The translations under genes were made by a program, and so were the position numbers. From Bosea sp. OAE506 (GTDB lineage: Bacteria; Pseudomonadota; Alphaproteobacteria; Rhizobiales; Beijerinckiaceae), in assembly GCF_040546595.1 (NCBI RefSeq), contig NZ_JBEPOB010000001.1, positions 4,093,001-4,157,000 on the forward strand: DNA of 64,000 nt. Direction: 5' to 3'. Below are positions 1 through 64,000 of this stretch, piece after piece (position 1 is the first letter of the stretch; each line of letters opens with the position of its first letter). Below the pieces are notes generated by a model, which saw only the letters and a list, made by a program, of their open reading frames with translations, searched no databases and was not told the DNA's origin.

Positions 1-173
1 CCACCAAGCCCGGCAGCCGCGGCCTGAGTGCCTGAGCCCTCCCCGCGCGCCACTGAAGCGCGGTCACTGACGATGATTGATCCGGGCGCGGCATCGGTCG
101 CGCCCGACATGCTTCCACCGCCTTTCATTTTCATTCTGATTTTTCAAAAGCGATTTCAGACGGAGTGTTTTCC

Positions 174-809
174 ATGGCCGCCGACCCGCGCATCGCGCTC
201 TTCATCGATGGCGCCAATCTCTACGCGACGTCGAAGCAACTCGGCTTCGACATGGATTACCGCCGGCTGCTGCGGGAATTCCAGGGCCGCGGCAACCTGA
301 TCCGCGCCTTCTATTTCACCACGCTGATCGAGAGCGAGGAGTATTCCTCGATCCGGCCGCTGGTCGACTGGCTCGACTACAACGGCTACCGCGTCATCAC
401 CAAGGCGGCCAAGGAGTTCACCGATGCCACTGGGCGCCGGCGGATCAAGGGTAACATGGACATCGAGCTCGCGATCGAGATGCTCGAACTCGCGCCGCAT
501 CTCGACCAGATCTACCTGTTCTCGGGCGATGGCGATTTTCGCCCGCTGGTTGAGGCGGTGCAGCGCAAGGGCGTGAAGGTCTCGGTCGTCTCCACGGTCT
601 CGACGAGCCCGCCGATGGTCTCCGACGATCTGCGCCGGCAATGCGACGAGTTCATCGACCTCGCCCAGCTGATGCAGAAGATCGGCCGCGACCCGGCCGA
701 GCGCAACGCCCGCAGCGGAGCTGCGCCGGGCGGCCCGGTGACACCGGGCAATCCCGGGCTGGAGCGGCGCTACGGCATCCGCCAGGGCGACGAGCCCGCC
801 GAGGGCTGA
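174..809 (+). CDS. NYN domain (LabA/DUF88-like) protein
   Basis: A 211-residue protein with the start of a NYN (PIN-like) nuclease fold: FIDGANLY near residue 10 with its conserved Asp, a second acidic cluster in FSGDGDF, and a hydrophobic core between them. The family is thought to be metal-dependent RNases, but most bacterial members have no defined substrate. An in-frame GTG at 165 sits directly on the GGAG at 162-165, so the ATG at 174, eight bases downstream, is the better start. The last ~40 residues are Gly/Pro/Arg-rich and probably disordered. It converges on smpB across a palindromic repeat. Family is firm; function unknown. Confidence 0.85.
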   Translation: MAADPRIALFIDGANLYATSKQLGFDMDYRRLLREFQGRGNLIRAFYFTTLIESEEYSSIRPLVDWLDYNGYRVITKAAKEFTDATGRRRIKGNMDIELAIEMLELAPHLDQIYLFSGDGDFRPLVEAVQRKGVKVSVVSTVSTSPPMVSDDLRRQCDEFIDLAQLMQKIGRDPAERNARSGAAPGGPVTPGNPGLERRYGIRQGDEPAEG

Positions 810-910
810 GATGCCCGACCCACCAAAAGCCCCGGCCGGCTGACGCCGCGGGGTTCGGGCTCTACGAAGCGTATCCACTGGGATGCGCGGGACGAGGTGG
901 CGTCGCCGTC

Positions 911-1013
911 GTCATGCTCGGGCTTGACCCGAGCAACTTGTGACCCGGAGGCTCCGGCGCCTTCTTCGGCCGGAGATTCTCGGGTCTGCGCTGCGCTCCG
1001 CCCGAGAATGACG
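911..1013. repeat. Palindromic REP-like intergenic element, copy 1
   Basis: Begins GTCATGCTCGGGCTTGACCC and ends with CCCGAGAATGACG, so the outer ends pair as a long imperfect inverted repeat. Inner segments also pair (CTCGGGCTTGACCCGAG; GGCTCCGGCGCC; CTTCGGCCGGAG). It lies between convergent genes (the NYN gene and smpB), where such elements often act as bidirectional transcript ends. Both ends recur almost unchanged at 25432-25507, and the left end recurs in diverged form near 56915, so it belongs to a dispersed family. Confidence 0.75.
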
Positions 1014-1017
1014 GAGC

Positions 1018-1491
1018 CTACGCACCTGCCTTCATGATGCGGGCCTTGTCGCGGTTCCAGTCGCGGTTCTTCTCGGTCTCGCGCTTGTCGTGCAGCTTCT
1101 TGCCGCGTCCGAGACCGAGCTCGACCTTGGCGCGACCCTTGTCGTTGAAATAGACCTTGAGCGGGATCACGGTGTAGCCGTCACGCTGGATCGCGCCCAT
1201 CAGCTTGTTGATCTGACGGCGGTGCAGCAGCAGCTTCCGCGGCCGCTTGACGTTGTGGTTGAAGCGGTTGGCCTCGAGATATTCGGGGATATGCGCGTTG
1301 AACAGGAAGAGCTCGGTGCCCATCGGCCCGGCATAGCTCTCACCGATCGTGGCCTTGCCGCCGCGCAGGGACTTGATCTCGGTGCCCTGCAGCGCGATGC
1401 CGGCCTCCAGCGTCTCGGTGATCTCGTAATTGTAGCGCGCCTTGCGGTTGTCAGCCGCGAGCTTGAAGCGCTCCGGATCGGGCTTCTTCAT
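1018..1491 (-). CDS. smpB: SsrA-binding protein SmpB
   Basis: 157 residues, the usual SmpB length. SmpB binds tmRNA and delivers it to stalled ribosomes for trans-translation. Visible family signatures are [10 protein letters not shown] near the N-terminus, [13 protein letters not shown], the central FNAHIPEY, and the basic C-terminal tail [20 protein letters not shown] that enters the decoding centre. Its ATG overlaps the stop of the upstream PaiB-like gene by four bases (ATGA), so it is translationally coupled to it and probably lies in the dapA operon. Confident. Confidence 0.97.
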
Positions 1492-2135
1492 GCCGTGCCT
1501 CCCAGCGCATGGGCCTTGACGAGACTCGCCATCGCCTGCGATTCCGATTCAGGGTCGGCCGCCAGGCCATTGAAAACGCCCAGCTTGTCGGCGTCCTGCC
1601 GGTTCTGGCTGAGCTTGAACTTGCCGACCAGCGAGGCGATCTCGATCTCGATGCCGACGATGCCACGCATCTGCGCCGCCACAAAAGCCTCCGGCGCGTC
1701 GGTGACGTTCCAGGGCTCGTCGCGCGGCGCTTCCTGCTGGCGCGTCAACGAGTCGAGCTGGGCGTGGAGCCAGGCGGGATCTTCGATCGTGCGGGCGGGG
1801 CCACGGACCTGGACGGTGACGTAGTTCCAGGTCGGCACGACCTTGCCGTGCTCGCGCTTGGAGGCATACCAGGCCGGCGTGACATAGCGCTCGGTGCCGG
1901 TGAAGATCACCAGCGCCTGGGCGCCGGCCGCAATCGCTTTCCATTGCGGGTTGGGGCGGGCGAGATGCGCGCGCAGCACGCCCTGCGTTCCCTCCCCCTC
2001 ATGCAGCACGAAGGGAACCGGATTGGCGATCAGCCCGTCCTCGCCGGCGCTGACGAGCGTCGCGAGCGGGTGGGCGCGCATGACGGCGAAGAGCGCCTCG
2101 CGATCCTCGACCTTGAAATGGCTGGGCTCGTACAT
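1488..2135 (-). CDS. PaiB-like FMN-binding protein
   Basis: 215 residues matching the PaiB family (FMN_bind_2, split-barrel flavin fold): MYEPSHF at the N-terminus, [15 protein letters not shown], a central [10 protein letters not shown] and the [12 protein letters not shown] segment, ending in KFKLSQNR. Bacillus PaiB was described as a negative regulator of sporulation and protease genes, but proteobacterial members are uncharacterised and may simply bind flavin or heme. It sits between dapA and smpB, overlapping smpB by four bases. The ribosome-binding stretch GGGAGACCGAGG lies directly before ATG. Family is confident; role unknown. Confidence 0.88.
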
Positions 2136-2187
2136 CCTCGGTCTCCCTGGCGTCGGCCGGGGGACCGGACGGACGCAGCTTCCCTAT

Positions 2188-3081
2188 TTAGGCATTCAGC
2201 AGGCCGGCGAACACCATGGCGTCGCGGATGACCTTGCCGGTCGCAGGCGTCACCGGCAGCAGCGGCAGGCGGACCTCCTCATCGACGCGGCCGAGGAGAG
2301 CGAGCCCATGCTTGGCGCCGGCGAGGCCGGGCTCCTTGAAGATCGCATCATGCAGCGGCACGAGGCGGTCCTGCACCTTCAGCGCGCCGGCATAGTCGCC
2401 GGCCCGAGCGGCTGTCATCAGGTCGGCGCAGAGGCGCGGCGCGACATTGGCGACGACCGAGATGCAGCCATGGCCACCGGCCGCCATATAGGCCAGCGCT
2501 GTCATATCCTCGCCCGAGAGCTGGATGAAATCCGGCCCCATGGCGTGGCGCTGCTGCGAGACGCGGGCGAGATTGGCGGTGGCGTCCTTCACGCCGGCGA
2601 TGTTCTTCAGCTCGTAGAGCCGCGCCATCGTCTCGACCGACATGTCCACGACCGAGCGCGGCGGGATGTTGTAGATGATGATCGGGATCCCGACCGCATC
2701 GTTCACCGCCTTGAAGTGCTGGTACATCCCCTCCTGGGTCGGGCGGTTGTAGTAGGGCGTAACGACGAGCACGGCCTGGGCGCCAGCCTTCTCGGCATGG
2801 ACGGCGAGGTCGATGGCCTCCGTAGTATTGTTCGAGCCTGCGCCGGCGATGACGGGCACGCGACCCTTCGCCTGGGCGATCACGATCTCGACGACGCGCC
2901 GATGCTCGTCATGCGACAGCGTCGGGCTCTCGCCGGTCGTTCCGACCGGGACCAGGCCGGAAGAACCGTTCTCGATCTGCCAGTCGACCAGCGCGCGCAG
3001 CGCCTCCTCGTCGATCCGGCCGCCTTTGAACGGCGTCACCAGCGCGGGGAGCGAACCGGTGAAGGCGGGATGCTTGGTCAT
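2188..3081 (-). CDS. dapA: 4-hydroxy-tetrahydrodipicolinate synthase
   Basis: 297 residues. Condenses pyruvate and aspartate semialdehyde in the first committed step to diaminopimelate and lysine. The TIM-barrel signatures are all present: GTTGES with Thr48/Thr49, YYNRPTQEG, Tyr137 in YNIPPRS with Arg142, and the Schiff-base Lys165 in VKDAT. It opens a minus-strand cluster (dapA, PaiB-like gene, smpB) divergent from the lytic transglycosylase; the 168-bp divergent gap must hold both promoters. The spacing to the next gene (about 50 bp) fits cotranscription. Confidence 0.97.
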
Positions 3082-3249
3082 GGAAGCAGCGTCCTGGAGC
3101 GAATGATCGTGACGAGGGCGTCACACATAAACCGTCCCCGGCGGCAGGCAAAGCCGGCCTGCCGTAAAAATAGGCCCTTCCATGGTTAAGTCTTCGTAAA
3201 CCCGCTTCCCCGAGCATCGTTGGCGACGCACCCGACCGTGGAGCCCGCC

Positions 3250-5322
3250 ATGGCCTCGCCTGTCATCCGCTCGCGGATGATCGCACTTCTGCTGCCCCTC
3301 CTGCTGGGCACGCCTTCGCTCGCCGGCGACGACGGCGCCCATGCCGCCCAGCGCGATCCCCTCGGCGCGGTCGATGTCGAGACCACGGCCTCGCTGCCGC
3401 CCTACCCGGCCGACGCGCTGCGGGCCTCGGAGGTCGATCTCGACCTGCTCGCCAAAGCCGTCACCGCCTATAAACGCGGAGCGCTCGCGGAGGGAGATGC
3501 GCTTGCCGCCTCGGTCGACGAACGCACGGCGCGTGCGCTGCTGGAATGGGTCGCGATCCGCAGCGCCACGAGCGTGCTGCCCTTTGCCCGGATCGACGCC
3601 TTCCTGAAGGCCTATCCGAACTACCCGGCGACATCGCTGTTCCGGCGCCGCGCCGAGGAGATGCTGGTCGCGGAGCGGAAGAGCCCGGCCGTCGTGCGGG
3701 CCTTCTTCCATGGCCAGAAGCCGGTGAGCCCCGCAGGGCGCGTCGCGCTTGCATTGGCTCTGGCGTCGGAGAGCCGCAATGACGAGGCGAACGCGCTCGT
3801 GCGCCAGATCTGGCTGCAGGACCACCTTGGCGCGCCGCTCGAGAAGATCGTGCTGGAGGCGTTCGGCGCTTTCCTGACGGCGGCCGACCACCGCCTGCGG
3901 GCTGAGCGCTACATCTTCCGTGGCAACGACGCGGCGGCGCTACGCAATGCGGCGCGGGTCTCGGCCGATTACGGGCTGCTCGCCCGCGCCCGGCTCGCCA
4001 GCGGCGATGCCCGCAGAGCGATTGCGCCGTCATTGATCGCAGCCGTTCCGGCTTCGCTGCGCGGCGACGTCTCCTTCGCCTTTCTGCAGGCGCAGCAGGC
4101 GCGACGCACCGACAAGCCGCAGGAGGCAGCGAAATGGCTGGCCGGCGTGCCGCGCGATCCCGCTCTGCTCGGCGACGGCGACGCCTGGTGGATCGAGCGC
4201 CGCCTGATCTCCCGGAAACTGCTCGACGCCGGCGACGCCGCCACCGCCTATGGCGTCGCCGCCGGCCACGGCGCGGAGGATGCCGCCGAGCGGATCGACG
4301 CGGAATGGCATGCCGGATTTATAGCGCTGCGCTTCCGCAACCAGCCGGGGATCGCGCTGGAGCATTTCAGCGAGGCGGCGCGCCATGCCGAAACGCCGAT
4401 CTCGGTCTCGCGTGCCGCCTATTGGCAGGGCCGCGCCTTCGAGGACATCGGCAAGGCCGAGGAAGCACGAGCGGCCTATGAGCGCGCTGCCGAGCACCCG
4501 GTCGCCTATTACGGGCAGTTGGCGCGGGCCCGGCTCGGCCTGCCTGATCTGCCGCTGCGACGCTCGGCAGCGGCGGCGCTGCAGCACCTGCCCGGCCATG
4601 CCGGCGTGCGCCTGCTCTACAGGATCGGCGAGCGCGATCTCGCCGCGCAGATGCTGGTCGATCTCGGCCAACGCCTGAACACCGCCCCCGCGTTGGAGGC
4701 GGTGGCCGCGATCGCGCAGCGCGAGGGCGATACGCGCGCCCTGCTGGCACTGGGGAAGAGCGCGCTGCAGCGCGGCTTCCCGCTCGACACCGCCGCCTTC
4801 CCGACAACCGGCGTGCCGGAATTTCCCGTGCTCGGCGATCCGATGGAGCGCGCCATCGTCCATGCCATCGCCCGGCAGGAGAGCGCCTTCGACCCGACCG
4901 CGATGTCGCATGCCGGGGCGCGCGGGCTGATGCAGATGATGCCCGCGACGGCGCGCGAGACGGCGCGGCGGGCCAACCTGCCCTTCGACTGGCCGCGGCT
5001 TGGCCGCGACGCGCTCTATTCCGCGCAGATGGGCGCGGCCCATCTGAACGACCTGCTGAAGGAGTGGCGCGGCTCCTACATCCTGACCTTCGCCGCCTAC
5101 AATGCCGGCTCCGGCAATGTGAAGAAATGGATCGCGGCCTATGGCGACCCGCGCCTGCCGGAGGTCGATGCGGTCGACTGGATCGAGCGCATTCCGTTCT
5201 ACGAGACGCGCAACTATGTGCAGCGCGTGATGGAGAACCTGCAGGTCTACCGCCAGCGGCTGAACCAGCGCACCGCCTATCTGATCGACCACGACTTGAA
5301 GCGCGGCGGGCGGCGGGATTAG
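3250..5322 (+). CDS. Soluble lytic murein transglycosylase (Slt70-type)
   Basis: 690 residues with an N-terminal signal peptide (IALLLPLLLGTPSLA), a long alpha-helical superhelix rich in Ala/Arg/Leu repeats, and a C-terminal SLT (lysozyme-like) domain. Catalytic Glu544 is in RQESAFDP, followed by GARGLMQMMPATA and the AAYNAG motif. It cleaves peptidoglycan glycan strands to 1,6-anhydromuropeptides in the periplasm. A TTG at 3220 extends the frame, but the ATG at 3250 has GTGGAG six bases upstream and gives a proper signal peptide, so I chose it. Divergent from dapA, a common Hyphomicrobiales arrangement. Confidence 0.94.
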   Translation: MASPVIRSRMIALLLPLLLGTPSLAGDDGAHAAQRDPLGAVDVETTASLPPYPADALRASEVDLDLLAKAVTAYKRGALAEGDALAASVDERTARALLEWVAIRSATSVLPFARIDAFLKAYPNYPATSLFRRRAEEMLVAERKSPAVVRAFFHGQKPVSPAGRVALALALASESRNDEANALVRQIWLQDHLGAPLEKIVLEAFGAFLTAADHRLRAERYIFRGNDAAALRNAARVSADYGLLARARLASGDARRAIAPSLIAAVPASLRGDVSFAFLQAQQARRTDKPQEAAKWLAGVPRDPALLGDGDAWWIERRLISRKLLDAGDAATAYGVAAGHGAEDAAERIDAEWHAGFIALRFRNQPGIALEHFSEAARHAETPISVSRAAYWQGRAFEDIGKAEEARAAYERAAEHPVAYYGQLARARLGLPDLPLRRSAAAALQHLPGHAGVRLLYRIGERDLAAQMLVDLGQRLNTAPALEAVAAIAQREGDTRALLALGKSALQRGFPLDTAAFPTTGVPEFPVLGDPMERAIVHAIARQESAFDPTAMSHAGARGLMQMMPATARETARRANLPFDWPRLGRDALYSAQMGAAHLNDLLKEWRGSYILTFAAYNAGSGNVKKWIAAYGDPRLPEVDAVDWIERIPFYETRNYVQRVMENLQVYRQRLNQRTAYLIDHDLKRGGRRD

Positions 5323-5350
5323 GGTCGCCGGGAGATGGCAGGTCTCGCGC

Positions 5351-5458
5351 AGCCCTCATCCTGAGGAGCCGCAGTACGCGGCGTCTCGAAGGATGTTCCA
5401 GCGCGATCTGAAACCATCCTTCGAGACGCGCCTGCCGGCGCTCCTCAGGATGAGGGCT
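5351..5458. repeat. Nested inverted-repeat element (CCTCATCCTGAGGAGC type)
   Basis: Outer arms at 5351-5369 and 5440-5458 are a perfect 19-bp inverted repeat. A second perfect 15-bp inverted repeat lies inside (5381-5395 with 5415-5429). This matches the general form of palindromic intergenic repeats scattered in Hyphomicrobiales genomes. It fills almost the whole gap between the lytic transglycosylase and the next gene, and its right end (ATGAGGGCTGA) runs straight into the GTG start, so the element supplies whatever ribosome-binding site that gene has. Confidence 0.85.
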
Positions 5459-5460
5459 GA

Positions 5461-6366
5461 GTGTTGACTGCGACCGAAACAAAAACAGGCTTCACCTCGC
5501 TCTTCGTCAGCGCCCGCGACGGGCTGCGGCTGCATGCGCGCGATTACGGGCCGCTGGCGTCTGCCGCCCTGCCGGTCGTCTGCCTGCCGGGCTTCGCGCG
5601 CACGGCCGCCGATTTCCATGAGTTGGCGCTCGCACTGTCGCAGGACGAGGCCAAGCCGCGGCGCGTGCTGGCGCTGGACTACCGCGGACGCGGCCTCTCG
5701 GGCTACGACCGCAACTGGAAGAACTACGACATCCGCGTCGAGCTGGACGATGTGATGCAGGTGCTGGTCGCGGCCGGAATCGAGGCGGCCGTCTTCGTCG
5801 GCACCTCGCGCGGCGGTTTGCTGACCATGGCGATGGGCACCGCTCGGCCCGGAGCGATCCGCGGCGTCGTGCTTAACGACATCGGCCCCGTGATCGATGC
5901 GCGCGGGCTGCTGCGCATCCGCGGCTATGTCGGCAAGCTGCCGCTGCCACGCAGCTTCGCCGAGGGCGCCGAGATCCTGAAGCGTCTGTCGGACCAGCAG
6001 TTCCCGCTCTTCGGCGAGGCGGAGTGGGAGACGATGGCGCGCCGGACCTGGACCGACCGCGACGGGCCGCTGAAGCCCGATTACGACAGCAGTCTGATGA
6101 AGGTCCTGGAGGAACTCGACCTCGAGGCGCCGCTGCCGATCCTCTGGCCCTATTTCGACGGGCTCAATGCCGTACCGATGCTGGCGATCCGCGGCGCCAA
6201 CTCCGACCTGCTGGCGGAGAAGACGCTGGTCGAGATGGGCGAGCGCCATCCCGATTGCGAGACCTTCGTCGCGCCCGGCCAGGGCCATGCGCCGATGCTC
6301 GGCACCAAGGACATGGTGCGGCGCATCGGCCGGCTGATCGCCCGGTCGGAGCGCCGGGCAGCCTGA
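5461..6366 (+). CDS. Alpha/beta-hydrolase fold protein
   Basis: 301 residues with a classical alpha/beta-hydrolase core: CLPGFARTAADF as the oxyanion-hole region, DYRGRGLSGYD, the nucleophile elbow GTSRGG with Ser116, NDIGPV, and a late His in GHAPML. The catalytic triad looks intact, so an esterase, lactonase or similar activity is expected; substrate unknown. The GTG at 5461 abuts the palindromic repeat; a TTG at 5464 is an alternative start. It stops seven bases before the convergent HhH protein gene. Confidence 0.85.
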   Translation: MLTATETKTGFTSLFVSARDGLRLHARDYGPLASAALPVVCLPGFARTAADFHELALALSQDEAKPRRVLALDYRGRGLSGYDRNWKNYDIRVELDDVMQVLVAAGIEAAVFVGTSRGGLLTMAMGTARPGAIRGVVLNDIGPVIDARGLLRIRGYVGKLPLPRSFAEGAEILKRLSDQQFPLFGEAEWETMARRTWTDRDGPLKPDYDSSLMKVLEELDLEAPLPILWPYFDGLNAVPMLAIRGANSDLLAEKTLVEMGERHPDCETFVAPGQGHAPMLGTKDMVRRIGRLIARSERRAA

Positions 6367-6372
6367 GGCCGC

Positions 6373-7032
6373 TCACGCCTTCGCCGGCTCGTCCCTGTCG
6401 CGCGAGGTCTCGACCAGGCCGGCCCGGGCCCGCTTGGCGAATTCGGTGTCGCCGCCGGCGGCCAGCGTCTTCGCCTGGCTGACCCAGTCCTCGCGCTCGA
6501 TCCGGCCCGGGAAGGCGAGATAGCTGCCGACCCATTCGACATTGGCCGACGTCCAGGCGGCGATCTGCTCGAAATGCCAGATGCCGAGCGCCTGCAGCCG
6601 GTCCTCGTTCTGGCGGCCGATGCCCTTGATCAGCTTAAGATCGTCGGGCCTCGCCTCCTTCGCCGCAACGAGGCCGGCCGGGCGCTGGCCGGGAATGTCC
6701 GCCTCGCCCGCAACGGGCGGCAGCGTGGCGACGGCGGACGGCGCCTCCGCCTCGACCGACGGCCGCGTGCCCGACAGCAGCGCGCCGAGGACGCAGCCCG
6801 CGACATAGACGCCGCTGAACAACAGGGCGGTCTCGACCCAAACGGCGGCCGTTCCGTTCAGGAACTGCAGCCAGGTCACTGCGGCGCCGAGCCCCCAGAG
6901 CACGGCAACCCAGCCAGCGATCGCTCCACCGAGGCGCAGCGGGCCGCCATCCCGGCCGATCCAGCCCATGACGAGGCCGAGCGCGAAGGCGGCGGCGAGG
7001 AACCAGACAAACTGGCTGGCAAGATACAGCAT
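6373..7032 (-). CDS. Membrane protein with C-terminal helix-hairpin-helix domain
   Basis: 219 residues. Three hydrophobic segments occupy about residues 3-90, then a Pro/Ala-rich linker, then a helix-hairpin-helix-like domain (DDLKLIKGIGRQNEDRLQALGI) of the kind often annotated as a predicted 5' DNA nuclease or flap-endonuclease-like fold. The soluble part probably faces the cytoplasm. The ATG at 7032 has a near-perfect AAGGAGG just upstream that overlaps the stop of the OmpA-family gene ten bases earlier, so the two form one operon. A longer start at 7068 lacks a site. No function is established for this architecture. Confidence 0.8.
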   Translation of the reverse strand: MLYLASQFVWFLAAAFALGLVMGWIGRDGGPLRLGGAIAGWVAVLWGLGAAVTWLQFLNGTAAVWVETALLFSGVYVAGCVLGALLSGTRPSVEAEAPSAVATLPPVAGEADIPGQRPAGLVAAKEARPDDLKLIKGIGRQNEDRLQALGIWHFEQIAAWTSANVEWVGSYLAFPGRIEREDWVSQAKTLAAGGDTEFAKRARAGLVETSRDRDEPAKA

Positions 7033-7042
7033 GTCCGCCTCC

Positions 7043-9334
7043 TTACTTCGCGACCGTGAACTGGACACGCCGGTTCATCGCACGGGCGTCAGGCAGGCCA
7101 TGGGCCACAAGCGGCCGCTTGGTCCCGAAGCCCTGCGTCTCCAGTCGCGACGGGTCGATGCCGCGGCGGACCAGTTCGTCGCGCACGCGCAGGGCGCGGC
7201 GGGCCGACAGGTCGAGATTGTTGAAGACGCCGCGCTCGCCATCACTGTTGGTATGGCCCTCGATGGTGATGCGGGCCGTCGGGCACAGGTTCAGGATGGC
7301 CACCGCCTCGCCGACGACGCGCTCGGTCGGCGCATCGAGCGCCACCACCGACGTGCCCTGGGCGAAGAGGACCGTGTTGCGCTTGGTCAGCGCGTCGAGG
7401 TCGTTCTGGCAGGTCGCGGGCGGATCGACGACACAACCCGTCTGGCGCAGGCCGATGGCGGCATCGATGCGGAAGCCCGCCGGCAGGCCCGCCGCCGCGC
7501 TGGTCTCGATCTCGCGCTGGATCAGGTCGCGGCAAGTCAGCCCCCGCAGGGTGACGAGATCGTCCGCGATCTCGGCGGAGCCAAGGTCAAGCCGCAACAG
7601 ATTGCCGACCGCCATGACGGCGGCGGCAGCGAAGCCTTCCGGTGCGCCGGGCAGGATCTGGGTCTCGTCGCGCCATCGGCCCTTCAGCGGTGAGGCCTCC
7701 ACCAGCGCCCGCAACTGCTCGCGGCTCCGGGAATTGGGCAGATAGCCGCTCAGGCCGAGGCCGTTGCGATCCACCGCGAGCGCGAGCCGGTAAGGCCGCG
7801 GAACCACGGTCGTGGCCCCCTCCCCGGTGAGCGCAAGACCGGCCGGCAGCGGGCGGCGGCGGAGCAGCGCGTCAAGGTCGGCCCATGCGGTCCCGTCGGC
7901 GACCTCGCCGGCCAGGCTGAGCGTCTTTTCTGCCAGCGTCACGCTGCCACGCTTCAACCGTCCGAGCAGATCGAGCGCGAAGCCCGTCGCTTCGCCGTAA
8001 TCGGCCGCATCGCGCAGATTGCCCTCGAGCGCGAGGCGGTCCGTCACCGGCCTGCCGGCGGCGATGGCGCCTGCACGGGCCAGAAGCGCGTCGCGGCTGG
8101 CGGCATCGGGCACCTGCCCCTGGAGGGTCACGCCATCGGCGCCGATTGCGGCGGACCACGCCAGAGCGACCGGCGGAGGAGGCGGAGTGGCCGGAGCGAC
8201 CGGCGCCTCGACGCGCGGCGCGGGCGCCGGCAGTTCGGAGGGCAGGAAGACCGGCGCGGGAATGTCGGGCAGCGGCGGCATCAGTGTTTCCACCGGCGGC
8301 GGGGGGGCCGGCGGACAGGCAATCGTGGCCTGCGCGACGGAATCGGGACCGTCGCCTTGCGCGATCTGGAGGCGCAGCGCCTGGCAGGCCTCATAGGTTT
8401 CCGGCCCGTCACCGGACAGGCGATACGCATCGCCCTCAAGCTCGGCACGGCCCTGCCGCAGCCGCGAGAGATCCGCGAAAGCCCGCGCAACGCGCGTCAG
8501 GAACGCTGGCGGCTCGCCCGCGGCGGGCTTCGTGCGATCATCGACCGCAACCTGGCCCGGAAAAGCCCGGCGCAGCGCCTCGAGCAGCTGTTCGCGCAAG
8601 GCTGGCGGAGCGAAGCCCTCAATCCGGAGCGACCCGTCCGCGAGCTTCTCGACGTTCCAGCGATAGGGCGAGACGGTGGGGGCATCGAGCGTGCAGGCGA
8701 CCGGCTGGAAACCTTCGCGCGGTCTGGCGAGGGCGGCCTGCAGCGCGACATGGTCGTCCGGCGTCGCCGCCGTGCCCTCGATGCAGAAGCGTGTGTCGTC
8801 GAGCGCGACCTTGCCGCTCGCGAGCTTCGGCAGTTCGGCCAGCACGGCAGTCGCCATCTCCGCAAATCCCGGAGGAGCGCCGAAGGCAAGGCTCTGGCGA
8901 TCCTCGACGCGAAGCCCCGGCAGGGCCTTCTCTGCGGCTGCGACGAGTCCGCGGGCCGTTGCCTCGTCCGGGACGAAGCCACCCAGCGTCAGCACGTCGG
9001 CGCGACGGCTGGCCGACCAGCTATAGGGTTTCTGGGCGACGACCTGGGAGAGCCCGCCCAGCGCACGCCGCACACCGAACTCGGCCCTCAGCCGCGCGAT
9101 GGCACGCGCCGCACCATCCGCGGACAGCGCCTCGCCGCCGATCGTGACGTCGCGTCCGTTGATCTGGGCCGTGATCGGCCGTGCGCCCGGCGCCTCGCCG
9201 GCTACAGCGGCGGCCGCTGCGACGGCCCGGCGGCCGACATCGCGCTCGATCGCCTCTCCGAGAAACAGGTTTCCGGCGCCCCAGAGCAGCGCCAGTGGCA
9301 CCAGCCCCCAAAGCCAACGTCCCGGTTGCGACAT
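7043..9334 (-). CDS. OmpA-family protein with four internal BON-like repeats
   Basis: 763 residues. An N-terminal hydrophobic anchor (LWGLVPLALLWGAGNLFL) precedes at least four ~85-90-residue repeats. Each opens with a Y/L-x-W/L strand, then a G-x-x-P turn (GFVPDEATAR, GFAPPALRE, GQVPDAASRD, GYLPNSRSRE) and a helix. A proline-rich linker separates repeats two and three. The C-terminus is an OmpA peptidoglycan-binding domain (IEGHTNSDGERG, NLDLSARRALRVRDEL, NRRVQF). It probably tethers the inner membrane to peptidoglycan across the periplasm. The start at 9334 gives a clean anchor; the 25-residue extension to 9409 looks like noise. Upstream of, and coupled to, the HhH membrane protein. Confidence 0.85.
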   Translation of the reverse strand: MSQPGRWLWGLVPLALLWGAGNLFLGEAIERDVGRRAVAAAAAVAGEAPGARPITAQINGRDVTIGGEALSADGAARAIARLRAEFGVRRALGGLSQVVAQKPYSWSASRRADVLTLGGFVPDEATARGLVAAAEKALPGLRVEDRQSLAFGAPPGFAEMATAVLAELPKLASGKVALDDTRFCIEGTAATPDDHVALQAALARPREGFQPVACTLDAPTVSPYRWNVEKLADGSLRIEGFAPPALREQLLEALRRAFPGQVAVDDRTKPAAGEPPAFLTRVARAFADLSRLRQGRAELEGDAYRLSGDGPETYEACQALRLQIAQGDGPDSVAQATIACPPAPPPPVETLMPPLPDIPAPVFLPSELPAPAPRVEAPVAPATPPPPPVALAWSAAIGADGVTLQGQVPDAASRDALLARAGAIAAGRPVTDRLALEGNLRDAADYGEATGFALDLLGRLKRGSVTLAEKTLSLAGEVADGTAWADLDALLRRRPLPAGLALTGEGATTVVPRPYRLALAVDRNGLGLSGYLPNSRSREQLRALVEASPLKGRWRDETQILPGAPEGFAAAAVMAVGNLLRLDLGSAEIADDLVTLRGLTCRDLIQREIETSAAAGLPAGFRIDAAIGLRQTGCVVDPPATCQNDLDALTKRNTVLFAQGTSVVALDAPTERVVGEAVAILNLCPTARITIEGHTNSDGERGVFNNLDLSARRALRVRDELVRRGIDPSRLETQGFGTKRPLVAHGLPDARAMNRRVQFTVAK

Positions 9335-9552
9335 GCCCGACCCCCAAGCCCCTTTCGTCCCGGGGCCGGACGCATCGAGGCGACCGTGCCCTGAACGGTG
9401 CCGCACCACGCGTCGGGAGGCGCACCGGGCGCTCGCGGCGGAGCGGAGGTCGCGCTGTCCGGCCGAGCGGAGCGTCGACCTCAGGAAGCGGCTTCACCCA
9501 GCGCCTGTCAACCTTTCGAAGGGCTTCGGCGCGCCGAGGACATGCAGACATG

Positions 9553-9580
9553 AAAAAAGCCCCGGGTTTCCCCGGGGCTT
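9553..9580 (-). terminator. Rho-independent terminator of the porin gene
   Basis: Read on the minus strand, an almost uninterrupted G/C stem (AAGCCCCGGG pairing with CCCGGGGCTT around a GAAA loop) is followed by a run of six T. It begins 24 bases after the porin stop codon. Confidence 0.92.
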
Positions 9581-9603
9581 CCGACTAGGATCGTGCGAGA
9601 CGA

Positions 9604-10974
9604 TCAGAAGTCGCGCTGGATGCGCAGACGGCCGGCGATCGTGTCTTCGCTCTTGATCAGGCGAGCAGCGTTCGAACGGGCGCCGAAGTTGTCGACGGCG
9701 ACGACCGGCTGACGGAGCTGCAGGTTCGAGTAGAGAACCTCAACACCGATATCCAGGCCGGAGACCGGCGACCAGATCAGGTTGGCGGCGGCGATGAACT
9801 CCTTGGGGTCCATCGAGCGCTGCAGGCCGACCGTACCCGGCGTGACGTAGCCGAGCTTCAGCTCGGAGTACGAAGCCGAGATCTCCGAACGCAGCGTGGG
9901 GGTCCAGAAGTGGCGGAAGGCCGCGACGAGCGAGTAGCCGGTCGAGTTCTTCATGGAACCGGTGACGGTGTTCAGAGCGGTGTCGAACAGAGCCAGGTTG
10001 CCGATGCGGCCGAGGCCGAAGGCGCCGACGCCCGAACCCGTGTAGCCGAGGTAGCCCAGCGCGCCGTCGGCGTAAGCCGCCTGCAGGAAGAGCTGGTCGC
10101 CGGCGGCGAGCATCGGGAGGTTGATCTTCACGCCGCCCTGGATGGCCCAGGCGAACTCGTCACCCTCGACAGCGCCGAGAGCCGCAGCAGCAGCGCCCTT
10201 GCGGTTGCCGATGGCGCCCGACAGCTGAGCGGAGCCCCAGCCCTGATCGACGCGCAGCGAGCCGATGAGGTCCGGATAGTCCTGGCCCTGACGGACGAGG
10301 CCAGCGCCAGCGAGCGAGCCGACGCCGAGATCGCGACCACCACCGGTGCCGGTGCCGGAGACGCGGTCTTCGAGCGAGATCGTGGCCGAGAAGCCCGAAC
10401 CGAAGGTGGCGGTGTAGGCCAACAGGTTCAGACGGGTATCAGCCGTACGGATCGAGAAGAAGTTGAAGTCGGAGGCGTAGAAGTCGAAGAACGACTGAGC
10501 GCGACCGGCGGTGATCGGGCCGAACTGCACGAAGGCCAGGTCGACGTTCGAGGTGGCGACGGTCGAAGCAGCCGAGGTGAAGAAGCCGGCAACGTTGCCG
10601 CCGACGTTGAAGCCGCCCGAACCGTTGTTGTACATGCCCGAGTTGTTCGTCAGCTCGTAGCGGATGAACGTGCGGAGCGTGCCGTAGGCGGTCGCGGTAC
10701 GGGCGTCGATGTTCAGACGACCACGAGCGCGGGTGCCGTACGAGTCGGACTCGCCGAAGCGCTCACCGACAACATACTCGGCGCGAACACGGCCGCCGAC
10801 GCGGAGGCAGGTCTCGGTGCCGGGGATGTAGAAGAAGCCTGCGCCGTAGGCGGAGCAGACGCGAACGTATTCGACCGGAGCGGCCTTCCGCGAGGGAAGG
10901 TCGGCGGCCTGAGCCCCGGCGACCGCGGCGAAGCCGGCGGCGGAACCGAGGAGGAGGCTCTTAACGAGCTTCAT
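9604..10974 (-). CDS. Omp2-type alphaproteobacterial porin
   Basis: 456 residues: a signal peptide (MKLVKSLLLGSAAGFAAVAGAQA) followed by ADLPSRKAAPVEYVRVCSAYGAGFFYIPG and ETCLRVGGRVRAEY, the typical opening of Hyphomicrobiales Omp2/porin proteins with two conserved cysteines. The rest is alternating amphipathic beta-strands with Gly/Asn-rich loops, ending in the terminal Phe (IQRDF) recognised by BamA. It forms a trimeric outer-membrane diffusion channel. The ATG at 10974 has GGAGG seven bases upstream; the 26-residue extension to 11052 is rejected. Single gene with its own leader and terminator, as expected for a very abundant protein. Confidence 0.95.
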   Translation of the reverse strand: MKLVKSLLLGSAAGFAAVAGAQAADLPSRKAAPVEYVRVCSAYGAGFFYIPGTETCLRVGGRVRAEYVVGERFGESDSYGTRARGRLNIDARTATAYGTLRTFIRYELTNNSGMYNNGSGGFNVGGNVAGFFTSAASTVATSNVDLAFVQFGPITAGRAQSFFDFYASDFNFFSIRTADTRLNLLAYTATFGSGFSATISLEDRVSGTGTGGGRDLGVGSLAGAGLVRQGQDYPDLIGSLRVDQGWGSAQLSGAIGNRKGAAAAALGAVEGDEFAWAIQGGVKINLPMLAAGDQLFLQAAYADGALGYLGYTGSGVGAFGLGRIGNLALFDTALNTVTGSMKNSTGYSLVAAFRHFWTPTLRSEISASYSELKLGYVTPGTVGLQRSMDPKEFIAAANLIWSPVSGLDIGVEVLYSNLQLRQPVVAVDNFGARSNAARLIKSEDTIAGRLRIQRDF

Positions 10975-11063
10975 TGGTAACCTCCAAAAGAGTTTCGAGA
11001 CCCTCGGGCTTCCGCCGGCTCGTTGGTGAATGGCCCCAGGAGACCCAATCACCGAACCGGCTT

Positions 11064-11129
11064 GTTCCCGGTCTTTCGCCCGCGTCCCTGACCATTCAGA
11101 GGCGAAGACGAAAAACAGCGACCGGGAAC
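11064..11129 (-). promoter_or_regulatory. Structured 5' leader of porin mRNA
   Basis: A perfect 10-bp inverted repeat (GTTCCCGGTC at 11064-11073 with GACCGGGAAC at 11120-11129) closes a loop of 46 bases. The loop contains further pairing between TTCGCC and GGCGAA, giving a long hairpin in the transcribed leader about 90-155 bases before the porin ATG. This could set mRNA stability or be a small-RNA target; neither is shown here. Confidence 0.5.
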
Positions 11130-11145
11130 GTCCCGACGCAGGACA

Positions 11146-11173
11146 ACCATACGAATGCCGGGGGGCCGATCAA
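11146..11173 (-). promoter_or_regulatory. Candidate sigma-70-like promoter of porin
   Basis: On the minus strand TTGATC (11173-11168) and TATGGT (11151-11146) are separated by 16 bases. This would put the start of transcription about 165 bases before the porin ATG and include the hairpin in the leader. Assigned by eye; matches are four of six in each box. Confidence 0.35.
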
Positions 11174-11473
11174 CCGCGATCACGTCGCCGAGAGCCGCGG
11201 GGGGGTGCTTTGAAATCGGGTGTTGCAGGGAGGCCACGCTTTGACGGTCGAAATTTACCAACCGTTAACCGCACCCGCCCGGCAAGCCCCGATTTGAGCC
11301 GTTCCAGCCTGGAATCACCGGAGCCGCCGATCGCCCTGCGGGCGTTTTCGATTCTCCGGAGGGTCGCGGCAGCGGGAGTGAGCCCGGCGACTGCGGCATC
11401 CCTACGGGGCGCAGCTTCCGGGGCGTGTCAGGACTGAAGGCGTTACCGCGGTGGGAGACGCTGCGAACCCGCG

Positions 11474-14400
11474 TCAGTATTCCCACTCGGCACCGACGCC
11501 GACGGCCGCACCGCCCTCGGCATTGGTCTCCGCCTGCAGCTTCAGCCGGCGCGTCACATCGATGTTGACGGAGACGCCGCTATCCTCGGGCCGCGCACCG
11601 GCCTTCACGCCCACCGAGACGTTGTCGCTGATATAGCGCGAGACGCCTACCGTGGGGCCGCCCGCCCCGACCTGGATGTCGAGATTGTCGACGCCGAGGG
11701 ATTTGCGCAGCCGCTCGAAGGAATCGTCGCCGCCACCCCCGGCGAACTGCGCGGCCGTCTGGGCCAGCTGCAGCGCCTGGAAGGGCGAGAGCGAACCGGA
11801 GGCTCGCGCGAAGAGGAGGCGGGAGAGCACCTCGTCCTGCGGCAGGTCCGGGTTGGAGGTGAAGGCGAAGGCGGGCTGGTCGGCCGGGCCGGTGACGAGC
11901 ACGCGGGCGGTGACGTCGCCCGCCCGGGTCTCGGCCACGAAATCGAGCTCGGGCAGCGTGCCGCCGGTGAAGGTCAACCGCCCACGGCTGAAGTCGAGGC
12001 GCTGGCTCAGCACGGTCAGGCGCCCGCGACGCAGCTCGAAGCCGCCGTCGAGCTGCGGTGACGCCAGGCTGCCGCCGACGCGCAGCTGTCCACCCAATTC
12101 TGCATCGATGCCGCGGCCGCGCACGAAGACGCGGCTGGGTGCCGCGATGGTGAGCGCAAGCGCTGCGTCGAAGGCCGGCGCCGGGCGGGCGCCGCGTGCG
12201 GCTGGACGGGCCTTGCGCTTCTCCGCCGCAAGGCGCGCAGCGGCGGTGCCGGTCGGGCGGACATGCTTGATTCCATCGACCGGGCGCAGCGTCGCCGGCA
12301 GCCGGTCAGGCACCGTGACGTCGAGCGAGAGCACATCGACGCGGCCGCTGACCCGCGGGCGCTGGGCCAGAGGCCCGCCAATCTCGAGGCCGAGATTGGC
12401 GACGGCGGTGACGATGCCGCTGGAGACGAGCTGGGCGCGGTTGCCCTGAATGCGGATCTGGCCGGGGAAACCGGCTGCGGGATCGAGCGCGACCCGGCCC
12501 GTGGCCGACAGCGTGCCGCCATTGGGCGTGCTGGCGCTGGCACGCTCAATGGTGAGGTTCTCGCCATTGGCGGCGATGCGGGCCTCGATTGCGGTCAGAC
12601 GGACGCCCTGGAGCACGTCGGTGAAGCTGCCGCCGCTCAGCGTGGCGGCCCCACTGAGGCGCGGGGCGGCGAGAGAACCGGCCGCGCGCATATCGATCGC
12701 GACGGCACCGGTGACGCGCTGCCCCTGAGCCCCGATCAGCGGGTTGGCCAGGGCTGCGTCGAGACGACCCTGGGCTGCGAGGTCGAGCACACCCGCCGCA
12801 TTCAGGGGAGCGGTGCCGCGCAGTGTCAGGCTGGCGCCGCGGCCGGCATCGACCTTCGCGTCGACGGTGACGACCTCGCCCTTCAGGGCGCCGCTGCCTG
12901 CGATCTCGATGGGAGGCAGCCCGGCGCGGCGGGTCTCCGGCGTGACCAGCCGGGCGATCCTAAGGCTCCAGGGGCCGGTCGGTGCGCCGGCGGTGCCGCC
13001 GATCTTCGCCTGCGCCTCCAGCGTGCCTGCAAGGTCGAGCCCCGGCGCGAAGATGCGGGCCGCGGACAGCGGCACATTGCGGGCGGCGATGTCGAGGTCG
13101 AGGGTTTCGCCCGCGCGCCCAGCCACAGTCAGGCGCCCGTTCTCGATCGCCAGCGCAAAGCCGGCGATCTCGACGCCCCCTGCGGGGAAACGGAAACTGG
13201 CCGGGTTGGCCAGCGCGATGCGCCGGCTGTCGCGGCGCGCCTCGAAGCGCGAGAGTTCAAGAGCGAGCGGCTCGCCCGGGACGAGGCGGCCGACGCCGTC
13301 GAGCGCGAAGCCGCGCGCGCTGGCGGTCAGCGTGAAGGCGCTCGCATCGGGAGCACCCTTCGAATCGAAGCGGATGGCGCTGACCGCCTCGCCGGCCAGG
13401 ACGGCCCGGTCGATGGCGAGCGCCGCATCGAGCTGAGGGCGGCCATAGACGTCGCGGGCGGCCGCGGTGGCGTCGAGCCGATCGATCGCGAGCGAGGGGC
13501 CGGCCAGTTTTGCGCCCCTGGCGGTGAGATCGAGATTCTGCCGCCCTTCGACCACGGCCAGGCGGATATCGGCGTCGAGCTGGCCGCCGAGCTTGGTCAG
13601 GGCGAGCGCCGAGAGATCGTCGAGATTGCGCGCCGCTAGCGTGATGCGCCCTTCGGCCCGGCTGGCGGGATCAAGCGTCAGGCCGCCGTTCAGCCGGACA
13701 GAGCCGATGGCGATGTCGAGCGCCGAGAGGTTCCAGCCGTCGCCCGGCAGGCGTGCCAACGCCACTGTCCCGGTGGCGGGCCGCGAATCGATCTCTCCGT
13801 TGAGGGTCAGGCGGCTGTCGAGCGCGCCCTGCAGATCGCGGATCACGGCATCGAGGGTCAGGCGTGGAATGGGGCGAGTGAGCGCGGTCGCGTCAGCGAT
13901 GGCAAGCCGGGCGGTCGCGTCGAGCTTTTCGCGCGGGCCGCTTAGACGGGCGGTCACGTCGCCACGGCCCGAGAGCCGCGGATCGGCGCGCCGCAGGTCC
14001 GGCAGCGCCAGAGCGATCTGGAGGTCGGAGGATTGCCGGCCGATGCCGCCCTCGGCGGTCACGGTCGCGTGCTGGCCGGCGAAGCGAAGGCCGCTCACGG
14101 TGATGTCTTCCGCCAGCGAGCGGACCCGGCCGTCGAGGCTGAACTGGCCGGCGAGCAGGCGGTCGAGCCGGGCGTCGCCGGTGGCGAGCCGCTCCCCTCG
14201 CCCGCTCAGCCGGGCGCCGTAATCATTGAGCCGCGGTGTGGCATCGATCTCGGCCACGACCTCGGCCCGGCCGCCGAGAGGGCGCCCGGCGAGTCCGCTG
14301 AGGCGGGCGAGATCGGGCAGCACGGCCTGAAGGCGCCCCAGGGTGCGGGCATTGCCGGCCTTGCCCTTGTAGTCGAGGTCCAGCCCTGACATGGCGAGCC

Positions 14401-15808
14401 GCAGCGTCTCGAAATCGGCAGTGCCATCATCCTGGGCGGTGCCGCGCAGGGTGAAGGTGACGCGCTCGCCGACGGCGCGGGCGAGCGACCGGTCCGCCAG
14501 CGCGATGCCCGCGGCCTCGCCATCGGCGGTCAGGGCGATGCGCGTGCCGGGCTGGCCGATCTGGCCGGTCGGCGTGGCGTTGAAGGTCAGGCCGAGGCGC
14601 TCGAAGCCTCCGGCAGGAAGGCGGGCCTCGCTCGCGTCGAGTTTCGCGACGATCGTCGGACCCGCCACAGGTCCCTTGATCGTGGCGTCAAACGCAAGCT
14701 TGGCGATCTCGGTGCCCGAGGCGACGGTCTTGCCTTCCGCATTAGGGCGGGCGGCGGCGGTGACCCGAAGGTCGAGCATCTTGTCGGCGGTGTAGCGACC
14801 GAGCACGTCGAGCCGCGCCAGCGCGGAGACAAGCGCCATGTTACGGATGTCGATTCCGCCGTCATCGGCGAAGCCGACCGAGCCGTCCAGCCGCGTCGAG
14901 CCCGCAAAGACCGGCGCGACGGGGGCCGGCATCAGACCCTCGATGCGAGCATCCAGCGCGAGGTTGAGCTTGCGCTCGGCACCGGTGCGGTCGAGCCGCG
15001 CATCGCCGCGCGCGCCGATGGTCGGGCCGGCATTGAAGATCAGCGTCGAGCCGAAGGAATCGAGCGGGCCGTCGCCGCCGAGATCCAGCGTGACCGGCGG
15101 CTCGCCCGGCAGGCCGGCGACCTTCGAGATCAGCCCGCCAGCGGGCTCGTCGAGCTTGACGTCGAGCTGCAGCCGCGTGGTGTCAGGGACGAAGGCGATG
15201 TTGACGTCGAACCGGCCCTGCGCATCGAGGCGGCGCGCCGCCAGCTTCAGGTTGAGCCCTTCACTGGGCGGGCCCAGCGTCGCCGAGCCGGTGGCTCCCA
15301 GGGTCGCGGGAACGCCGAGCACGGGTTCGCCCAGCACGAGTTCGTTCAACTGGAAGGCGCGGACGATCACCTTGAGCGGCAGCTCGGGCAGGATTGGCTG
15401 GTCGCTCGCCGGCGCGGCGCCGGCCGGCTGGGGCGCCTGCTTGCGCAGGAGTTCGAGCTTGCCGATCTCGAGCCGGTCGACGTCGAGGCGGCGCAGGAGC
15501 AACGCGCTGCGCGTCCAGATCAGGCGCACGCGGTCAAGCCGCAGCCAGGGCCCATCGCGGTCCGACAAGACAATGTCGCGGATCTCGACATCCGAGGACA
15601 GCGCGCCGTTGACCGCGCCGATCGAGACCTGGCTGGTGTCGCTCGACAGGGCCTTGGAGATCAGGTCGGCGACGACGCCGCGATCGGTCTGGGCGTTCTG
15701 GGCGAAGCCGCCGAAGGGCGCGAGGGCGAGGAAGCCGGCCACGACCAGCGCGGCGAGGAGCGCCAGGCGCGGCAGGTTCAGGCGGGAGGGGCTCATGAAG
15801 GGGCGCAT
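11474..15808 (-). CDS. tamB: Translocation and assembly module inner-membrane component TamB
   Basis: 1444 residues. One N-terminal transmembrane segment (LALLAALVVAGFLALAPFGGFA) is followed by more than a thousand residues of repetitive beta-strand sequence typical of AsmA/TamB groove proteins, and a C-terminal TamB (DUF490) domain with GRLTFTGGTLPELDF, GPADQPAFAFTSNPDLPQDEVLSRLLF and YISDNVSVGV. TamB spans the periplasm with TamA, is linked to outer-membrane protein insertion and is also implicated in phospholipid transport between membranes. Its ATG shares one base with the tamA stop (TGATG); an ATG 12 bases later (15796) is an alternative. Length is normal for the family. Confidence 0.95.
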   Translation of the reverse strand: MRPFMSPSRLNLPRLALLAALVVAGFLALAPFGGFAQNAQTDRGVVADLISKALSSDTSQVSIGAVNGALSSDVEIRDIVLSDRDGPWLRLDRVRLIWTRSALLLRRLDVDRLEIGKLELLRKQAPQPAGAAPASDQPILPELPLKVIVRAFQLNELVLGEPVLGVPATLGATGSATLGPPSEGLNLKLAARRLDAQGRFDVNIAFVPDTTRLQLDVKLDEPAGGLISKVAGLPGEPPVTLDLGGDGPLDSFGSTLIFNAGPTIGARGDARLDRTGAERKLNLALDARIEGLMPAPVAPVFAGSTRLDGSVGFADDGGIDIRNMALVSALARLDVLGRYTADKMLDLRVTAAARPNAEGKTVASGTEIAKLAFDATIKGPVAGPTIVAKLDASEARLPAGGFERLGLTFNATPTGQIGQPGTRIALTADGEAAGIALADRSLARAVGERVTFTLRGTAQDDGTADFETLRLAMSGLDLDYKGKAGNARTLGRLQAVLPDLARLSGLAGRPLGGRAEVVAEIDATPRLNDYGARLSGRGERLATGDARLDRLLAGQFSLDGRVRSLAEDITVSGLRFAGQHATVTAEGGIGRQSSDLQIALALPDLRRADPRLSGRGDVTARLSGPREKLDATARLAIADATALTRPIPRLTLDAVIRDLQGALDSRLTLNGEIDSRPATGTVALARLPGDGWNLSALDIAIGSVRLNGGLTLDPASRAEGRITLAARNLDDLSALALTKLGGQLDADIRLAVVEGRQNLDLTARGAKLAGPSLAIDRLDATAAARDVYGRPQLDAALAIDRAVLAGEAVSAIRFDSKGAPDASAFTLTASARGFALDGVGRLVPGEPLALELSRFEARRDSRRIALANPASFRFPAGGVEIAGFALAIENGRLTVAGRAGETLDLDIAARNVPLSAARIFAPGLDLAGTLEAQAKIGGTAGAPTGPWSLRIARLVTPETRRAGLPPIEIAGSGALKGEVVTVDAKVDAGRGASLTLRGTAPLNAAGVLDLAAQGRLDAALANPLIGAQGQRVTGAVAIDMRAAGSLAAPRLSGAATLSGGSFTDVLQGVRLTAIEARIAANGENLTIERASASTPNGGTLSATGRVALDPAAGFPGQIRIQGNRAQLVSSGIVTAVANLGLEIGGPLAQRPRVSGRVDVLSLDVTVPDRLPATLRPVDGIKHVRPTGTAAARLAAEKRKARPAARGARPAPAFDAALALTIAAPSRVFVRGRGIDAELGGQLRVGGSLASPQLDGGFELRRGRLTVLSQRLDFSRGRLTFTGGTLPELDFVAETRAGDVTARVLVTGPADQPAFAFTSNPDLPQDEVLSRLLFARASGSLSPFQALQLAQTAAQFAGGGGDDSFERLRKSLGVDNLDIQVGAGGPTVGVSRYISDNVSVGVKAGARPEDSGVSVNIDVTRRLKLQAETNAEGGAAVGVGAEWEY

Positions 15809-17820
15809 CAGAAGGACTGCCCGATGCTGACATAGAGCGCGACGGGCTTGTCGCCCTTGCGCGGGTTGAGCGGCGCGGCGACGTCGACACGGATCGGCCC
15901 GATGGCGGTGTAGTAGCGAAGGCCGAGACCCGCAGCCATCTGCAGGCGCTGCTTGAAGTCGGGCACGCTGCCCTCAAACGCGGTGCCGGCATCGAAGAAG
16001 GGCACGACGCCGATCGTGTCGGTGATCTTGATGCGGGCCTCGACCGAAGCCTCGAACAGGCTGCGCCCGCCGGTCAGCCGGTTGAGCGGCCCCAGCGGCG
16101 AGAGCGTGCGATACGCATAGCCGCGCACCGAGCCGCCGCCGCCGGCATAGAAGCGCCGCGTGGCGGGGATGTCGTCGAGATCGGCGCCGGCAATCGAGCC
16201 AAGACCGAGGCGGCCGGCCAGCACATAGCGGGCGTCCTCGTCGAGTGCGTAATAGGTGGAGAAGCTGGCCTTGCTCTGGACGATCCCGACGGTCGAGCCG
16301 AGGAAGGTCGGATAGGGCGCGACCGAGGCGCTCGCGCGGAAGCCGCGGGTCGCGTCGAGCAGGCTATCCGTCGAATCGTATTTCACCGAGAGCGGGATGC
16401 CGACGAGGGTGTAGTCGACCTGGCCGAGGACATCGCTGGTCTGCCCCCTCTCGACCTCGAGCCCCGCCGAGACCGAGAAGGTGTCGCTGAAGCGGCGCTG
16501 GATCGCGGTGGTGACGTTGCCGTAGCGGGCGGTGTAGCCGCCGAAACGGTTGGTGCCGACGCGCTGGCGCGTCGCGACGCCGTCGAGCAGCCAGTCATAG
16601 CGGCTGCCTCCGAGCGCCGGCTTGAGGAAGCTGAAGGCGAAGCGGCCACCGAGATCGGAGCGCTCGAAATCCTCGAACTTCGTGATCTTGCTGCCGTCGA
16701 TGCGGGGCGCGAAGAACAGATCGCCCTCCAGCCGCAGCCGCTCGGCCCCGCCGAAGAGGTTGCGGTGTTCCCAATAGGTCCGCACGGCTGGCCCATCGAT
16801 GGTGGAATAGCGCGCCGAGAAGCCGAGCAGGCGCTTGGGCCGCTCGGTGACCTCGACGAAGATCGGCAGGTTGCCGGCGCCGTCCAGGCTTTCGGACTCG
16901 CGGATCCGCACCGAGCCGACGGCGGGGATGGTGCTGATGGATTTGCGCGTGTCGGTCAGCGCCTTGGGCGAATAGCGATCGCCCGGCTCCAGATAGATGA
17001 AGGAGCGGATGACCTCGGGCGGAATGTCGCCCGTCTCCTGGACCGAGACCGTGCCGAAGCCGGCCACGGGGCCGGGCTCGACGACATAGGTGACGTCCAT
17101 GACGCGGGCGGCATGGTCCACCACGGGCCGCAATTCGACGACCTTGGCGAGCGGGCGCGACTGCGCGCGCAGATAATCGACCAGTGCCGCCCGGGCCGCC
17201 CGCAGCGAGGCCGAGGTCGCGGGCTCGCCGGGGCTGAGGCGGCTCACCTTGAGCGGATCGGCAATGGCGGGCGCACCGGTGATGCCGCGTTCGTCAACGC
17301 CGACATTTCGGAGCGCGAAGACCGGCCCCGGATTGACCGTGGCCGTGATCGGCACCGCCTCGCGGTTGCGATGCGATTCCAGCGCGCGGATCAGCCTCGC
17401 ATCGGGCTCGGCCCCGACGCGCAGTGGCACGCCGTCGACCATGAGCGCGACCTCGGCGTTGAAATAGCCCTGCGACCAGAGCGCATCGACCAGAGGGGTG
17501 AGATCGGCCACCATGCGACGGGCCAGCGTTTCGCCATCGGGGGGTGCGTCCGCGCGAAGCCTGTAGAGCAGCGAGGCATCCTGAAGCGTGCGCGTCAGCG
17601 CCTTCGCGTCATCGGCGCCGCCGAGATCGAACTCGAGCCGGTAGGGAAGCGTCGCCTGACTGACAGCCGGCGGCTCGTCCTTCTTCGTGAAAAGGCCAAA
17701 GAGGTCCAGCGACGACAGGTCGAATGCCTGCACCGGCGCGGGCCGCAGACCGGCCATCAGGGCGAGCGCACAGGTTCCGCTCAGCGCAACCGCGCTGCCC
17801 GCTCTCCGCCAGGACCGCAT
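15808..17820 (-). CDS. tamA: Omp85-family assembly protein TamA
   Basis: 670 residues: a signal peptide (GTCALALMAGLRPAPVQA), POTRA domains in the first half (for example RPLAKVVELRPVVDHAARVMDVTYVVEPGP), and a C-terminal 16-strand barrel with the Omp85 signature GGGGSVRGYAYRTLSP and the final Phe in SIGQSF. It is the outer-membrane partner of TamB encoded immediately downstream. The ATG at 17820 follows GGAGGTAAG closely, so it is preferred over the TTG at 17835. About 100 bp separate it from the next minus-strand gene, so it probably begins its own transcript. Confidence 0.95.
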   Translation of the reverse strand: MRSWRRAGSAVALSGTCALALMAGLRPAPVQAFDLSSLDLFGLFTKKDEPPAVSQATLPYRLEFDLGGADDAKALTRTLQDASLLYRLRADAPPDGETLARRMVADLTPLVDALWSQGYFNAEVALMVDGVPLRVGAEPDARLIRALESHRNREAVPITATVNPGPVFALRNVGVDERGITGAPAIADPLKVSRLSPGEPATSASLRAARAALVDYLRAQSRPLAKVVELRPVVDHAARVMDVTYVVEPGPVAGFGTVSVQETGDIPPEVIRSFIYLEPGDRYSPKALTDTRKSISTIPAVGSVRIRESESLDGAGNLPIFVEVTERPKRLLGFSARYSTIDGPAVRTYWEHRNLFGGAERLRLEGDLFFAPRIDGSKITKFEDFERSDLGGRFAFSFLKPALGGSRYDWLLDGVATRQRVGTNRFGGYTARYGNVTTAIQRRFSDTFSVSAGLEVERGQTSDVLGQVDYTLVGIPLSVKYDSTDSLLDATRGFRASASVAPYPTFLGSTVGIVQSKASFSTYYALDEDARYVLAGRLGLGSIAGADLDDIPATRRFYAGGGGSVRGYAYRTLSPLGPLNRLTGGRSLFEASVEARIKITDTIGVVPFFDAGTAFEGSVPDFKQRLQMAAGLGLRYYTAIGPIRVDVAAPLNPRKGDKPVALYVSIGQSF

Positions 17821-17936
17821 CTTACCTCCAAGCAACTCCCCCCACGACGCAACGGGACCATCCTACCGATGTTCCTCGCCCGACCATACAGAAAGACATC
17901 CGGCGCAAGCAAATGCGCCGGATTTGAGCGATGTGA

Positions 17937-18689
17937 TTAACGAAGCGTTAGCGATACGCCGCCGAGGGGGGCGAGCTTCGTGACGATCTCGCCCTTGCCG
18001 GGGGACAGGACGCCGCCGCAGAGGCTGCCCGTGGTAACGATCTGGCCGGCGCGAAGGCCGCCCATCAGTTCGTCCTTGCGGTTGGCCCAAGCCAGGAACG
18101 GCGCCATCGGATCGCCGTTTCCGTGCACAGCCGGCTGATCGTAGATCGTGACGCCGTTGAGCGAGATGAAGCAGGTCAGCCCCGCGACCTCGTCCAGCAC
18201 CTTCATGTCGAGTTCCTGGCCCAGATAGTAGCCGCCATGGCCGAGCGCGTCGGCGAGCCAGAGCGCGAAGGGCACCCCCTGCCAGTTGGCCATCCGGCTC
18301 TCGACGATCTCGATGCCGAGATAGGCCTTGTCGCAATGGCCGAGCAGTTCGGCGCGCGAATAGGGCTGATTCGGGCGCATCGGCACGTCCTTGGCCAGCC
18401 GCAGCGCGATCTCGATCTCGACGCGCAGCTCGGCGCCGATCGCGCCGTCATAGACGTCGCCGGGAGCGAGCCAGGGGCCGGGCATCAGGCCGGCGACCGG
18501 CGTGCCGTCCTCGGCGATGGCGACCTTCCAGCCGGCCTGCGCATGGCCGAGCGTCTTGGCGATGTCGGCCTGGATCGCCAGCCCGTCGAGGAAGGACCCC
18601 GGAACCGGCTGCTCGGCCATCTCGATCAGGCTCTTGTCGCGGCGGGTTGCGACCAGCGCAGCGCGCAGGGTCTCGTGAGTGGTCGGCAT
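17937..18689 (-). CDS. 2-keto-4-pentenoate hydratase / FAH-family enzyme
   Basis: 250 residues related to MhpD-type hydratases and oxalocrotonate decarboxylases: QAGWKVAIAEDG, RVEIEIALRLAKD with metal-binding acidic residues, GIEIVESR, and the C-terminal GSLCGGVLSPGKGE. Enzymes of this group hydrate or decarboxylate 2-hydroxydienoates at the end of aromatic meta-cleavage pathways using Mg or Mn. No meta-cleavage dioxygenase lies next to it, so the substrate is open. It ends the minus-strand run before tamA and is divergent from the DUF4142 gene. Confidence 0.82.
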   Translation of the reverse strand: MPTTHETLRAALVATRRDKSLIEMAEQPVPGSFLDGLAIQADIAKTLGHAQAGWKVAIAEDGTPVAGLMPGPWLAPGDVYDGAIGAELRVEIEIALRLAKDVPMRPNQPYSRAELLGHCDKAYLGIEIVESRMANWQGVPFALWLADALGHGGYYLGQELDMKVLDEVAGLTCFISLNGVTIYDQPAVHGNGDPMAPFLAWANRKDELMGGLRAGQIVTTGSLCGGVLSPGKGEIVTKLAPLGGVSLTLR

Positions 18690-18872
18690 GGCGTCTCGTC
18701 CCTGTCCTCATCGTCCCGGCCTGGCCGGTGTTCGGGGCGCACCCTGCACGAGCGGCGCGCGCGAGGCCACCCCTGCGGCGACGTCGCTGGGAACGCCACT
18801 GCCGGGGAACCGCTTCGGCGCGCCCGGGTTGACCTTGCATCCACCCCCTTTCCGGAAAGGCAGTCCGCCGCG

Positions 18873-19370
18873 ATGAAACGGCTTCTCCCGATCATGACCG
18901 CGACCCTGCTGTGGTCGCTGAGTGCCACGGCCCAGACCGCGATGCCGCCTCAGGATTTTGTCCACAAGACCGCGGCCTCGACGATGTTCGCCGTCGAATC
19001 GGCGACGCTCGCCCTGCACAAGACGATCTCGCCCGAGATCAAGAGCTTCGCCCACCGCCTCGCAAATGACCGCGGCACCACCGGCAGCAGCCTGCGGCAG
19101 ATCATCGCCAAGCGCTCCGACATCGCGCTGCCGGAGCGCCCGGACGGACACCAGCTCGATGTGCTGCGCGATCTTGCCGCGCTGCAGGGGCCCGACTTCG
19201 ACCGCGCCTATGTCAGCGCCCAGCGACAGGCGCAGGAGGAGAGCCTCGCCGTGATCGCGGCCTATGCCGAAGGCGGTTCGGACCCCGAGCTCAAGGCCTT
19301 CGCCGAGAAGACGCTGCCGACGCTGCAGAAGCTCGATGCCGAGGCGAAGGCCCTGCCCAAGCCGCAATGA
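18873..19370 (+). CDS. DUF4142 ferritin-like secreted protein
   Basis: 165 residues: a signal peptide (MKRLLPIMTATLLWSLSATAQ) then a helical DUF4142 domain, recognisable from DFVHKTAASTMFAVESATLAL, SPEIKSFAHRLANDRG and the late DRAYVSAQRQAQEESLAVIAAYAEGG. The fold is a ferritin-like four-helix bundle, but most members lack clear metal ligands and have no known function; many respond to stress. A longer reading frame begins upstream at 18123 but runs antisense to the hydratase, so the ATG at 18873 with its signal peptide is chosen. Confidence 0.82.
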   Translation: MKRLLPIMTATLLWSLSATAQTAMPPQDFVHKTAASTMFAVESATLALHKTISPEIKSFAHRLANDRGTTGSSLRQIIAKRSDIALPERPDGHQLDVLRDLAALQGPDFDRAYVSAQRQAQEESLAVIAAYAEGGSDPELKAFAEKTLPTLQKLDAEAKALPKPQ

Positions 19371-19455
19371 CCGCCTGCCCTGCCCCGCCTGCTTGACAGT
19401 CGGGCGCCGCTCCCCTCCGCTCGGCGTCAAAAGACGCTGAGGGGACGGTACGGCC

Positions 19456-20385
19456 ATGCTCACCTTGCGGCAGATCGAGGTGATCCGCGCCATCATGATC
19501 ACCGGCACGATCAGCGGCGCGGCGAAGCTGCTCGCAGTGTCGGCGCCCGGCATCAGCCGGCTGATGAAGCACACCGAGAAGACGCTGCGGCTGAAGCTCT
19601 TCGAGCGTCGCCACGGGCGCTATGTGCCGACGCCCGAAGCCAACGACATCTTCGAGCAGATCAACGGCGTCTACAAAAAGGTCGACGACCTCCACTACAC
19701 GCTGGCGCGGATCGAGCGCGGCGGTGGCGTCGAACTGCGGATCGGCTCGGTGCCGAGCATCTGCCATGTGATGGTGCCGCGCGCGATCGAGAAGCTGAAG
19801 CGCAAGCACCCCGATCTGCGGCTCGACATCAACATCCTCAAGATCGAGGAAGCGCTCGACTATCTGCTGCTGGGCCGCGGCGAGATCGCGGCGATGAGCT
19901 ACAAGCTTGACCATCCCGGCATCGATTTCCTGCCGCTGAGCCGGGGCGAACTGCTCTGCATCGTGCCCGAGGGCCATGAACTCGCCGGGCGGCCGGTGAT
20001 CTCGGCCTCCGAGATCGTCCGCCATCCGCTGATCGGCATCGACCCCAACGACCCCTATGGCCGGGTCATGGCCGAGATCTTCAGCCGCCAGGGACTCGCC
20101 TACGACATTGTCATCAAGGCGCGCTTCGGCACCACGGTCTGCTCGCTGGTGCGGGCGGGGCTCGGCATCGCGGTGATCGACCAGTTCACCGTGGCGCATG
20201 GCTCGATGCAGGGCATCGCCACGATCCCGATCGCCGAGCCGACGCAGTTCCAGACCTATGTCGCGATCAAGAACGACAAGGCGCCTTCGGTCTATGCCGA
20301 GACCTTCGTGACGCTGCTGCGGCAGGAGATGGATGCGGTGGTGAGACCGCGTGCCCCAGAGATCCGCGGCCGGCTGGCAGGATAA
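19456..20385 (+). CDS. LysR-family transcriptional regulator
   Basis: 309 residues. The N-terminal winged helix starts MLTLRQIEVIRAIMITGTISGAAKLLAVSAPGISRLMKHTE, typical of LysR proteins, followed by a periplasmic-binding-like co-inducer domain (RIGSVPSICHVMVPRAIEKL, LLCIVPEGHELAG, LVRAGLGIAVIDQF). It lies head-to-tail, 113 bp upstream of the QsuD-like gene and the ABC transporter, so it is the likely regulator of the hydroaromatic island, with quinate, shikimate or dehydroshikimate as plausible inducers (inference). Confidence 0.9.
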   Translation: MLTLRQIEVIRAIMITGTISGAAKLLAVSAPGISRLMKHTEKTLRLKLFERRHGRYVPTPEANDIFEQINGVYKKVDDLHYTLARIERGGGVELRIGSVPSICHVMVPRAIEKLKRKHPDLRLDINILKIEEALDYLLLGRGEIAAMSYKLDHPGIDFLPLSRGELLCIVPEGHELAGRPVISASEIVRHPLIGIDPNDPYGRVMAEIFSRQGLAYDIVIKARFGTTVCSLVRAGLGIAVIDQFTVAHGSMQGIATIPIAEPTQFQTYVAIKNDKAPSVYAETFVTLLRQEMDAVVRPRAPEIRGRLAG

Positions 20386-20401
20386 CATCAGGTTAGGTTA
20401 T

Positions 20402-20421
20402 GCGATCAAATTGGTCATCGC
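20402..20421. promoter_or_regulatory. Candidate LysR-type operator before the QsuD-like gene
   Basis: Dyad GCGAT-N10-ATCGC in the only sizeable gap of the island, 78 bases before the dehydrogenase start and just after the LysR gene. The interrupted-dyad form resembles LysR sites, although the T-N11-A spacing is off by one. Confidence 0.35.
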
Positions 20422-20498
20422 GTTAGCGAGGACGATCGGCTTATCTGGTGGTGGCAACGCCTGCTAAGACGATGGGCGAGCCACACAGGGACGAGACG

Positions 20499-21383
20499 AT
20501 GCCGGACATTGCCATCGCCAACCGGACGAAGCGCGTGCTGCTGGGCCTGATCGGCACGCCGATCGCCCACTCCGCCGCGCCCGCGATGCATGAGGCTGCC
20601 GCGCGCGCCGCCGGTTTCGAGCTGCATTACCATCTGATCGAGGTCGCCGGCGCCGCACGCGCCGATCTCGTCGCCATCCTCGACGGCGTGCGGCGGATGG
20701 GCTTTTCGGGCGTCAACGTCACCTATCCCTACAAGGAAGCGGTCGTCCCGCTGCTCGACGCGCTCTCGCCGGAGGCCCGCGCCATGGGGGCCGTCAACAC
20801 AGTCGTATCTCGCGACGGCGTGCTGACTGGCCACAACACCGACGCGACCGGCTTCGCCACCTCCTATCGCGCACTCGGCCGCGCCGATGGCGACGCCCCC
20901 GTCGCGATCATCGGTACGGGCGGGGTGGGCAAGGCGATCGGCTTCGCGCTGGCGGGCTGCGGCGTCAGCCATCTGCGGCTCTATGACAGCGACCGCGCCA
21001 AGGTGCAGGCGCTGGCCGACCAGATCGGCGAACTGGCGCGGGTCGAGATCTGCAGCAGCGTCGAGGCGGCGGTGTCGGGTGCGGCGGGCCTCGTCAACGG
21101 CACCCCGGTCGGCATGCTGCCGAACCGCGACAGCCCCGTGCCGGCCGATCTTATCCGAAAGTCTCAGTGGGTGGCGGATGCCGTCTATCATCCCCTCTGG
21201 ACACCGCTGCTCAAAGCCGCGCAGAAGGCGGGCGCCGTGGTGATGACGGGGCGCGAGCTCAGCATCAACCAGGCCGTCGATGCGTTTTCGCTGTTCACGG
21301 GGGTGCAGCCCCCGGACGGCGCGATCGCCGACGCTTTCGACCGATCGCTCGCCGCGCAGGAGGCCAGGCACCGCGCAGCCTGA
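20499..21383 (+). CDS. Quinate/shikimate dehydrogenase (QsuD-like)
   Basis: 294 residues of the AroE superfamily. Catalytic Lys79 (NVTYPYKEAV) and Asp115 (HNTDATGF) are kept, with a GTGGVGKA Rossmann loop. Three points favour the catabolic quinate/shikimate subgroup over biosynthetic AroE: the substrate loop reads HSAAPAMHE (second Ser of the S-x-S pair is Ala), the sequence after the second beta-strand is LYDSDRAK with an Asp that favours NAD over NADP, and the tail SINQAVDAFSLFTG matches that subgroup. The start at 20499 has AGGGACGAG upstream. It would oxidise shikimate or quinate for the dehydratase encoded 6 kb downstream. Confidence 0.85.
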   Translation: MPDIAIANRTKRVLLGLIGTPIAHSAAPAMHEAAARAAGFELHYHLIEVAGAARADLVAILDGVRRMGFSGVNVTYPYKEAVVPLLDALSPEARAMGAVNTVVSRDGVLTGHNTDATGFATSYRALGRADGDAPVAIIGTGGVGKAIGFALAGCGVSHLRLYDSDRAKVQALADQIGELARVEICSSVEAAVSGAAGLVNGTPVGMLPNRDSPVPADLIRKSQWVADAVYHPLWTPLLKAAQKAGAVVMTGRELSINQAVDAFSLFTGVQPPDGAIADAFDRSLAAQEARHRAA

Positions 21384-21463
21384 GATCACCCCACTTCAAA
21401 GACGGCCCGCGGGCCACCCAAGAAGACCAAAAAAAGCACAACCAGAGCTGGAGGAGACACGCA

Positions 21464-22600
21464 ATGAAGACCCCATGGATCATCGCAGCGGCCGTGACGG
21501 CCGGGCTCGCCACGCCTGCGCTGGCGCAGGAGAAGGTGAAGCTCGTCGACGTCGTCGAGCTGTCGGGCGCCGGCGCGACCGCCGGCACCAACTGGAAGAA
21601 CGGCATCGACCTCGCCGTCGCCGACATCAACGCCAAGGGCGGCATTCTCGGCAAGCAGATCGAGATCGTCCATTACGACACGCAGACTAACCCGGGTAAC
21701 ACCCGCGCCGCCGTGCAGCGCGCCATCGACGAGGGCACCTATGCCGTGCTCGGCCCGGTCTTCTCCGGCCCGATCGGCGCCTCCATGCAGATCGCGCAGC
21801 GCGCCGAGATCGCGCAGATCGTCGGCGGCGAGGCGGCCGGCCTGACCAAGCAGGGCAACCAGTACATCTTCCGCACCTCGCTCAGCCAGTCGGCCGCGAT
21901 GCCGAAGATCGCCAAGTACCTCAAGGACACCGTCAAGGCCGGTTCGGTCGCCGTGGTCTGGGTCAACAACGACTTCGGCAAGGGCGGACGTGACGCGATC
22001 ATCCCCGAGCTCGAGAAGGTCGGCATCAAGGTTGCGGCCGACGTCTCGACCGAGCAGGGCCAGGCCGATTTCGCCGCCGACGCGATCAAGATCAAGAACG
22101 CCAATGCCGACGCCGTCTTCGTCTATCTGAACGAGGAGGAGAGCGCCCGCTTCCTGCGCGCCGCCAAGCAGCAGGGCATCACCAAGCCGATGGTCGGCGA
22201 GACGACGCTGCTCGGCGCCAAGGTGATCGAGCTCGCCGGCGACGCCGCCAATGGCGTGCGCGGCCATGTCGGCCTGTCGATCGACGCGCCGATCCCGGCC
22301 TTCCAGGAGTTCGGCAAGAAGTTCCAGGCGAAGTACAACTACGCCTCCGACCATAACGGCCTGAAGGGCTACATGGCCGTCTATATGATCAAGTGGGCGA
22401 CCGAGAAGCAGAAGAAGTTCGACAAGAAGGGCGTCGCCGACACGCTGCGTGGCGCGACGATCAAGACCTCCGAGGAGCCTGGCATCCTGATCGAGACCAC
22501 GATCGAGGCCAATGGCGACCTCGACCGCGAGAGCTTCCTCGCCGAGGTCCAGAACGGCAAGCAGGTGATCACGGCGACGCTGCCGAAGATCAAGCCGTAA
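21464..22600 (+). CDS. LivJ-type ABC substrate-binding protein
   Basis: 378 residues: a signal peptide (IIAAAVTAGLATPALAQ) and a type I periplasmic-binding fold of the branched-chain amino-acid/hydrophobic-ligand group: SGAGATAGTNWKNGIDLAVADIN, VLGPVFSGP, VVWVNNDFGKGG, and FVYLNEEESARFLRAAKQQG. Preceded by GGAGGAGACAC at good spacing. First gene of a complete importer (binding protein, two permeases, two ATPases). Its place between a quinate/shikimate dehydrogenase and a dehydroshikimate dehydratase suggests a hydroaromatic or aromatic acid ligand rather than leucine; this is inference from context. Confidence 0.92.
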   Translation: MKTPWIIAAAVTAGLATPALAQEKVKLVDVVELSGAGATAGTNWKNGIDLAVADINAKGGILGKQIEIVHYDTQTNPGNTRAAVQRAIDEGTYAVLGPVFSGPIGASMQIAQRAEIAQIVGGEAAGLTKQGNQYIFRTSLSQSAAMPKIAKYLKDTVKAGSVAVVWVNNDFGKGGRDAIIPELEKVGIKVAADVSTEQGQADFAADAIKIKNANADAVFVYLNEEESARFLRAAKQQGITKPMVGETTLLGAKVIELAGDAANGVRGHVGLSIDAPIPAFQEFGKKFQAKYNYASDHNGLKGYMAVYMIKWATEKQKKFDKKGVADTLRGATIKTSEEPGILIETTIEANGDLDRESFLAEVQNGKQVITATLPKIKP

Positions 22601-22627
22601 GGTCACACGCTTCCGTAAGACTGGTCG

Positions 22628-22743
22628 CTGTCATCCCGGGCGACCGAAGGGAGACCCGGGATCCATTCCGGCACGAGGCCGGAAAGGCTCAGGAATGGAT
22701 CCCGGCTCTCAGCGGCGCAAGCGCCGCTGAGAGCCGGGATGAC
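22628..22743. repeat. REP-like element with 20-bp hairpin between binding protein and permease genes
   Basis: The outer ends read GTCATCCCGGG and CCGGGATGACA and pair. Inside, 22699-22718 and 22721-22740 form a perfect 20-bp stem with a two-base loop. GGATCCATTCC and GGAATGGATCC also pair. There is no T-run, so it is not a standard terminator; in ABC operons a hairpin here commonly protects the binding-protein mRNA and lowers permease expression. Confidence 0.8.
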
Positions 22744-22788
22744 ACGGCACCTTTACAACGACGCTCTCCCCTCGAGCGAGGCACCCCC

Positions 22789-23667
22789 ATGGCCGAATTC
22801 ATCGCCTATCTCATTGCCGGCATCGCCACGGGCGCGATCTACGCGCTGGCTGCCATCGGCTTCACGCTGGTCTGGCAGACCTCGCAGACCATCAACTTCG
22901 CCCAGGGCGAGTTCGTGATGCTGCCGGCCGTGCTGGTGCTGCTCGCGATCAAGCTTTTCGGGGCGCCGGTCTGGCTGGGCGCGCTGATCGGCATCGCCGC
23001 CTTCATCCTGATCTTCGGCGTCGGCTTCAAGCTCACCGTGGTCGATCCGATGATCAAGCATGGCGTGCTGCCGCTCGCCATCGCCACCATGGCGCTGTCG
23101 ATCATCATGAAGGAAGGCGCCAAGGACGGCTTCTCGGCCGAGGCGCAGAACTTCCCCTCCTTCGTTCCCACCAGGACCATCGAGGTCTTCGGCGCCGCGA
23201 TCTCGCTTCAGCATCTGGCGATCATCGCCTGCGCCTTCGCCGTCATCGGCCTGCTGCAATGGTTCGTCGGCGGCACGCGGCTCGGCCGGCAGATGCAGGC
23301 GACCGCGCAGAACCCGACCGTGGCGCGCATCCTCGGCATCCCCGTCGAGCGGATGGTGCTCCTGACCTTCGTGATCAACGCCGCGCTCGCCGTCGTCGCC
23401 TCGGTGCTGATCTCGCCGATCTACCTGGCGAAGTTCTCGAATGGCGAGGTCATCGGCCTGTTCGCCTTCATCGCGGCCATCGTCGGCGGCTTCAACCAGG
23501 TCCGCGGCGCGCTGGTCGGCGGGCTGATCGTAGGCGTCGTCGACTCGATGGCGGCGGCCTATGTCTCGAGCTCCTACCGGCTGGCCGTGCCGCTCGTCCT
23601 GCTCGTGGTGATCATCCTGCTCAAGCCCGAGGGGCTGATGGGCCGCAAAGAGGAGCGCCGCGTATGA
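22789..23667 (+). CDS. LivH-type ABC permease
   Basis: 292 residues with about eight hydrophobic segments. Typical LivH features: GIATGAIYALAAIGFTLVWQTSQTINFAQGEFVML near the N-terminus and the cytoplasmic EAA-like loop GRQMQATAQNPTVARILGIPVERM. It forms the transmembrane channel with the next gene product. The next gene's ATG overlaps its stop by four bases (ATGA), indicating coupling. Separated from the binding-protein gene by the REP hairpin. Confidence 0.95.
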   Translation: MAEFIAYLIAGIATGAIYALAAIGFTLVWQTSQTINFAQGEFVMLPAVLVLLAIKLFGAPVWLGALIGIAAFILIFGVGFKLTVVDPMIKHGVLPLAIATMALSIIMKEGAKDGFSAEAQNFPSFVPTRTIEVFGAAISLQHLAIIACAFAVIGLLQWFVGGTRLGRQMQATAQNPTVARILGIPVERMVLLTFVINAALAVVASVLISPIYLAKFSNGEVIGLFAFIAAIVGGFNQVRGALVGGLIVGVVDSMAAAYVSSSYRLAVPLVLLVVIILLKPEGLMGRKEERRV

Positions 23668-24686
23668 CCGTGCAAGCGACCCGCGAGACCATGAGCTCCT
23701 CGCCTCGCCTCGCGCGGCTGCCGCTCGGCGGCACCTTCGACGGCGCCTTCCTGACGCTGCTGGCGGGCGCCGTGATCCTCTGGTTCGCGCCGGTCGGCAT
23801 GGGCCGCTACGGCACCTATGTGCTCTCGCTCTGGCTGGTGATGAGCGTCGCCGTGATGGGGCTGAACCTGACACTGGGCTATGCCGGGCTGAAGTCGCTG
23901 GCGCAGGCCGCCTTCATGGGGCTGGGCGCCTACACCACCGCGATCCTGACGACGAAATACGGCGTCTCCTGGTATGCCGCCTTCGGGCTCTCGGGCTTGC
24001 TGACCTTCGCGGTCGGCATCGTGCTCGGCTTCCCGGCGCTGCGGGTGAAGGCGCATTACCTCGCCTTCGTGACGCTCGCCTTCTCGACGCTGATCTGGCT
24101 GATCCTGCGCAACGAGCAGTGGCTCACCGGCGGCGTCTTCGGCATCTCCAACATCAACCGGCCGGATTTCTTCGGCATCAAGCTGTTCGGCGCGCTCGAA
24201 TTCCACCGCTTCGTCGTCGTGGTGACCTTCATCCTGGCGGTGGCGCTCTGGTGGCTGATCCGCTCGCCCTGGGGCCGCGCCTTCACGGCGCTGCGCGAGA
24301 ACCCGATCCGTGCCGCGAGCCTGGGTATCGACACCCGCGCCTACACGCTGCTCGCCTTCGCCATCGGCTCCGCCTATGCGGGCTTCGCGGGGGCGCTCTA
24401 TGCGCCGCTGGTCGAGTTCATCGACCCCTCGCCGTTTTCGCTGTCGCAGAGCTTCTTCCTGCTGCTGATGGTGGTGGCGGGCGGCTCGGGCTACCTGCTC
24501 GGGCCATTCGTGGGCGCGCTGCTCGGCGTCGTGCTGCCGGAATGGCTGCGCTTCGCCGGCTCGCTCTACCTGATCATCTTCGCGGCCATCGTGATGCTGC
24601 TGCTGATCGCCTGCCCGCAGGGGGTGAGCGGGCTGATGGAGCGGGCCTGGGCGAAACTCACCGGCAAGCGGGGAGAGACCCGATGA
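23664..24686 (+). CDS. LivM-type ABC permease
   Basis: 340 residues with about nine hydrophobic segments and the LivM signatures LSLWLVMSVAVMGLNLTLGYAGLKSLAQAAFMGLGAY and the coupling loop SPWGRAFTALRENPIRAASLGID. Overlaps both neighbours by four bases (ATGA at each end), so the two permeases and the first ATPase are translated as a coupled block. Second half of the heterodimeric membrane channel of the hydroaromatic-island importer. Confidence 0.95.
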   Translation: MTVQATRETMSSSPRLARLPLGGTFDGAFLTLLAGAVILWFAPVGMGRYGTYVLSLWLVMSVAVMGLNLTLGYAGLKSLAQAAFMGLGAYTTAILTTKYGVSWYAAFGLSGLLTFAVGIVLGFPALRVKAHYLAFVTLAFSTLIWLILRNEQWLTGGVFGISNINRPDFFGIKLFGALEFHRFVVVVTFILAVALWWLIRSPWGRAFTALRENPIRAASLGIDTRAYTLLAFAIGSAYAGFAGALYAPLVEFIDPSPFSLSQSFFLLLMVVAGGSGYLLGPFVGALLGVVLPEWLRFAGSLYLIIFAAIVMLLLIACPQGVSGLMERAWAKLTGKRGETR

Positions 24687-25426
24687 ACACGGTTCTGGAA
24701 GTCGACAATCTCCACAAGGCGTTCGGCGGCATCAAGGCGGTCAACGGGGTATCCTTCTCGGTGAAGGAGGGCGAGATCCTCGGCATCATCGGCCCCAATG
24801 GCTGCGGCAAGTCGACCCTGTTCAACTGCATCCTCGGCCAGCTCGAGCCGACGGAAGGCAGCGTGAAGCTGGATGGCCGCGAGGTCACCCATATGCGTCC
24901 CTCGGAGCTGAACCGGCTCGGCGTCAGCCGCACCTTCCAGCTGCTGCAGGTCTTCCCCGAGCTGACCGTGCGCGAGAACCTGATCCTCGCGGGCCAAGAG
25001 CATGAGGGTTCGATGCTGTCGCGCCTGTTCGGGGCGCGTGATGCCGGGCTCACCGAGAAGGCCGAGCAGATGATCGGCTTCTTCAAGCTCGGCCATCTGG
25101 CGGACGCCAAGGCGGGCGGGCTCTCCTATGGCCAGCAGAAGCTGCTCGACGCGGCGATGGCCTTCATGGCCGGCCCCCGCCTCGTGCTGCTCGACGAGCC
25201 CGCCGGTGGCGTCAACCTCACCATGCTGGGCGATCTCAAGGAGCGGCTGCGCGCGATCAATGCCGAGCAAGGCGCGACCTTCGTCGTCATCGAGCACAAC
25301 ATGGATTTCGTGATGAGCCTGTGCTCGCGCGTCATCGTGCTCGCGGAGGGCCGAGTGCTGGCGGAAGGCACGCCGGCCGAGGTCCGCGCCAACCCGGCCG
25401 TGATCGACGCGTATCTGGGGCATTAA
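24683..25426 (+). CDS. LivG-type ABC ATPase
   Basis: 247 residues with Walker A GPNGCGKST, Q-loop in SRTFQLLQVFPELTV, a LivG-like signature LSYGQQK, Walker B VLLDEPAGGVN and the switch His in VIEHNMDFV. Powers import with the LivF-type partner encoded downstream. Its ATG overlaps the LivM stop. The 102 bp to the next ATPase start are filled mostly by a palindromic repeat, which is unusual since livG and livF are normally tightly coupled. Confidence 0.95.
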   Translation: MNTVLEVDNLHKAFGGIKAVNGVSFSVKEGEILGIIGPNGCGKSTLFNCILGQLEPTEGSVKLDGREVTHMRPSELNRLGVSRTFQLLQVFPELTVRENLILAGQEHEGSMLSRLFGARDAGLTEKAEQMIGFFKLGHLADAKAGGLSYGQQKLLDAAMAFMAGPRLVLLDEPAGGVNLTMLGDLKERLRAINAEQGATFVVIEHNMDFVMSLCSRVIVLAEGRVLAEGTPAEVRANPAVIDAYLGH

Positions 25427-25431
25427 CATCC

Positions 25432-25507
25432 GTCATGCTCGGGCTCGACCCGAGCATCTCCTGCAAGGGATTCTCGGGTCTGTGCTGCGCTCCGCCCGAG
25501 AATGACG
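25432..25507. repeat. Palindromic REP-like element, copy 2, between the two ATPase genes
   Basis: Starts GTCATGCTCGGGCTCGACCC and ends GCCCGAGAATGACG, nearly identical at both ends to the element at 911-1013 but with a shorter middle. It separates livG from livF in an otherwise overlapping operon. An ATG inside it (25502) is in frame with livF but has no good ribosome-binding site. Confidence 0.8.
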
Positions 25508-25528
25508 CGGAAGGGAATGGAGACCGGA

Positions 25529-26266
25529 ATGACCACCCCCATCCTCGAACTCGACGGCGTGGTCGGCGGCTATGGCGCCATGACCATCCTGAACGGCACG
25601 ACGTTCAAGGTGCGCCGCGCCGCCATCACCACGGTGATCGGCCCCAACGGCGCCGGCAAATCGACCGTGTTCAAGGCGATTTTTGGCCTCCTGAAGGTGC
25701 GCGAGGGCACGATCCGGCTCGAGGGCACCGACATCACCAACTGGAGCCAGCGCAAGCTGCTGGAGGCCGGCATCTGCTATGTGCCGCAGGGGCGCAACAT
25801 CTTCCCCGAGCTGTCGGTTCGCCACAATCTCGAACTTGGTTCGGTCGCAGCGGGCGCGCACATCACCGACATGCCCAAGCGGATCGAGGCGGCGCTCGAC
25901 CGCTTCCCGGCGCTGCGGGCCAAGGCCGATGTCCAGGCCTCGACACTCTCGGGCGGGCAGCAGAAGCAGCTCGAGATCGTGCGCGGGCTCTTGCTCGATC
26001 CCAAGCTGGTGCTGATCGACGAGCCCTCGATCGGGCTCTCGCCGATGCTGGTGCAGGAGACCTTCGCGATCCTGATGGAGCTGCGCGCCAAGGGCGTCAC
26101 CATCCTGATGATCGAGCAGAACGCCCGCTCGGCGCTGGAAATTTCCGACGAGGGCCTCGTGCTCGAACTCGGCCAGACCCGGATGCAGGGCCCCGCGGCG
26201 GAGATCCTGGCAGACCCGCGGGTGGCGCAGCTGTTCCTGGGCGGCGCGCTGACGGACGCGGCGTAA
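25529..26266 (+). CDS. LivF-type ABC ATPase
   Basis: 245 residues with Walker A GPNGAGKST, the LivF-typical CYVPQGRNIFPELSVRHNLELG, signature LSGGQQKQLE, Walker B LVLIDEPSIGLSP and switch His-equivalent region MIEQNARSAL. The ATG at 25529 follows GGAG by six bases; in-frame ATGs at 25502 and 25517 would start in or next to the REP element and are less likely. The stop TAA shares its last base with the ATG of the oxidoreductase gene (TAATG), tying that enzyme to the transporter operon. Confidence 0.94.
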   Translation: MTTPILELDGVVGGYGAMTILNGTTFKVRRAAITTVIGPNGAGKSTVFKAIFGLLKVREGTIRLEGTDITNWSQRKLLEAGICYVPQGRNIFPELSVRHNLELGSVAAGAHITDMPKRIEAALDRFPALRAKADVQASTLSGGQQKQLEIVRGLLLDPKLVLIDEPSIGLSPMLVQETFAILMELRAKGVTILMIEQNARSALEISDEGLVLELGQTRMQGPAAEILADPRVAQLFLGGALTDAA

Positions 26267-27312
26267 TGGCAAACCTGAAGATCGCCCTCGTCGGCGCCGG
26301 GCTGATCGGGCGTGCGCATCTGGAGCGGCTGGACGCCTCCGGCGACTGCGACTGCGCCGCGATCTGCGACCCGACCGATGCGGCCAAGGCGCTGGCCGCC
26401 GAGCGCGGCACGCCTTGGTTCGCCTCGATCACGGAGATGCTGGCGGCACTGAAGCCGGGCGGGGCGATCATCGCGACGCCCAATGCGCTGCATGTGCCGG
26501 GCGCGATCGAATGCCTCGAAGCCGGCGTGCCCGTGCTGATCGAGAAGCCGCTGGCCGAGAGCGTCGCGGCGGCGCAGCGTCTGGTCGCGGCACAGGCGCG
26601 CACCGGCGTTCCCGTGCTCGCCGGCCATCACCGGCGCCACAACCTGATCGTCAAGGCGGCGCGCAAGCTGGTCCGCGAGGGCGGGATCGGCCGGCTGGTC
26701 GCGGTGACCTCGCTGTTCCTGATCCGCAAGCCGGACGACTATTTCGACGTCGCCTGGCGGCGCGAGGCGGGCGGCGGGCCGGTGCTGATCAACCTGATCC
26801 ACGACATCGACAACCTCCGCTTCATCTGCGGCGAGATCGAGAGCGTGCAGGCGATGACCTCGAACGCGACGCGCGGCTTCGCGGTGGAGGACACCGCCGC
26901 CCTTGTCTTCCGCTTCGAAAACGGTGCGCTGGGCACGGCCACCGTCTCCGATGTCACGCCGACGCCGTGGAGCTGGGAGCTGTCCTCGGGCGAGAACAAG
27001 GCCTATCCGCAGCGCGACGGGCTCTGCTACCTGCTCGCCGGCAGCGAGGGCTCGCTCTCGGTGCCTGCGCTCGACCGCTGGCATTATGAGGGCCGCCAGG
27101 GCTGGTGGGAGCCGCTGCTGCGCGAGACGCTGGCGCTGGCGCCGCTGGAACCGCTGGCCGAACAGATCCGGCATTTCTGCGCGGTGATCCGCGGCACGGA
27201 GACGCCAATCACCGACGCGGCGGATGCGGCCCGGACACTCGCGGTGATCGAGGCGGTGGCTCAGGCGGCGCGGCGGGGCGAGCCCGTCACCATCGACCGC
27301 ATGGAGGGCTGA
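26266..27312 (+). CDS. Gfo/Idh/MocA-family oxidoreductase
   Basis: 348 residues: an N-terminal NAD(P) Rossmann domain (IALVGAGLIGRAHLERL), IIATPNALHVPGAIECLEAG, the family EKPLAES motif with its conserved Lys, and a C-terminal beta-sheet domain (LINLIHDIDNLRFICG with candidate catalytic His, VEDTAALVFRFENGALGTATVSD). Members oxidise sugars, inositols or cyclic polyols. Located between the transporter and the dehydroshikimate dehydratase, it could act on quinate or a related cyclohexane carboxylate; that is inference. It starts on the last base of the LivF stop. Confidence 0.9.
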   Translation: MANLKIALVGAGLIGRAHLERLDASGDCDCAAICDPTDAAKALAAERGTPWFASITEMLAALKPGGAIIATPNALHVPGAIECLEAGVPVLIEKPLAESVAAAQRLVAAQARTGVPVLAGHHRRHNLIVKAARKLVREGGIGRLVAVTSLFLIRKPDDYFDVAWRREAGGGPVLINLIHDIDNLRFICGEIESVQAMTSNATRGFAVEDTAALVFRFENGALGTATVSDVTPTPWSWELSSGENKAYPQRDGLCYLLAGSEGSLSVPALDRWHYEGRQGWWEPLLRETLALAPLEPLAEQIRHFCAVIRGTETPITDAADAARTLAVIEAVAQAARRGEPVTIDRMEG

Positions 27313-27317
27313 CAGCC

Positions 27318-29213
27318 ATGACGAACCCAGCGCCGAACCCGACCTCGATCGCCACCGTCTCGCTGAGCGGCGACCTCGCGGAAAAACTGCAGGCGATCGC
27401 AGCGGCCGGGTTCGACGCGGTCGAGGTGTTCGAGAACGATTTCCTCACCTTCGACGGCGGGCCGCGCGAGGTCGGCCGCATGGTCGCCGATCTCGGCATG
27501 ACAATCTGCGCCTTCCAGCCCTTCCGCGATTTCGAGGGCATGCCGGAGCCGCTACGAGCCCGCGGCTTTGCCCGGGCCGAGCGCAAATTCGCGATCATGA
27601 ACGAGCTCGGCACCGATCTGATGCTGATCTGCTCGAACGTTTCGCCGCAGGCGCTGGGCGGGATCGACCGCGCGGCGGCGGATTTCCACCAGCTCGGCGA
27701 GCTCGCCGCGCGCTTTGGCGTGCGCGTCGGCTATGAGGCGCTGGCCTGGGGCCGGCACGTCAACGATTATCGCGACGCGTGGGAGATCGTGCGCCGGGCG
27801 GAGCATGAGCGGATCGGGCTGATCCTGGATTCCTTCCACACGCTGGCGCGCCAGTCGCCGTTGGGGCCGATCGCCTCGATTCCGGGTGACCGCATCTTCC
27901 TGGTCCAGCTGGCGGATGCGCCGAAGCTCGACATGGACGTCCTGAGCTGGAGCCGGCATTTCCGCTGCTTCCCCGGCCAGGGCGATCTCGCGGTGGCCGA
28001 GTTCATGCGGGCGGTGGCGCAGACCGGCTATGCCGGGCCGCTCTCGCACGAGATCTTCAACGACCAGTTCCGGGCCGGCTCGGCGCGGCGCCTCGCGACC
28101 GACGGCATGCGCTCGCTGATCGCGCTCGCCGACCAGGCACAGCCGCATCTGCCAGCGCGCGCGAAAGTGCTCGATGTCGAGTTCATCGAGTTCGCGCTCG
28201 ATGAGGAGACGGCGGCCGAACTCGCCAAGCTGCTGGCGGCGCTGGGCTTCCGCCATAGCGGCCAGCATGTCAGCAAGGCGGTCTCCCGCTGGAGCCAGGG
28301 CGGCATCAGCCTGCTGCTCAACACCGAGACGGACGGTTTCGCCCAGTCGCATGCGATCATGCATGGGCCAGGCGCCTGCGCGATTGCCTTACGCGTCGAT
28401 GATGTCGAGCAGGCGATGACCCGCGCGCTGGGGCTGAAGATCCAGAGCTTCGAGCAGGCCGTCGGGCCGGGGGAACTGCATATTCCCGCCATCCGCGGCG
28501 TCGGCGGGTCGCTGATCTACTTCACCCAACCCAGCGGCGAACTCGGCCAGATCTGGGAGCGGGATTTCGAGGCTGTGCCACCTACGGCCGGCGCCCCGTC
28601 ACCGGATGTGCTGGCGCGGGTCGACCACATCTCGCAGTCGATGGACTATGAGGAGATGCTGTCCTGGCTCTTGTTCTACTCCTCGCTCTTCGCGCTGGAG
28701 CGGATTCCGCAGCTCGCCATCGCGGATCCGGCGGGGCTGGTGGAGAGCCGGCCGCTGGTCTCGCCCGAGGGCGGGGTGCGTTTCGTGCTCAACGGCTCGC
28801 AGGCGACGCGGACCCTGTCCTCGCGCTTCGTCTCGGAGCATTTCGGCTCGGGCGTGCAGCATATCGCCTTCAGCGCGCCCGACATCTTCGCGGCGGTCCA
28901 GGCGATGCGCGAGGCGGGGCTGTCCTTCCTCGCCATCCCCGAGAACTACTACGAGGACCTCGAAGCGCGGCACGGGCTCGACCCCGCCTTCATCGACGCG
29001 CTGCGCGACCACCACATCCTCTACGACCGCGACGGCGAGGCCGAATTCCTGCAGGTCTATACCCATGTCTTCGCGCAGCGCTTCTTCTTCGAGATCGTCG
29101 AGCGGCGGGGCGGCTATGCCGGTTTCGGCGCGGTCAACGCACCGGTGCGGCTGGCGGCGCAGGCCCGCGAGGCGCGGCCCGTGACAATGCCGCGCTCGCT
29201 GCGGGAGGTCTGA
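27318..29213 (+). CDS. quiC1: 3-dehydroshikimate dehydratase, QuiC1-type two-domain protein
   Basis: 631 residues. The N-terminal sugar-isomerase-like TIM barrel carries metal ligands Glu140, Asp171, Gln197 and Glu245 and a His at 174; this spacing is the same as in the Pseudomonas QuiC1 dehydratase, offset by six. The C-terminal half (about 285-610) is a 4-hydroxyphenylpyruvate-dioxygenase-like VOC domain that keeps the H-H-E metal triad (His437 in VDHIS, His515 in VQHIAF, Glu592 in FFFEIVERRGG). The enzyme converts 3-dehydroshikimate to protocatechuate. Five bases after the oxidoreductase gene, last in the operon. Confidence 0.9.
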   Translation: MTNPAPNPTSIATVSLSGDLAEKLQAIAAAGFDAVEVFENDFLTFDGGPREVGRMVADLGMTICAFQPFRDFEGMPEPLRARGFARAERKFAIMNELGTDLMLICSNVSPQALGGIDRAAADFHQLGELAARFGVRVGYEALAWGRHVNDYRDAWEIVRRAEHERIGLILDSFHTLARQSPLGPIASIPGDRIFLVQLADAPKLDMDVLSWSRHFRCFPGQGDLAVAEFMRAVAQTGYAGPLSHEIFNDQFRAGSARRLATDGMRSLIALADQAQPHLPARAKVLDVEFIEFALDEETAAELAKLLAALGFRHSGQHVSKAVSRWSQGGISLLLNTETDGFAQSHAIMHGPGACAIALRVDDVEQAMTRALGLKIQSFEQAVGPGELHIPAIRGVGGSLIYFTQPSGELGQIWERDFEAVPPTAGAPSPDVLARVDHISQSMDYEEMLSWLLFYSSLFALERIPQLAIADPAGLVESRPLVSPEGGVRFVLNGSQATRTLSSRFVSEHFGSGVQHIAFSAPDIFAAVQAMREAGLSFLAIPENYYEDLEARHGLDPAFIDALRDHHILYDRDGEAEFLQVYTHVFAQRFFFEIVERRGGYAGFGAVNAPVRLAAQAREARPVTMPRSLREV

Positions 29214-29253
29214 GGACGGAGCGCCGGGGGATGCCCCCTGCCGAGGAGTTGCT

Positions 29254-30324
29254 TTACGCCGCTTGGGAGGTCTTCAGCACGACGGCCTCGAAGGCCCGCA
29301 CCAGGGCAGCGTCGAGCTTCGTGCCCATCAGCACCAGCATGGCATAGGCCTGGTCGGGCGCCATCGGCGGCTTGTAGCTGCGTCGCTCGATCAGCGCCGC
29401 ATAGATGTCGCAGATCGTGATCATCCGCACGATATCGCCAATCTCCGCGTCCTTCAGCCCGTCGGGATAGCCCGAGCCGTCGAGATATTCGTGGTGGGAG
29501 CGCACCGCCGCCAGCACCTCCGGCCGCAGGCCGCCCTGCTTCACCAGCATCTCGTAGCCGATCACCGGGTGGCCGCGCATCACCACCTGCTCGGCGGGAT
29601 CGAGCGCGCCGGGCTTGTGCAGGATGGCGAGCGGGATGCGCGCCTTGCCGATGTCGTGGAGGACGGCGGCACGCGTCACCAGCTTGCGGTCCTCCACCGA
29701 AAAGCCAAGCTGATGGCCAAAGCTCGCGGCAAGGCCCGCGACCAGCATGCAGTGCTGATAGGTCAGGTCGTCATAGCTCCAGACGACCTGAAGCAGGTCG
29801 CCGATGTCGCTGGCGCCGGCCGCCTGCTCGATCGCCTCGACCGAAGCCTCGACCGCCCGCAGCGGGACCGGCGCCCCTTTTGCGACCGACCCCAGCATGT
29901 CGGCGAGCGAGGCCGCCGCGGTGGCGAGCTGGGCCCGGGTGAAGGCGACGGTGCCTCTCGCCGGATCGCCGCCCTCCCCTTCGCCGAGAAGCTGCTCGAC
30001 GGTCTTGACCAGTAGCGCGGCCGGGGCATCCGCCGGCAGCACCTCCGTCGCACCGATGGCCCGCGCCTGGATGGCGGTGCGGACCGTCATCTCGCGCAGC
30101 AAACAAAGATAGGGCGCGTTCTTGTCGCGATGGCGGGCCAGCGCCTCGCGCATCGCCTCGACGCTCTCGCGCCGGCCGAGATCGACGTCGCCGATCACGA
30201 TCGCCGGCCGGGGATCGCTCGTTTCTGACTCGGCGCCGAGGATCACGACCGCGCATGGCCCGATCAGCCCGAGCCTGCGCGCCAGATCGGGATGGCCGTC
30301 CGAGCGGTCGGTGATCAGAAGCAT
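29254..30324 (-). CDS. HD-GYP domain protein with degenerate receiver-like N-terminus
   Basis: 356 residues. Residues 1-115 look like a receiver fold with weak phospho-acceptor motifs (GDVDLGR, a CLLREM segment). The C-terminus is a full HD-GYP phosphodiesterase domain: His191, HDIGK at 223-227, His252 in GHPVIGYEM, and HHEYLDGSGYPDG at 277-289 with GYP intact. Expected to hydrolyse cyclic di-GMP in the cytoplasm. Convergent with the QuiC1-type gene; no neighbouring partner kinase or GGDEF gene. Confidence 0.88.
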   Translation of the reverse strand: MLLITDRSDGHPDLARRLGLIGPCAVVILGAESETSDPRPAIVIGDVDLGRRESVEAMREALARHRDKNAPYLCLLREMTVRTAIQARAIGATEVLPADAPAALLVKTVEQLLGEGEGGDPARGTVAFTRAQLATAAASLADMLGSVAKGAPVPLRAVEASVEAIEQAAGASDIGDLLQVVWSYDDLTYQHCMLVAGLAASFGHQLGFSVEDRKLVTRAAVLHDIGKARIPLAILHKPGALDPAEQVVMRGHPVIGYEMLVKQGGLRPEVLAAVRSHHEYLDGSGYPDGLKDAEIGDIVRMITICDIYAALIERRSYKPPMAPDQAYAMLVLMGTKLDAALVRAFEAVVLKTSQAA

Positions 30325-30405
30325 CCGGAAACAATTCCGAGGCGGTACATCCTCTCAACCAATCACGCGAAGCGTAAATTTGCCGTTGTTGCGGTTGCCC
30401 AAACG

Positions 30406-32112
30406 TTAGGCAGCGCGGGAGGCATCCGCGTCTTCGACCAGCCGCCGCGCGATCACTTGCGCCTGGATTTCGGCGGCCCCCTCGAAGATGTTCAGGATGC
30501 GGGCGTCGCAGAGCACGCGGCTGATGGCGTATTCGAGCGCAAAGCCGTTGCCGCCATGGATCTGCAGCGCATTGTCGGCGGCGGCCCAGGCGACGCGGGC
30601 TCCGAGCAGCTTGGCCATGCCGGCCTCGAGATCGCAGCGGCGCTCGGCATCCTTCTCGCGGGCGGCGAAATAGGTGAGCTGGCGGGCGATCAGGATTTCG
30701 GCCGCCATCATCGCCAGCTTGTCGGCGACGCGCGGGAAGGCGATCAGCTTCTTGCCGAACTGGACGCGCTCGCGGGCATAGCGCAAGCCGAGATCGAAGG
30801 CCGATTGGGCGACGCCGACGGCACGTGCCGCCGTCTGGATGCGGGCGGCCTCGAAGGTCTGCATCAGCTGCTTGAAGCCCTGGCCCTCGACGCCGCCGAG
30901 CAGGTTCTCGCCCTTGACGGTGAAGCCGTCGAAGGCAAGTTCGTATTCCTTCATGCCGCGATAGCCGAGAACCTCGATCTCGCCGCCGGTGAGCCCCGCG
31001 ACCGGGAACGGATCTTCGTCCGTGCCACGCGGCTTCTCGGCGATCAGCATGGAGAGGCCCTTGTAGCCGCTCTCCGTGGGGTCGGTGCGCACGAGCAGCG
31101 TCATGATATCGGCGCGGACGGGATGGGTAATCCAGGTCTTGTTGCCGGAGACCTTCCAGACGTCACCGTCCTTCACGGCCCGGGTGCGCAGGCTGGCGAG
31201 GTCGGAGCCGGTGTTGGGCTCGGTGAAGACGGCGGTGGGCAGGACCTCGCCGGAGGCCAGCTTCGGCAGCCATTGCTCCTTCTGCTCGGCCGTGCCGCCG
31301 CAGAGGATGAGTTCGGCAGCGATCTCCGATCGGGTGCCGAGTGAGCCGACGCCGATATAGGCGCGCGACAGCTCCTCCGAGACGACGCACATCGAGACCT
31401 TGGTCAGGCCCATGCCGCCGAATTCCTCGGGGATCGTCAGCCCGAAGACGCCGAGCTCGGCCATCTTCTCGACGACCTCCATCGGGATGTAGTCGTTCTT
31501 CAGGTGCCACTCATGGGCGTGGGGCGTCACCTCCGCGGCGCAGAAGCGGCGCATCTCGGAGCGGATCGCCTCGAGCGTCTCGTCGAGGCCGGGATCGCCG
31601 ACGCCGGCGGCGCCGTCGTCCTGGCTGAACAGGTCGACGAGGCGGGCGCGGTTCTCGGGCGTGTTGCCCTGCGCGATCAGGGCCCGGGCGGCCGGCGTGT
31701 CAGCAGCGGCGATCGCCTTCTCGGAGAGGCCGAGCGCGGCAAGCCTGATGATCTCGCCCTGGCTCATCGGGATGCCGCCGAAGATCTGCGCGGCATATTC
31801 GCCGGCGCCAATGCGGATCGCGTAATCCTCGATCGCGCCATAACGGTTCTCGGATGCGAGGCGCTCGCCATAGGCCTTCATCTCGCGCAGCGACATCACA
31901 TAGGTCGCGAGCCAGGCGAGGCCATGGGCGGCGTGCTGCTGCGCTTCGAGCCGGGCGGAGGAGATCTTGCCCTCCACCGTCACCTTCGCGCGCACGGCGG
32001 CGACGGCATTCTGCAGCAGGGTCTCGAAGCCGGGCAGCGCGGCGGCGATCAGCGCCGTGGCGCTCTCGGGGGCCGGCTCGGCGACATGGATGGCGGCGGC
32101 TTGTGCGCTCAT
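30406..32112 (-). CDS. mcd: Acyl-CoA dehydrogenase, probable (2S)-methylsuccinyl-CoA dehydrogenase
   Basis: 568 residues, about 170 longer than ordinary acyl-CoA dehydrogenases. The N-terminal extension (AAHGLAWLATYVMSLREM, GEYAAQIFGGIPMSQGEI) matches the extension typical of Mcd, which forms mesaconyl-CoA in the ethylmalonyl-CoA pathway. The core has FTEPNTGSDLASL, KTWITH, RVQFGKKL, QIHGGNGF and candidate base Glu in IFEGAAEIQ. The presence of ccr 1.8 kb upstream on the same strand supports this. The ATG at 32112 has GGGAGAG at good distance; the extension to 32181 is rejected. Confidence 0.85.
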   Translation of the reverse strand: MSAQAAAIHVAEPAPESATALIAAALPGFETLLQNAVAAVRAKVTVEGKISSARLEAQQHAAHGLAWLATYVMSLREMKAYGERLASENRYGAIEDYAIRIGAGEYAAQIFGGIPMSQGEIIRLAALGLSEKAIAAADTPAARALIAQGNTPENRARLVDLFSQDDGAAGVGDPGLDETLEAIRSEMRRFCAAEVTPHAHEWHLKNDYIPMEVVEKMAELGVFGLTIPEEFGGMGLTKVSMCVVSEELSRAYIGVGSLGTRSEIAAELILCGGTAEQKEQWLPKLASGEVLPTAVFTEPNTGSDLASLRTRAVKDGDVWKVSGNKTWITHPVRADIMTLLVRTDPTESGYKGLSMLIAEKPRGTDEDPFPVAGLTGGEIEVLGYRGMKEYELAFDGFTVKGENLLGGVEGQGFKQLMQTFEAARIQTAARAVGVAQSAFDLGLRYARERVQFGKKLIAFPRVADKLAMMAAEILIARQLTYFAAREKDAERRCDLEAGMAKLLGARVAWAAADNALQIHGGNGFALEYAISRVLCDARILNIFEGAAEIQAQVIARRLVEDADASRAA

Positions 32113-32170
32113 AGTTGCTCTCCCTTGTGCGTCGCAGCATAGGGCGCGATTTGAAAAGCCGGAATGCCCC

Positions 32171-32181
32171 TTTCGGCGCAA
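32171..32181 (-). promoter_or_regulatory. TTGCGCCG motif upstream of mcd
   Basis: Minus-strand TTGCGCCGAAA about 60 bases before mcd. The same core TTGCGCCG, there as the dyad TTGC-GCC-GCAA, lies upstream of ccr. It could be a shared regulator site for ethylmalonyl-CoA genes; two occurrences only. Confidence 0.25.
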
Positions 32182-32232
32182 GAATGCCGCATGTCCCAGG
32201 ACCGCCGCATGGTGCGGCCCTGCGCCGACACG

Positions 32233-33117
32233 CTATTTGCGGCTGGCCAGCGCGACCCCGATGATGGTGAGCGCCATGCCGGCGATCTGGATGGGCGTCA
32301 GCGTTTCGCCGAACAGAATCCAGGCCTCGACGGCCACCAGAGCCGGCACGAGATAGAGGAAGGTCGCGATGCGCGAGACTTCGCCGCGGCGCAGGATCAG
32401 CAGATAGAGCCCGATTCCGCCGAGCGACAGGGCCAGCACCGACCAGCCCAGGACGAGCGCCATGGTCAGGTTCCACTCGATCCGCATCGGCTCGAGCGCG
32501 AAGGCCAGCGGCAGCGTGAAGACGACGGCCGCGGCATACTGGATCGTCGTGACGGTGCGCAGATCGCCGGAGACGATGCGCGCCTTCTGGAAGAAGGAGC
32601 CGAAGGTCACCGCAACCATGCCGACGATGTTGACCGCGACGGGGATCAGGATGCCCCAGAGGGCGGCGGGATCGACGCCGACCAGCTTTGGCTCCAGGAC
32701 CAGTGCGATTCCGACAAAACCGAAGGCGATGCCGGCCCAGCGGATGAGGGAGATGCGCTCGCCGACCAGGGCCGGCGCCAGCAGCGCGGTCAGGATAGGC
32801 TGGAGGCCCGCGATCAGGCCCGAAATGCCGGCCGGCAGGCCGTGGCGCACCGCCCACCAGACGCCGCAGAGATAGATCGCGTGCAGCAGCACGCCCGAGA
32901 TCGCGCAGTCGAGCCAGGCGCGCGGCGTCGCCGGCCAGGGCGCTCCGACCGCCAGCGACAGGGCCGCCAGCAACACGCCCGCCGTGGCGAAGCGCACCGC
33001 GAGGAAGGTCAGCGGGTCGGCGTATTGCGCCGAATAGCCCGCGACGATCCACCCCGACGACCAGAGGAAGGTGAAAACGAGCGGGACGATGCGCAGGAAC
33101 AGGGGCGAGGACAGCAT
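32233..33117 (-). CDS. EamA/DMT-family transporter
   Basis: 294 residues with ten hydrophobic helices in two EamA repeats (FTFLWSSGWIVAGY to LLAPALVGERIS, then ILIPVAVNIVGMVAVTFGSFFQKA to FGETLTPIQIAGMALTIIGVAL). The repeat-ending G-E-x-[LI] motif is present in both halves. Drug/metabolite exporters of this type move small metabolites; substrate unknown. The ATG at 33117 gives a start just before the first helix; the ~130-residue upstream extension is Arg/Ser-rich shadow sequence. Lies between ccr/GST and mcd on the same strand. Confidence 0.88.
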   Translation of the reverse strand: MLSSPLFLRIVPLVFTFLWSSGWIVAGYSAQYADPLTFLAVRFATAGVLLAALSLAVGAPWPATPRAWLDCAISGVLLHAIYLCGVWWAVRHGLPAGISGLIAGLQPILTALLAPALVGERISLIRWAGIAFGFVGIALVLEPKLVGVDPAALWGILIPVAVNIVGMVAVTFGSFFQKARIVSGDLRTVTTIQYAAAVVFTLPLAFALEPMRIEWNLTMALVLGWSVLALSLGGIGLYLLILRRGEVSRIATFLYLVPALVAVEAWILFGETLTPIQIAGMALTIIGVALASRK

Positions 33118-33223
33118 GGGACGCCTTTGCGAGCGCGATGCTCTACAGCCCTTCCCCGCAGCGCGACAGCGCGCCGGCGCCGCGGCGCCATGTTCGGGCC
33201 GCGCGCGGCGCGATCGGCGCGCC

Positions 33224-33883
33224 TCAGTCCCGATCCGGGGCGCCGAGCGGGAAGAGGTGGCGATAGGGCCGTGCCGCCTCGACGGCGCGCGCAACGGCAG
33301 GGCGCGCGAGCAGCCTAGCGCGATAGGCGCGCGTCGTCGGGAAGGCCGCGTCGATCTCGTGGACCCAATCGGCATAGAACAGCGCGGGTGCCGCGGCGCA
33401 GTCGGCCATCGAGAAGTCGCCGTCACAGGCCCAGTCTCGTCCGGCAAGCTGGCCCTCGAGCCATTGATAGGCAGTGTCCAGCAGCGCCCGCGCCTCGGCG
33501 ATGCCGAGCGCATCCCGGTCCTCCGGCGCCCGGATCCGGTCGAAGACGATCCGCATCATCGGTGTCATCACGTAATTGTCGAAGAAGCGGTCCATCGCCC
33601 GCACCGGGAGCGCCTCCCGCGGCTGGCGGGGCAGCAGCGGGCGCGGGCCGGGGTAATGCAGTTCGAGATGCTCGATGATGATGCTGGATTCGACGATCGT
33701 CTCGGCCCCGTCGACCAGCACCGGGAAGCGCTTCACCGGCCAGAGCGCGGCGAATTCCTCGCCGTTCTGCGGATTTTCGCTGCTGAGCAGGCGCAGTGTA
33801 AAGGGCGTCTGGTTCTCGTCGAGGGCGATCAGCACCTTCTGCGAATAGGAGGAGAAGGGATGGGCAAAGAGCTGGAGCGACAT
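33224..33883 (-). CDS. Glutathione S-transferase family protein
   Basis: 219 residues: a thioredoxin-like N-terminal domain (MSLQLFAHPFSSYSQKVLIALDE, FPVLVDGAETIVESSIIIEHLE with the cis-Pro and ESS glutathione-binding motif) and a helical C-terminal domain. Ser in the FSSYSQK segment is the likely catalytic residue. Genes of this class are often small detoxification enzymes. It lies between ccr and the DMT transporter, same strand, about 80 bp from ccr. Confidence 0.88.
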   Translation of the reverse strand: MSLQLFAHPFSSYSQKVLIALDENQTPFTLRLLSSENPQNGEEFAALWPVKRFPVLVDGAETIVESSIIIEHLELHYPGPRPLLPRQPREALPVRAMDRFFDNYVMTPMMRIVFDRIRAPEDRDALGIAEARALLDTAYQWLEGQLAGRDWACDGDFSMADCAAAPALFYADWVHEIDAAFPTTRAYRARLLARPAVARAVEAARPYRHLFPLGAPDRD

Positions 33884-33960
33884 GGGACCCCTCGTTCGGC
33901 GATTTACTTTACCGAACGTTTAAGTTTTATCGCTCCAGCGCGCAAGCCCGCGTGAGCGCC

Positions 33961-35232
<1,272 letters not shown>

Positions 35233-35329
35233 GGTCGTCTCTCCCCTGCTGTCCGCCCGCCGGCCGTCGGGCCGAGGGTGGTTGGAGCGATCATGCATCA
35301 TATGCTGCGTCGCGCCATCAGCCGATCGA

Positions 35330-35349
35330 ACTATATTGCGCCGCAAAAT
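35330..35349 (-). promoter_or_regulatory. Candidate ccr promoter region with TTGC-GCC-GCAA dyad
   Basis: On the minus strand a TATAGT (35335-35330) could be a -10 box about 95 bases before the ccr ATG. Directly upstream of it is the dyad TTGC-N3-GCAA (35336-35346), in the -10 to -35 interval, where a regulator could act. No good -35 hexamer is visible, which would suit an activated promoter. Confidence 0.3.
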
Positions 35350-35447
35350 GCACGGACGGCAGATCATGGCGCCGGAGCGCCGTGCCGGATCGCAGCATCC
35401 CCTTAACCGCTGGGCGCTATGGTGTTTCGACTTGCGGAGACCGCCCG

Positions 35448-35756
35448 ATGCGCGCGCTGATCCAGATGCTCGGCCTGCCCGACATGCCCACCCCGACGCT
35501 CGTCATCTTCCTGGCGGTGGTGGCGGTCGCGCTGCTGCTGTTCGGCTGGCTCTCCGACCTGCTGTTGCGCGACGGCGGCTTCGGCATCGCCCTCAACGGC
35601 TCGATCGGATTGACGGGCGCGATCCTCGGGACGCTCGCCTGGCGCAAGCTCGGCTATACGATCGGCACCAATCCGGCGCTGACGACCTCCGTCATCGCGC
35701 TGCTGGCGAGCCTCGGCCTGCTGATCCTGCTGACGACGATCCGGCGCTGGCTCTGA
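35448..35756 (+). CDS. Small membrane protein, function unknown
   Basis: 102 residues with three hydrophobic segments (LVIFLAVVAVALLLFGWLSD; GIALNGSIGLTGAILGTLAW; LTTSVIALLASLGLLILLTT). The glycine-rich second segment resembles small GlsB/YeaQ-like membrane proteins, but the match is weak. The ATG at 35448 follows GCGGAGACC; an upstream in-frame start (35382) lacks support. Divergent from ccr and convergent with ubiG, eleven bases away. Confidence 0.7.
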   Translation: MRALIQMLGLPDMPTPTLVIFLAVVAVALLLFGWLSDLLLRDGGFGIALNGSIGLTGAILGTLAWRKLGYTIGTNPALTTSVIALLASLGLLILLTTIRRWL

Positions 35757-35766
35757 GCGGCCGGCG

Positions 35767-36537
35767 TCAGGCGCGCCGGTAGGCGACGGTCATGTAGTTG
35801 ACGTCGGTGTCCCGCGAGGCCGACCAGCGGTCGGTCAGCGGGTTGTAGGTCACGCCCGTGGTCTCGCCGAGGTCGAGGCCGTTGCGCGCGATCGCGTCGC
35901 CGAGTTCCTCGGGCTTCACGAACTTTTCCCAGTCATGGGTGCCGCGGGGCAGCCAACGCAGGACATATTCGGCCCCGACGATGGCGAGCGCGTAGGATTT
36001 CAGCGTGCGGTTCAGCGTCGCCATCACCAGCAGGCCGCCCGGCTTGACCGCCGCACAGCAGGCCGCGACGAAGGCGTCGACATCGGCAACGTGCTCGACG
36101 ACCTCCATCGCAAGCACGATGTCATAGCGCGCGCCGTCGGCGACCAGCGCCTCGATCGTCTCCTGGCGATAATCGACCGGCAGGCCCGATGCTTCGGCGT
36201 GGGCGCGAGCGACAGCGACATTGGTCGGCGCGGGATCGAGCCCCGTCACCTGCGCGCCCAGCCGGGCCAGCGGCTCGCTGAGGACGCCGCCGCCGCAGCC
36301 GATGTCGACCAGGCTCAGCCCCTCGAGCGAGCGGATCGTCTTCGGATCGCGGCCAAAACGGTCACAGGCGAGGTCGCGGATGAAGGCGAGGCGGACGGGG
36401 TTGAACTTGTGCAGCACCGCCATGGGTCCCTTCGGGTCCCACCAGGTGCGGGCGATGCCCTCGAAGCGCGCCACCTCGGCGGCGTCGATCGTGGAGCCGT
36501 CCCGCGTCGTGCCTCCGGTCCGTGCGGTCGCCGCCAT
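35767..36537 (-). CDS. ubiG: Ubiquinone biosynthesis O-methyltransferase UbiG
   Basis: 256 residues, the normal UbiG length. SAM-binding motif I is [15 protein letters not shown], followed by [15 protein letters not shown], the acidic VVEHV segment and the UbiG-typical [19 protein letters not shown] and [17 protein letters not shown], a membrane-touching region. It catalyses both O-methylations in ubiquinone synthesis. Divergent from lysC with about 150 bp between them, the common Hyphomicrobiales arrangement. Confidence 0.96.
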
Positions 36538-36686
36538 CGTCCTGTTCCCTTCGCCGCCCGCCGGGCCTTCGTCGCATTGACAGGCCCGCCGCTCCCCGTC
36601 ATCTACACGCGCCCTGCGCCCGGCGCGAGGGTGACCTTTCGTCCCGCCCGGCGGGACATCCCGTCTTCGAGAGCCTTTGGACCGCC

Positions 36687-37925
36687 ATGGCCCGTCTGGT
36701 GATGAAATTCGGCGGCACGTCCGTCGCCACGGTGGAGCGGATCAAGAACGCGGCCCGGCACGTCAAACGCGAGTTCGATGCCGGCCACGAGGTCGCGGTC
36801 GTCGTCTCCGCCATGTCCGGCAAGACCAACGAGCTGGTCGCCTGGTGCAAGGAGGCGGCCCCCCTCTACGACCGCGCCGAATACGATGTCGTCGTGGCCT
36901 CGGGCGAGCAGGTGACCTCTGGCCTGATGGCGCTCGTGCTGCAGGAAATGGGGCTCCCGGCCCGCTCCTGGCAGGGCTGGCAGATCCCGATCTACGGCTC
37001 CGACGCGCATGGCTCGTCCCGCATCGAGAGCGTCGACGGGGCCGGCATCATCGTCGGCTTCGACCGCAACCGCGAGATCGCCGTCTGCTCCGGCTTCCAG
37101 GGCATGCATGGCGCCAGCAACCGCATCGTCACCCTCGGGCGCGGCGGCTCCGACACCTCGGCGGTCGCGATCGCGGCAGGCCTGAAGGCGGATCGCTGCG
37201 ACATCTACACCGATGTCGACGGGGTCTACACCACCGATCCCCGCGTCGTGCCCAAGGCACGGCGCATGGACAGGGTCTCCTTCGAGGAGATGCTGGAGAT
37301 GGCTTCGCTCGGCTCGAAGGTCCTCCAGGTCCGCTCGGTCGAGATCGCGATGGTGCATCGCGTGCCGACCTATGTGCGCTCCTCCTTCGACGACCCCACC
37401 AATCCCAATCCAGGCACCCTCATCTGCGACGAGGACGACATCGTGGAACAGCAGATCGTCACCGGCATCGCCTTCTCGCGCGACGAAGCCCAGATCACGC
37501 TCCGGCGCGTGGCCGACAAGCCGGGCGTGGCAGCGGCCATCTTCGGCCCGCTGGCGGACGCCAACATCAATGTCGACATGATCATCCAGGTCGTCTCCGA
37601 CGACCAGGCGACGACCGACATCACCTTCACGGTGCCCACCGCCGACTACGAGCGCGCCAAGACGCTGCTGGAGAGCCTGCACGGGCAGATCCACTACCAG
37701 GCGCTGCAGGGCGCGACCGACGTGGTCAAGGTCTCGGCCATCGGCGTGGGCATGCGCAGCCATGCCGGCGTCGCGGCCCGCGCCTTTCGGGCGCTGTCGG
37801 AAAAGGGCATCAACATCCGCGCCATCACCACCTCCGAGATCAAGTTCTCGGTGCTGATCGACGCCGCCTATACCGAGCTCGCGGTGCGCACGCTGCACTC
37901 GCTTTACGGGCTCGACGCGGCTTAA
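36687..37925 (+). CDS. lysC: Aspartate kinase
   Basis: 412 residues: an amino-acid kinase domain (VMKFGGTSV at residues 5-13, [38 protein letters not shown]) followed by two ACT domains ([25 protein letters not shown] and [25 protein letters not shown]). Catalyses aspartate phosphorylation at the head of lysine, threonine and methionine synthesis, with ACT-mediated feedback. In many Hyphomicrobiales lysC is followed by ptsP; here a chemotaxis transducer follows instead. Confidence 0.96.
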
Positions 37926-37987
37926 GAAGCCGCTGAAGACGGCGCGAAAATGCTCTTAATTTCGCGCCGGCTTTGTTTAAGGGGTTC

Positions 37988-39406
37988 ATGAGACCGTCAG
38001 AGCCGGCGAAACTCCGGCACAGGCGCATCTTGACCCAGGATACACCCTCTCCCGCAGAACCCGCTGCGATCACGCGCGCCGGCATCGAGAAGCTGCTGGC
38101 CGTCTCCGGCGTGGACGCGCGCTCGATCGCCGTGGCGCGGTCTCTGCTGCCGGTGGTGAGCGCGCGGGCGCGCGCGGCGACGAGCGACTATTGCGACCAT
38201 CTCGAACGCTCGGTCGCGGATATGAGGCCGCATGTCGAGCGGCATCGCCAGCCGATCGTCGAGGCCGAGCAGCGCCATCTCGAGATGCTGTTCCAGGGCG
38301 AGTTCGGCGACGACTACGCTGCCGATCTCAACCGCGCCGCGACCAGCGACTATGGCGACGCCATGGGCATCCGCACGCGGCTCGGCACGGCGCTGCGGCT
38401 GATCGAGCCGCTCTTCGCGGAAATTGCGCGGCGGCGGCGCTTCAGCAGCAAGGCCGCCATCGCCGATGCCGCGGCGCTGACCCGGCTCCTGCTCTGCGAC
38501 GCGCTGGCCGCGACCTCCTGCCACCAGCGGGCGAGCCGGATCGGGCTGACGCGGCGGGAGAACGCGCTGCATCTGGCCGCGTCCTCCTTCCAGACCCAGA
38601 TCGGCCAGCTCTCGGAGAGCCTGCGGGTCGCCGCGAGCACGCTGCGCGACTATGCAGCGACCAGCCTCTATCGCAGCGGCCAGGCCGACCGCGAGGCGAC
38701 GGTGGCGGAGGATGCCGCGCGCGCCTGCACCGACAGGATCGACCGCGCCGTCGCCGCCACGAACATGCTGGTCAGCGCGCTCGACCATGTCAGCAGCGAG
38801 ACCCAGCAGAGCTCCACCATCACCGCAGCCGCCGTCGCCGATACGCGCGAGGTCTCGGATTCGATGGCGATGCTGACGGAGGCGACCGGGCGCATCGGCT
38901 CGATCGTCACGCTGATCGAGCAGATCGCGACCAAGACGAACCTGCTCGCCCTCAACGCCACGATCGAGGCGGCGCGGGCGGGCGCGGCCGGGCGCGGCTT
39001 CGCCGTCGTCGCCGGCGAGGTGAAATCGCTCGCCCACCAGACCGCGAGCGCAACCGGCGAGATCGCGACCCAGATCGCCCAGGTGCAGGCCGCAACGGAT
39101 ATCTGCGTCCGGCATGTCGATTCGATCAGCCTGACGATCGGGCGGCTCGAACAATCGGCGTCCTCGATCGCGCAGACAGTCCAGCAGCAGTCGAGCGCCA
39201 CCACCGACATGGCCGCCGACACGCAGGAGGCCGCGACCCGCACCCGCGAGGGCCTGGGCTCGGCCCAGGCGGCACGGCTCTCGATCGGCGATGTCGCCAA
39301 GATGTCGATCGAGCTCGACAGCGCCGCCGTGCAGGTCGAGGCCTCGGCCGGGATGATCAGCGACCTCGTGGCGCATTTCCTCGCGAGCCTGCGGCCGGCC
39401 GCCTGA
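37988..39406 (+). CDS. Soluble methyl-accepting transducer with protoglobin-like sensor
   Basis: 472 residues without a membrane segment. Residues ~35-170 resemble the globin-coupled sensor (protoglobin) domain: [15 protein letters not shown] corresponds to the helix before the heme pocket. Eleven residues after that Tyr, where the proximal His is expected, the sequence is [10 protein letters not shown] with no His, so heme binding is doubtful. Residues ~220-460 are a chemotaxis signalling domain with the conserved hairpin tip [20 protein letters not shown] and [13 protein letters not shown]. The ATG at 37988 has AAGGGG upstream; a TTG at 37973 is the alternative. It may signal to CheA/CheW elsewhere. 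Confidence 0.85.
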
Positions 39407-39488
39407 AGGGCTGCGCGCCGAAAGGCCAATGGCGCCCTCCGCCTGACGGTGGCACAGCGGTGGTCCGATCCCCGCGGTCCTGCCGCCC

Positions 39489-40229
39489 ATGCGCATCGCC
39501 GTCCTCACGGATTTGCACGCCAATCGCGAGGCGACCGAGGCGGTCCTCGCCGAGGTCGCGCGGCTGGCGCCCGACCGCATCGTGCTGCTCGGCGACATCG
39601 TGGGCTATGGCCCTGACCCCGCCTTCGCAGTCGAGACGACGGAACGGCTGGTCGCGGACGGGGCGCTCTGCGTCCTGGGCAATCATGACGAGGCCACGGT
39701 CCAGGGCCCGGGCGGGATGACACCGCATGCCCATGACGCGATCGTCTGGACACGCGCGCAGCTCTCGCCCGCCCATCTCGCCTTTCTGTCGCGCCTGCCG
39801 CTGACGGCAGAGCTGCCGGGGATGCTGCTGGTCCATGCCAGCGCCGCGGCGCCGGGCAAATGGCCCTATCTGCGCCTTGAGAAGGCGGCGGGCGAGTGCC
39901 TGGCGGCGACGTCGGCGCCGCTGGTGCTCTGCGGCCATACGCATGTGCCGGCGATCTATTACGCGCTGCCGGGGCGCGAGCCGGTGCGTTTCACGCCGCT
40001 GGCCCAGGTGGCGGCGCCGCTCTCGGCGATCCGCCGCCATGTCGTGGTCGTCGGCGCCGTCGGCCAGCCGCGCGATGGCAATCCGGCCGCCTGCTTTGCG
40101 CTTCTCGATACCGAGCGGCGCGAGGTGACGATGGTCCGCGTGCCCTATGACACGCAGGAGACCGCCCGCAAGATCGCCGCGGCCGGGCTGCCGGACTGGC
40201 TCGGCCTGCGGCTGCAGGTCGGCCGTTAG
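39489..40229 (+). CDS. Calcineurin-like metallophosphoesterase
   Basis: 246 residues with all metallophosphoesterase motifs: TDLHANREA (D-x-H), LLGDIVGYGPDP (G-D-x-x-x-x-G), LGNHDE (G-N-H-D), a late VHAS and CGHTHVPA (G-H-x-H). This is the YfcE/diadenosine-tetraphosphatase-like group, acting on phosphomono- or diesters with two metals. It ends 16 bases before the kinase-USP gene on the same strand, so the two are likely cotranscribed: a phosphatase/kinase pair. Confidence 0.9.
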   Translation: MRIAVLTDLHANREATEAVLAEVARLAPDRIVLLGDIVGYGPDPAFAVETTERLVADGALCVLGNHDEATVQGPGGMTPHAHDAIVWTRAQLSPAHLAFLSRLPLTAELPGMLLVHASAAAPGKWPYLRLEKAAGECLAATSAPLVLCGHTHVPAIYYALPGREPVRFTPLAQVAAPLSAIRRHVVVVGAVGQPRDGNPAACFALLDTERREVTMVRVPYDTQETARKIAAAGLPDWLGLRLQVGR

Positions 40230-40245
40230 GACGGAGGGAACCGCC

Positions 40246-41646
40246 ATGGAGACGCCAAGGATCGGCTCGGTCATCGACGGCTTCACCCTGACGGAGCGGC
40301 TTCCGTCTGGCGGCATGGCGACGCTCTGGCGGGTGAGCCATCCCGACCACGACCTGCCGCTGGTGATGAAGATCCCGATCCTCGACCCCGGCGCCGATGT
40401 CTCGACCATCGTCGGTTACGAAACCGAGGTGATGGTCCGCAGGCGGCTGTCCGGGCCGCATGTGCCCCGCGTCGTCGGCGCCGGCGATCTCGCCGCTCTC
40501 CCCTATATCGCGATGCAATTCGTCGCGGGGGAACGGCTGGCGGAGACGATGCGCACGGCGCCGCTGCCGATCGCCGAGGTGGTGCGCATCGGCAGCGCGA
40601 TCGCCATCGCGCTCGCCGATCTGCACCGGCAGAAGGTGGTGCATCTCGATCTCAAGCCCGAGAATGTGATGATGACGCCGAATGGCGCCGTGCTGCTCGA
40701 TTTCGGCCTGTCGCGCCATGCCGAGCTGCCGGATCTGCTCGGCGAGGAGAGCTCCGCCCCGATGGGGACGGCGGCCTATATGGCGCCGGAGCAGGTGCTG
40801 GGCGACCGCTCCGACCCGGCGAGCGATATCTTCGCGCTGGGCTGCCTGCTCTACCAGACAGCCACCGGCGAGGAGCCCTTCGGCCGGCCCGCGACGCTGC
40901 CCGGCATGAAGCGGCGGCTCTATCACGCGCCACGCCCGCCACGCGCGCTGCGGCCGGACATGCCGGCCTGGCTCGAGGAGATCGTGCTGCGCTGCCTCGA
41001 GGTCGATCGCAGCCGCCGCTATGCGGATGCCGCCAAGGTTGCCTTCGACCTGCGCCATCCCGACCAAGTCGTGGTCGCCCGCCATCGCAAGCCGTCAGCC
41101 CCGCCCAGCCTGGGGCAGCGCCTGCTGGCACGCTTCCAGAAGCGCGAGGAGAGCGAGGTGCTGGGGCCGCCGACGCGCGAGCGCCACGAGGCCGGCCCCT
41201 CAATCGTGCTGGCGGCGGTCGATCTCTCGGGCGCCCATGACGCGCTGGCGCAGGCGATCCTGGCGGAGACGCGCCGCCTGTTGGACGCGCGGGAGGATTC
41301 CTGGCTCGCCTGCCTGAGCATCCTGCGCACCGAGCTTTTGCGCGACAGTCAGGGCGTCGATGCGCAGGGCCGCTCGGCCTATATCGGGCGTCTCGTGGCG
41401 CTGAAGGACTGGGCCCGGCCGCTGCATCTGCGCGAGGACCGGGTGAGCTACCATGTCATCGAGGCGGTCAGCGCCGCCGACGCGATCCTCGGCTATGCCG
41501 AGCACAACGACATCGACCATATCGTGCTCGGGGCCCGCAGCTCTTCGGCGGTGCGGCGCCATCTCGGCAGCGTCTCGACCAAGGTGGTGGCCGAGGCGCG
41601 CTGCTCGGCCTCGGTGGTCAGGATCAAGGGCGGCGCGACATCGTGA
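40246..41646 (+). CDS. Ser/Thr protein kinase fused to a universal-stress-protein domain
   Basis: 466 residues. The Hanks-type kinase domain (about 10-270) has a Gly-rich loop GGMATLW, Lys42, catalytic loop HLDLKPEN (133-140), DFG at 152-154 and APE at 180-182. The residue before the catalytic Asp is Leu, not Arg, so it is a non-RD kinase, not dependent on activation-loop phosphorylation in the usual way. Residues ~318-460 are a USP domain with a GARSS...LGSVS nucleotide-loop variant. No transmembrane or PASTA segment: cytoplasmic. RBS is GGAGGGAACC. Substrates unknown; the upstream metallophosphoesterase may oppose it. Confidence 0.9.
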   Translation: METPRIGSVIDGFTLTERLPSGGMATLWRVSHPDHDLPLVMKIPILDPGADVSTIVGYETEVMVRRRLSGPHVPRVVGAGDLAALPYIAMQFVAGERLAETMRTAPLPIAEVVRIGSAIAIALADLHRQKVVHLDLKPENVMMTPNGAVLLDFGLSRHAELPDLLGEESSAPMGTAAYMAPEQVLGDRSDPASDIFALGCLLYQTATGEEPFGRPATLPGMKRRLYHAPRPPRALRPDMPAWLEEIVLRCLEVDRSRRYADAAKVAFDLRHPDQVVVARHRKPSAPPSLGQRLLARFQKREESEVLGPPTRERHEAGPSIVLAAVDLSGAHDALAQAILAETRRLLDAREDSWLACLSILRTELLRDSQGVDAQGRSAYIGRLVALKDWARPLHLREDRVSYHVIEAVSAADAILGYAEHNDIDHIVLGARSSSAVRRHLGSVSTKVVAEARCSASVVRIKGGATS

Positions 41647-41695
41647 CCCGTCCGTCGCGTTGACCCCGCCCCTCCCCCTGCCGATGATGCCGCCC

Positions 41696-42736
41696 ATGCC
41701 TGCGCCCGCCCCCGCTCCGCTGGAATTCGACGCCGCCCGTCTTGATGCCTATCTGCGCGCGACCCTGCCCGCCCGGGCCGCGGGGGCGATGACGCTGGAG
41801 CGGATCAGCGGCGGCCAGTCCAACCCGACCTTCTTCCTGTCCTATCCGGACGCCGGCACGCGGCTCGTGCTGCGCAAGAAACCGCCCGGGCCGCTGCTGC
41901 CCTCGGCGCATGCGGTGGATCGCGAATACCGCATCCTCAAGGCGCTGGCGGGCTCGGCCGTGCCGGTGCCACCCGTATTGCTGTTCGAGGCGGACGAGGG
42001 CGTGGTGGGCACGCCGTTCTACCTGATGGAGCGGCTGGAGGGCCGCGTCTTCCACGACACCGCCCTGCCCGGCGTGACGGCTGACGACCGCGAGGCGATG
42101 TATTTCGCCATGGCCGAGACGCTGGCCGCGCTGCACGGCTTCGACTGGCAGGCGGCGGGGCTGTCTGACTACGGCAAGCCCGGCAACTACTACGCACGCC
42201 AGATCGCCCGCTGGGGCCGGCAATGGCAGGAGACGAAGACGCAGGAGATCCCGGCGGTGGACAGGGTCTTCGGCTGGCTGTCGGAACATCTCGACGAGAC
42301 GCCCGAGACCACGATCGTCCATGGCGATTTCCGGCTCGGCAACCTGATGTTCGCGCCCGACCGGCCCGAGGTGATCGCCGTGCTCGACTGGGAGCTGTCG
42401 ACGCTGGGGCACCCGCTCTCGGACGTCGCCTTCTCCTGCCTGCCCTGGCATTCGACGCCCGCCATGTATGCCGGCATCGTCGGGCTCGATCGCGAGGCGC
42501 TGGGCATTCCGACTCAAGCCGCCTATCTCGACCGCTACTGCACCGCCGCCGGCCGCGCCGCGGGGCCGGGCCGCTTCCACCTCGCCTTCTCGCTGCTTCG
42601 CTTTGCGGTGATCCTCGACGGCATCGCGGCGCGGGCGAAGGCCGGCAACGCTGCCGCCGAGAATGCGGTGGCGGTCGGCGAGATGGCGGAGAGTTTCGCG
42701 CTGCGCGCAGAGGCCGTGATCGACGGCCGCGACTGA
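41696..42736 (+). CDS. ACAD10/11-like phosphotransferase (APH family)
   Basis: 346 residues of the aminoglycoside-phosphotransferase/choline-kinase fold: RISGGQSNPTFFL, a lysine pair in LVLRKKPPGPLLPSAHAVDREYRIL, catalytic VHGDFRLGNLMF and metal-binding VLDWELSTLGHPLSD. This subgroup matches the kinase half of ACAD10/ACAD11 proteins, which phosphorylate 4-hydroxyacyl-CoAs so that the acyl-CoA dehydrogenase half can remove the phosphate. In-frame ATGs at 41684 and 41687 are equally possible starts; none has a strong ribosome site. Eleven bases before the acyl-CoA dehydrogenase gene. Confidence 0.88.
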   Translation: MPAPAPAPLEFDAARLDAYLRATLPARAAGAMTLERISGGQSNPTFFLSYPDAGTRLVLRKKPPGPLLPSAHAVDREYRILKALAGSAVPVPPVLLFEADEGVVGTPFYLMERLEGRVFHDTALPGVTADDREAMYFAMAETLAALHGFDWQAAGLSDYGKPGNYYARQIARWGRQWQETKTQEIPAVDRVFGWLSEHLDETPETTIVHGDFRLGNLMFAPDRPEVIAVLDWELSTLGHPLSDVAFSCLPWHSTPAMYAGIVGLDREALGIPTQAAYLDRYCTAAGRAAGPGRFHLAFSLLRFAVILDGIAARAKAGNAAAENAVAVGEMAESFALRAEAVIDGRD

Positions 42737-42747
42737 GGGACGACACC

Positions 42748-44019
42748 ATGGACTTCGCCTATTCCGCCCGGGTCGAGGAGCTGCGCACGCGGCTGCAGGC
42801 GTTCATGGACGCCCATGTCCAGCCCGCCGATGCGCGCTGGCGCGAGGAGGTCGAGGCTGGGCGCTATCCGATGGCGCTGATCGACGGGCTGAAGGCGCGG
42901 GCCAAGGCGGAAGGCCTGTGGAACCTGTTCCTGCCGGCGCTGAAGCCGGACGAGCCGGGCACGCGGCTCTCCAATCTCGAATATGCGCCGCTCGCGGAGA
43001 TCATGGGGCGGATCTACTGGTCGTCGGAGGTGTTCAACTGCAACGCCCCCGACACCGGCAACATGGAAATCCTGCATCTGTTCGCGACGCCGGAGCAGCG
43101 GGCGCGCTGGCTGGTTCCCCTCATGAACGGCGAGATTCGCTCCTGCGTCGGCATCACCGAGCCCGGCGTCGCCTCCTCCGACCCGACGAACCTGCAGACC
43201 ACGATCATCCGCGACGGCGACGACTACATCGTCACCGGCCGCAAATGGTGGACGACCGGGGCGCTGCATCCCAACGTCAAGTTCTGCATCGTGATGGGGC
43301 TGTCGGACCTCGCCGAGGATGCCGACCCGCATAAGCGCCACTCGATGATCATCGTGCCGATGGATGCAGCCGGCGTCAGCGTGATGCGCAACCTGCCGCT
43401 GCTCAACCACCATTCGCCGGAGGGACATACCGAGACCGATTTCGATGCCGTGCGCGTGCCGGCCGCCAACCTGCTGGGCGAGGAAGGCGCGGGCTTCGCG
43501 CTGGCGCAGGCGCGGCTCGGGCCCGGGCGCATCCACCACTGCATGCGCTCGATCGGGCAGTGCGAGGTGGCGCTCGAGCTGATGGTCGAGCGGGCTTTGC
43601 AGCGCAAGGCCTTCGGCCGCACCCTCTCCGACTACGCCAATGTGCAGGACTGGATCGCCGAGGGGCGCATGGAGATCGACCAGGCAAGGTTGCTCTGCCT
43701 GCGCGCGGCCTGGATGATGGACACCCACGGCAACAAGGCCGCCCGCACCGAAGTCTCGGCGATCAAGGTGGTGGCGACGCGGCTACAGACGAAGATCGCC
43801 GACCGGGCGATGCAGGTCTTCGGCGCCGCGGGGCTCTCCAACGACACGCCACTCGCCTTCATCTACTCTTGGGGCCGGGCCCTGCGCTTCATTGACGGCC
43901 CCGACGAGGTGCACTTGCGCACCGTGGCCCGCGCCGAAGTCAAGAAGCACCAGCAGAGCAACCGAAGCACCTTCGCCGAGCAGGGGGTCAAGCGGCCCTA
44001 CCGAAAGCCCACACCCTGA
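42748..44019 (+). CDS. Acyl-CoA dehydrogenase (ACAD10/11-like)
   Basis: 423 residues with an acyl-CoA dehydrogenase fold: CVGITEPGVASSDPTNLQTTI, GRKWWTTGALHP, RAFGR-like KAFGRTLSDYANVQDWIAE, QVFGAAGLSND and the terminal RFIDGPDEVHLRTVARAE, where the Asp/Glu around DGPDEVH is typical of the ACAD10/11 clade. With the adjacent phosphotransferase it probably makes a two-protein version of ACAD11 for 4-hydroxy fatty acids (inference from pairing). Followed by the GbsR-type regulator on the same strand after 52 bp. Confidence 0.9.
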   Translation: MDFAYSARVEELRTRLQAFMDAHVQPADARWREEVEAGRYPMALIDGLKARAKAEGLWNLFLPALKPDEPGTRLSNLEYAPLAEIMGRIYWSSEVFNCNAPDTGNMEILHLFATPEQRARWLVPLMNGEIRSCVGITEPGVASSDPTNLQTTIIRDGDDYIVTGRKWWTTGALHPNVKFCIVMGLSDLAEDADPHKRHSMIIVPMDAAGVSVMRNLPLLNHHSPEGHTETDFDAVRVPAANLLGEEGAGFALAQARLGPGRIHHCMRSIGQCEVALELMVERALQRKAFGRTLSDYANVQDWIAEGRMEIDQARLLCLRAAWMMDTHGNKAARTEVSAIKVVATRLQTKIADRAMQVFGAAGLSNDTPLAFIYSWGRALRFIDGPDEVHLRTVARAEVKKHQQSNRSTFAEQGVKRPYRKPTP

Positions 44020-44036
44020 AGACGGCAGCGACGCGC

Positions 44037-44065
44037 TTGCGCGGCAACTCGTTCTGTCTTATATT
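44037..44065 (+). promoter_or_regulatory. Candidate promoter giving a leaderless regulator transcript
   Basis: TTGCGC (44037-44042) and TATATT (44060-44065, five of six to consensus) are separated by exactly 17 bases. A start about seven bases after the -10 box falls on the A of the regulator's ATG at 44072, and there is no ribosome-binding sequence before that ATG. The region is clearly AT-richer than its surroundings. Confidence 0.55.
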
Positions 44066-44082
44066 TCTGTTATGGCAGAAAT
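44063..44082. promoter_or_regulatory. Perfect inverted repeat over the regulator start codon (candidate operator)
   Basis: ATTTCTG-N6-CAGAAAT, a perfect 7-bp inverted repeat. It overlaps the -10 box and the ATG of the GbsR-type gene, so binding there would block transcription start: a natural autorepression site. Confidence 0.55.
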
Positions 44083-44629
44083 TACGAAAACAACTGACAG
44101 ACTCCCGGCATCTCTGGAACGCTTTGTCCTGCAATGGGGTGACCTCGGCGGACAATGGGGCGTCAACCGTTCGATCAGCCAGATCCATGCGTTGCTCTAT
44201 CTGGCCGAGCGGCCTCTGACGGCCGAGGACGTCTGCGAGAGCCTCGGCATGGCGCGCTCGAACGTCTCCAACTCGATCAAGGAATTGCTGGCCTGGAACC
44301 TGATCCGGCGCGTGCCGTTGCGGCAGGATCGGCGTGAGCATTTCGAAGCCGAGACCAATGTATGGGAGATCGCCGCGCGGATCGCCGCCGGGCGCAAGGC
44401 GCGCGAGATCGATCCGGCACTGGCGGCGCTGAGAGCCTGTGTCGCCGAGGCCGAAAAGGACGGGAAGGTCAGCCCCGTGGCCCGCCAACGACTCAAGGAC
44501 ATGCTGGATTTCACCACGGCGGTCGATCGCTGGTACGGCCAGATGCTCTCGATCCCGCAGGGCAAGCGCGACATGCTGATGAGGCTCGGAGCGAAGATCG
44601 CTTCTTACCTCCCCGGTGGAAAGACCTGA
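44072..44629 (+). CDS. GbsR/MarR-type transcriptional regulator
   Basis: 185 residues with a winged helix (IHALLYLAERPLTAEDVCESLGMARSNVSNSIKELLAWNLIRRV) and the GbsR-like N-terminus LERFVLQWGDLGGQWGVNRSISQIHA. The wing RQDRREHFEAETNVWEI also fits the GbsR group, which includes choline/betaine regulators and many unknowns. No ribosome-binding site precedes the ATG; a promoter and an inverted repeat sit on it. It heads a four-gene run with the DUF4166, DCC and saccharopine-dehydrogenase-like genes and probably regulates them. Confidence 0.88.
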   Translation: MAEITKTTDRLPASLERFVLQWGDLGGQWGVNRSISQIHALLYLAERPLTAEDVCESLGMARSNVSNSIKELLAWNLIRRVPLRQDRREHFEAETNVWEIAARIAAGRKAREIDPALAALRACVAEAEKDGKVSPVARQRLKDMLDFTTAVDRWYGQMLSIPQGKRDMLMRLGAKIASYLPGGKT

Positions 44630-44666
44630 AACAAGCGGTTTTCGACCACCCCATGGAGTGACCTCG

Positions 44667-45335
44667 ATGAGCGTGCAGTCACGCCACCAGAGCGAGTCCG
44701 AACCCGGACATGCGGCGCCCGGCGAACTCGTCGACCTCCGTTTTCGGACGCTGCTCGGCGCGCATCAGTGGAGCGCTCTTCCACCCGACATCCGCGCGCG
44801 GTTCTCGAAGCGGCTGGGTGGCAATGCCGCAGTGACCTATGTCGGACGCATCGCCGCAATGCAGATGAGCTGGGCCGGCCGAATCCTGTCGCAGGCCCTG
44901 CGCCTGATCGGCGCGCCGCTGCCGATCTGCCCCGACAGCGACGTTGCCAGCATCGTCACGGTGACCGAGGACGCGGCGACGGGCGGCCAGATCTGGACGC
45001 GGCTCTATGCGAAAAGGGCCGGCTTTCCGCAGGTGATCCATTCGGCCAAGCGCTTCTCGGGGCCGACCGGACTGGAGGAATACATCGGCTTCGGCGTGAC
45101 CATGGCCCTGCGGCCCAGCGTCGAGGACGGCGCGCTGATCTTCCGTAGCGCCGGCTACGCCCTCAGTTTCGGTGGCATCAGACTGACACTGCCCGGCTGG
45201 CTCGCGCCGGGTGCTCTCACCGTCGGCCATCGCGCCACCGGGCCAGGAACCTTTGCCTTCACGCTCGCCCTTTCGCACCGTCTCTTCGGTCAGCTGCTCT
45301 ACCAGGAGGGGCATTACCGGGACGAACGCTCATGA
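44667..45335 (+). CDS. DUF4166 domain protein
   Basis: 222 residues, soluble. Carries a DUF4166 domain: FRTLLGAHQWSALPPDIRARFSKR, VTYVGRIAAMQMSWAGRILSQALRLIGAPLP, WTRLYAKRAGFPQVIHSAKRFSGPTGLEEYIGFG, FRSAGYALSFGGIRLTLPGWLAPG and LALSHRLFGQLLYQEGHY. The same domain forms the C-terminus of the third downstream protein. Function unknown; the beta-rich pattern suggests a lipid- or small-molecule-binding fold, but nothing proves it. 37 bases after the regulator and overlapping the DCC gene by four bases. Confidence 0.85.
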   Translation: MSVQSRHQSESEPGHAAPGELVDLRFRTLLGAHQWSALPPDIRARFSKRLGGNAAVTYVGRIAAMQMSWAGRILSQALRLIGAPLPICPDSDVASIVTVTEDAATGGQIWTRLYAKRAGFPQVIHSAKRFSGPTGLEEYIGFGVTMALRPSVEDGALIFRSAGYALSFGGIRLTLPGWLAPGALTVGHRATGPGTFAFTLALSHRLFGQLLYQEGHYRDERS

Positions 45336-45748
45336 GCGGGCCGGCTCCGATCTGGCTTTATGATGGCGTCTGCGTGCTGTGTTCCGGCGCCGTGCAGTAC
45401 ACGCTGCGCCATGAGCGCGAGCCTGCGATCCGCTTCGTCGCGATCCAGTCGCGCAAGGGCCGCGCGCTGGCGCAGGCCCATGGCATCGACCCGGACGATC
45501 CCGAGAGTTTCCTGTTCATCGAGGGCGGCAAGGCGCTGGCGAAGTCCGATGGCGTGCTGGCGCTGCTGCGCCATCTCCGTGGGCCGGCGCGGCTGCTGCG
45601 GATCGGCTCCGTACTGCCGCGCGCGATGCGGGACCGGCTCTACGACCGCGTCGCCCGCAACCGCTACCGCCTGTTCGGCCAGAAGACCGCCTGCGAGAGG
45701 CCCGATCCCTCCCAGCGTCATCGCTTCAGCCTGCCCGATGGGACATGA
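45332..45748 (+). CDS. DCC-family thiol-disulfide oxidoreductase (DUF393)
   Basis: 138 residues beginning with the family signature WLYDGVCVLCSGAVQYTLRHE, in which the D-G-V-C-x-x-C holds the redox cysteines, then IRFVAIQSRKGRALAQAHGID, a DPESFLFIEGGKALAKSDGVLALLRHL core and DRLYDRVARNRYRLFG. Predicted thioredoxin-fold protein, usually cytoplasmic, of unknown partner. Overlaps the genes on both sides by four bases (ATGA), so expression is tightly coupled to the DUF4166 proteins. Confidence 0.9.
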   Translation: MSGPAPIWLYDGVCVLCSGAVQYTLRHEREPAIRFVAIQSRKGRALAQAHGIDPDDPESFLFIEGGKALAKSDGVLALLRHLRGPARLLRIGSVLPRAMRDRLYDRVARNRYRLFGQKTACERPDPSQRHRFSLPDGT

Positions 45749-47466
45749 CACGGCGCGTCCTTCTGATCGGTGGAACCGGTGTGTTCGGCCGAAGGCTCGC
45801 GCGCCATCTTGCCGCGACCCCGGGTCTGGAGCTGCTGATCACCTCGCGTGACGCAGGCAAGGCCCGCACGCTGGCGAGCGCGATCACCCCCATTCCGGGG
45901 ACGACGATCTCCGGGCTGGGCTTCGACCATTGCCGCGAGCCGTCCAACGAGATCGCAAGGCTGGCGCCCTGGCTGGTAATCGACGCCTCCGGGCCGTTTC
46001 AGGGCGCCGGATACGAGGTTCCGCTTGCAGCCCTGTCGGCGGGGGCGCATGTCGTCGATCTCGCGGATGCGCGCGACTACATCCTCGGTTATGGCGCCGC
46101 GCTGGACGGGCTGGCGCGAGAACGTGGTCTGGTAGCCCTTGCTGGCGCGAGTTCGACGCCGGCGCTGTCGACCGCCGCCGTGGCCGCCCTCACGACGGGC
46201 TGGCAGCGCATCGACACCCTCGACATCGCCATCACGCCGGGCGGGCGCAGCGAGGTCGGCGAGGCGGTCATCGCCGCGATCCTGTCCTATGCCGGCCGAC
46301 TGATCCCGATCTGGCGCGAGGGCGCGCTTCAGGCCACGGATGGCTGGCTGGACAGCAGGCGCATCGCCATACCCGGTCTTGGCCGACGCCGCGTGGCGGC
46401 CGTGGAAACGGTTGACGCGCAATGGCTTGGACCGAGCCTGAACGTCCAATCCCGGGTAGCCTTCCGGGCCGGGCTCGAATCCCCGGTCGAGCAGTGGGGC
46501 ATCATGAGCCTGGCATGGCTGCGCCGTCACGGGGCGATCGGCAGACTCGATGCGCTGATCCCTGCCCTGCTGGCGGCCCGACGCATCACGCGCCTGCCGA
46601 CCTCGGATCGCGGTGGCATGCTGGTCACCGTCACGGGGCTCGATGCCCAGGGTCGGTTCCGGCGTTCGTGCTGGTCGCTGCTGGCCGAGCATGGCGACGG
46701 CCCGCATGTGCCGACGCTGCCGGCAGCCGCCGCACTTCAGGCCTTGCTCAACGGCCGACTGACACCCGGTGCCCGGCCCGCCATCGGGGTGCTGACACTG
46801 GCGGAGATCGAAGCCGAGTCGGCCCCCTATGCAATCACGACGCGCCGGGAGGAGGCGGTGCACGACCAGTCCATCGTCCGTCAGGCCCTCGGCGAGGCGG
46901 CGTTCGCGGCGCTCCCAGCCCCACTGACGGCATTCCACGCTCCAGAGGGGCCGCCGGTTTGGCACGGCCGTGCCTGCATCGAGGCCGGTTCGCATCCCCT
47001 CGCTCGATTGCTGCGATGGCTGATCGGCCTGCCGTCTGCGGCGTGGGACCTCCCTGTCACCGTGACCGTCGACCGCGTTACCGGTGCACAGGGCGAGGCG
47101 GAGGTCTGGACGCGGAATTTCGGCGGGTCACGCTTCAGCTCGCGCCTGTCGGTGGACGGTCGCGGCCGACTCGAGGAGGCGTTCGGGCCCATGCGGTTCG
47201 GGCTCGACGTTATGACAAGCGCGGACGGGCTCACGCTGGCCGTCTCGGGCGCCCGCTGCCTGGGCATCCCGCTTCCGCGCCTGCTGCTGCCCCGCTCGGA
47301 AGCGCGTGAGCATACCGACGACCAGGGCCGCTTCCGCTTCGACATCAGGCTGACGCTGCCTTTCGTCGGGCTGCTGACGCATTATCGGGGCTGGCTCGTG
47401 CCGGCCGGTGGTGCGGTTACTCAGCCGGAGCTGGCAGAGGCTTCCCCTCGTCCCTCGAGCGACTGA
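45745..47466 (+). CDS. Saccharopine-dehydrogenase-like protein with C-terminal DUF4166
   Basis: 573 residues. The N-terminal third is a Rossmann domain of the saccharopine-dehydrogenase type (VLLIGGTGVFGRRLARHLA, LVIDASGPFQGAGYEVPLAAL, HVVDLADARDYI). After a middle region (SSTPALSTAAVAALT, PVEQWGIMSLAWLRR) the C-terminal ~180 residues repeat the DUF4166 domain of the gene two upstream (FRSR-like GGSRFSSRLSVDGRGRLEEAFGPMRFGLDV, FDIRLTLPFVGLLTHYRGWL). A NAD(P)-dependent reaction on an unknown substrate is likely. The last 50 bases overlap the convergent RND transporter gene. Confidence 0.85.
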   Translation: MTRRVLLIGGTGVFGRRLARHLAATPGLELLITSRDAGKARTLASAITPIPGTTISGLGFDHCREPSNEIARLAPWLVIDASGPFQGAGYEVPLAALSAGAHVVDLADARDYILGYGAALDGLARERGLVALAGASSTPALSTAAVAALTTGWQRIDTLDIAITPGGRSEVGEAVIAAILSYAGRLIPIWREGALQATDGWLDSRRIAIPGLGRRRVAAVETVDAQWLGPSLNVQSRVAFRAGLESPVEQWGIMSLAWLRRHGAIGRLDALIPALLAARRITRLPTSDRGGMLVTVTGLDAQGRFRRSCWSLLAEHGDGPHVPTLPAAAALQALLNGRLTPGARPAIGVLTLAEIEAESAPYAITTRREEAVHDQSIVRQALGEAAFAALPAPLTAFHAPEGPPVWHGRACIEAGSHPLARLLRWLIGLPSAAWDLPVTVTVDRVTGAQGEAEVWTRNFGGSRFSSRLSVDGRGRLEEAFGPMRFGLDVMTSADGLTLAVSGARCLGIPLPRLLLPRSEAREHTDDQGRFRFDIRLTLPFVGLLTHYRGWLVPAGGAVTQPELAEASPRPSSD

Positions 47467-50400
47467 ACAGCCGCCCCAGCCCCTCCGACAGCCTGTCCAT
47501 GTAGATGAACAGCACCGGCGTGATGAACAGCGTCAGCACCTGGCTGATCATCAGCCCGCCGACGACGACGATGCCGAGCGGCTGGCGGAGTTCCGCGCTG
47601 GCGCCGGCGCCGAGCGCGATCGGCAGCGTGCCCATCAGCGCCGCGAGCGTCGTCATCAGGATCGGCCGGAAGCGCATGACGCAGGCCTGATGGATCGCTT
47701 CCTGCGCGCTCTTGCCCTCGCGCTTCAGCACCAGCGCAACGTCGATCATCATGATCGCGTTCTTCTTCACGATGCCGATCAGCATCAGGAGGCCGATGAT
47801 CGCGATGACCGAGAGGTCGAGGTCGAACAGGCGCAGCGCGCCGAGCGCCCCGATGGCCGCCGAGGGCAGCCCGGTCAGGATCGTCAGCGGGTGGATGAAG
47901 CTCTCATAGAGGATGCCGAGTACGATGTAGATCGTCAGGATCGCGCCCGCGATCAGCAGGCCCTGGTTGGCGAGCGAATCCTGGAAGGTCTTGGCGGTGC
48001 CGGCCAGCGTGGTCGAGAGCGAGGCGGGCAGGCCGATCTCCGCCTTCAGCGCCTCGATGCGCTTGACGCTGTCGCCGAGCGCCACGCCTGCCGGCAAATT
48101 GTAGGCGATCGTCACCGCCGGGAGCTGGCCGAGCTGGTTGACGGTGAGCTGGCCGGCACGGCGCTCGACATGGGCGAAGGCGCCCAGCGGCACCAGCGTG
48201 CCGTTGCCGGCGCGCACGCGGATCTGGTCAAGACGGTCGGGCGTCCAGCCGCCCTTGGGGTCGAACTCGACCACGACCTGATAGCTGTCGCCGGCGGTGT
48301 AGATGGTCGAGACCTGGCGGACGCCAAAGCCGGAATACAGAGTCGAACGAAGGACATCGGCGCCGATCTTCAACTGGTTTGCCTTGTCGCGATCGACCAC
48401 CAGCGTCGCCTCCAGCGCGTTGTTCTGGAGATCGGTGGTGACGTCGGCGAAGCTTCCGCGATCGCGGCCCATCGCATCGGCGAGGCGCACCGCCCAGTCG
48501 TTCATCAGGCCCTGGTCGAGCCCCTGCACGACGAGCTGGTACTGGCTCTTGGCGGCGCGCGCGCCGATGTTGAGGTTCTGCACCGGCGTCATGAAGACGT
48601 TGATGCCGGCGACGCGCGACAGATCGCGCCGCAGATCGGCCAGCACCGTCTGCAGCGCCGGGCGCTCGCCCTGCGGCTTCAGCTCGACGAAGAGGCGCCC
48701 GGCATTGAGCGCGCCGGCGCTGCCCGAGCTGCCGCCGACGGTCGACGCGACATGGGCGACATGCGGCGAGGCGCGGAAGACGCGGGCGACCTCGTCCTGC
48801 GCCTGCTTCATCGCGGTGAAGGAGATGTCCTGCCGCGCCTCGGTCGAGACCTGGAGCTGGCCGATGTCCTCCTGCGGGAAGAAGCCCTTGGGCGTCGTCT
48901 GGAGCAGCCAGATTGTCGCCGCCAGCGTGGCGAAGAAGGTCAGCAGGATCACCGGCTTGATGCGCAGGCACAGCACCAGCGCGCGGTCATAGCCCGCCAG
49001 CAGCACCGAGAAGCCGCGCTCCAGCGCGCGGCCGAAGGCGTTCTCCTCCTGCGCCGGCCCGTGATGCGACAGAAGCCGCGCGCAGAGCATCGGCGTCAGC
49101 GTCAGCGAGACGAAGGCCGAGGCCAGGATCGAGACCGTCACCACCACGGCGAACTCGTTGAAGATGCGGCCGATGACGCCGCCCATCAGCAGAACGGGGA
49201 TGAAGACCGCAACCAGCGAAAGTGAGATCGAGACGATGGTGAAGCCGATCTCGGAGGAGCCCTTCAGCGCGGCGTCGAAGGCCGAGAGACCGTCCTCCTC
49301 CATATGGCGGACGATGTTCTCAAGCATGACGATGGCATCGTCGACGACGAGGCCGACCGAGAGCGTCAGCCCGAGCAGCGAGATGTTGTCGATCGAGAAG
49401 CCGAAGGCATACATCGCCGCCAGCGTGCCGACGATCGAGATCGGCACCGCGACGGCGGGGATGAAGGTCGCCGCCAGCCGCCGCAGGAACAGGAAGATCA
49501 CCATCACCACCAGGGCGATGGTCAAAAGCAGGGTGAACTGGACGTCCTCGACCGCCTGGCGGATCGACTGCGAGCGGTCGTTGAGCAGCGAGAGCGAGGC
49601 GGCGGCCGGTAACTGCTCCTCGAAGGCCGGCAGCATCGCCTTGACCTTGTCGACCACCGCGACGGTGTTGGCATCGGGCTGGCGCTGGACGGCGAGCACG
49701 ACGGCGGGAATGCCGTCATAGGTGCTTGCGGTCTGCATGTTCTCGACGGAATCGATGACCTTGGCGACGTCGCCCAGCCGCACCGGGCGGCCGTTGCGGT
49801 TGGCGACGATGACGTTGGCGAACTGGGCGGCATTGGCGAGCTGGGTGCGGGCCTGGATGGTGAGCTGCTGGTTCGTGCTCTGCAGCGTGCCCACCGGGGT
49901 GTTGGCGTTGGTGGCGGTGATCGCGCTCTGCAACTCGTCGACGCCGATGCCGCGCGCGGCAAGTGCGACAGGGTCGATCTGGATCCGGACGGCGTATTTC
50001 TGGCTGCCGAAGATCTGCACCTGCGCGACGCCGTCCACGGTGGAGAGCGCGGGCGAGATCACCTGCTGGGCGAAGGCATCGAGCTGCGACAGCGGGATCA
50101 GGTCGCTCTTCAGCGCCAGCAGGACGATCGGCGCATCGGCCGGGTTCACCTTCCGGTAGCTCGGCGGCGTCGTCATCTCGAGCGGCAGCTGCTTCTGGGC
50201 GCGGGCGATGGCGGCCTGCACGTCGGCGGCGGCCGCGTCGATGTTGCGGTTGAGGACGAACTGGATCGCGATCGAGGTTGAGCCCTGGGCGTTCGTCGTT
50301 GCGATCGAGTCGATGCCGGCGATGGTGGCGAACTGCTTGATCAGCGGCGTCGCCACCGAGGTCGCCATCGTGTCGGGCGAGGCGCCGGGCAGCTGGGCGG

Positions 50401-50542
50401 AGACGTTGACGACCGGAAACTCGGCCCGCGGCAGCGCGGCCACCGGCAGGAAGCGCCAGGCGAAGAGGCCCGCCATGACGAGCGAGGCCGACATCAGGAT
50501 GGTCGCGACCGGATGGCGGATGCAGAAGGCGGAGAGGCTCAT
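47417..50542 (-). CDS. RND efflux pump, inner-membrane permease (MdtB/MdtC-like)
   Basis: 1041 residues, the usual HAE1-type RND length, with 12 transmembrane helices around two large periplasmic loops. Proton-relay acidic residues appear in GLVVDDAIVMLENIVRH; other signatures are FRFLPVAALPRAEFPVVNVSAQLPGASPDTM, GFFPQEDIGQL, LMLIGIVKKNAIMMIDVAL and MTTLAALMGTLPIALG. Extrudes drugs or toxic metabolites using proton motive force with the adaptor encoded upstream and an outer-membrane channel encoded elsewhere. Overlaps the adaptor gene by four bases. Confidence 0.95.
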   Translation of the reverse strand: MSLSAFCIRHPVATILMSASLVMAGLFAWRFLPVAALPRAEFPVVNVSAQLPGASPDTMATSVATPLIKQFATIAGIDSIATTNAQGSTSIAIQFVLNRNIDAAAADVQAAIARAQKQLPLEMTTPPSYRKVNPADAPIVLLALKSDLIPLSQLDAFAQQVISPALSTVDGVAQVQIFGSQKYAVRIQIDPVALAARGIGVDELQSAITATNANTPVGTLQSTNQQLTIQARTQLANAAQFANVIVANRNGRPVRLGDVAKVIDSVENMQTASTYDGIPAVVLAVQRQPDANTVAVVDKVKAMLPAFEEQLPAAASLSLLNDRSQSIRQAVEDVQFTLLLTIALVVMVIFLFLRRLAATFIPAVAVPISIVGTLAAMYAFGFSIDNISLLGLTLSVGLVVDDAIVMLENIVRHMEEDGLSAFDAALKGSSEIGFTIVSISLSLVAVFIPVLLMGGVIGRIFNEFAVVVTVSILASAFVSLTLTPMLCARLLSHHGPAQEENAFGRALERGFSVLLAGYDRALVLCLRIKPVILLTFFATLAATIWLLQTTPKGFFPQEDIGQLQVSTEARQDISFTAMKQAQDEVARVFRASPHVAHVASTVGGSSGSAGALNAGRLFVELKPQGERPALQTVLADLRRDLSRVAGINVFMTPVQNLNIGARAAKSQYQLVVQGLDQGLMNDWAVRLADAMGRDRGSFADVTTDLQNNALEATLVVDRDKANQLKIGADVLRSTLYSGFGVRQVSTIYTAGDSYQVVVEFDPKGGWTPDRLDQIRVRAGNGTLVPLGAFAHVERRAGQLTVNQLGQLPAVTIAYNLPAGVALGDSVKRIEALKAEIGLPASLSTTLAGTAKTFQDSLANQGLLIAGAILTIYIVLGILYESFIHPLTILTGLPSAAIGALGALRLFDLDLSVIAIIGLLMLIGIVKKNAIMMIDVALVLKREGKSAQEAIHQACVMRFRPILMTTLAALMGTLPIALGAGASAELRQPLGIVVVGGLMISQVLTLFITPVLFIYMDRLSEGLGRLFSRSRDEGKPLPAPAE

Positions 50543-51750
50543 GAGCGGTCTCCCTGGGCGACAGGGGCCGGCTTCGGCGCGGCCGGCGGGGTCTGCGGCG
50601 GCTGCGGCTCACGGAAGCGGGCGCCCTCCTTCAGCCGCTGCTGGCCGTCGACGACGACGCGCTCGCCGGGCTCGACGCCGGCGGTCAGCGCCGTGCGGTC
50701 GCCGTCGGCGAGGGCGACGGTGACCGGGCGCAGCGAGACGGTCTGGTCCGGCCCGGCGACGAAGACATAAGGCCCCTTCTGCCCGGCCTGGACCGCGACG
50801 GTGGGCACCACGACGACGTCCTTCAGCGTGTCGGCGGCGATCTCGACATCGACGAATTGGCCGGGCCAGAGCGAGAGATCGTCATTGGCGAAGAGCGCCT
50901 TGGCGGTGATCGTGCCGGAGCTCATGTCGACCGCGGAATCGACGAAGTTGAGCGTGCCCGTCGCGGCCGGGCGGCCGCTGTCAGGGATGCGCGCGCTGAC
51001 GGCGACCGGCCGGCCCGAGGCGAGCGCGCCCTGCAACACCGGGAGATCCCGCTCCGGCAGGGCGAAGCCGACGCGCAGCGGCTTCATCTGCGTGATCGTC
51101 ACCAAACTGGCGCCGGAGGTGCCAGCGGCGACAAGATTGCCCGGCGTCACCTGCACCGCGCCGGCCCGCCCGTCGATCGGCGCGGTGATGCGGGCGTAGC
51201 CCAGTTTCAGCCGGTCGGCCTCCAGCGCCGCCTTGTCGGCGAGGATGGTGGCGGCGGAAGAGCGTTCGTCGGCAGTCGCCTGGTCGAGCGCCTGCTGGGT
51301 GCCGGCATTGCGCGCCAAGAGCTGCTGATAGCGCGCCAGATCGCCCTCGGTACGCTTGTGGGTCGCCTCGTCGCGGGCGATGGCGGCTTCGTCCCTGTCG
51401 ATCTGGGCCCGGATGTCGCGATCGTCGAGGCTGAAGAGCAGATCACCCTTGCGGACGAACTGGCCGTCGACGACGTGCTGCTCGACGATCTGGCTGTCGA
51501 TGCGCGACTTGATGACGACGCTGGCCGGGGTCTCGACGAAGCCGATGGCGCGCTTGCGCACCGGCATGTCGGCCCGCTCGGCCATGGCGGTCACCACCGC
51601 CGCGGCCGCGCCGTCACCGCCCCGTCCGGCGCGGGCACTGCGGGCGCCCTCAGTCGGATCGACCGCGCCGCGCGAGGTGGCGAGCCAATGGCCGCCGGCG
51701 AGCCCGACCGCAGCGAGGCCGGCGATGGCGAGGATGGTCTTGCGCTTCAT
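50539..51750 (-). CDS. RND efflux pump, periplasmic adaptor (MFP)
   Basis: 403 residues: one N-terminal membrane anchor (TILAIAGLAAVGLAGGHWLA), barrel-sandwich/lipoyl halves (VVIKSRIDSQIVEQHVVDGQFVRKGDLLFSLDDRDI and ITAPIDGRAGAVQVTPGNLVAAG) flanking a ~70-residue coiled-coil hairpin (IDRDEAAIARDEATHKRTEGDLARYQQLL), a beta-barrel domain and a proline-rich tail. Joins the RND permease to an outer-membrane channel. Overlaps the permease gene by four bases and lies 17 bases after marR, making a marR-adaptor-permease operon. Confidence 0.94.
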   Translation of the reverse strand: MKRKTILAIAGLAAVGLAGGHWLATSRGAVDPTEGARSARAGRGGDGAAAAVVTAMAERADMPVRKRAIGFVETPASVVIKSRIDSQIVEQHVVDGQFVRKGDLLFSLDDRDIRAQIDRDEAAIARDEATHKRTEGDLARYQQLLARNAGTQQALDQATADERSSAATILADKAALEADRLKLGYARITAPIDGRAGAVQVTPGNLVAAGTSGASLVTITQMKPLRVGFALPERDLPVLQGALASGRPVAVSARIPDSGRPAATGTLNFVDSAVDMSSGTITAKALFANDDLSLWPGQFVDVEIAADTLKDVVVVPTVAVQAGQKGPYVFVAGPDQTVSLRPVTVALADGDRTALTAGVEPGERVVVDGQQRLKEGARFREPQPPQTPPAAPKPAPVAQGDRS

Positions 51751-51767
51751 CGATCAGCTCCGGTCAA

Positions 51768-52256
51768 TCAGGCTGCGCCGGCGGTGGCGGCGGTCGGAAC
51801 GGCGTATCCGGCCTGGCGTTCACGCCGGCCGTCGCGGATGCGGGTGCGGATGGTGGCCAGCGTGTCGAGCGTGGCGCGCAGGGCCTCGTCCTCAACATCC
51901 CCCAGCAGTTCGCCGGCGATCTCGGTGCGCAGCGAATCCAGTCCCTCGACCAACGCCCGGCCCTGGGGCGTGAGGTAGAGCAGATGGGCGCGGCGGTCGG
52001 CCGGATCGGCCCGACGCTCGACCATCCCCTGCCCCTCGAGCCGGTCGATCAGCCGCGCCACCGAGATCGGCTGCATGTCGAGCTGCTCGGCCATCGCGAC
52101 CTGGTTCTGGCCCTCGCGGCGGCGCAGCCGCGACAGCACACCCCATTGGGCGCGGGTGGTGCCGTGCTCGCGGGCACGCTGGTCGACATGGGTGCGCATC
52201 AGCCGCGCCGTCTCGACCATCTGGAACATCAGCTCGCGCCGAAGGGGCCGCTCCAT
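51768..52256 (-). CDS. MarR-family transcriptional repressor
   Basis: 162 residues with a MarR winged helix: RAREHGTTRAQWGVLSRLRRREGQNQVAMAEQLDMQPISVARLIDRLEGQGMVERRADPADRRAHLLYLTPQGRALV, including the D-R-R of the wing. Predicted to repress the downstream efflux genes until a ligand binds. AAGGAG precedes the ATG, and a perfect palindrome lies 14 bases before the start codon. Confidence 0.93.
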   Translation of the reverse strand: MERPLRRELMFQMVETARLMRTHVDQRAREHGTTRAQWGVLSRLRRREGQNQVAMAEQLDMQPISVARLIDRLEGQGMVERRADPADRRAHLLYLTPQGRALVEGLDSLRTEIAGELLGDVEDEALRATLDTLATIRTRIRDGRRERQAGYAVPTAATAGAA

Positions 52257-52269
52257 CGCAGTCTCCTTA

Positions 52270-52287
52270 TGATAAGCAGGCTTATCA
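52270..52287. promoter_or_regulatory. Perfect palindrome in front of marR (candidate operator)
   Basis: TGATAAGC-AG-GCTTATCA, two perfect 8-bp arms with a 2-base centre, the size of a typical MarR dimer site. Placed between marR and the divergent Old Yellow Enzyme gene, close to the marR ribosome-binding site, so it would autoregulate marR and its efflux operon and might also reach the divergent gene. Confidence 0.65.
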
Positions 52288-52411
52288 GTTGCTGCGATTG
52301 CGGCGGAAGCGGGGCGCCTCTTCGCATCCGCACAATCTCTTGATGCGCGCCTGCGGCAGTGGCAGCCGGCACGCCGGGCGCCTATACCGGGTTCGCCTCA
52401 GGAGACCCGTG

Positions 52412-53503
52412 ATGAGCCAGCTCTTCAGCCCCTTCCAAATCGGCGGCTTGACCCTCGCCAACCGCATCGTCATCGCGCCGATGTGCCAGTATTCGGCCGA
52501 GAACGGCCACACGACCGACTGGCACACGATCCATCTCGGCAATCTGTCGCATTCGGGCGCCGGCCTGCTGATCATCGAGGCGACGGCGGTCGAGCCGGCC
52601 GGGCGCATCAGCCCGCAGGATGTAGGGCTCTGGGACGACGGGACGGAGGCCGCGCTGGCCAGGACGCTGAAGGCCGTGCGCGCTCATTCCGAGATGCCGA
52701 TCGCGATCCAGCTCGCCCATGCCGGGCGCAAAGCCTCCGTGGCGCAGCCTTGGCATGGCGGCGGCCAGCTCGCGCTGGATGCCGGCGGCTGGGAGACGCG
52801 CGCCCCCTCCCCGGTCGCCTTCGACGGCCATGCGCGCCAGCCGCGCGCGCTGACGAGCGACGACGTCGCGCGGCTCTGCGAGCAGTTCGCGGAAGCGGCC
52901 CGGCGCTCGGTGAGGCTCGGCTTCGCCGCGATCGAGCTGCATGCCGCACATGGCTATCTGATGCACCAGTTCCTCTCGCCGCTGTCCAACAAGCGCGAGG
53001 ATGAATTCGGCGGGTCGCTGGAGAACCGGATGCGCTTCCCGCTCGCCGCCTTCGAGGCGGTGAAGGCCGTGGTTCCGGCGGGTTATCCCGTCGGCGTTCG
53101 GCTCTCGGCGACGGACTGGGTGCCGGGTGGCTGGGACCTGGAGCAGTCGATCGCCTTTTCGCAAGCGCTGAAGGCGCGCGGGGCCGATTTCATCCATGTC
53201 TCCAGCGGCGGCAATTCCGGCGCGCAGCAGATCCCACTCGGCCCGAACTACCAGGTGCCCTTCGCGCGGGCGGTGAAGCTGGCGACCGGGCTGCCGACCA
53301 TCGCGGTCGGGCTGATCACCGAGGCTGAGCAGGCGGAGGCGATCGTCGGCACGGGCGACGCCGATCTCGTCGGCATTGCGCGCGGCATTCTCTACGATCC
53401 GCGCTGGCCCTGGCATGCCGCCGCTCAGCTCGGCGCCACGGTCAAGGTGCCCAACCAGTATCTCCGCTCGCAGCCGCGGCAGTTCAAGACGTTGTTCGGC
53501 TGA
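52412..53503 (+). CDS. Old Yellow Enzyme (YqjM-type NADPH:flavin oxidoreductase)
   Basis: 363 residues of the OYE TIM barrel: ANRIVIAPMCQYSAENG with Cys25, the regulatory cysteine of the thermophilic-like/YqjM class; IQLAHAGRKAS; ELHAAHGYLMHQFLSPLSNKREDEFGGSLENRMRF with the His pair that binds substrate carbonyls; and the FMN phosphate loop GLITEAEQAEAIVGTGDADLVGIARGILYDP. Reduces activated C=C bonds of enones and similar electrophiles. CAGGAGACC precedes the ATG. Divergent from marR, so it may be co-induced with efflux by the same electrophilic compounds (inference). Confidence 0.93.
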   Translation: MSQLFSPFQIGGLTLANRIVIAPMCQYSAENGHTTDWHTIHLGNLSHSGAGLLIIEATAVEPAGRISPQDVGLWDDGTEAALARTLKAVRAHSEMPIAIQLAHAGRKASVAQPWHGGGQLALDAGGWETRAPSPVAFDGHARQPRALTSDDVARLCEQFAEAARRSVRLGFAAIELHAAHGYLMHQFLSPLSNKREDEFGGSLENRMRFPLAAFEAVKAVVPAGYPVGVRLSATDWVPGGWDLEQSIAFSQALKARGADFIHVSSGGNSGAQQIPLGPNYQVPFARAVKLATGLPTIAVGLITEAEQAEAIVGTGDADLVGIARGILYDPRWPWHAAAQLGATVKVPNQYLRSQPRQFKTLFG

Positions 53504-53510
53504 GGCGCGC

Positions 53511-53789
53511 TCAGCCGTAGCGGTAGGAGCTGACCACGATGCGCTTCCAGCCGAAGGACGCCATGCAGGCGGCATAGGTCTGGTGGTAGGCGGGCTCGCC
53601 GCCTTGGGCCCAGATGTCGGCGGCCGCCGCGCGTTTGGCCGCCGCCGCCCGGCCGAGGCAGGTCGCATCGGCCTCGCTCGAGGGGACGACAGGCTGTCCC
53701 GCCAGGGGTTGAAAACCATAGGTCGGGATGGTGCCCTGGCAGGCGCACAGGAACAGCAGACCGGCACATGCCGAAGCCTTGACCGCCAT
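53511..53789 (-). CDS. Small predicted lipoprotein
   Basis: 92 residues starting MAVKASACAGLLFLCACQG: a short basic N-terminus, a hydrophobic stretch and a lipobox-like L-C-A-C, so the Cys at about position 18 should be lipidated. The mature part has two more cysteines (ATCLGRAAAAKRAAA, YAACMASFGWKR), possibly a disulfide. GGAG precedes ATG 53789 by ten bases; the longer start at 53873 has none. Convergent with the OYE gene and divergent from the carboxypeptidase gene. No known function. Confidence 0.7.
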   Translation of the reverse strand: MAVKASACAGLLFLCACQGTIPTYGFQPLAGQPVVPSSEADATCLGRAAAAKRAAAADIWAQGGEPAYHQTYAACMASFGWKRIVVSSYRYG

Positions 53790-53871
53790 GGGGTTCACGC
53801 TCCAGCGCCTCATCAGATGACAAATGCTAGCTGCACCCGTGGCGGCCCGCAATCGAGACCGAGGACACGCC

Positions 53872-55359
53872 ATGACCGCCTATGCGAACCTCTCCGCCCA
53901 TTTCGGCCGCGCCGCGGCGCTCGGGAACGCCATCGGCATCCTGCAATGGGACAACGACGTGATGATGCCGAAGGGCGCGGCCGGCACGCGGGCCGAGAGC
54001 CTGGCGCTGCTGCGGGTGATGCATCACGGGCTGATCACGGACGCGCGCATCGGCGACTGGCTGGGGGAGGCCGACGCGGTTGACGGGCTCGGACCCTGGG
54101 AGCGGGCGAATCTGCGCGAGATCCGGCGGCTCTGGACAGTAGAGACCGCGCTGCCGGCCGATCTCGTCGAGGCCTCCTCCAAGGCGATCTCGGCCTGCGA
54201 GATGCGCTGGCGACAGGCGCGGGCGGAGAGCGATTTCGCTGGCCTGCTGCCGTATCTCGCCGAGGTTCTGACGATCCAGCGCGAGATCGGCCGGGCCAAG
54301 GGCGAGAAGCTCGGGCTGTCGCCTTACGACGCGCTGCTCAACGACTACGAGCCGGGCGGGCGCTCGGCGAAGATCGACGCGCTGTTCGACGATCTCGCCG
54401 CTTTCCTGCCGGGCTTTACGCAAGAGGTGCTGGCGGTTCAGGCGCGGCGCCCGCAGACGGCCGATCCGGAAGGGCCCTTCGCAATCGAGTCGCAGCGGGC
54501 GCTCGGCCTCAAGATGATGGCGGCGCTGGGTTATGATTTCGAGCGCGGGCGGCTCGACGTCTCCACCCATCCGTTCTGCGGCGGCGCCGACAACGACGTC
54601 CGCATCACCACCCGCTATGACGAGGCGGATTTCGCCAAGGCGCTGATGGGCGTGCTGCACGAGACCGGGCATGCGCTCTACGAGCAGGGCCGGCCGCAGG
54701 GTTATCTCCATCAGCCGGTCGGCCAGGCCCGTGGCATGAGCCTGCACGAGAGCCAGTCGCTTCTGGTCGAGATGCAGGCCTGCCGCTCGGAAGAGTTCAT
54801 CGCCTATGCCGCGCCGCTGATGCGCGAAGCCTTCGGAGGCTCCGGCCCGGCCTGGGAGACCGACGCGCTGTGGCGGCGCTACACCAAGGTCCAGCCGGGC
54901 TTCATCCGCGTCGATGCCGATGAGGTGACCTATCCGGCCCATGTCATCCTGCGCTACCGGCTGGAGAAGGCGCTGATCGCGGACGCCATGCCGCTCTCCG
55001 AGCTGCCCGCTGCCTGGAACGCGGGCATGAAGGATCTGCTCGGCGTCACCGTTCCCCATGACCGGCTTGGCTGCCTGCAGGACGTCCATTGGCCGAGCGG
55101 CGGCTGGGGCTATTTCCCGACCTATACTTTGGGCGCCATGACCGCCGCGCAGATCTTCGCGGCGGCCTGCCAGGCGCAGCCAGACATCCTGCCCGGCATC
55201 GGCCGCGGCGATTTTGCGCCGCTGCTGGCCTGGCTGCGCACCAACATCCACAGCCAGGGCTGCCTGCTGGAGACAGACGATCTGCTGACGCAGGCGACGG
55301 GCCGCCCGCTCGATGCCTCGGTGTTCAAGGCGCATCTGAAGCGGCGCTACGGCGGCTGA
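53872..55359 (+). CDS. Carboxypeptidase Taq, peptidase family M32
   Basis: 495 residues, all helical, the usual M32 length. Zinc motif HETGH at 263-267 in GVLHETGHALYEQG, with the third ligand Glu in GMSLHESQSLLVE. Other signatures are ILQWDNDVMMPKGAAGTRAE near the N-terminus, DVSTHPFCGGADNDVRITTRYDE, and LQDVHWPSGGWGYFPTYTLG. Removes C-terminal residues (not Pro) from peptides in the cytoplasm with zinc. Start supported by GAGGACACGCC. Confidence 0.95.
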   Translation: MTAYANLSAHFGRAAALGNAIGILQWDNDVMMPKGAAGTRAESLALLRVMHHGLITDARIGDWLGEADAVDGLGPWERANLREIRRLWTVETALPADLVEASSKAISACEMRWRQARAESDFAGLLPYLAEVLTIQREIGRAKGEKLGLSPYDALLNDYEPGGRSAKIDALFDDLAAFLPGFTQEVLAVQARRPQTADPEGPFAIESQRALGLKMMAALGYDFERGRLDVSTHPFCGGADNDVRITTRYDEADFAKALMGVLHETGHALYEQGRPQGYLHQPVGQARGMSLHESQSLLVEMQACRSEEFIAYAAPLMREAFGGSGPAWETDALWRRYTKVQPGFIRVDADEVTYPAHVILRYRLEKALIADAMPLSELPAAWNAGMKDLLGVTVPHDRLGCLQDVHWPSGGWGYFPTYTLGAMTAAQIFAAACQAQPDILPGIGRGDFAPLLAWLRTNIHSQGCLLETDDLLTQATGRPLDASVFKAHLKRRYGG

Positions 55360-55365
55360 GTTATC

Positions 55366-55380
55366 GCAACCATTGGTTGC
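55366..55380. promoter_or_regulatory. Perfect 7-bp-arm palindrome before the DUF3616 gene
   Basis: GCAACCA-T-TGGTTGC, immediately after the M32 stop codon and 55 bases before the DUF3616 start. It overlaps a possible -35 box TTGCAT (55377-55382), followed 18 bases later by TATTCT (55401-55406). Could be an operator; assigned by eye only. Confidence 0.35.
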
Positions 55381-55435
55381 ATTGACCCGAACTCAATACC
55401 TATTCTGCTACGGCTCGATCAGAGGGGCGCCGGTG

Positions 55436-56506
55436 ATGACGATGCGAAGGATGCTTGGGGCCACCGTGCTGATCGGGCTCTGCGTCGCGCTCGCGCCAGC
55501 CCCCTCGACACAGGCGGCGGAGCCACCGGCGATCCGGCCGAGTGCCGGCCCGCTCGAAGTGGGTGAGGGTTTCGCCTTCGCCAGCAAGCCGAAGAAGACG
55601 CGGCAGTCGCTGAGCGGCATCGCCTGTCCGTCCCTGCCCGCGGGCGCCCCGCGTCTGTGCCTCGCGGTCTTCGACGAAGGCGGCGAGGCGCGCTACCTGA
55701 CGCTGGATGGCGGCGCCCTGCGTACCCAGGGCGAGCGGATCGTGCTGCGGCCGGGCAAGGTGGAGCTCGACGCGGAAGCGGCGGCGACCGACGGGCGCTT
55801 CTATTACGTCGCGGGATCGCACAGCGCCAAACGCAGCGACTGCGAGACCAATCCGGAGAGCCGTCGTCTCATGCGCTTCGGGCTCGACCCGAAGACGGGG
55901 CGCGCCGATCTCGACTCGTCCGGGCGGCCCAAGGAGATGGCCGACACCAACGCGCTCTGGACCTTGATGGGGTCCCTTCCCGGCCTCAAGGAGCATGTCG
56001 GCGACGGCATGTGCCTCGGCACGATTCCGCCCGGCCGCAACGGCGTGAACATCGAGGGGCTGGCGGTGAAGGGCGAGCGACTCTTCGTGGGCTACCGAGG
56101 GCCTGTCACCAGGGACGGCGCCAAGGTCCTTTCGGTCGACAAGAAGGCCCTGTTCGAGGGCGGCCCCGCCGATCCGAAGCTGTTCACGCTTCCGCTCGGG
56201 CCGGGACGCTCGGTGCGCGATCTCGTGGCCGTCAGCGACGGGATCCTGATCCTGACCGGTCCCGACGACGACAAGGCGAACGAGGGCCGCGGCTTTGCGG
56301 TGCTGCACTGGACGGGCGCGGACGAGACCATCCGGCCGCTGGCGAGCCTCGATCTCGGCGGCGTCACGCTGCGCGGCTGCGACGAGGAGATCAAGCCGGA
56401 GGCGATCGCCGTGCTCTCGGACGAACCGGGGCGCCCCTATGAGGCGCTGATCCTGTCGGACGGGCTGTGCGACGGCGGGGCACTGCGCTTCGGCATTCCC
56501 CGCTGA
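55436..56506 (+). CDS. DUF3616-like secreted protein
   Basis: 356 residues: a signal peptide (LGATVLIGLCVALAPAPSTQA) then a beta-propeller-like DUF3616 domain: LSGIACPSLPAGAPRLCLAVFDEGGEARYLTL, LDAEAAATDGRFYYVAGSHS, NIEGLAVKGERLFVGYRGPV and EIKPEAIAVLSDEPGRPYEALILSDG. The repeated G-x-A pattern plus aspartates in each blade resembles SdiA/esterase-like phytase propellers, but no activity is known for DUF3616. The ATG at 55436 has AGAGGGG eight bases upstream; ATG 55442 is an alternative. Confidence 0.8.
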   Translation: MTMRRMLGATVLIGLCVALAPAPSTQAAEPPAIRPSAGPLEVGEGFAFASKPKKTRQSLSGIACPSLPAGAPRLCLAVFDEGGEARYLTLDGGALRTQGERIVLRPGKVELDAEAAATDGRFYYVAGSHSAKRSDCETNPESRRLMRFGLDPKTGRADLDSSGRPKEMADTNALWTLMGSLPGLKEHVGDGMCLGTIPPGRNGVNIEGLAVKGERLFVGYRGPVTRDGAKVLSVDKKALFEGGPADPKLFTLPLGPGRSVRDLVAVSDGILILTGPDDDKANEGRGFAVLHWTGADETIRPLASLDLGGVTLRGCDEEIKPEAIAVLSDEPGRPYEALILSDGLCDGGALRFGIPR

Positions 56507-56589
56507 TCGGCCATGCCGAAACGGGCTTGCACCGGGCGGGCTAAGCATGGTCTCGAAGGCCACGCCCATCCTGCGAAAGCCTGACGCCC

Positions 56590-56904
56590 ATGACCGACAC
56601 CGCCGCCCGCCCCCTGCCCCGCATCACCATCACCTATTGCTCGATGTGCCAGTGGATGCTGCGCGCCGCCTGGCTCGGCCAGGAGCTGCTCTCGACCTTC
56701 GGGCAGGATCTCGGCGAGGTCGCGCTGATCCCGCGCACCGGCGGCATCTTCCAAATCCATTACGAGGGCGAGCTGATCTGGGACCGCAAGAGCGAGGGCG
56801 GCTTCCCCGATTCCAAGGTGCTGAAGCAGCGCGTGCGCGACCGGCTCGATCCCGAGCGCAGCCTCGGCCATGTCGATGGCCACGCGGCGGTGGAGAGCGT
56901 TTGA
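56590..56904 (+). CDS. SelT/SelW/SelH-like redox protein (Rdx family)
   Basis: 104 residues: ITITYCSMCQWMLRAAWLGQELL with a C17-x-x-C20 motif at the first loop, then GEVALIPRTGGIFQIHYEGELIWDRKSEGGFPDSKVLKQRVRDRL, the full Rdx thioredoxin-like pattern in its Cys/Cys (not selenocysteine) form. Predicted cytoplasmic thiol redox protein of unknown partner. Convergent with thiE across a palindromic element. Confidence 0.9.
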   Translation: MTDTAARPLPRITITYCSMCQWMLRAAWLGQELLSTFGQDLGEVALIPRTGGIFQIHYEGELIWDRKSEGGFPDSKVLKQRVRDRLDPERSLGHVDGHAAVESV

Positions 56905-56914
56905 GCCCGCGCGT

Positions 56915-57013
56915 CATGTTCGGGCTTGACCCGACCATCCCGAAAACGCGTGGAACCACAGCGTCATCCCGGCCGCAGCGAAGCGGAGCCCCGCGGATGA
57001 CGGGTGTGGTTCC
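56915..57013. repeat. Palindromic REP-like element, copy 3 (mosaic)
   Basis: Left part GTCATGTTCGGGCTTGACCC is a diverged copy of the ends seen at 911 and 25432. The right part is a separate stem: GGAACCACA (56952-56960) pairs with TGTGGTTCC (57005-57013), enclosing CGTCATCCCGG and GGATGACGGG. Lies between the convergent SelT/W/H-like gene and thiE. Confidence 0.7.
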
Positions 57014-57031
57014 GAGCCTGACGACCAGCCG

Positions 57032-57652
57032 TTACGTGGCCGAGCGCGTCGCCGCGATCCAGGCCTTCAGCCGCGCTTCTGGAGCGGCGTTCAGCGTGAT
57101 GTCGGTGACCGCCGAGACGATGTCGGCGCCCGCTTCGAACACGCCCGGCGCGCGCTCCAGCGAGACACCGCCGATGCCGACGAGCGGGATGTCGCCAATG
57201 CGGCGCTTCCAGTCGGTGACGCGGTCCAGCCCCTGCGGCGCCCATTTCATCGCCTTCAGGATGGTCGGATAGACCGGGCCGAGCGCGACATAGTCCGGCT
57301 GCGTGCCAAGCGCGCGCTCCAGTTCGGCCTCGTCATGGCTGCTGATGCCGAGCCGCATCCCGGCCCTGCGGATCGCGGCGAGATCGGCACCGTCGAGATC
57401 CTCCTGGCCGAGATGGACGAAGTCGCAGCCCTCCTCGATGGCCATCCGCCAGTAGTCGTTCACGACCAGCACGCAATCGGCCTGCGCACACAGCGTCTTC
57501 GCGCGAGCGATCTCGCGGCCGGTCTCGGCCTCGCCCCGGTCTTTGACGCGCAGCTGCACCAGCTTCACGCCGAGCGGCAGCATGCGGGCGAGCCAGTCGG
57601 CGCTGTCGAAGATCGGGTAGAACGGGTCGAGCTTCACAGCGGATGCTTTCAT
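57032..57652 (-). CDS. thiE: Thiamine phosphate synthase
   Basis: 206 residues, TIM barrel: [73 protein letters not shown] and [25 protein letters not shown], the pyrophosphate- and HMP-binding motifs of ThiE. Joins HMP-PP and thiazole phosphate. Overlaps thiG by four bases and ends the thiOSGE operon. Confidence 0.95.
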
Positions 57653-58422
57653 GAGAGGAAGGCCTTGCCCATGACCGGGGTCGAGGGCGCGGCCATGTCG
57701 CGCGCCTCGATCGGCTGCGCGTCGAACGCAGTGCGGCCGGCCTCGATCGCCTGTGCGAAGGCCTGCGCCATCCTGACGGGGTCGCCTGCCTTGGCCACAG
57801 CCGTATTGAGCAGGATCGCGTCGTAACCAAGTTCCATCGCCTGGGCGGCGTGGGAGGGCAGCCCGATGCCGGCATCGACCACCAGTGGGATGTCGGGGAA
57901 ATGCGCGCGCATGCTGCGCAGGCCGTAGATGTTGTTCAGGCCGCGGCCGGAGCCGATGGGCGCGCCCCAGGGCATCAGCACCTCGCAGCCGGCATCGAGC
58001 AGGCGGCCGCCGACGACGAGATCCTCGGTGGTGTAGGGGAAGACCTCGAAGCCATCGTTCGTGAGGATGCGCGCCGCCTCGATCAGCCCGACGACATCGG
58101 GCTGGAGCGTGTCGTCCTCGCCGATGACCTCGAGCTTGATCCAGTTCGTGCCGAAGACCTCGCGCGCCATCTGCGCCGTCGTCACCGCCTCCTTGACGCC
58201 GTGGCAGCCAGCCGTGTTGGGCAGCACGCGCACGCCGAGATCGCGGATCAGCGACCAGAACGCCTGCCCTGCCCCGCCCTCTCCCGCCTCGCGCCGCAGC
58301 GAGACGGTGACGATCTCGACGCCCGACGCCTTCACCGCATCCGCCAGGATGGCGGGGGACGGATATTGCGCGGTGCCGAGGAAGAGCCGGCTCTTCGGCT
58401 CGAAACCATAGAAGTTCGCCAT
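57649..58422 (-). CDS. thiG: Thiazole synthase
   Basis: 257 residues: [68 protein letters not shown] with the Schiff-base Lys, and [15 protein letters not shown], all typical of ThiG. Forms the thiazole ring from deoxyxylulose phosphate, ThiS thiocarboxylate and dehydroglycine. Lies 13 bases after thiS and overlaps thiE, as expected in a thi operon. Confidence 0.96.
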
Positions 58423-58435
58423 GTCGGTGATCCTC

Positions 58436-58633
58436 TCAGCCGCCCTGCATCGGGGCGACGACCTCGATGCGGTCGCCCTCCGTCAGCGTGACGGTCTCGC
58501 GCTTGCGGGCCGGGACGAAGTCGCCGTTCACCGCGGTGGCCACGACCTTGCCGGCATAGCCGAGTTCGGCCAGCGCCTGCTCGAGCGTGGTGGCTTCGAC
58601 CTCGCGCGGCTCGCCGTTAAGCAGCAACGTCAT
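58436..58633 (-). CDS. thiS: Sulfur carrier protein ThiS
   Basis: 65 residues, ubiquitin-like fold, ending in the essential Gly-Gly (VVAPMQGG) that becomes a thiocarboxylate. Core motifs are [24 protein letters not shown] and [16 protein letters not shown]. Its first 17 bases overlap the end of thiO in another frame, so translation is coupled. Confidence 0.94.
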
Positions 58634-59651
58634 GAAGCCTCTCCGGGATGCTGGCGGGATCGAGCAGGGCCTCCGCCGCCAGCCGCGCCATGGCGGGGCT
58701 CAGGAGAAAACCGTGCCGATAGAAGCCGTTGACATGGATGACCCGGCCGCGACGCGTCAAGCGCGGCAGGTTGTCGGGAAAGGCCGGGCGCGCATCGACG
58801 CCGATCTCGACGATCTGCGCCTCGCCGAAGGCCGGATGCAGCGCATAGGCGCCGCCGAGCAGTTCCAGCATCGAACGCGCGGTGACGGCGCTGCGGTCGC
58901 CGCCCTCGATCATCGTCGCGCCGACCATGAAGATGCCGTCGGCCCGCGGCACGACATAGAGCGGGATGCGCGGATGCAGCAGCCGAACCGGGCGCGACAG
59001 GGTGACTTCGCGGGTGCGCAGCAGCAGCATCTCGCCCTTGACGCCGCGCAGATCGGGCAGCGCCTCGCGGGCGGCGAGCCCGCGACAGTCCAGCACGGCG
59101 TCAGCAGCGACGTCCTCGGGCGCGACTTCGCGGCCGTAATGGATGCGCCCGCCCAGCGCGATCACCTTCGCCGCCAGCCCCGCCAGCGCGAGGCGCGGAT
59201 CGAGATGGCCCTCGCTTTCGAAGAACAGCGCCTTGCCGAAGCGCCCGGCGAGATCGGGCTCGAGCGCGGCGATAGCCTCGGCATCGATCTCGACCAGATG
59301 GGAGGTGCGGCTGGCGAAGCGGCGCAGTTCGGCACGGTCGCGGCTGGGGGCGACCACGAGCGTGCCCTTGCGGACGACGCCCTCGACATGGCGCTCCCAC
59401 CAGGCGGCGGCCTCCTGGCCGAGCCGCACGACCGGCTCCTCGGCGCTCTCGCCCTCGCACCAGGGCGCCAGCATGCCGCCGGCCCACCAGGAGCAGGCCT
59501 TGGCCCCGGCCGTTTCGCCCCGCTCGAAAATCTCGACCTCGGCGCCACGGCCAAGCAGTTCGACCGCGCAGGCAAGCCCGACAACGCCGGCGCCGACGAT
59601 GCCGACCCGCAACGGTGGGTTGGACCGGGACTGGATGGATGCGTTTGGCAT
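58617..59651 (-). CDS. thiO: Glycine oxidase ThiO
   Basis: 344 residues, a FAD-dependent D-amino-acid-oxidase-fold enzyme: GIVGAGVVGLACAVELLGRGAEVEIFERGE (FAD Rossmann), SWWAGGMLAPWCEGESAEEPVVRLG, VDARPAFPDNLPRLTRRGRVIHVNGFYRHGFLLSPAMA at the C-terminus. Produces dehydroglycine for ThiG in aerobes. First gene after the TPP riboswitch; GAGGGTAGGGC precedes ATG. No thiC is in the window. Confidence 0.94.
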   Translation of the reverse strand: MPNASIQSRSNPPLRVGIVGAGVVGLACAVELLGRGAEVEIFERGETAGAKACSWWAGGMLAPWCEGESAEEPVVRLGQEAAAWWERHVEGVVRKGTLVVAPSRDRAELRRFASRTSHLVEIDAEAIAALEPDLAGRFGKALFFESEGHLDPRLALAGLAAKVIALGGRIHYGREVAPEDVAADAVLDCRGLAAREALPDLRGVKGEMLLLRTREVTLSRPVRLLHPRIPLYVVPRADGIFMVGATMIEGGDRSAVTARSMLELLGGAYALHPAFGEAQIVEIGVDARPAFPDNLPRLTRRGRVIHVNGFYRHGFLLSPAMARLAAEALLDPASIPERLHDVAA

Positions 59652-59715
59652 GCCCTACCCTCGCGGCCGTGAAGGCTGCGGACGTGGCAGGACGGGTGAA
59701 GCGACGCTGCGACGA

Positions 59716-59801
59716 CCGTTCCCTTCGCCGGCATTATCCGGATCAGGTTCGATGGGTTGGCGTCTTGCGCCTCTCAGCCTTGCGGCACCCCAACGGATCA
59801 C
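59716..59801 (-). promoter_or_regulatory. TPP riboswitch (THI element)
   Basis: On the minus strand: GGGGTGCCGC, then GGCTGAGAGGC, ACCC, GAACCTGATCCGGATAATGCCGG and CGAAGGGAACG, the conserved aptamer blocks of the THI box in the right order and spacing. Sited about 65 bases before thiO, so it controls thiOSGE; a TPP-bound state would block translation or transcription. The expression platform is not obvious; GAGGGTAGGG before ATG may be the regulated ribosome site. Confidence 0.95.
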
Positions 59802-59861
59802 CGTCAATCTAGTTTGCCATGGCGGCATGAGCAAGGCAGGACGGCCATGTGCTCCTGAACG

Positions 59862-59968
59862 AGGTCATCCCGGGCGGAGCGAAGCGCAGACCCGGAATCC
59901 ATGCCTGAGCCTCGCTCGGTGGGGTTCCGGAATGGGTCCCGGATCTCCCTGCGGTCGCCCGGGATGAC
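59862..59968. repeat. Palindromic REP-like element, copy 4
   Basis: Ends AGGTCATCCCGGGCGGAGCG and GGTCGCCCGGGATGACC pair over a long imperfect stem. Inside, CCCGGAATCCATGCC and GGTTCCGGAATGGGTCC repeat the GGATCC/ATTCC motif seen in the element at 22628-22743. Lies between the thi leader and the enolase-superfamily gene. Confidence 0.75.
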
Positions 59969-60012
59969 CGGTGCGTTTTGATTGCCTGCCTTCGCGTTCG
60001 GTGCCGTCCGGG

Positions 60013-61131
60013 TCAGCCCAGCGGCTTGGCGAAGCGGGCGAAGGCGTCGCTCGTGGGCGTCGTGCCGGCGCCCGGCCGCTGGGGTTTGAGGAAGCAGCCA
60101 TCGACGACGTTCGCGGGCTCCTCGAAGGCGTCCTTGATCCAGGGGATGTATTCGAGGACCGGCGTCGCCTGGTGCCAATAGGCGAGATGGACATGGACCT
60201 GGCTCATCTCGCCGGCGTGGGGCGCAACCGGCAGACGGCTCGCCAAAGCGAGATCGGCGACCTGGATGTATTCGGTGATGCCGCCGAGCCGCGTCACATC
60301 GGGCTGGACGTAATGGATCGCGTCCGCCGCGATGAAGGCGCGGAAGGCGTCGAGCGAATAGAGCTGCTCGCCGAGCGCCACGGGGATCGATGTCGAGCGG
60401 GCGAGCGCCGCATGCGAGCCGACATCGTCATACCAGAGCGGCTCCTCAAACCAGAAGATGTCGAGCGGTTCGGCGCGGGCGCAGAAGCGCTTGCAGGTCG
60501 GCAGGTCCCATTTGCCGTTGCCGTCGATGGCGAGCGCGACATGGGGCCCGACGGCGTGGCGCACCGCCTCGAGCCGGCCGATGTCGATGCCGGGATCGGC
60601 ATGGCCGACCTTGACCTTGATGCGGTGGAAGCCGTCGCGTTCGACCGCCTGGCGGCACCCCTCGATCAGTTGGTCCTTCGGGATCGAGAGCCAGCCGATA
60701 TCGGTGTTATAGGCTTCGAGCTGCGGCTTGCTGGCGCCACCGAGCAGGTGCCAGAGCGGCACGCCGGCCTTTTTCGCCTTGAGATCCCAGAGCGCGACAT
60801 CCACCGCGGCGAGCGCGAGCTGGGTGATGCCGGCGCGGCCGACCCATTGCAGCGCCGGATGGCGGGCGAGCTTGAGCCAGAGCCGGTTCGTTTCCGACGC
60901 GTCCTCGCCAACCAGCAGCGGGGCATAGCAATCGCGGATGCAGGCGGTGATCAGCCGGTCGGAGGGCAGATCGGCATGGGTGCCGGTGAAGCCATAGCCC
61001 TCCAGCCCCTCCTCCGTGACGATCTTGGTGCCGACCACGCCCCAATGGCTGATCCGATGCGTCGAATCGGCGATCGACCCGCCGGTGACGGGGATATGCA
61101 GGATGAAGGGTTCGATTCTGGCGATGCGCAT
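60013..61131 (-). CDS. Enolase-superfamily enzyme (mandelate racemase/muconate lactonizing type)
   Basis: 372 residues with capping domain then TIM barrel: FHRIKVKVG with catalytic-type Lys pair, metal ligands in [19 protein letters not shown] and [12 protein letters not shown], and a late His in [16 protein letters not shown]. The K-x-K and His/Asp arrangement fits mandelate racemase or sugar-acid dehydratases (for example galactonate or mannonate-like), so dehydration of an acid sugar is plausible; substrate not assigned. GGGAGGAC precedes the ATG. Confidence 0.85.
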
Positions 61132-61349
61132 GGCTGTCCTCCCAGGCCTCCGCTCGCGACCGTGCGGGCCGCGGCGGCTTGTTGGTCAGGAGACGACCAC
61201 AGCCGGAGACGCGCTTCAACGCCGGAAGCGGCGCGCCCGACATGCAAGTGAAGAGGGGCGGGTCGCCGGGCGCCGGATCAGGCGAGGCCCGTCACGGCGA
61301 TGCGGACCCGGGACCGGTGTGCGGAGACCATCGATAATCAGGAAGAGAA

Positions 61350-61425
61350 TGGTGCCCAGAGCTGGAATCGAACCAGCGACACTGCGATTTTCAGTCGCAT
61401 GCTCTACCAACTGAGCTATCTGGGC
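61350..61425 (-). tRNA. tRNA-Phe (GAA)
   Basis: 76-base cloverleaf on the minus strand: acceptor GCCCAGA pairs with TCTGGGC, D-loop AGCTCAGTTGGTAGAGC, anticodon stem GCGAC around TGAAAAT with GAA at the centre, TPsiC loop GGTTCGATTCC, and encoded CCA at the end. Confidence 0.96.
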
Positions 61426-61637
61426 GCCGGGGATGCGAAAGCCGCGTCCCTGTTGGTGGGCGCGGTATAGCCAGTGCCGGCGGGGCTGTCCAGTCGCTTC
61501 GTCGGCTTTCCGGTCACGATCCGGTTGCCGCGGCCCGGCGCCCCGGCCTGCCACCGCCTCCCCGCCGCAAAAGCTGCGCGAAAGCGCGCTGCGACGGCTT
61601 GTCAAAGCGCCCGGCCATCGGGCATAGAGCATCCAAC

Positions 61638-61728
61638 GGAGACGTGGCCGAGAGGCTGAAGGCACTCGTTTGCTAAATGAGCATACCCCACAAGGGTATC
61701 GAGGGTTCGAATCCCTCCGTCTCCGCCA
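61638..61728 (+). tRNA. tRNA-Ser (GCT)
   Basis: 91-base type II tRNA: acceptor GGAGACG with CGTCTCC, D-arm GGCCGAGAGGCTGAAGGC, anticodon loop TTTGCTAAA with GCT, a long variable arm (ATACCCC...GGGTAT), TPsiC GGTTCGAATCC, discriminator G and encoded CCA. Reads AGC/AGU codons. Confidence 0.96.
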
Positions 61729-61899
61729 CTCCTAAGCCCTTGATATTGCGGACGCGGCTCGTCTCTCCCGAGGACGATTCTGTCACAGTCGCCCATCACA
61801 GCACGGGGGCGTTTCTCGTCTGCATCGATTCGACCGAGCCTGTCTGTCGAGGCGGTCTTCCGGTCCATCTGCGACGCGAGGACCGGAGGGTGCTTCGCT

Positions 61900-62646
61900 T
61901 CAAAACGCTGGATCGTCGAGAAGCACGTCCGCGGTGTCCCGGTAGTGTTTCTCGAGCAACTGCACCGCGCGGTCGACCGCCCGGTCCAGCACGGCTGCAA
62001 GAATAGCCTGGTGCTCGTCGCCGATCTTGCGCGTTGAGAAGACGCGCCGGATCGAGACGCGGCGATAGCGATAGAGCTGGTCGGCGAGATGATCGCAGAA
62101 GCCTATGAGCGAGGCCGAACCGCACTGGCTGATCAGAGTGCGGTGGAAGATCCGGTGCAGGCGCTCCCAGTCGGGATTGTCTTCGAACTGCTCCGTATTG
62201 AGCGAGCGCGGCGTCCGGGCGAGGCGATGATGTGCCACGACCAGCGCCTCCTCCCATTCGGGCGTCGCGGCCTCCATGGATTTGCGTAACGCCAGCGCCT
62301 CGAGCCAGCAGCGGGTCATCGTCAGCTCCTGCAGCTGCGACTTGCTGACGGGCGAGACGACGAAGCCGCGCTGCTCGCGCGACTGGACCAGCCCCTCGGA
62401 GGTCAGCCGGTTCAGGGCCTCGCGCAGCGGCGTCTGCCCGGCCTGATAGGCCTCCATCAGGAAGCGCATCTGCAGCTTCTGGCCGGGCTTGAGCCGCCCG
62501 CTGAGGAGGTCCTCGCGCAGCTTGTCATAGAGGTCGAGCGTTCGGGTCGATGGCGTCGGCGCTGTCATGCGAAGGGGATCGATCTCCTGCGAGGCGGGCC
62601 GACGGGCGCCGCCGCCCGACATGATGCCGATCTGCGATCTGTACAC
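61900..62646 (-). CDS. GntR-family regulator (FCD/FadR-type)
   Basis: 248 residues: a GntR winged helix (LDLYDKLREDLLSGRLKPGQKLQMRFLMEAYQAGQTPLREALNRLTSEGLVQSREQRGFVVSPVS) and an FCD ligand domain with metal-type His residues (HHRLARTPRSLNTEQFEDNPDWERLHRIFHRTLISQCGSASLIGFCDHLADQLYRYRR, DEHQAILAAVLDRAVDRAV). I start at GTG 62646 because AAGGGAGG lies four bases before it; the in-frame ATG 62664 has none. Divergent from the amidohydrolase gene, which it probably controls. Confidence 0.85.
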   Translation of the reverse strand: MYRSQIGIMSGGGARRPASQEIDPLRMTAPTPSTRTLDLYDKLREDLLSGRLKPGQKLQMRFLMEAYQAGQTPLREALNRLTSEGLVQSREQRGFVVSPVSKSQLQELTMTRCWLEALALRKSMEAATPEWEEALVVAHHRLARTPRSLNTEQFEDNPDWERLHRIFHRTLISQCGSASLIGFCDHLADQLYRYRRVSIRRVFSTRKIGDEHQAILAAVLDRAVDRAVQLLEKHYRDTADVLLDDPAF

Positions 62647-62664
62647 GCTGCCTCCCTTGCGCAT

Positions 62665-62676
62665 AATTTATAAATT
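62665..62676. promoter_or_regulatory. AT-rich palindrome in the GntR/amidohydrolase divergent gap
   Basis: AATTTATAAATT, a perfect 12-bp palindrome in an AT-rich patch of otherwise GC-rich DNA, 19 bases upstream of the GntR start. It could be the GntR -10 region or an operator. Confidence 0.35.
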
Positions 62677-62696
62677 TTGCTTTACGACGCATGATT

Positions 62697-62737
62697 ATCG
62701 AATATTGTCGGCGCCAGCTACAAAAAATCGAATACTG
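62697..62737. promoter_or_regulatory. Direct repeats upstream of the amidohydrolase start
   Basis: ATCGAATATTG (62697-62707) and ATCGAATACTG (62727-62737), ten of eleven bases the same and exactly 30 bp apart, about three helical turns. Just before the amidohydrolase ribosome-binding site. Candidate regulator-binding sites, possibly for the divergent GntR protein. Confidence 0.45.
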
Positions 62738-62747
62738 GGGAGGGATC

Positions 62748-63803
62748 GTGGCGAGCGCGGTAACGGAGCGGAGCTGGAAGCTCGGGGGCTGTCGCTGCGG
62801 CGTGGACATCCACGCCCACGTCGTCCCCGCGCGCTTTCCGGCCTATCTCAAGGGGCCGACGCCGAAGGGCTGGCCCGCCATGGCCGATGCCCAGCCCTGC
62901 CATCGCCATGTCGTCATCGACGGGCGCACCTATCGTACCGTCTCCGACCGCTGCTGGGACGTCCCCAAGCGCCTGGCCGACATGGACGAGATGAACCTGT
63001 CGCTGCAGGCGATCTCGGCGATGCCGGAGCTGATGTCCTACTGGATGGACGCGGCCGATGCGGACGAACTGCTGCGCTATATCAACGACCAGATCGCGGC
63101 GATGGTGGGCGAGTCCGGTGGGCGGCTGGTCGGACTGGGCGCCCTGCCACTGCAGGACATGGACCGCGCGCTGGCAGAGTTGGAGCGGCTGATGCGCGAT
63201 CCCGCCTTCGTCGGCGTGCAAGTCGGCAGCAACGTCAACGGACGGCCGATCGGCGCTCCCGATTTCGACCCCTTCTTCGAGGCGGCCGAAGAGCTCGGCG
63301 CAGCCGTGTTCGTCCATGCGGTGCGTCCCTGCGGGCAGGAGCGGCTGGTCGGGCCGGCCCAGCTCCAGCAGGTGCTGGCCTATCCGGGCGATGTCGGGCT
63401 CGCTGCGGCTTCCGTGATCTGCTCAAATCTGATGCTGCGGCATCCGCGCCTGCGGATCGCCTTCAGCCATGGCGGCGGTACGCTCGGGCTGCTGCTGCCG
63501 CGTTTGGAGGAAGGAAGGCGCGTCTTCCCAGCCCTGCAGGAGAGCATCCAGGCCTCGCCGACCGAGCAGGCCCGGCGACTGTTCTACGATGCGCTCGTCT
63601 ATGACGAGCCGACGCTGCAGCACCTGGTCCGGCTCTTCGGCGAGACGCAGGTCATGATCGGCACGGACTATCCCTTCAATTTCCATGAGCGCCGCCCGGC
63701 CGCGCGGATCGAGGCCGCCTTCGCCGACGAGGCGCTGCGCGCGCGACTGCTGCGCGACAATGCGGCGACCTTCCTCGGGCGCTCAAGCGAGGTCTCGCCA
63801 TGA
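62748..63803 (+). CDS. ACMSD-family amidohydrolase (decarboxylase/hydratase)
   Basis: 351 residues, TIM-barrel amidohydrolase_2: GVDIHAHVVPARFPAYLKG with the H-x-H metal motif, QAISAMPEL, GRLVGLGALPLQDMDRALAELERL, FVHAVRPCG, RIAFSHGGGTLGLLLPRL and the Asp in MIGTDYPFN. This family includes ACMSD, gamma-resorcylate decarboxylase and oxalomesaconate hydratase, all aromatic-degradation enzymes. GGGGAGGG lies four bases before GTG 62748, preferred over ATG 62691 because the latter would include the direct repeats. Overlaps the next VOC gene by four bases. Confidence 0.85.
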   Translation: MASAVTERSWKLGGCRCGVDIHAHVVPARFPAYLKGPTPKGWPAMADAQPCHRHVVIDGRTYRTVSDRCWDVPKRLADMDEMNLSLQAISAMPELMSYWMDAADADELLRYINDQIAAMVGESGGRLVGLGALPLQDMDRALAELERLMRDPAFVGVQVGSNVNGRPIGAPDFDPFFEAAEELGAAVFVHAVRPCGQERLVGPAQLQQVLAYPGDVGLAAASVICSNLMLRHPRLRIAFSHGGGTLGLLLPRLEEGRRVFPALQESIQASPTEQARRLFYDALVYDEPTLQHLVRLFGETQVMIGTDYPFNFHERRPAARIEAAFADEALRARLLRDNAATFLGRSSEVSP

Positions 63804-64000
63804 GCCGTTTTCCCGTCACCGCCCTGCGCTCCGTCGAGATCGGCACACCCGACATCGCCCTCTCCGAGCGCTTCTATACGCAGGTCTGGGGGCTGGAGGT
63901 CGCGGCACGGCAGGGCGAGACCGTCTGTCTGCGGGCGACCGGCGCGGATCACCATGTCCTGGTGCTGAAGCCCAGCGCAGCGCCGGAGATCCTGTCGGTG
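63800..64000 (+). CDS. VOC-family (extradiol dioxygenase/glyoxalase-like) protein, cut by window end
   Basis: The first 67 codons: VTALRSVEIGTPDIALSERFYTQVWGLEVAARQGETVCLRATGADHHVLVLKPS, a vicinal-oxygen-chelate beta-alpha-beta-beta unit like those of extradiol ring-cleavage dioxygenases and glyoxalases. Coupled by ATGA overlap to the amidohydrolase. Together they hint at ring cleavage followed by decarboxylation or hydration, but the metal-binding half is not visible here. Confidence 0.75.
   Translation, partial: MSRFPVTALRSVEIGTPDIALSERFYTQVWGLEVAARQGETVCLRATGADHHVLVLKPSAAPEILSV

Follow-up and report, generated by a model that had tools for sequence, protein, structure and literature searches.

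A LivJ-type ABC importer in a probable LysR-controlled operon for shikimate uptake and catabolism in Bosea sp. OAE506

Which compound is carried by a five-gene LivJHMGF importer whose genes lie between those of a shikimate dehydrogenase-like protein and a QuiC-type dehydratase? The question is raised by positions 19456-29213 of a 64,000-nucleotide stretch of DNA from the soil bacterium Bosea sp. OAE506 (the window), where nine plus-strand genes stand in a row, all with family matches (Table 1). The sequence-only reading had described this one-direction set, which was recovered in full together with its gene overlaps, ATGA at LivH/LivM and LivM/LivG and TAATG at LivF/Gfo; two gaps, 188 bp 3' of the binding-protein gene and 75-102 bp 5' of LivF, bear palindromes. 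We conclude that the island is probably a LysR-controlled operon for the uptake and catabolism of shikimate, and probably of 3-dehydroshikimate too.

Table 1. Features of the island, with positions in the window
Feature	Positions	Strand	Remarks
LysR-type regulator, 309 aa	19456..20385	+	Pfam HTH_1 and LysR_substrate
Predicted LysR operator TAACATCAGGTTA, T-N11-A dyad	20383-20395	+	Overlaps LysR stop codon
NAD-type shikimate (quinate/shikimate) dehydrogenase, QsuD-like, 294 aa	20499..21383	+	ATG 20499; GTG alternative 20448; profile and PDB matches
Periplasmic binding protein, LivJ/HAAT family, 378 aa	21464..22600	+	Pfam Peripla_BP_6, 188.9 bits
Palindromic sequence, binding protein-LivH gap	22629..22744	.	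Inverted repeats I1-I3
LivH-type permease, 292 aa	22789..23667	+	Pfam BPD_transp_2
LivM-type permease, 340 aa	23664..24686	+	Pfam BPD_transp_2; ATGA overlap with LivH
LivG-type ATPase, 247 aa	24683..25426	+	Pfam ABC_tran and BCA_ABC_TP_C; ATGA overlap with LivM
Palindromic sequence, LivG-LivF gap	25431..25507	.	Inverted repeats
LivF-type ATPase, 254 aa	25502..26266	+	Pfam ABC_tran; possible starts 25502, 25517 or 25529
Gfo/Idh/MocA oxidoreductase, 348 aa	26266..27312	+	Pfam GFO_IDH_MocA; accessory
QuiC-type 3-dehydroshikimate dehydratase, TIM barrel and HPPD-like domain, 631 aa	27318..29213	+	Pfam, NCBIfam and PDB matches

The gene order recurs in Bosea and Bradyrhizobium, the Bradyrhizobium binding protein being 61-62% identical, and conservation of the gene set across genomes, proposed earlier as a check, was thus seen in both genera. 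Judged from this recurrence and from the invariant key residues of its proteins, the island is more than a chance arrangement. Among 80 LivJ-type loci, LivH is near 71, QuiC near 49, and two types of dehydrogenase adjoin the importer, QsuD in 39 (including L036, where the remaining space fits only a remnant) and AroE2 in 6; "near" denotes an interval that opens 6 kb ahead of the binding-protein gene and closes 9.5 kb behind it, with a marker coverage of 30% or more, one marker sequence was used per family, 19 of the loci have short flanks, and many are near relatives and hence not independent. Some hydroaromatic enzyme is near 58 of the 80 loci and near 46 of the 61 with full flanks, the other 15 of which count against the linkage.

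Of 289 genomes sampled blind from the host's class (Alphaproteobacteria), 9 hold the binding protein and 21 hold QuiC. QuiC lies within 10 kb of the binding protein in six of the nine carriers, the window included (by eye), and the other three (G193, G075 and G080) have no hydroaromatic enzyme nearby. With the host genome excluded, QuiC is found in 6/8 carriers versus 14/280 other genomes (Fisher p=1.3e-6, kinship ignored), counts which are lower bounds in both groups because the first search missed copies seen in the L177 and L181 neighbourhoods. On a quick tree (drawn without row L071, which has an internal stop, with long-row warnings, and with short-contig rows unlabelled unless an enzyme was seen), QuiC-linked binding proteins are spread over the family; the linkage label changes 8 times versus a shuffled mean of 16.6, and none of 500 shuffles was as low, a result that near-copies help. 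Twenty-two genomes were picked for lacking a locus-linked QuiC, with L071 and L072 being second copies whose first copy adjoins QuiC; 18 hold a full-length QuiC elsewhere (14 of the 20 places found were examined), and four (G008, G013, G014 and G015) have the importer and no full-length QuiC that was found, which counts against the linkage. Because the pairing of enzymes and pump recurs in distant relatives, shikimate or one of its close kin is the pump's most likely cargo.

The dehydrogenase passes two shikimate dehydrogenase models, PRK00258.3-3 (363.5 bits, cut-off 252) and PRK12549 (266.4, cut-off 235), and falls just under TIGR00507 (193.1 vs 200.2 bits) and well under PRK14027, the model for the NAD+ quinate/shikimate enzyme QsuD (200.2 vs 515). 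Its top PDB matches, 2nlo and 3jyo, are named shikimate and quinate/shikimate dehydrogenase and are presumably both from C. glutamicum. A K, an N, a D, a Q and the Asp in LYDSD are invariant in all 38 homologues called from the 80 loci, and a Ser is present in 32 of the 38, the other six being gaps; we take K, N, D, Q and Ser to be catalytic and the Asp to mark an NAD-type cofactor site. By that rule, and despite the PRK14027 shortfall, the island enzyme probably works like NAD-type QsuD. A biosynthetic AroE was considered for this gene and rejected: another AroE gene stands in the order maf-aroE-coaE-dnaQ in the host genome (by eye), and the island enzyme is therefore surplus to biosynthesis.

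The dehydratase contains Pfam AP_endonuc_2 (TIM barrel) and Glyoxalase_5 (HPPD-like) and so belongs to the broad two-domain QuiC type. It aligns nearly full-length with PDB 5hmq (E=1.6e-179, over 9-618), an entry itself named HPPD which we take to be Pseudomonas QuiC1, and shares its two domains and metal residues, but it scores under the cut-off of the NCBIfam QuiC equivalog NF042435 (690.5 vs 1200 bits). The relative at L178 reaches 791.2 bits against the same model. Eight positions, E140, D171, H174, Q197, E245, H437, H515 and E592, are invariant in the 46 homologues from the 80 loci and are presumably the metal-binding and catalytic residues of QuiC1 and HPPD; a single copy of the gene was found in the host genome. 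The Gfo/Idh/MocA enzyme was rejected as a defining part, as only 29 of the 80 loci carry one nearby. A K and an H, which we assume to be catalytic, are invariant in all 29, and the family (E<=1e-70) occurs in 30 of the 289 blind-sample genomes, four copies (G000, G054, G210 and G216) lying within 10 kb of QuiC (coordinates compared by eye). It is an extra that islands of this kind may lack, and it may act as a second dehydrogenase.

In the pathway that these assignments suggest, LivJHMGF would carry the acid into the cell, the NAD-type dehydrogenase would convert shikimate to 3-dehydroshikimate, and the QuiC-type enzyme would dehydrate this to protocatechuate, both enzymatic steps being drawn from homology and invariant residues. 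PcaHG would then cleave protocatechuate, and PcaIJ-like CoA transferase subunits would act next; the genes for both lie elsewhere in the genome (pcaHG found through PF00775 and a marker match, pcaIJ-like genes by eye). The LysR protein, a homologue of which is near 45 of the 80 loci, would sense a hydroaromatic acid or protocatechuate. LysR regulators are expected to have a T-N11-A dyad upstream of their target, and a predicted site of this form, at which the regulator would act, sits some 100 bp 5' of the dehydrogenase start codon (ATG); the dyad at the LysR stop codon is a new observation of this analysis and its status as an operator is a prediction. The strict pattern TAACATNANGTTA gave 38 sites in 1,596,528 bases, in 38 of 81 sequences, one per locus, and each of them is upstream of the binding-protein gene by no more than 2.3 kb. 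Two strict copies occur in the host genome, the second in an unrelated place where a different LysR-type gene begins, and a relaxed pattern searched across that genome was hardly above its reversed control (7 vs 5).

Does the importer nevertheless move branched-chain amino acids, and stand beside these enzymes by accident? Fold and database naming would say so: the binding protein passes the Pfam Peripla_BP_6 gathering score, has the type I periplasmic-binding fold of the HAAT/LivJ group (AlphaFold model, pLDDT 90.7), and is labelled "branched-chain amino acid transport system substrate-binding protein" by the sources. The importer nevertheless scores under every high-affinity branched-chain amino-acid cut-off, at 131 vs 477 bits for PRK15404 and, for LivH, LivM, LivG and LivF, at 122.3/379, 173.1/366, 216.7/362 and 173.4/441. 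Two positions which we take, by comparison with LivK, to be amino-acid contacts are replaced, Thr102 by Glu123 and Glu226 by Thr247, and the replacing residues are kept across the island-type family; these positions were placed by sequence alignment to LivK rather than from a bound structure, and the evidence consists of five LivK-mapped positions, many of the 28 columns having been chosen for invariance in A1. The comparison took in 4 of the 12 host paralogues, and at the mapped positions QuiC-unlinked binding proteins are mostly the same as linked ones. Compared with E. coli LivJHMGF, the gene set and fold are alike, but the presumed amino and carboxylate contacts are largely lost and the operon partners differ. 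With the linkage to hydroaromatic enzymes recurring across the class, an ordinary amino-acid importer is very improbable and was discarded as the leading reading.

Quinate had also been named as a cargo, and here the neighbouring genes discriminate. In other QuiC islands the importer's place is taken by TRAP, PAAT-type ABC or ShiA-like carriers. These keep company with the same enzymes (QuiC and, in many cases, a shikimate dehydrogenase) but are of unrelated families, and dehydroquinase accompanies most TRAP and PAAT importers (6 of 9 TRAP-only islands and the one PAAT island in the blind sample) and not the ShiA-like ones (two islands without it). No dehydroquinase is near any of the 80 LivJ-type loci (61 with full flanks), and the host genome has a separate cluster of TRAP and dehydroquinase (AroQ) genes, which is likelier to be the quinate system than the LivJ-type importer. 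For these reasons shikimate or 3-dehydroshikimate is favoured, and quinate is disfavoured as the main cargo. Transport of quinate, or of both quinate and shikimate, in which a biosynthetic or TRAP-linked dehydroquinase would fill the missing step, is unlikely, even though the host has two type II dehydroquinases, a biosynthetic AroQ could serve quinate catabolism, the quinate/shikimate dehydrogenase among the PDB matches is nearly level with the first, and three blind-sample QuiC islands (L190, L193 and L195; L190, like L198, read by tblastn) carry AroQ and no recognised importer.

A cargo of aromatic acids such as protocatechuate or 4-hydroxybenzoate, sharing just the pathway end with the two enzymes, is quite unlikely. 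The binding protein shares the LivJ/LivK fold, by structure comparison, with aromatic-acid binding proteins; according to the available portion of the report on Rhodopseudomonas palustris, the ABC binding proteins RPA0985, RPA0668 and RPA1789 bind aromatic acids, among the ligands being 4-hydroxybenzoate, vanillate and coumarate, and the screen included quinic and shikimic acids, neither of which that portion names as a main ligand (PMC3223731). Those proteins, also devoted to plant-derived cyclic acids, are only ~15-22% identical to the island protein and their ligands are aromatic. At L061, LivF is followed by pcaI/J-like genes, pcaG and pobA, company that would also fit an aromatic cargo, and PcaH and PcaG are near the L183 island; against this, the recurrent neighbours QuiC, QsuD and AroE2 act before protocatechuate, and pcaH, pcaG and pcaJ markers match one of the 80 loci (one marker each, a lower bound). 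The 50 VIA-align matches listed include no entry named as bound to shikimate or quinate, which excludes nothing.

The idea of a dedicated hydroaromatic importer is thus well supported by context, namely its persistence across deeply diverged genomes, its joint occurrence with QuiC in genomes sampled blind, a shared predicted operator and other importers in the same place. Calling hydroaromatic acids an unusual ligand class for this family was an overstatement: same-fold proteins that bind aromatic acids are known from R. palustris (PMC3223731), and the class is therefore new in detail and not alien. No LivJ-type hydroaromatic importer was reported in the titles and abstract openings of the open-licence literature searched.

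The C. glutamicum qsu cluster resembles the island in its NAD-type quinate/shikimate dehydrogenase, which shares the fold and the cofactor-site Asp, and in a dehydratase leading to protocatechuate. Uptake there is through MFS proteins, where the island has an ABC importer of five genes, and the island dehydratase has two domains. A wider picture, plausible but tentative, would be of a LivJ-family importer lineage specialised for shikimate and 3-dehydroshikimate and ancient in Alphaproteobacteria, with TRAP and PAAT systems taking quinate and dehydroquinate and the Gfo enzyme a further, undescribed hydroaromatic dehydrogenase.

One catabolic pathway, then, recruits several unrelated importer types, and the presence or absence of dehydroquinase offers a testable rule for the acid that each carries. 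Mass annotation gives binding proteins of this family the name of amino-acid importers, and if the shikimate assignment is true these names would need correcting. Shikimate is a plant compound, and the conserved subfamily without the usual amino-acid contacts, linked to shikimate enzymes in Bosea and Bradyrhizobium, would then be a marker of growth on hydroaromatic acids from plants and might provide a sensor of shikimate or a system for taking it up.

The nine genes of the island all run in one direction where the sequence-only reading had placed them (Table), with the overlaps between genes that it described, in a genome of 5.0 Mb on one contig. Family scans returned LysR, shikimate dehydrogenase, Peripla_BP_6, two BPD_transp_2 permeases, two ABC ATPases and GFO_IDH_MocA, while the last protein is a TIM-barrel plus HPPD-like fusion, of which residues 9–618 of 631 align with PDB 5hmq (601.6 bits), an entry which we take to be Pseudomonas QuiC1. 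Among the matches listed, the nearest named relative is a Bosea MAG with a binding protein 98% identical, which makes Bosea the probable genus of the host. Palindromic, REP-like sequences occupy two intergenic gaps of the operon, and short parts of them recur elsewhere in the genome.

Coordinates of the island and of other loci discussed
Feature	Sequence	Coordinates
Window	own genome	4093001–4157000
Nine-gene island, + strand	window	19456–29213
Binding-protein gene (LivJ/HAAT family)	window	21464–22600
REP-like palindromes, one gap	window	22629–22744
REP-like palindromes, other gap	window	25431–25507
AroE homologue	L142, own genome	8044
TRAP–AroQ cluster	L207, own genome (about C1:3948770–3952060)	8771–12058
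LysR to binding-protein region, Bosea lathyri	L036	8566–10001
Importer followed by pca/pob-type genes	L061	11225–19600

The gene set, read from the start as one uptake-and-catabolism unit, does recur near relatives of the binding protein. Around the best 80 of 325 candidates in the named collection, QuiC was found at 49 loci, QsuD at 39, the second shikimate dehydrogenase type (AroE2) at 6, the Gfo enzyme at 29, LysR at 45 and LivH at 71; at least one hydroaromatic enzyme lies nearby at 58/80, and at 46/61 of those with full flanks. Bradyrhizobium keeps the island's gene order with binding proteins 61–62% identical. Some QuiC islands with a different importer contain the Gfo enzyme too, and the family of this enzyme extends beyond QuiC islands in the blind sample.

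That sample, drawn blind, comprised 289 alphaproteobacterial genomes; 9 of them carry the binding protein at E<=1e-80 and 21 carry QuiC at E<=1e-130. With the own genome excluded, QuiC occurs in 6/8 carriers versus 14/280 non-carriers (p=1.3e-6, a value that ignores the genomes' kinship). When the carriers' neighbourhoods were read, QuiC stood within 10 kb of the binding protein in G000, G063, G067, G054, G180 and G216, and no QuiC was seen near it in G193, G075 and G080. A quick tree with 91 rows accounts for the linked and unlinked labels in 8 changes, a number as low being reached in 0/500 shuffles, a result inflated by near-copies. Nine rows, mostly Bosea and with B. robiniae and B. thiooxidans among them, make up the largest unlinked set, which is nested in linked Bosea. 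In B. lathyri the gap between LysR and the binding protein is too small for a whole QsuD, of which a remnant seems left.

Alignment of the DNA behind LysR revealed a conserved dyad, TAACATNANGTTA, with 38 copies in the 1,596,528 bases of the window and 80 loci, every one of them at most 2.3 kb upstream of a binding-protein gene and one per locus; for comparison, a LysR homologue lies near 45/80 loci. Relaxing the pattern raises the total to 47 sites, with 44 in the same upstream stretch. Where no QsuD intervenes (L033, L039, L041 and L053) the dyad stands 127–406 bp before the binding-protein match. LysR sites follow the rule T-N11-A, which the predicted operator fits, and LysR would presumably regulate the island through it. 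The own genome has one further strict copy, where a different LysR-type gene begins, and 7 relaxed sites versus 5 for a reversed control.

The AlphaFold model of the binding protein is confident (pLDDT 90.7); its structural matches include LivK/LivJ as well as R. palustris proteins whose solved structures contain 4-hydroxybenzoate, vanillate and coumarate. The ligand contacts of LivK, which we take to be Ser79, Thr102, Tyr150, Tyr202 and Glu226, transfer through a phmmer alignment to S101 (kept), E123, F171, N223 and T247. The first four are identical in 64/64 linked proteins each and T247 in 63/64; four own paralogues have Ser/Thr at 101, Tyr (three) or Phe (one) at 171, and differing residues at 123, 223 and 247, bar one Ser at 247. 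Judged from these changed, family-kept positions, the amino-acid signature can be regarded as largely gone. Among the 18 unlinked proteins the same residues occur in 15, 15, 18, 16 and 17, respectively, and thus no ligand change is indicated in them, excepting perhaps L072, L074 and L078, which are orphan paralogues (68–71%) without LivHMGF, that of L072 lying, by eye, near tuf and ribosomal-protein genes.

PMC3223731 describes 22 COG0683 targets from R. palustris whose annotation did not match, of which very few shifted with leucine, isoleucine or valine, and names aromatic compounds as the main ligand of five ABC binding proteins; quinic and shikimic acids were in the ligand library, and the paper reports that R. 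palustris fails to grow on either. In R. leguminosarum, according to PMC3333776, shikimate is taken up by an MFS protein and protocatechuate by a TRAP system. Among the open-licence papers listed, no title or abstract start describes a LivJ-type importer for hydroaromatic acids.

Some importers stand apart from QuiC. Among 22 genomes picked for such a locus, 18 have full-length QuiC somewhere, three an HPPD-like partial match only and one nothing. In L038, L040 and kin (Bosea robiniae-like) the importer keeps the neighbours seen beside the window's island, with LysR, QsuD and QuiC absent; in L038 it is flanked by a zinc alcohol dehydrogenase and by a gene that looks by eye like a metallo-beta-lactamase and matched no NCBIfam model. 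In L061 the genes behind it, in place of QsuD/QuiC, are pcaG, pobA, a PcaB-like gene and others that resemble pcaI/J by eye. L051, L058 and L059 pair it with AroE2 in genomes (G008, G014, G015) without detected full-length QuiC, perhaps for shikimate scavenging, or perhaps as incomplete MAGs.

Dehydroquinase is required for quinate and not for shikimate or 3-dehydroshikimate, and it was found near 0/80 LivJ-type loci and in 0/4 blind LivJ-only islands (L177, L178, L181, L183). Other blind-sample QuiC islands contain it in 6/9 cases with TRAP only, 1/1 with PAAT and 3/8 with no recognised importer. Fourteen of 20 QuiC places were fetched from the picked genomes, and these carry it in 6/6 cases with PAAT-type ABC markers, 2/2 with TRAP, 0/2 with a ShiA-like carrier and 0/4 with none. 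L180 combines LivJ-type and TRAP importers in one QuiC island, with AroQ on the TRAP side; the two types also adjoin in the QuiC island L095. Because quinate needs the enzyme absent near LivJ-type loci, we infer that shikimate or 3-dehydroshikimate is favoured over quinate as cargo. The PAAT-type islands L132, L133, L134, L137, L138 and L140 also hold AroQ and AroE2, and their binding protein resembles amino-acid ones; this importer is possibly another misnamed hydroaromatic one.

Searches of the own genome gave one QuiC, 13 LivJ-family binding proteins including the island's (next best 27% identical) and three AroE homologues including the island's, of which that in L142 looks biosynthetic because of its maf–aroE–coaE–dnaQ order (by eye). 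A GntR-like gene (by eye), DctP, DctQ, DctM and AroQ, a type II dehydroquinase, form the L207 cluster, with neither QuiC nor dehydrogenase adjoining; its DctP is 81% identical to that of QuiC island L128, and a quinate system is probable. In the island itself, the importer would transport the favoured substrate and the enzymes would carry out the reaction steps to protocatechuate. PcaH and PcaG are encoded elsewhere in the genome, with CoA-transferase genes resembling pcaI/pcaJ (by eye), and therefore protocatechuate is probably usable by the host.
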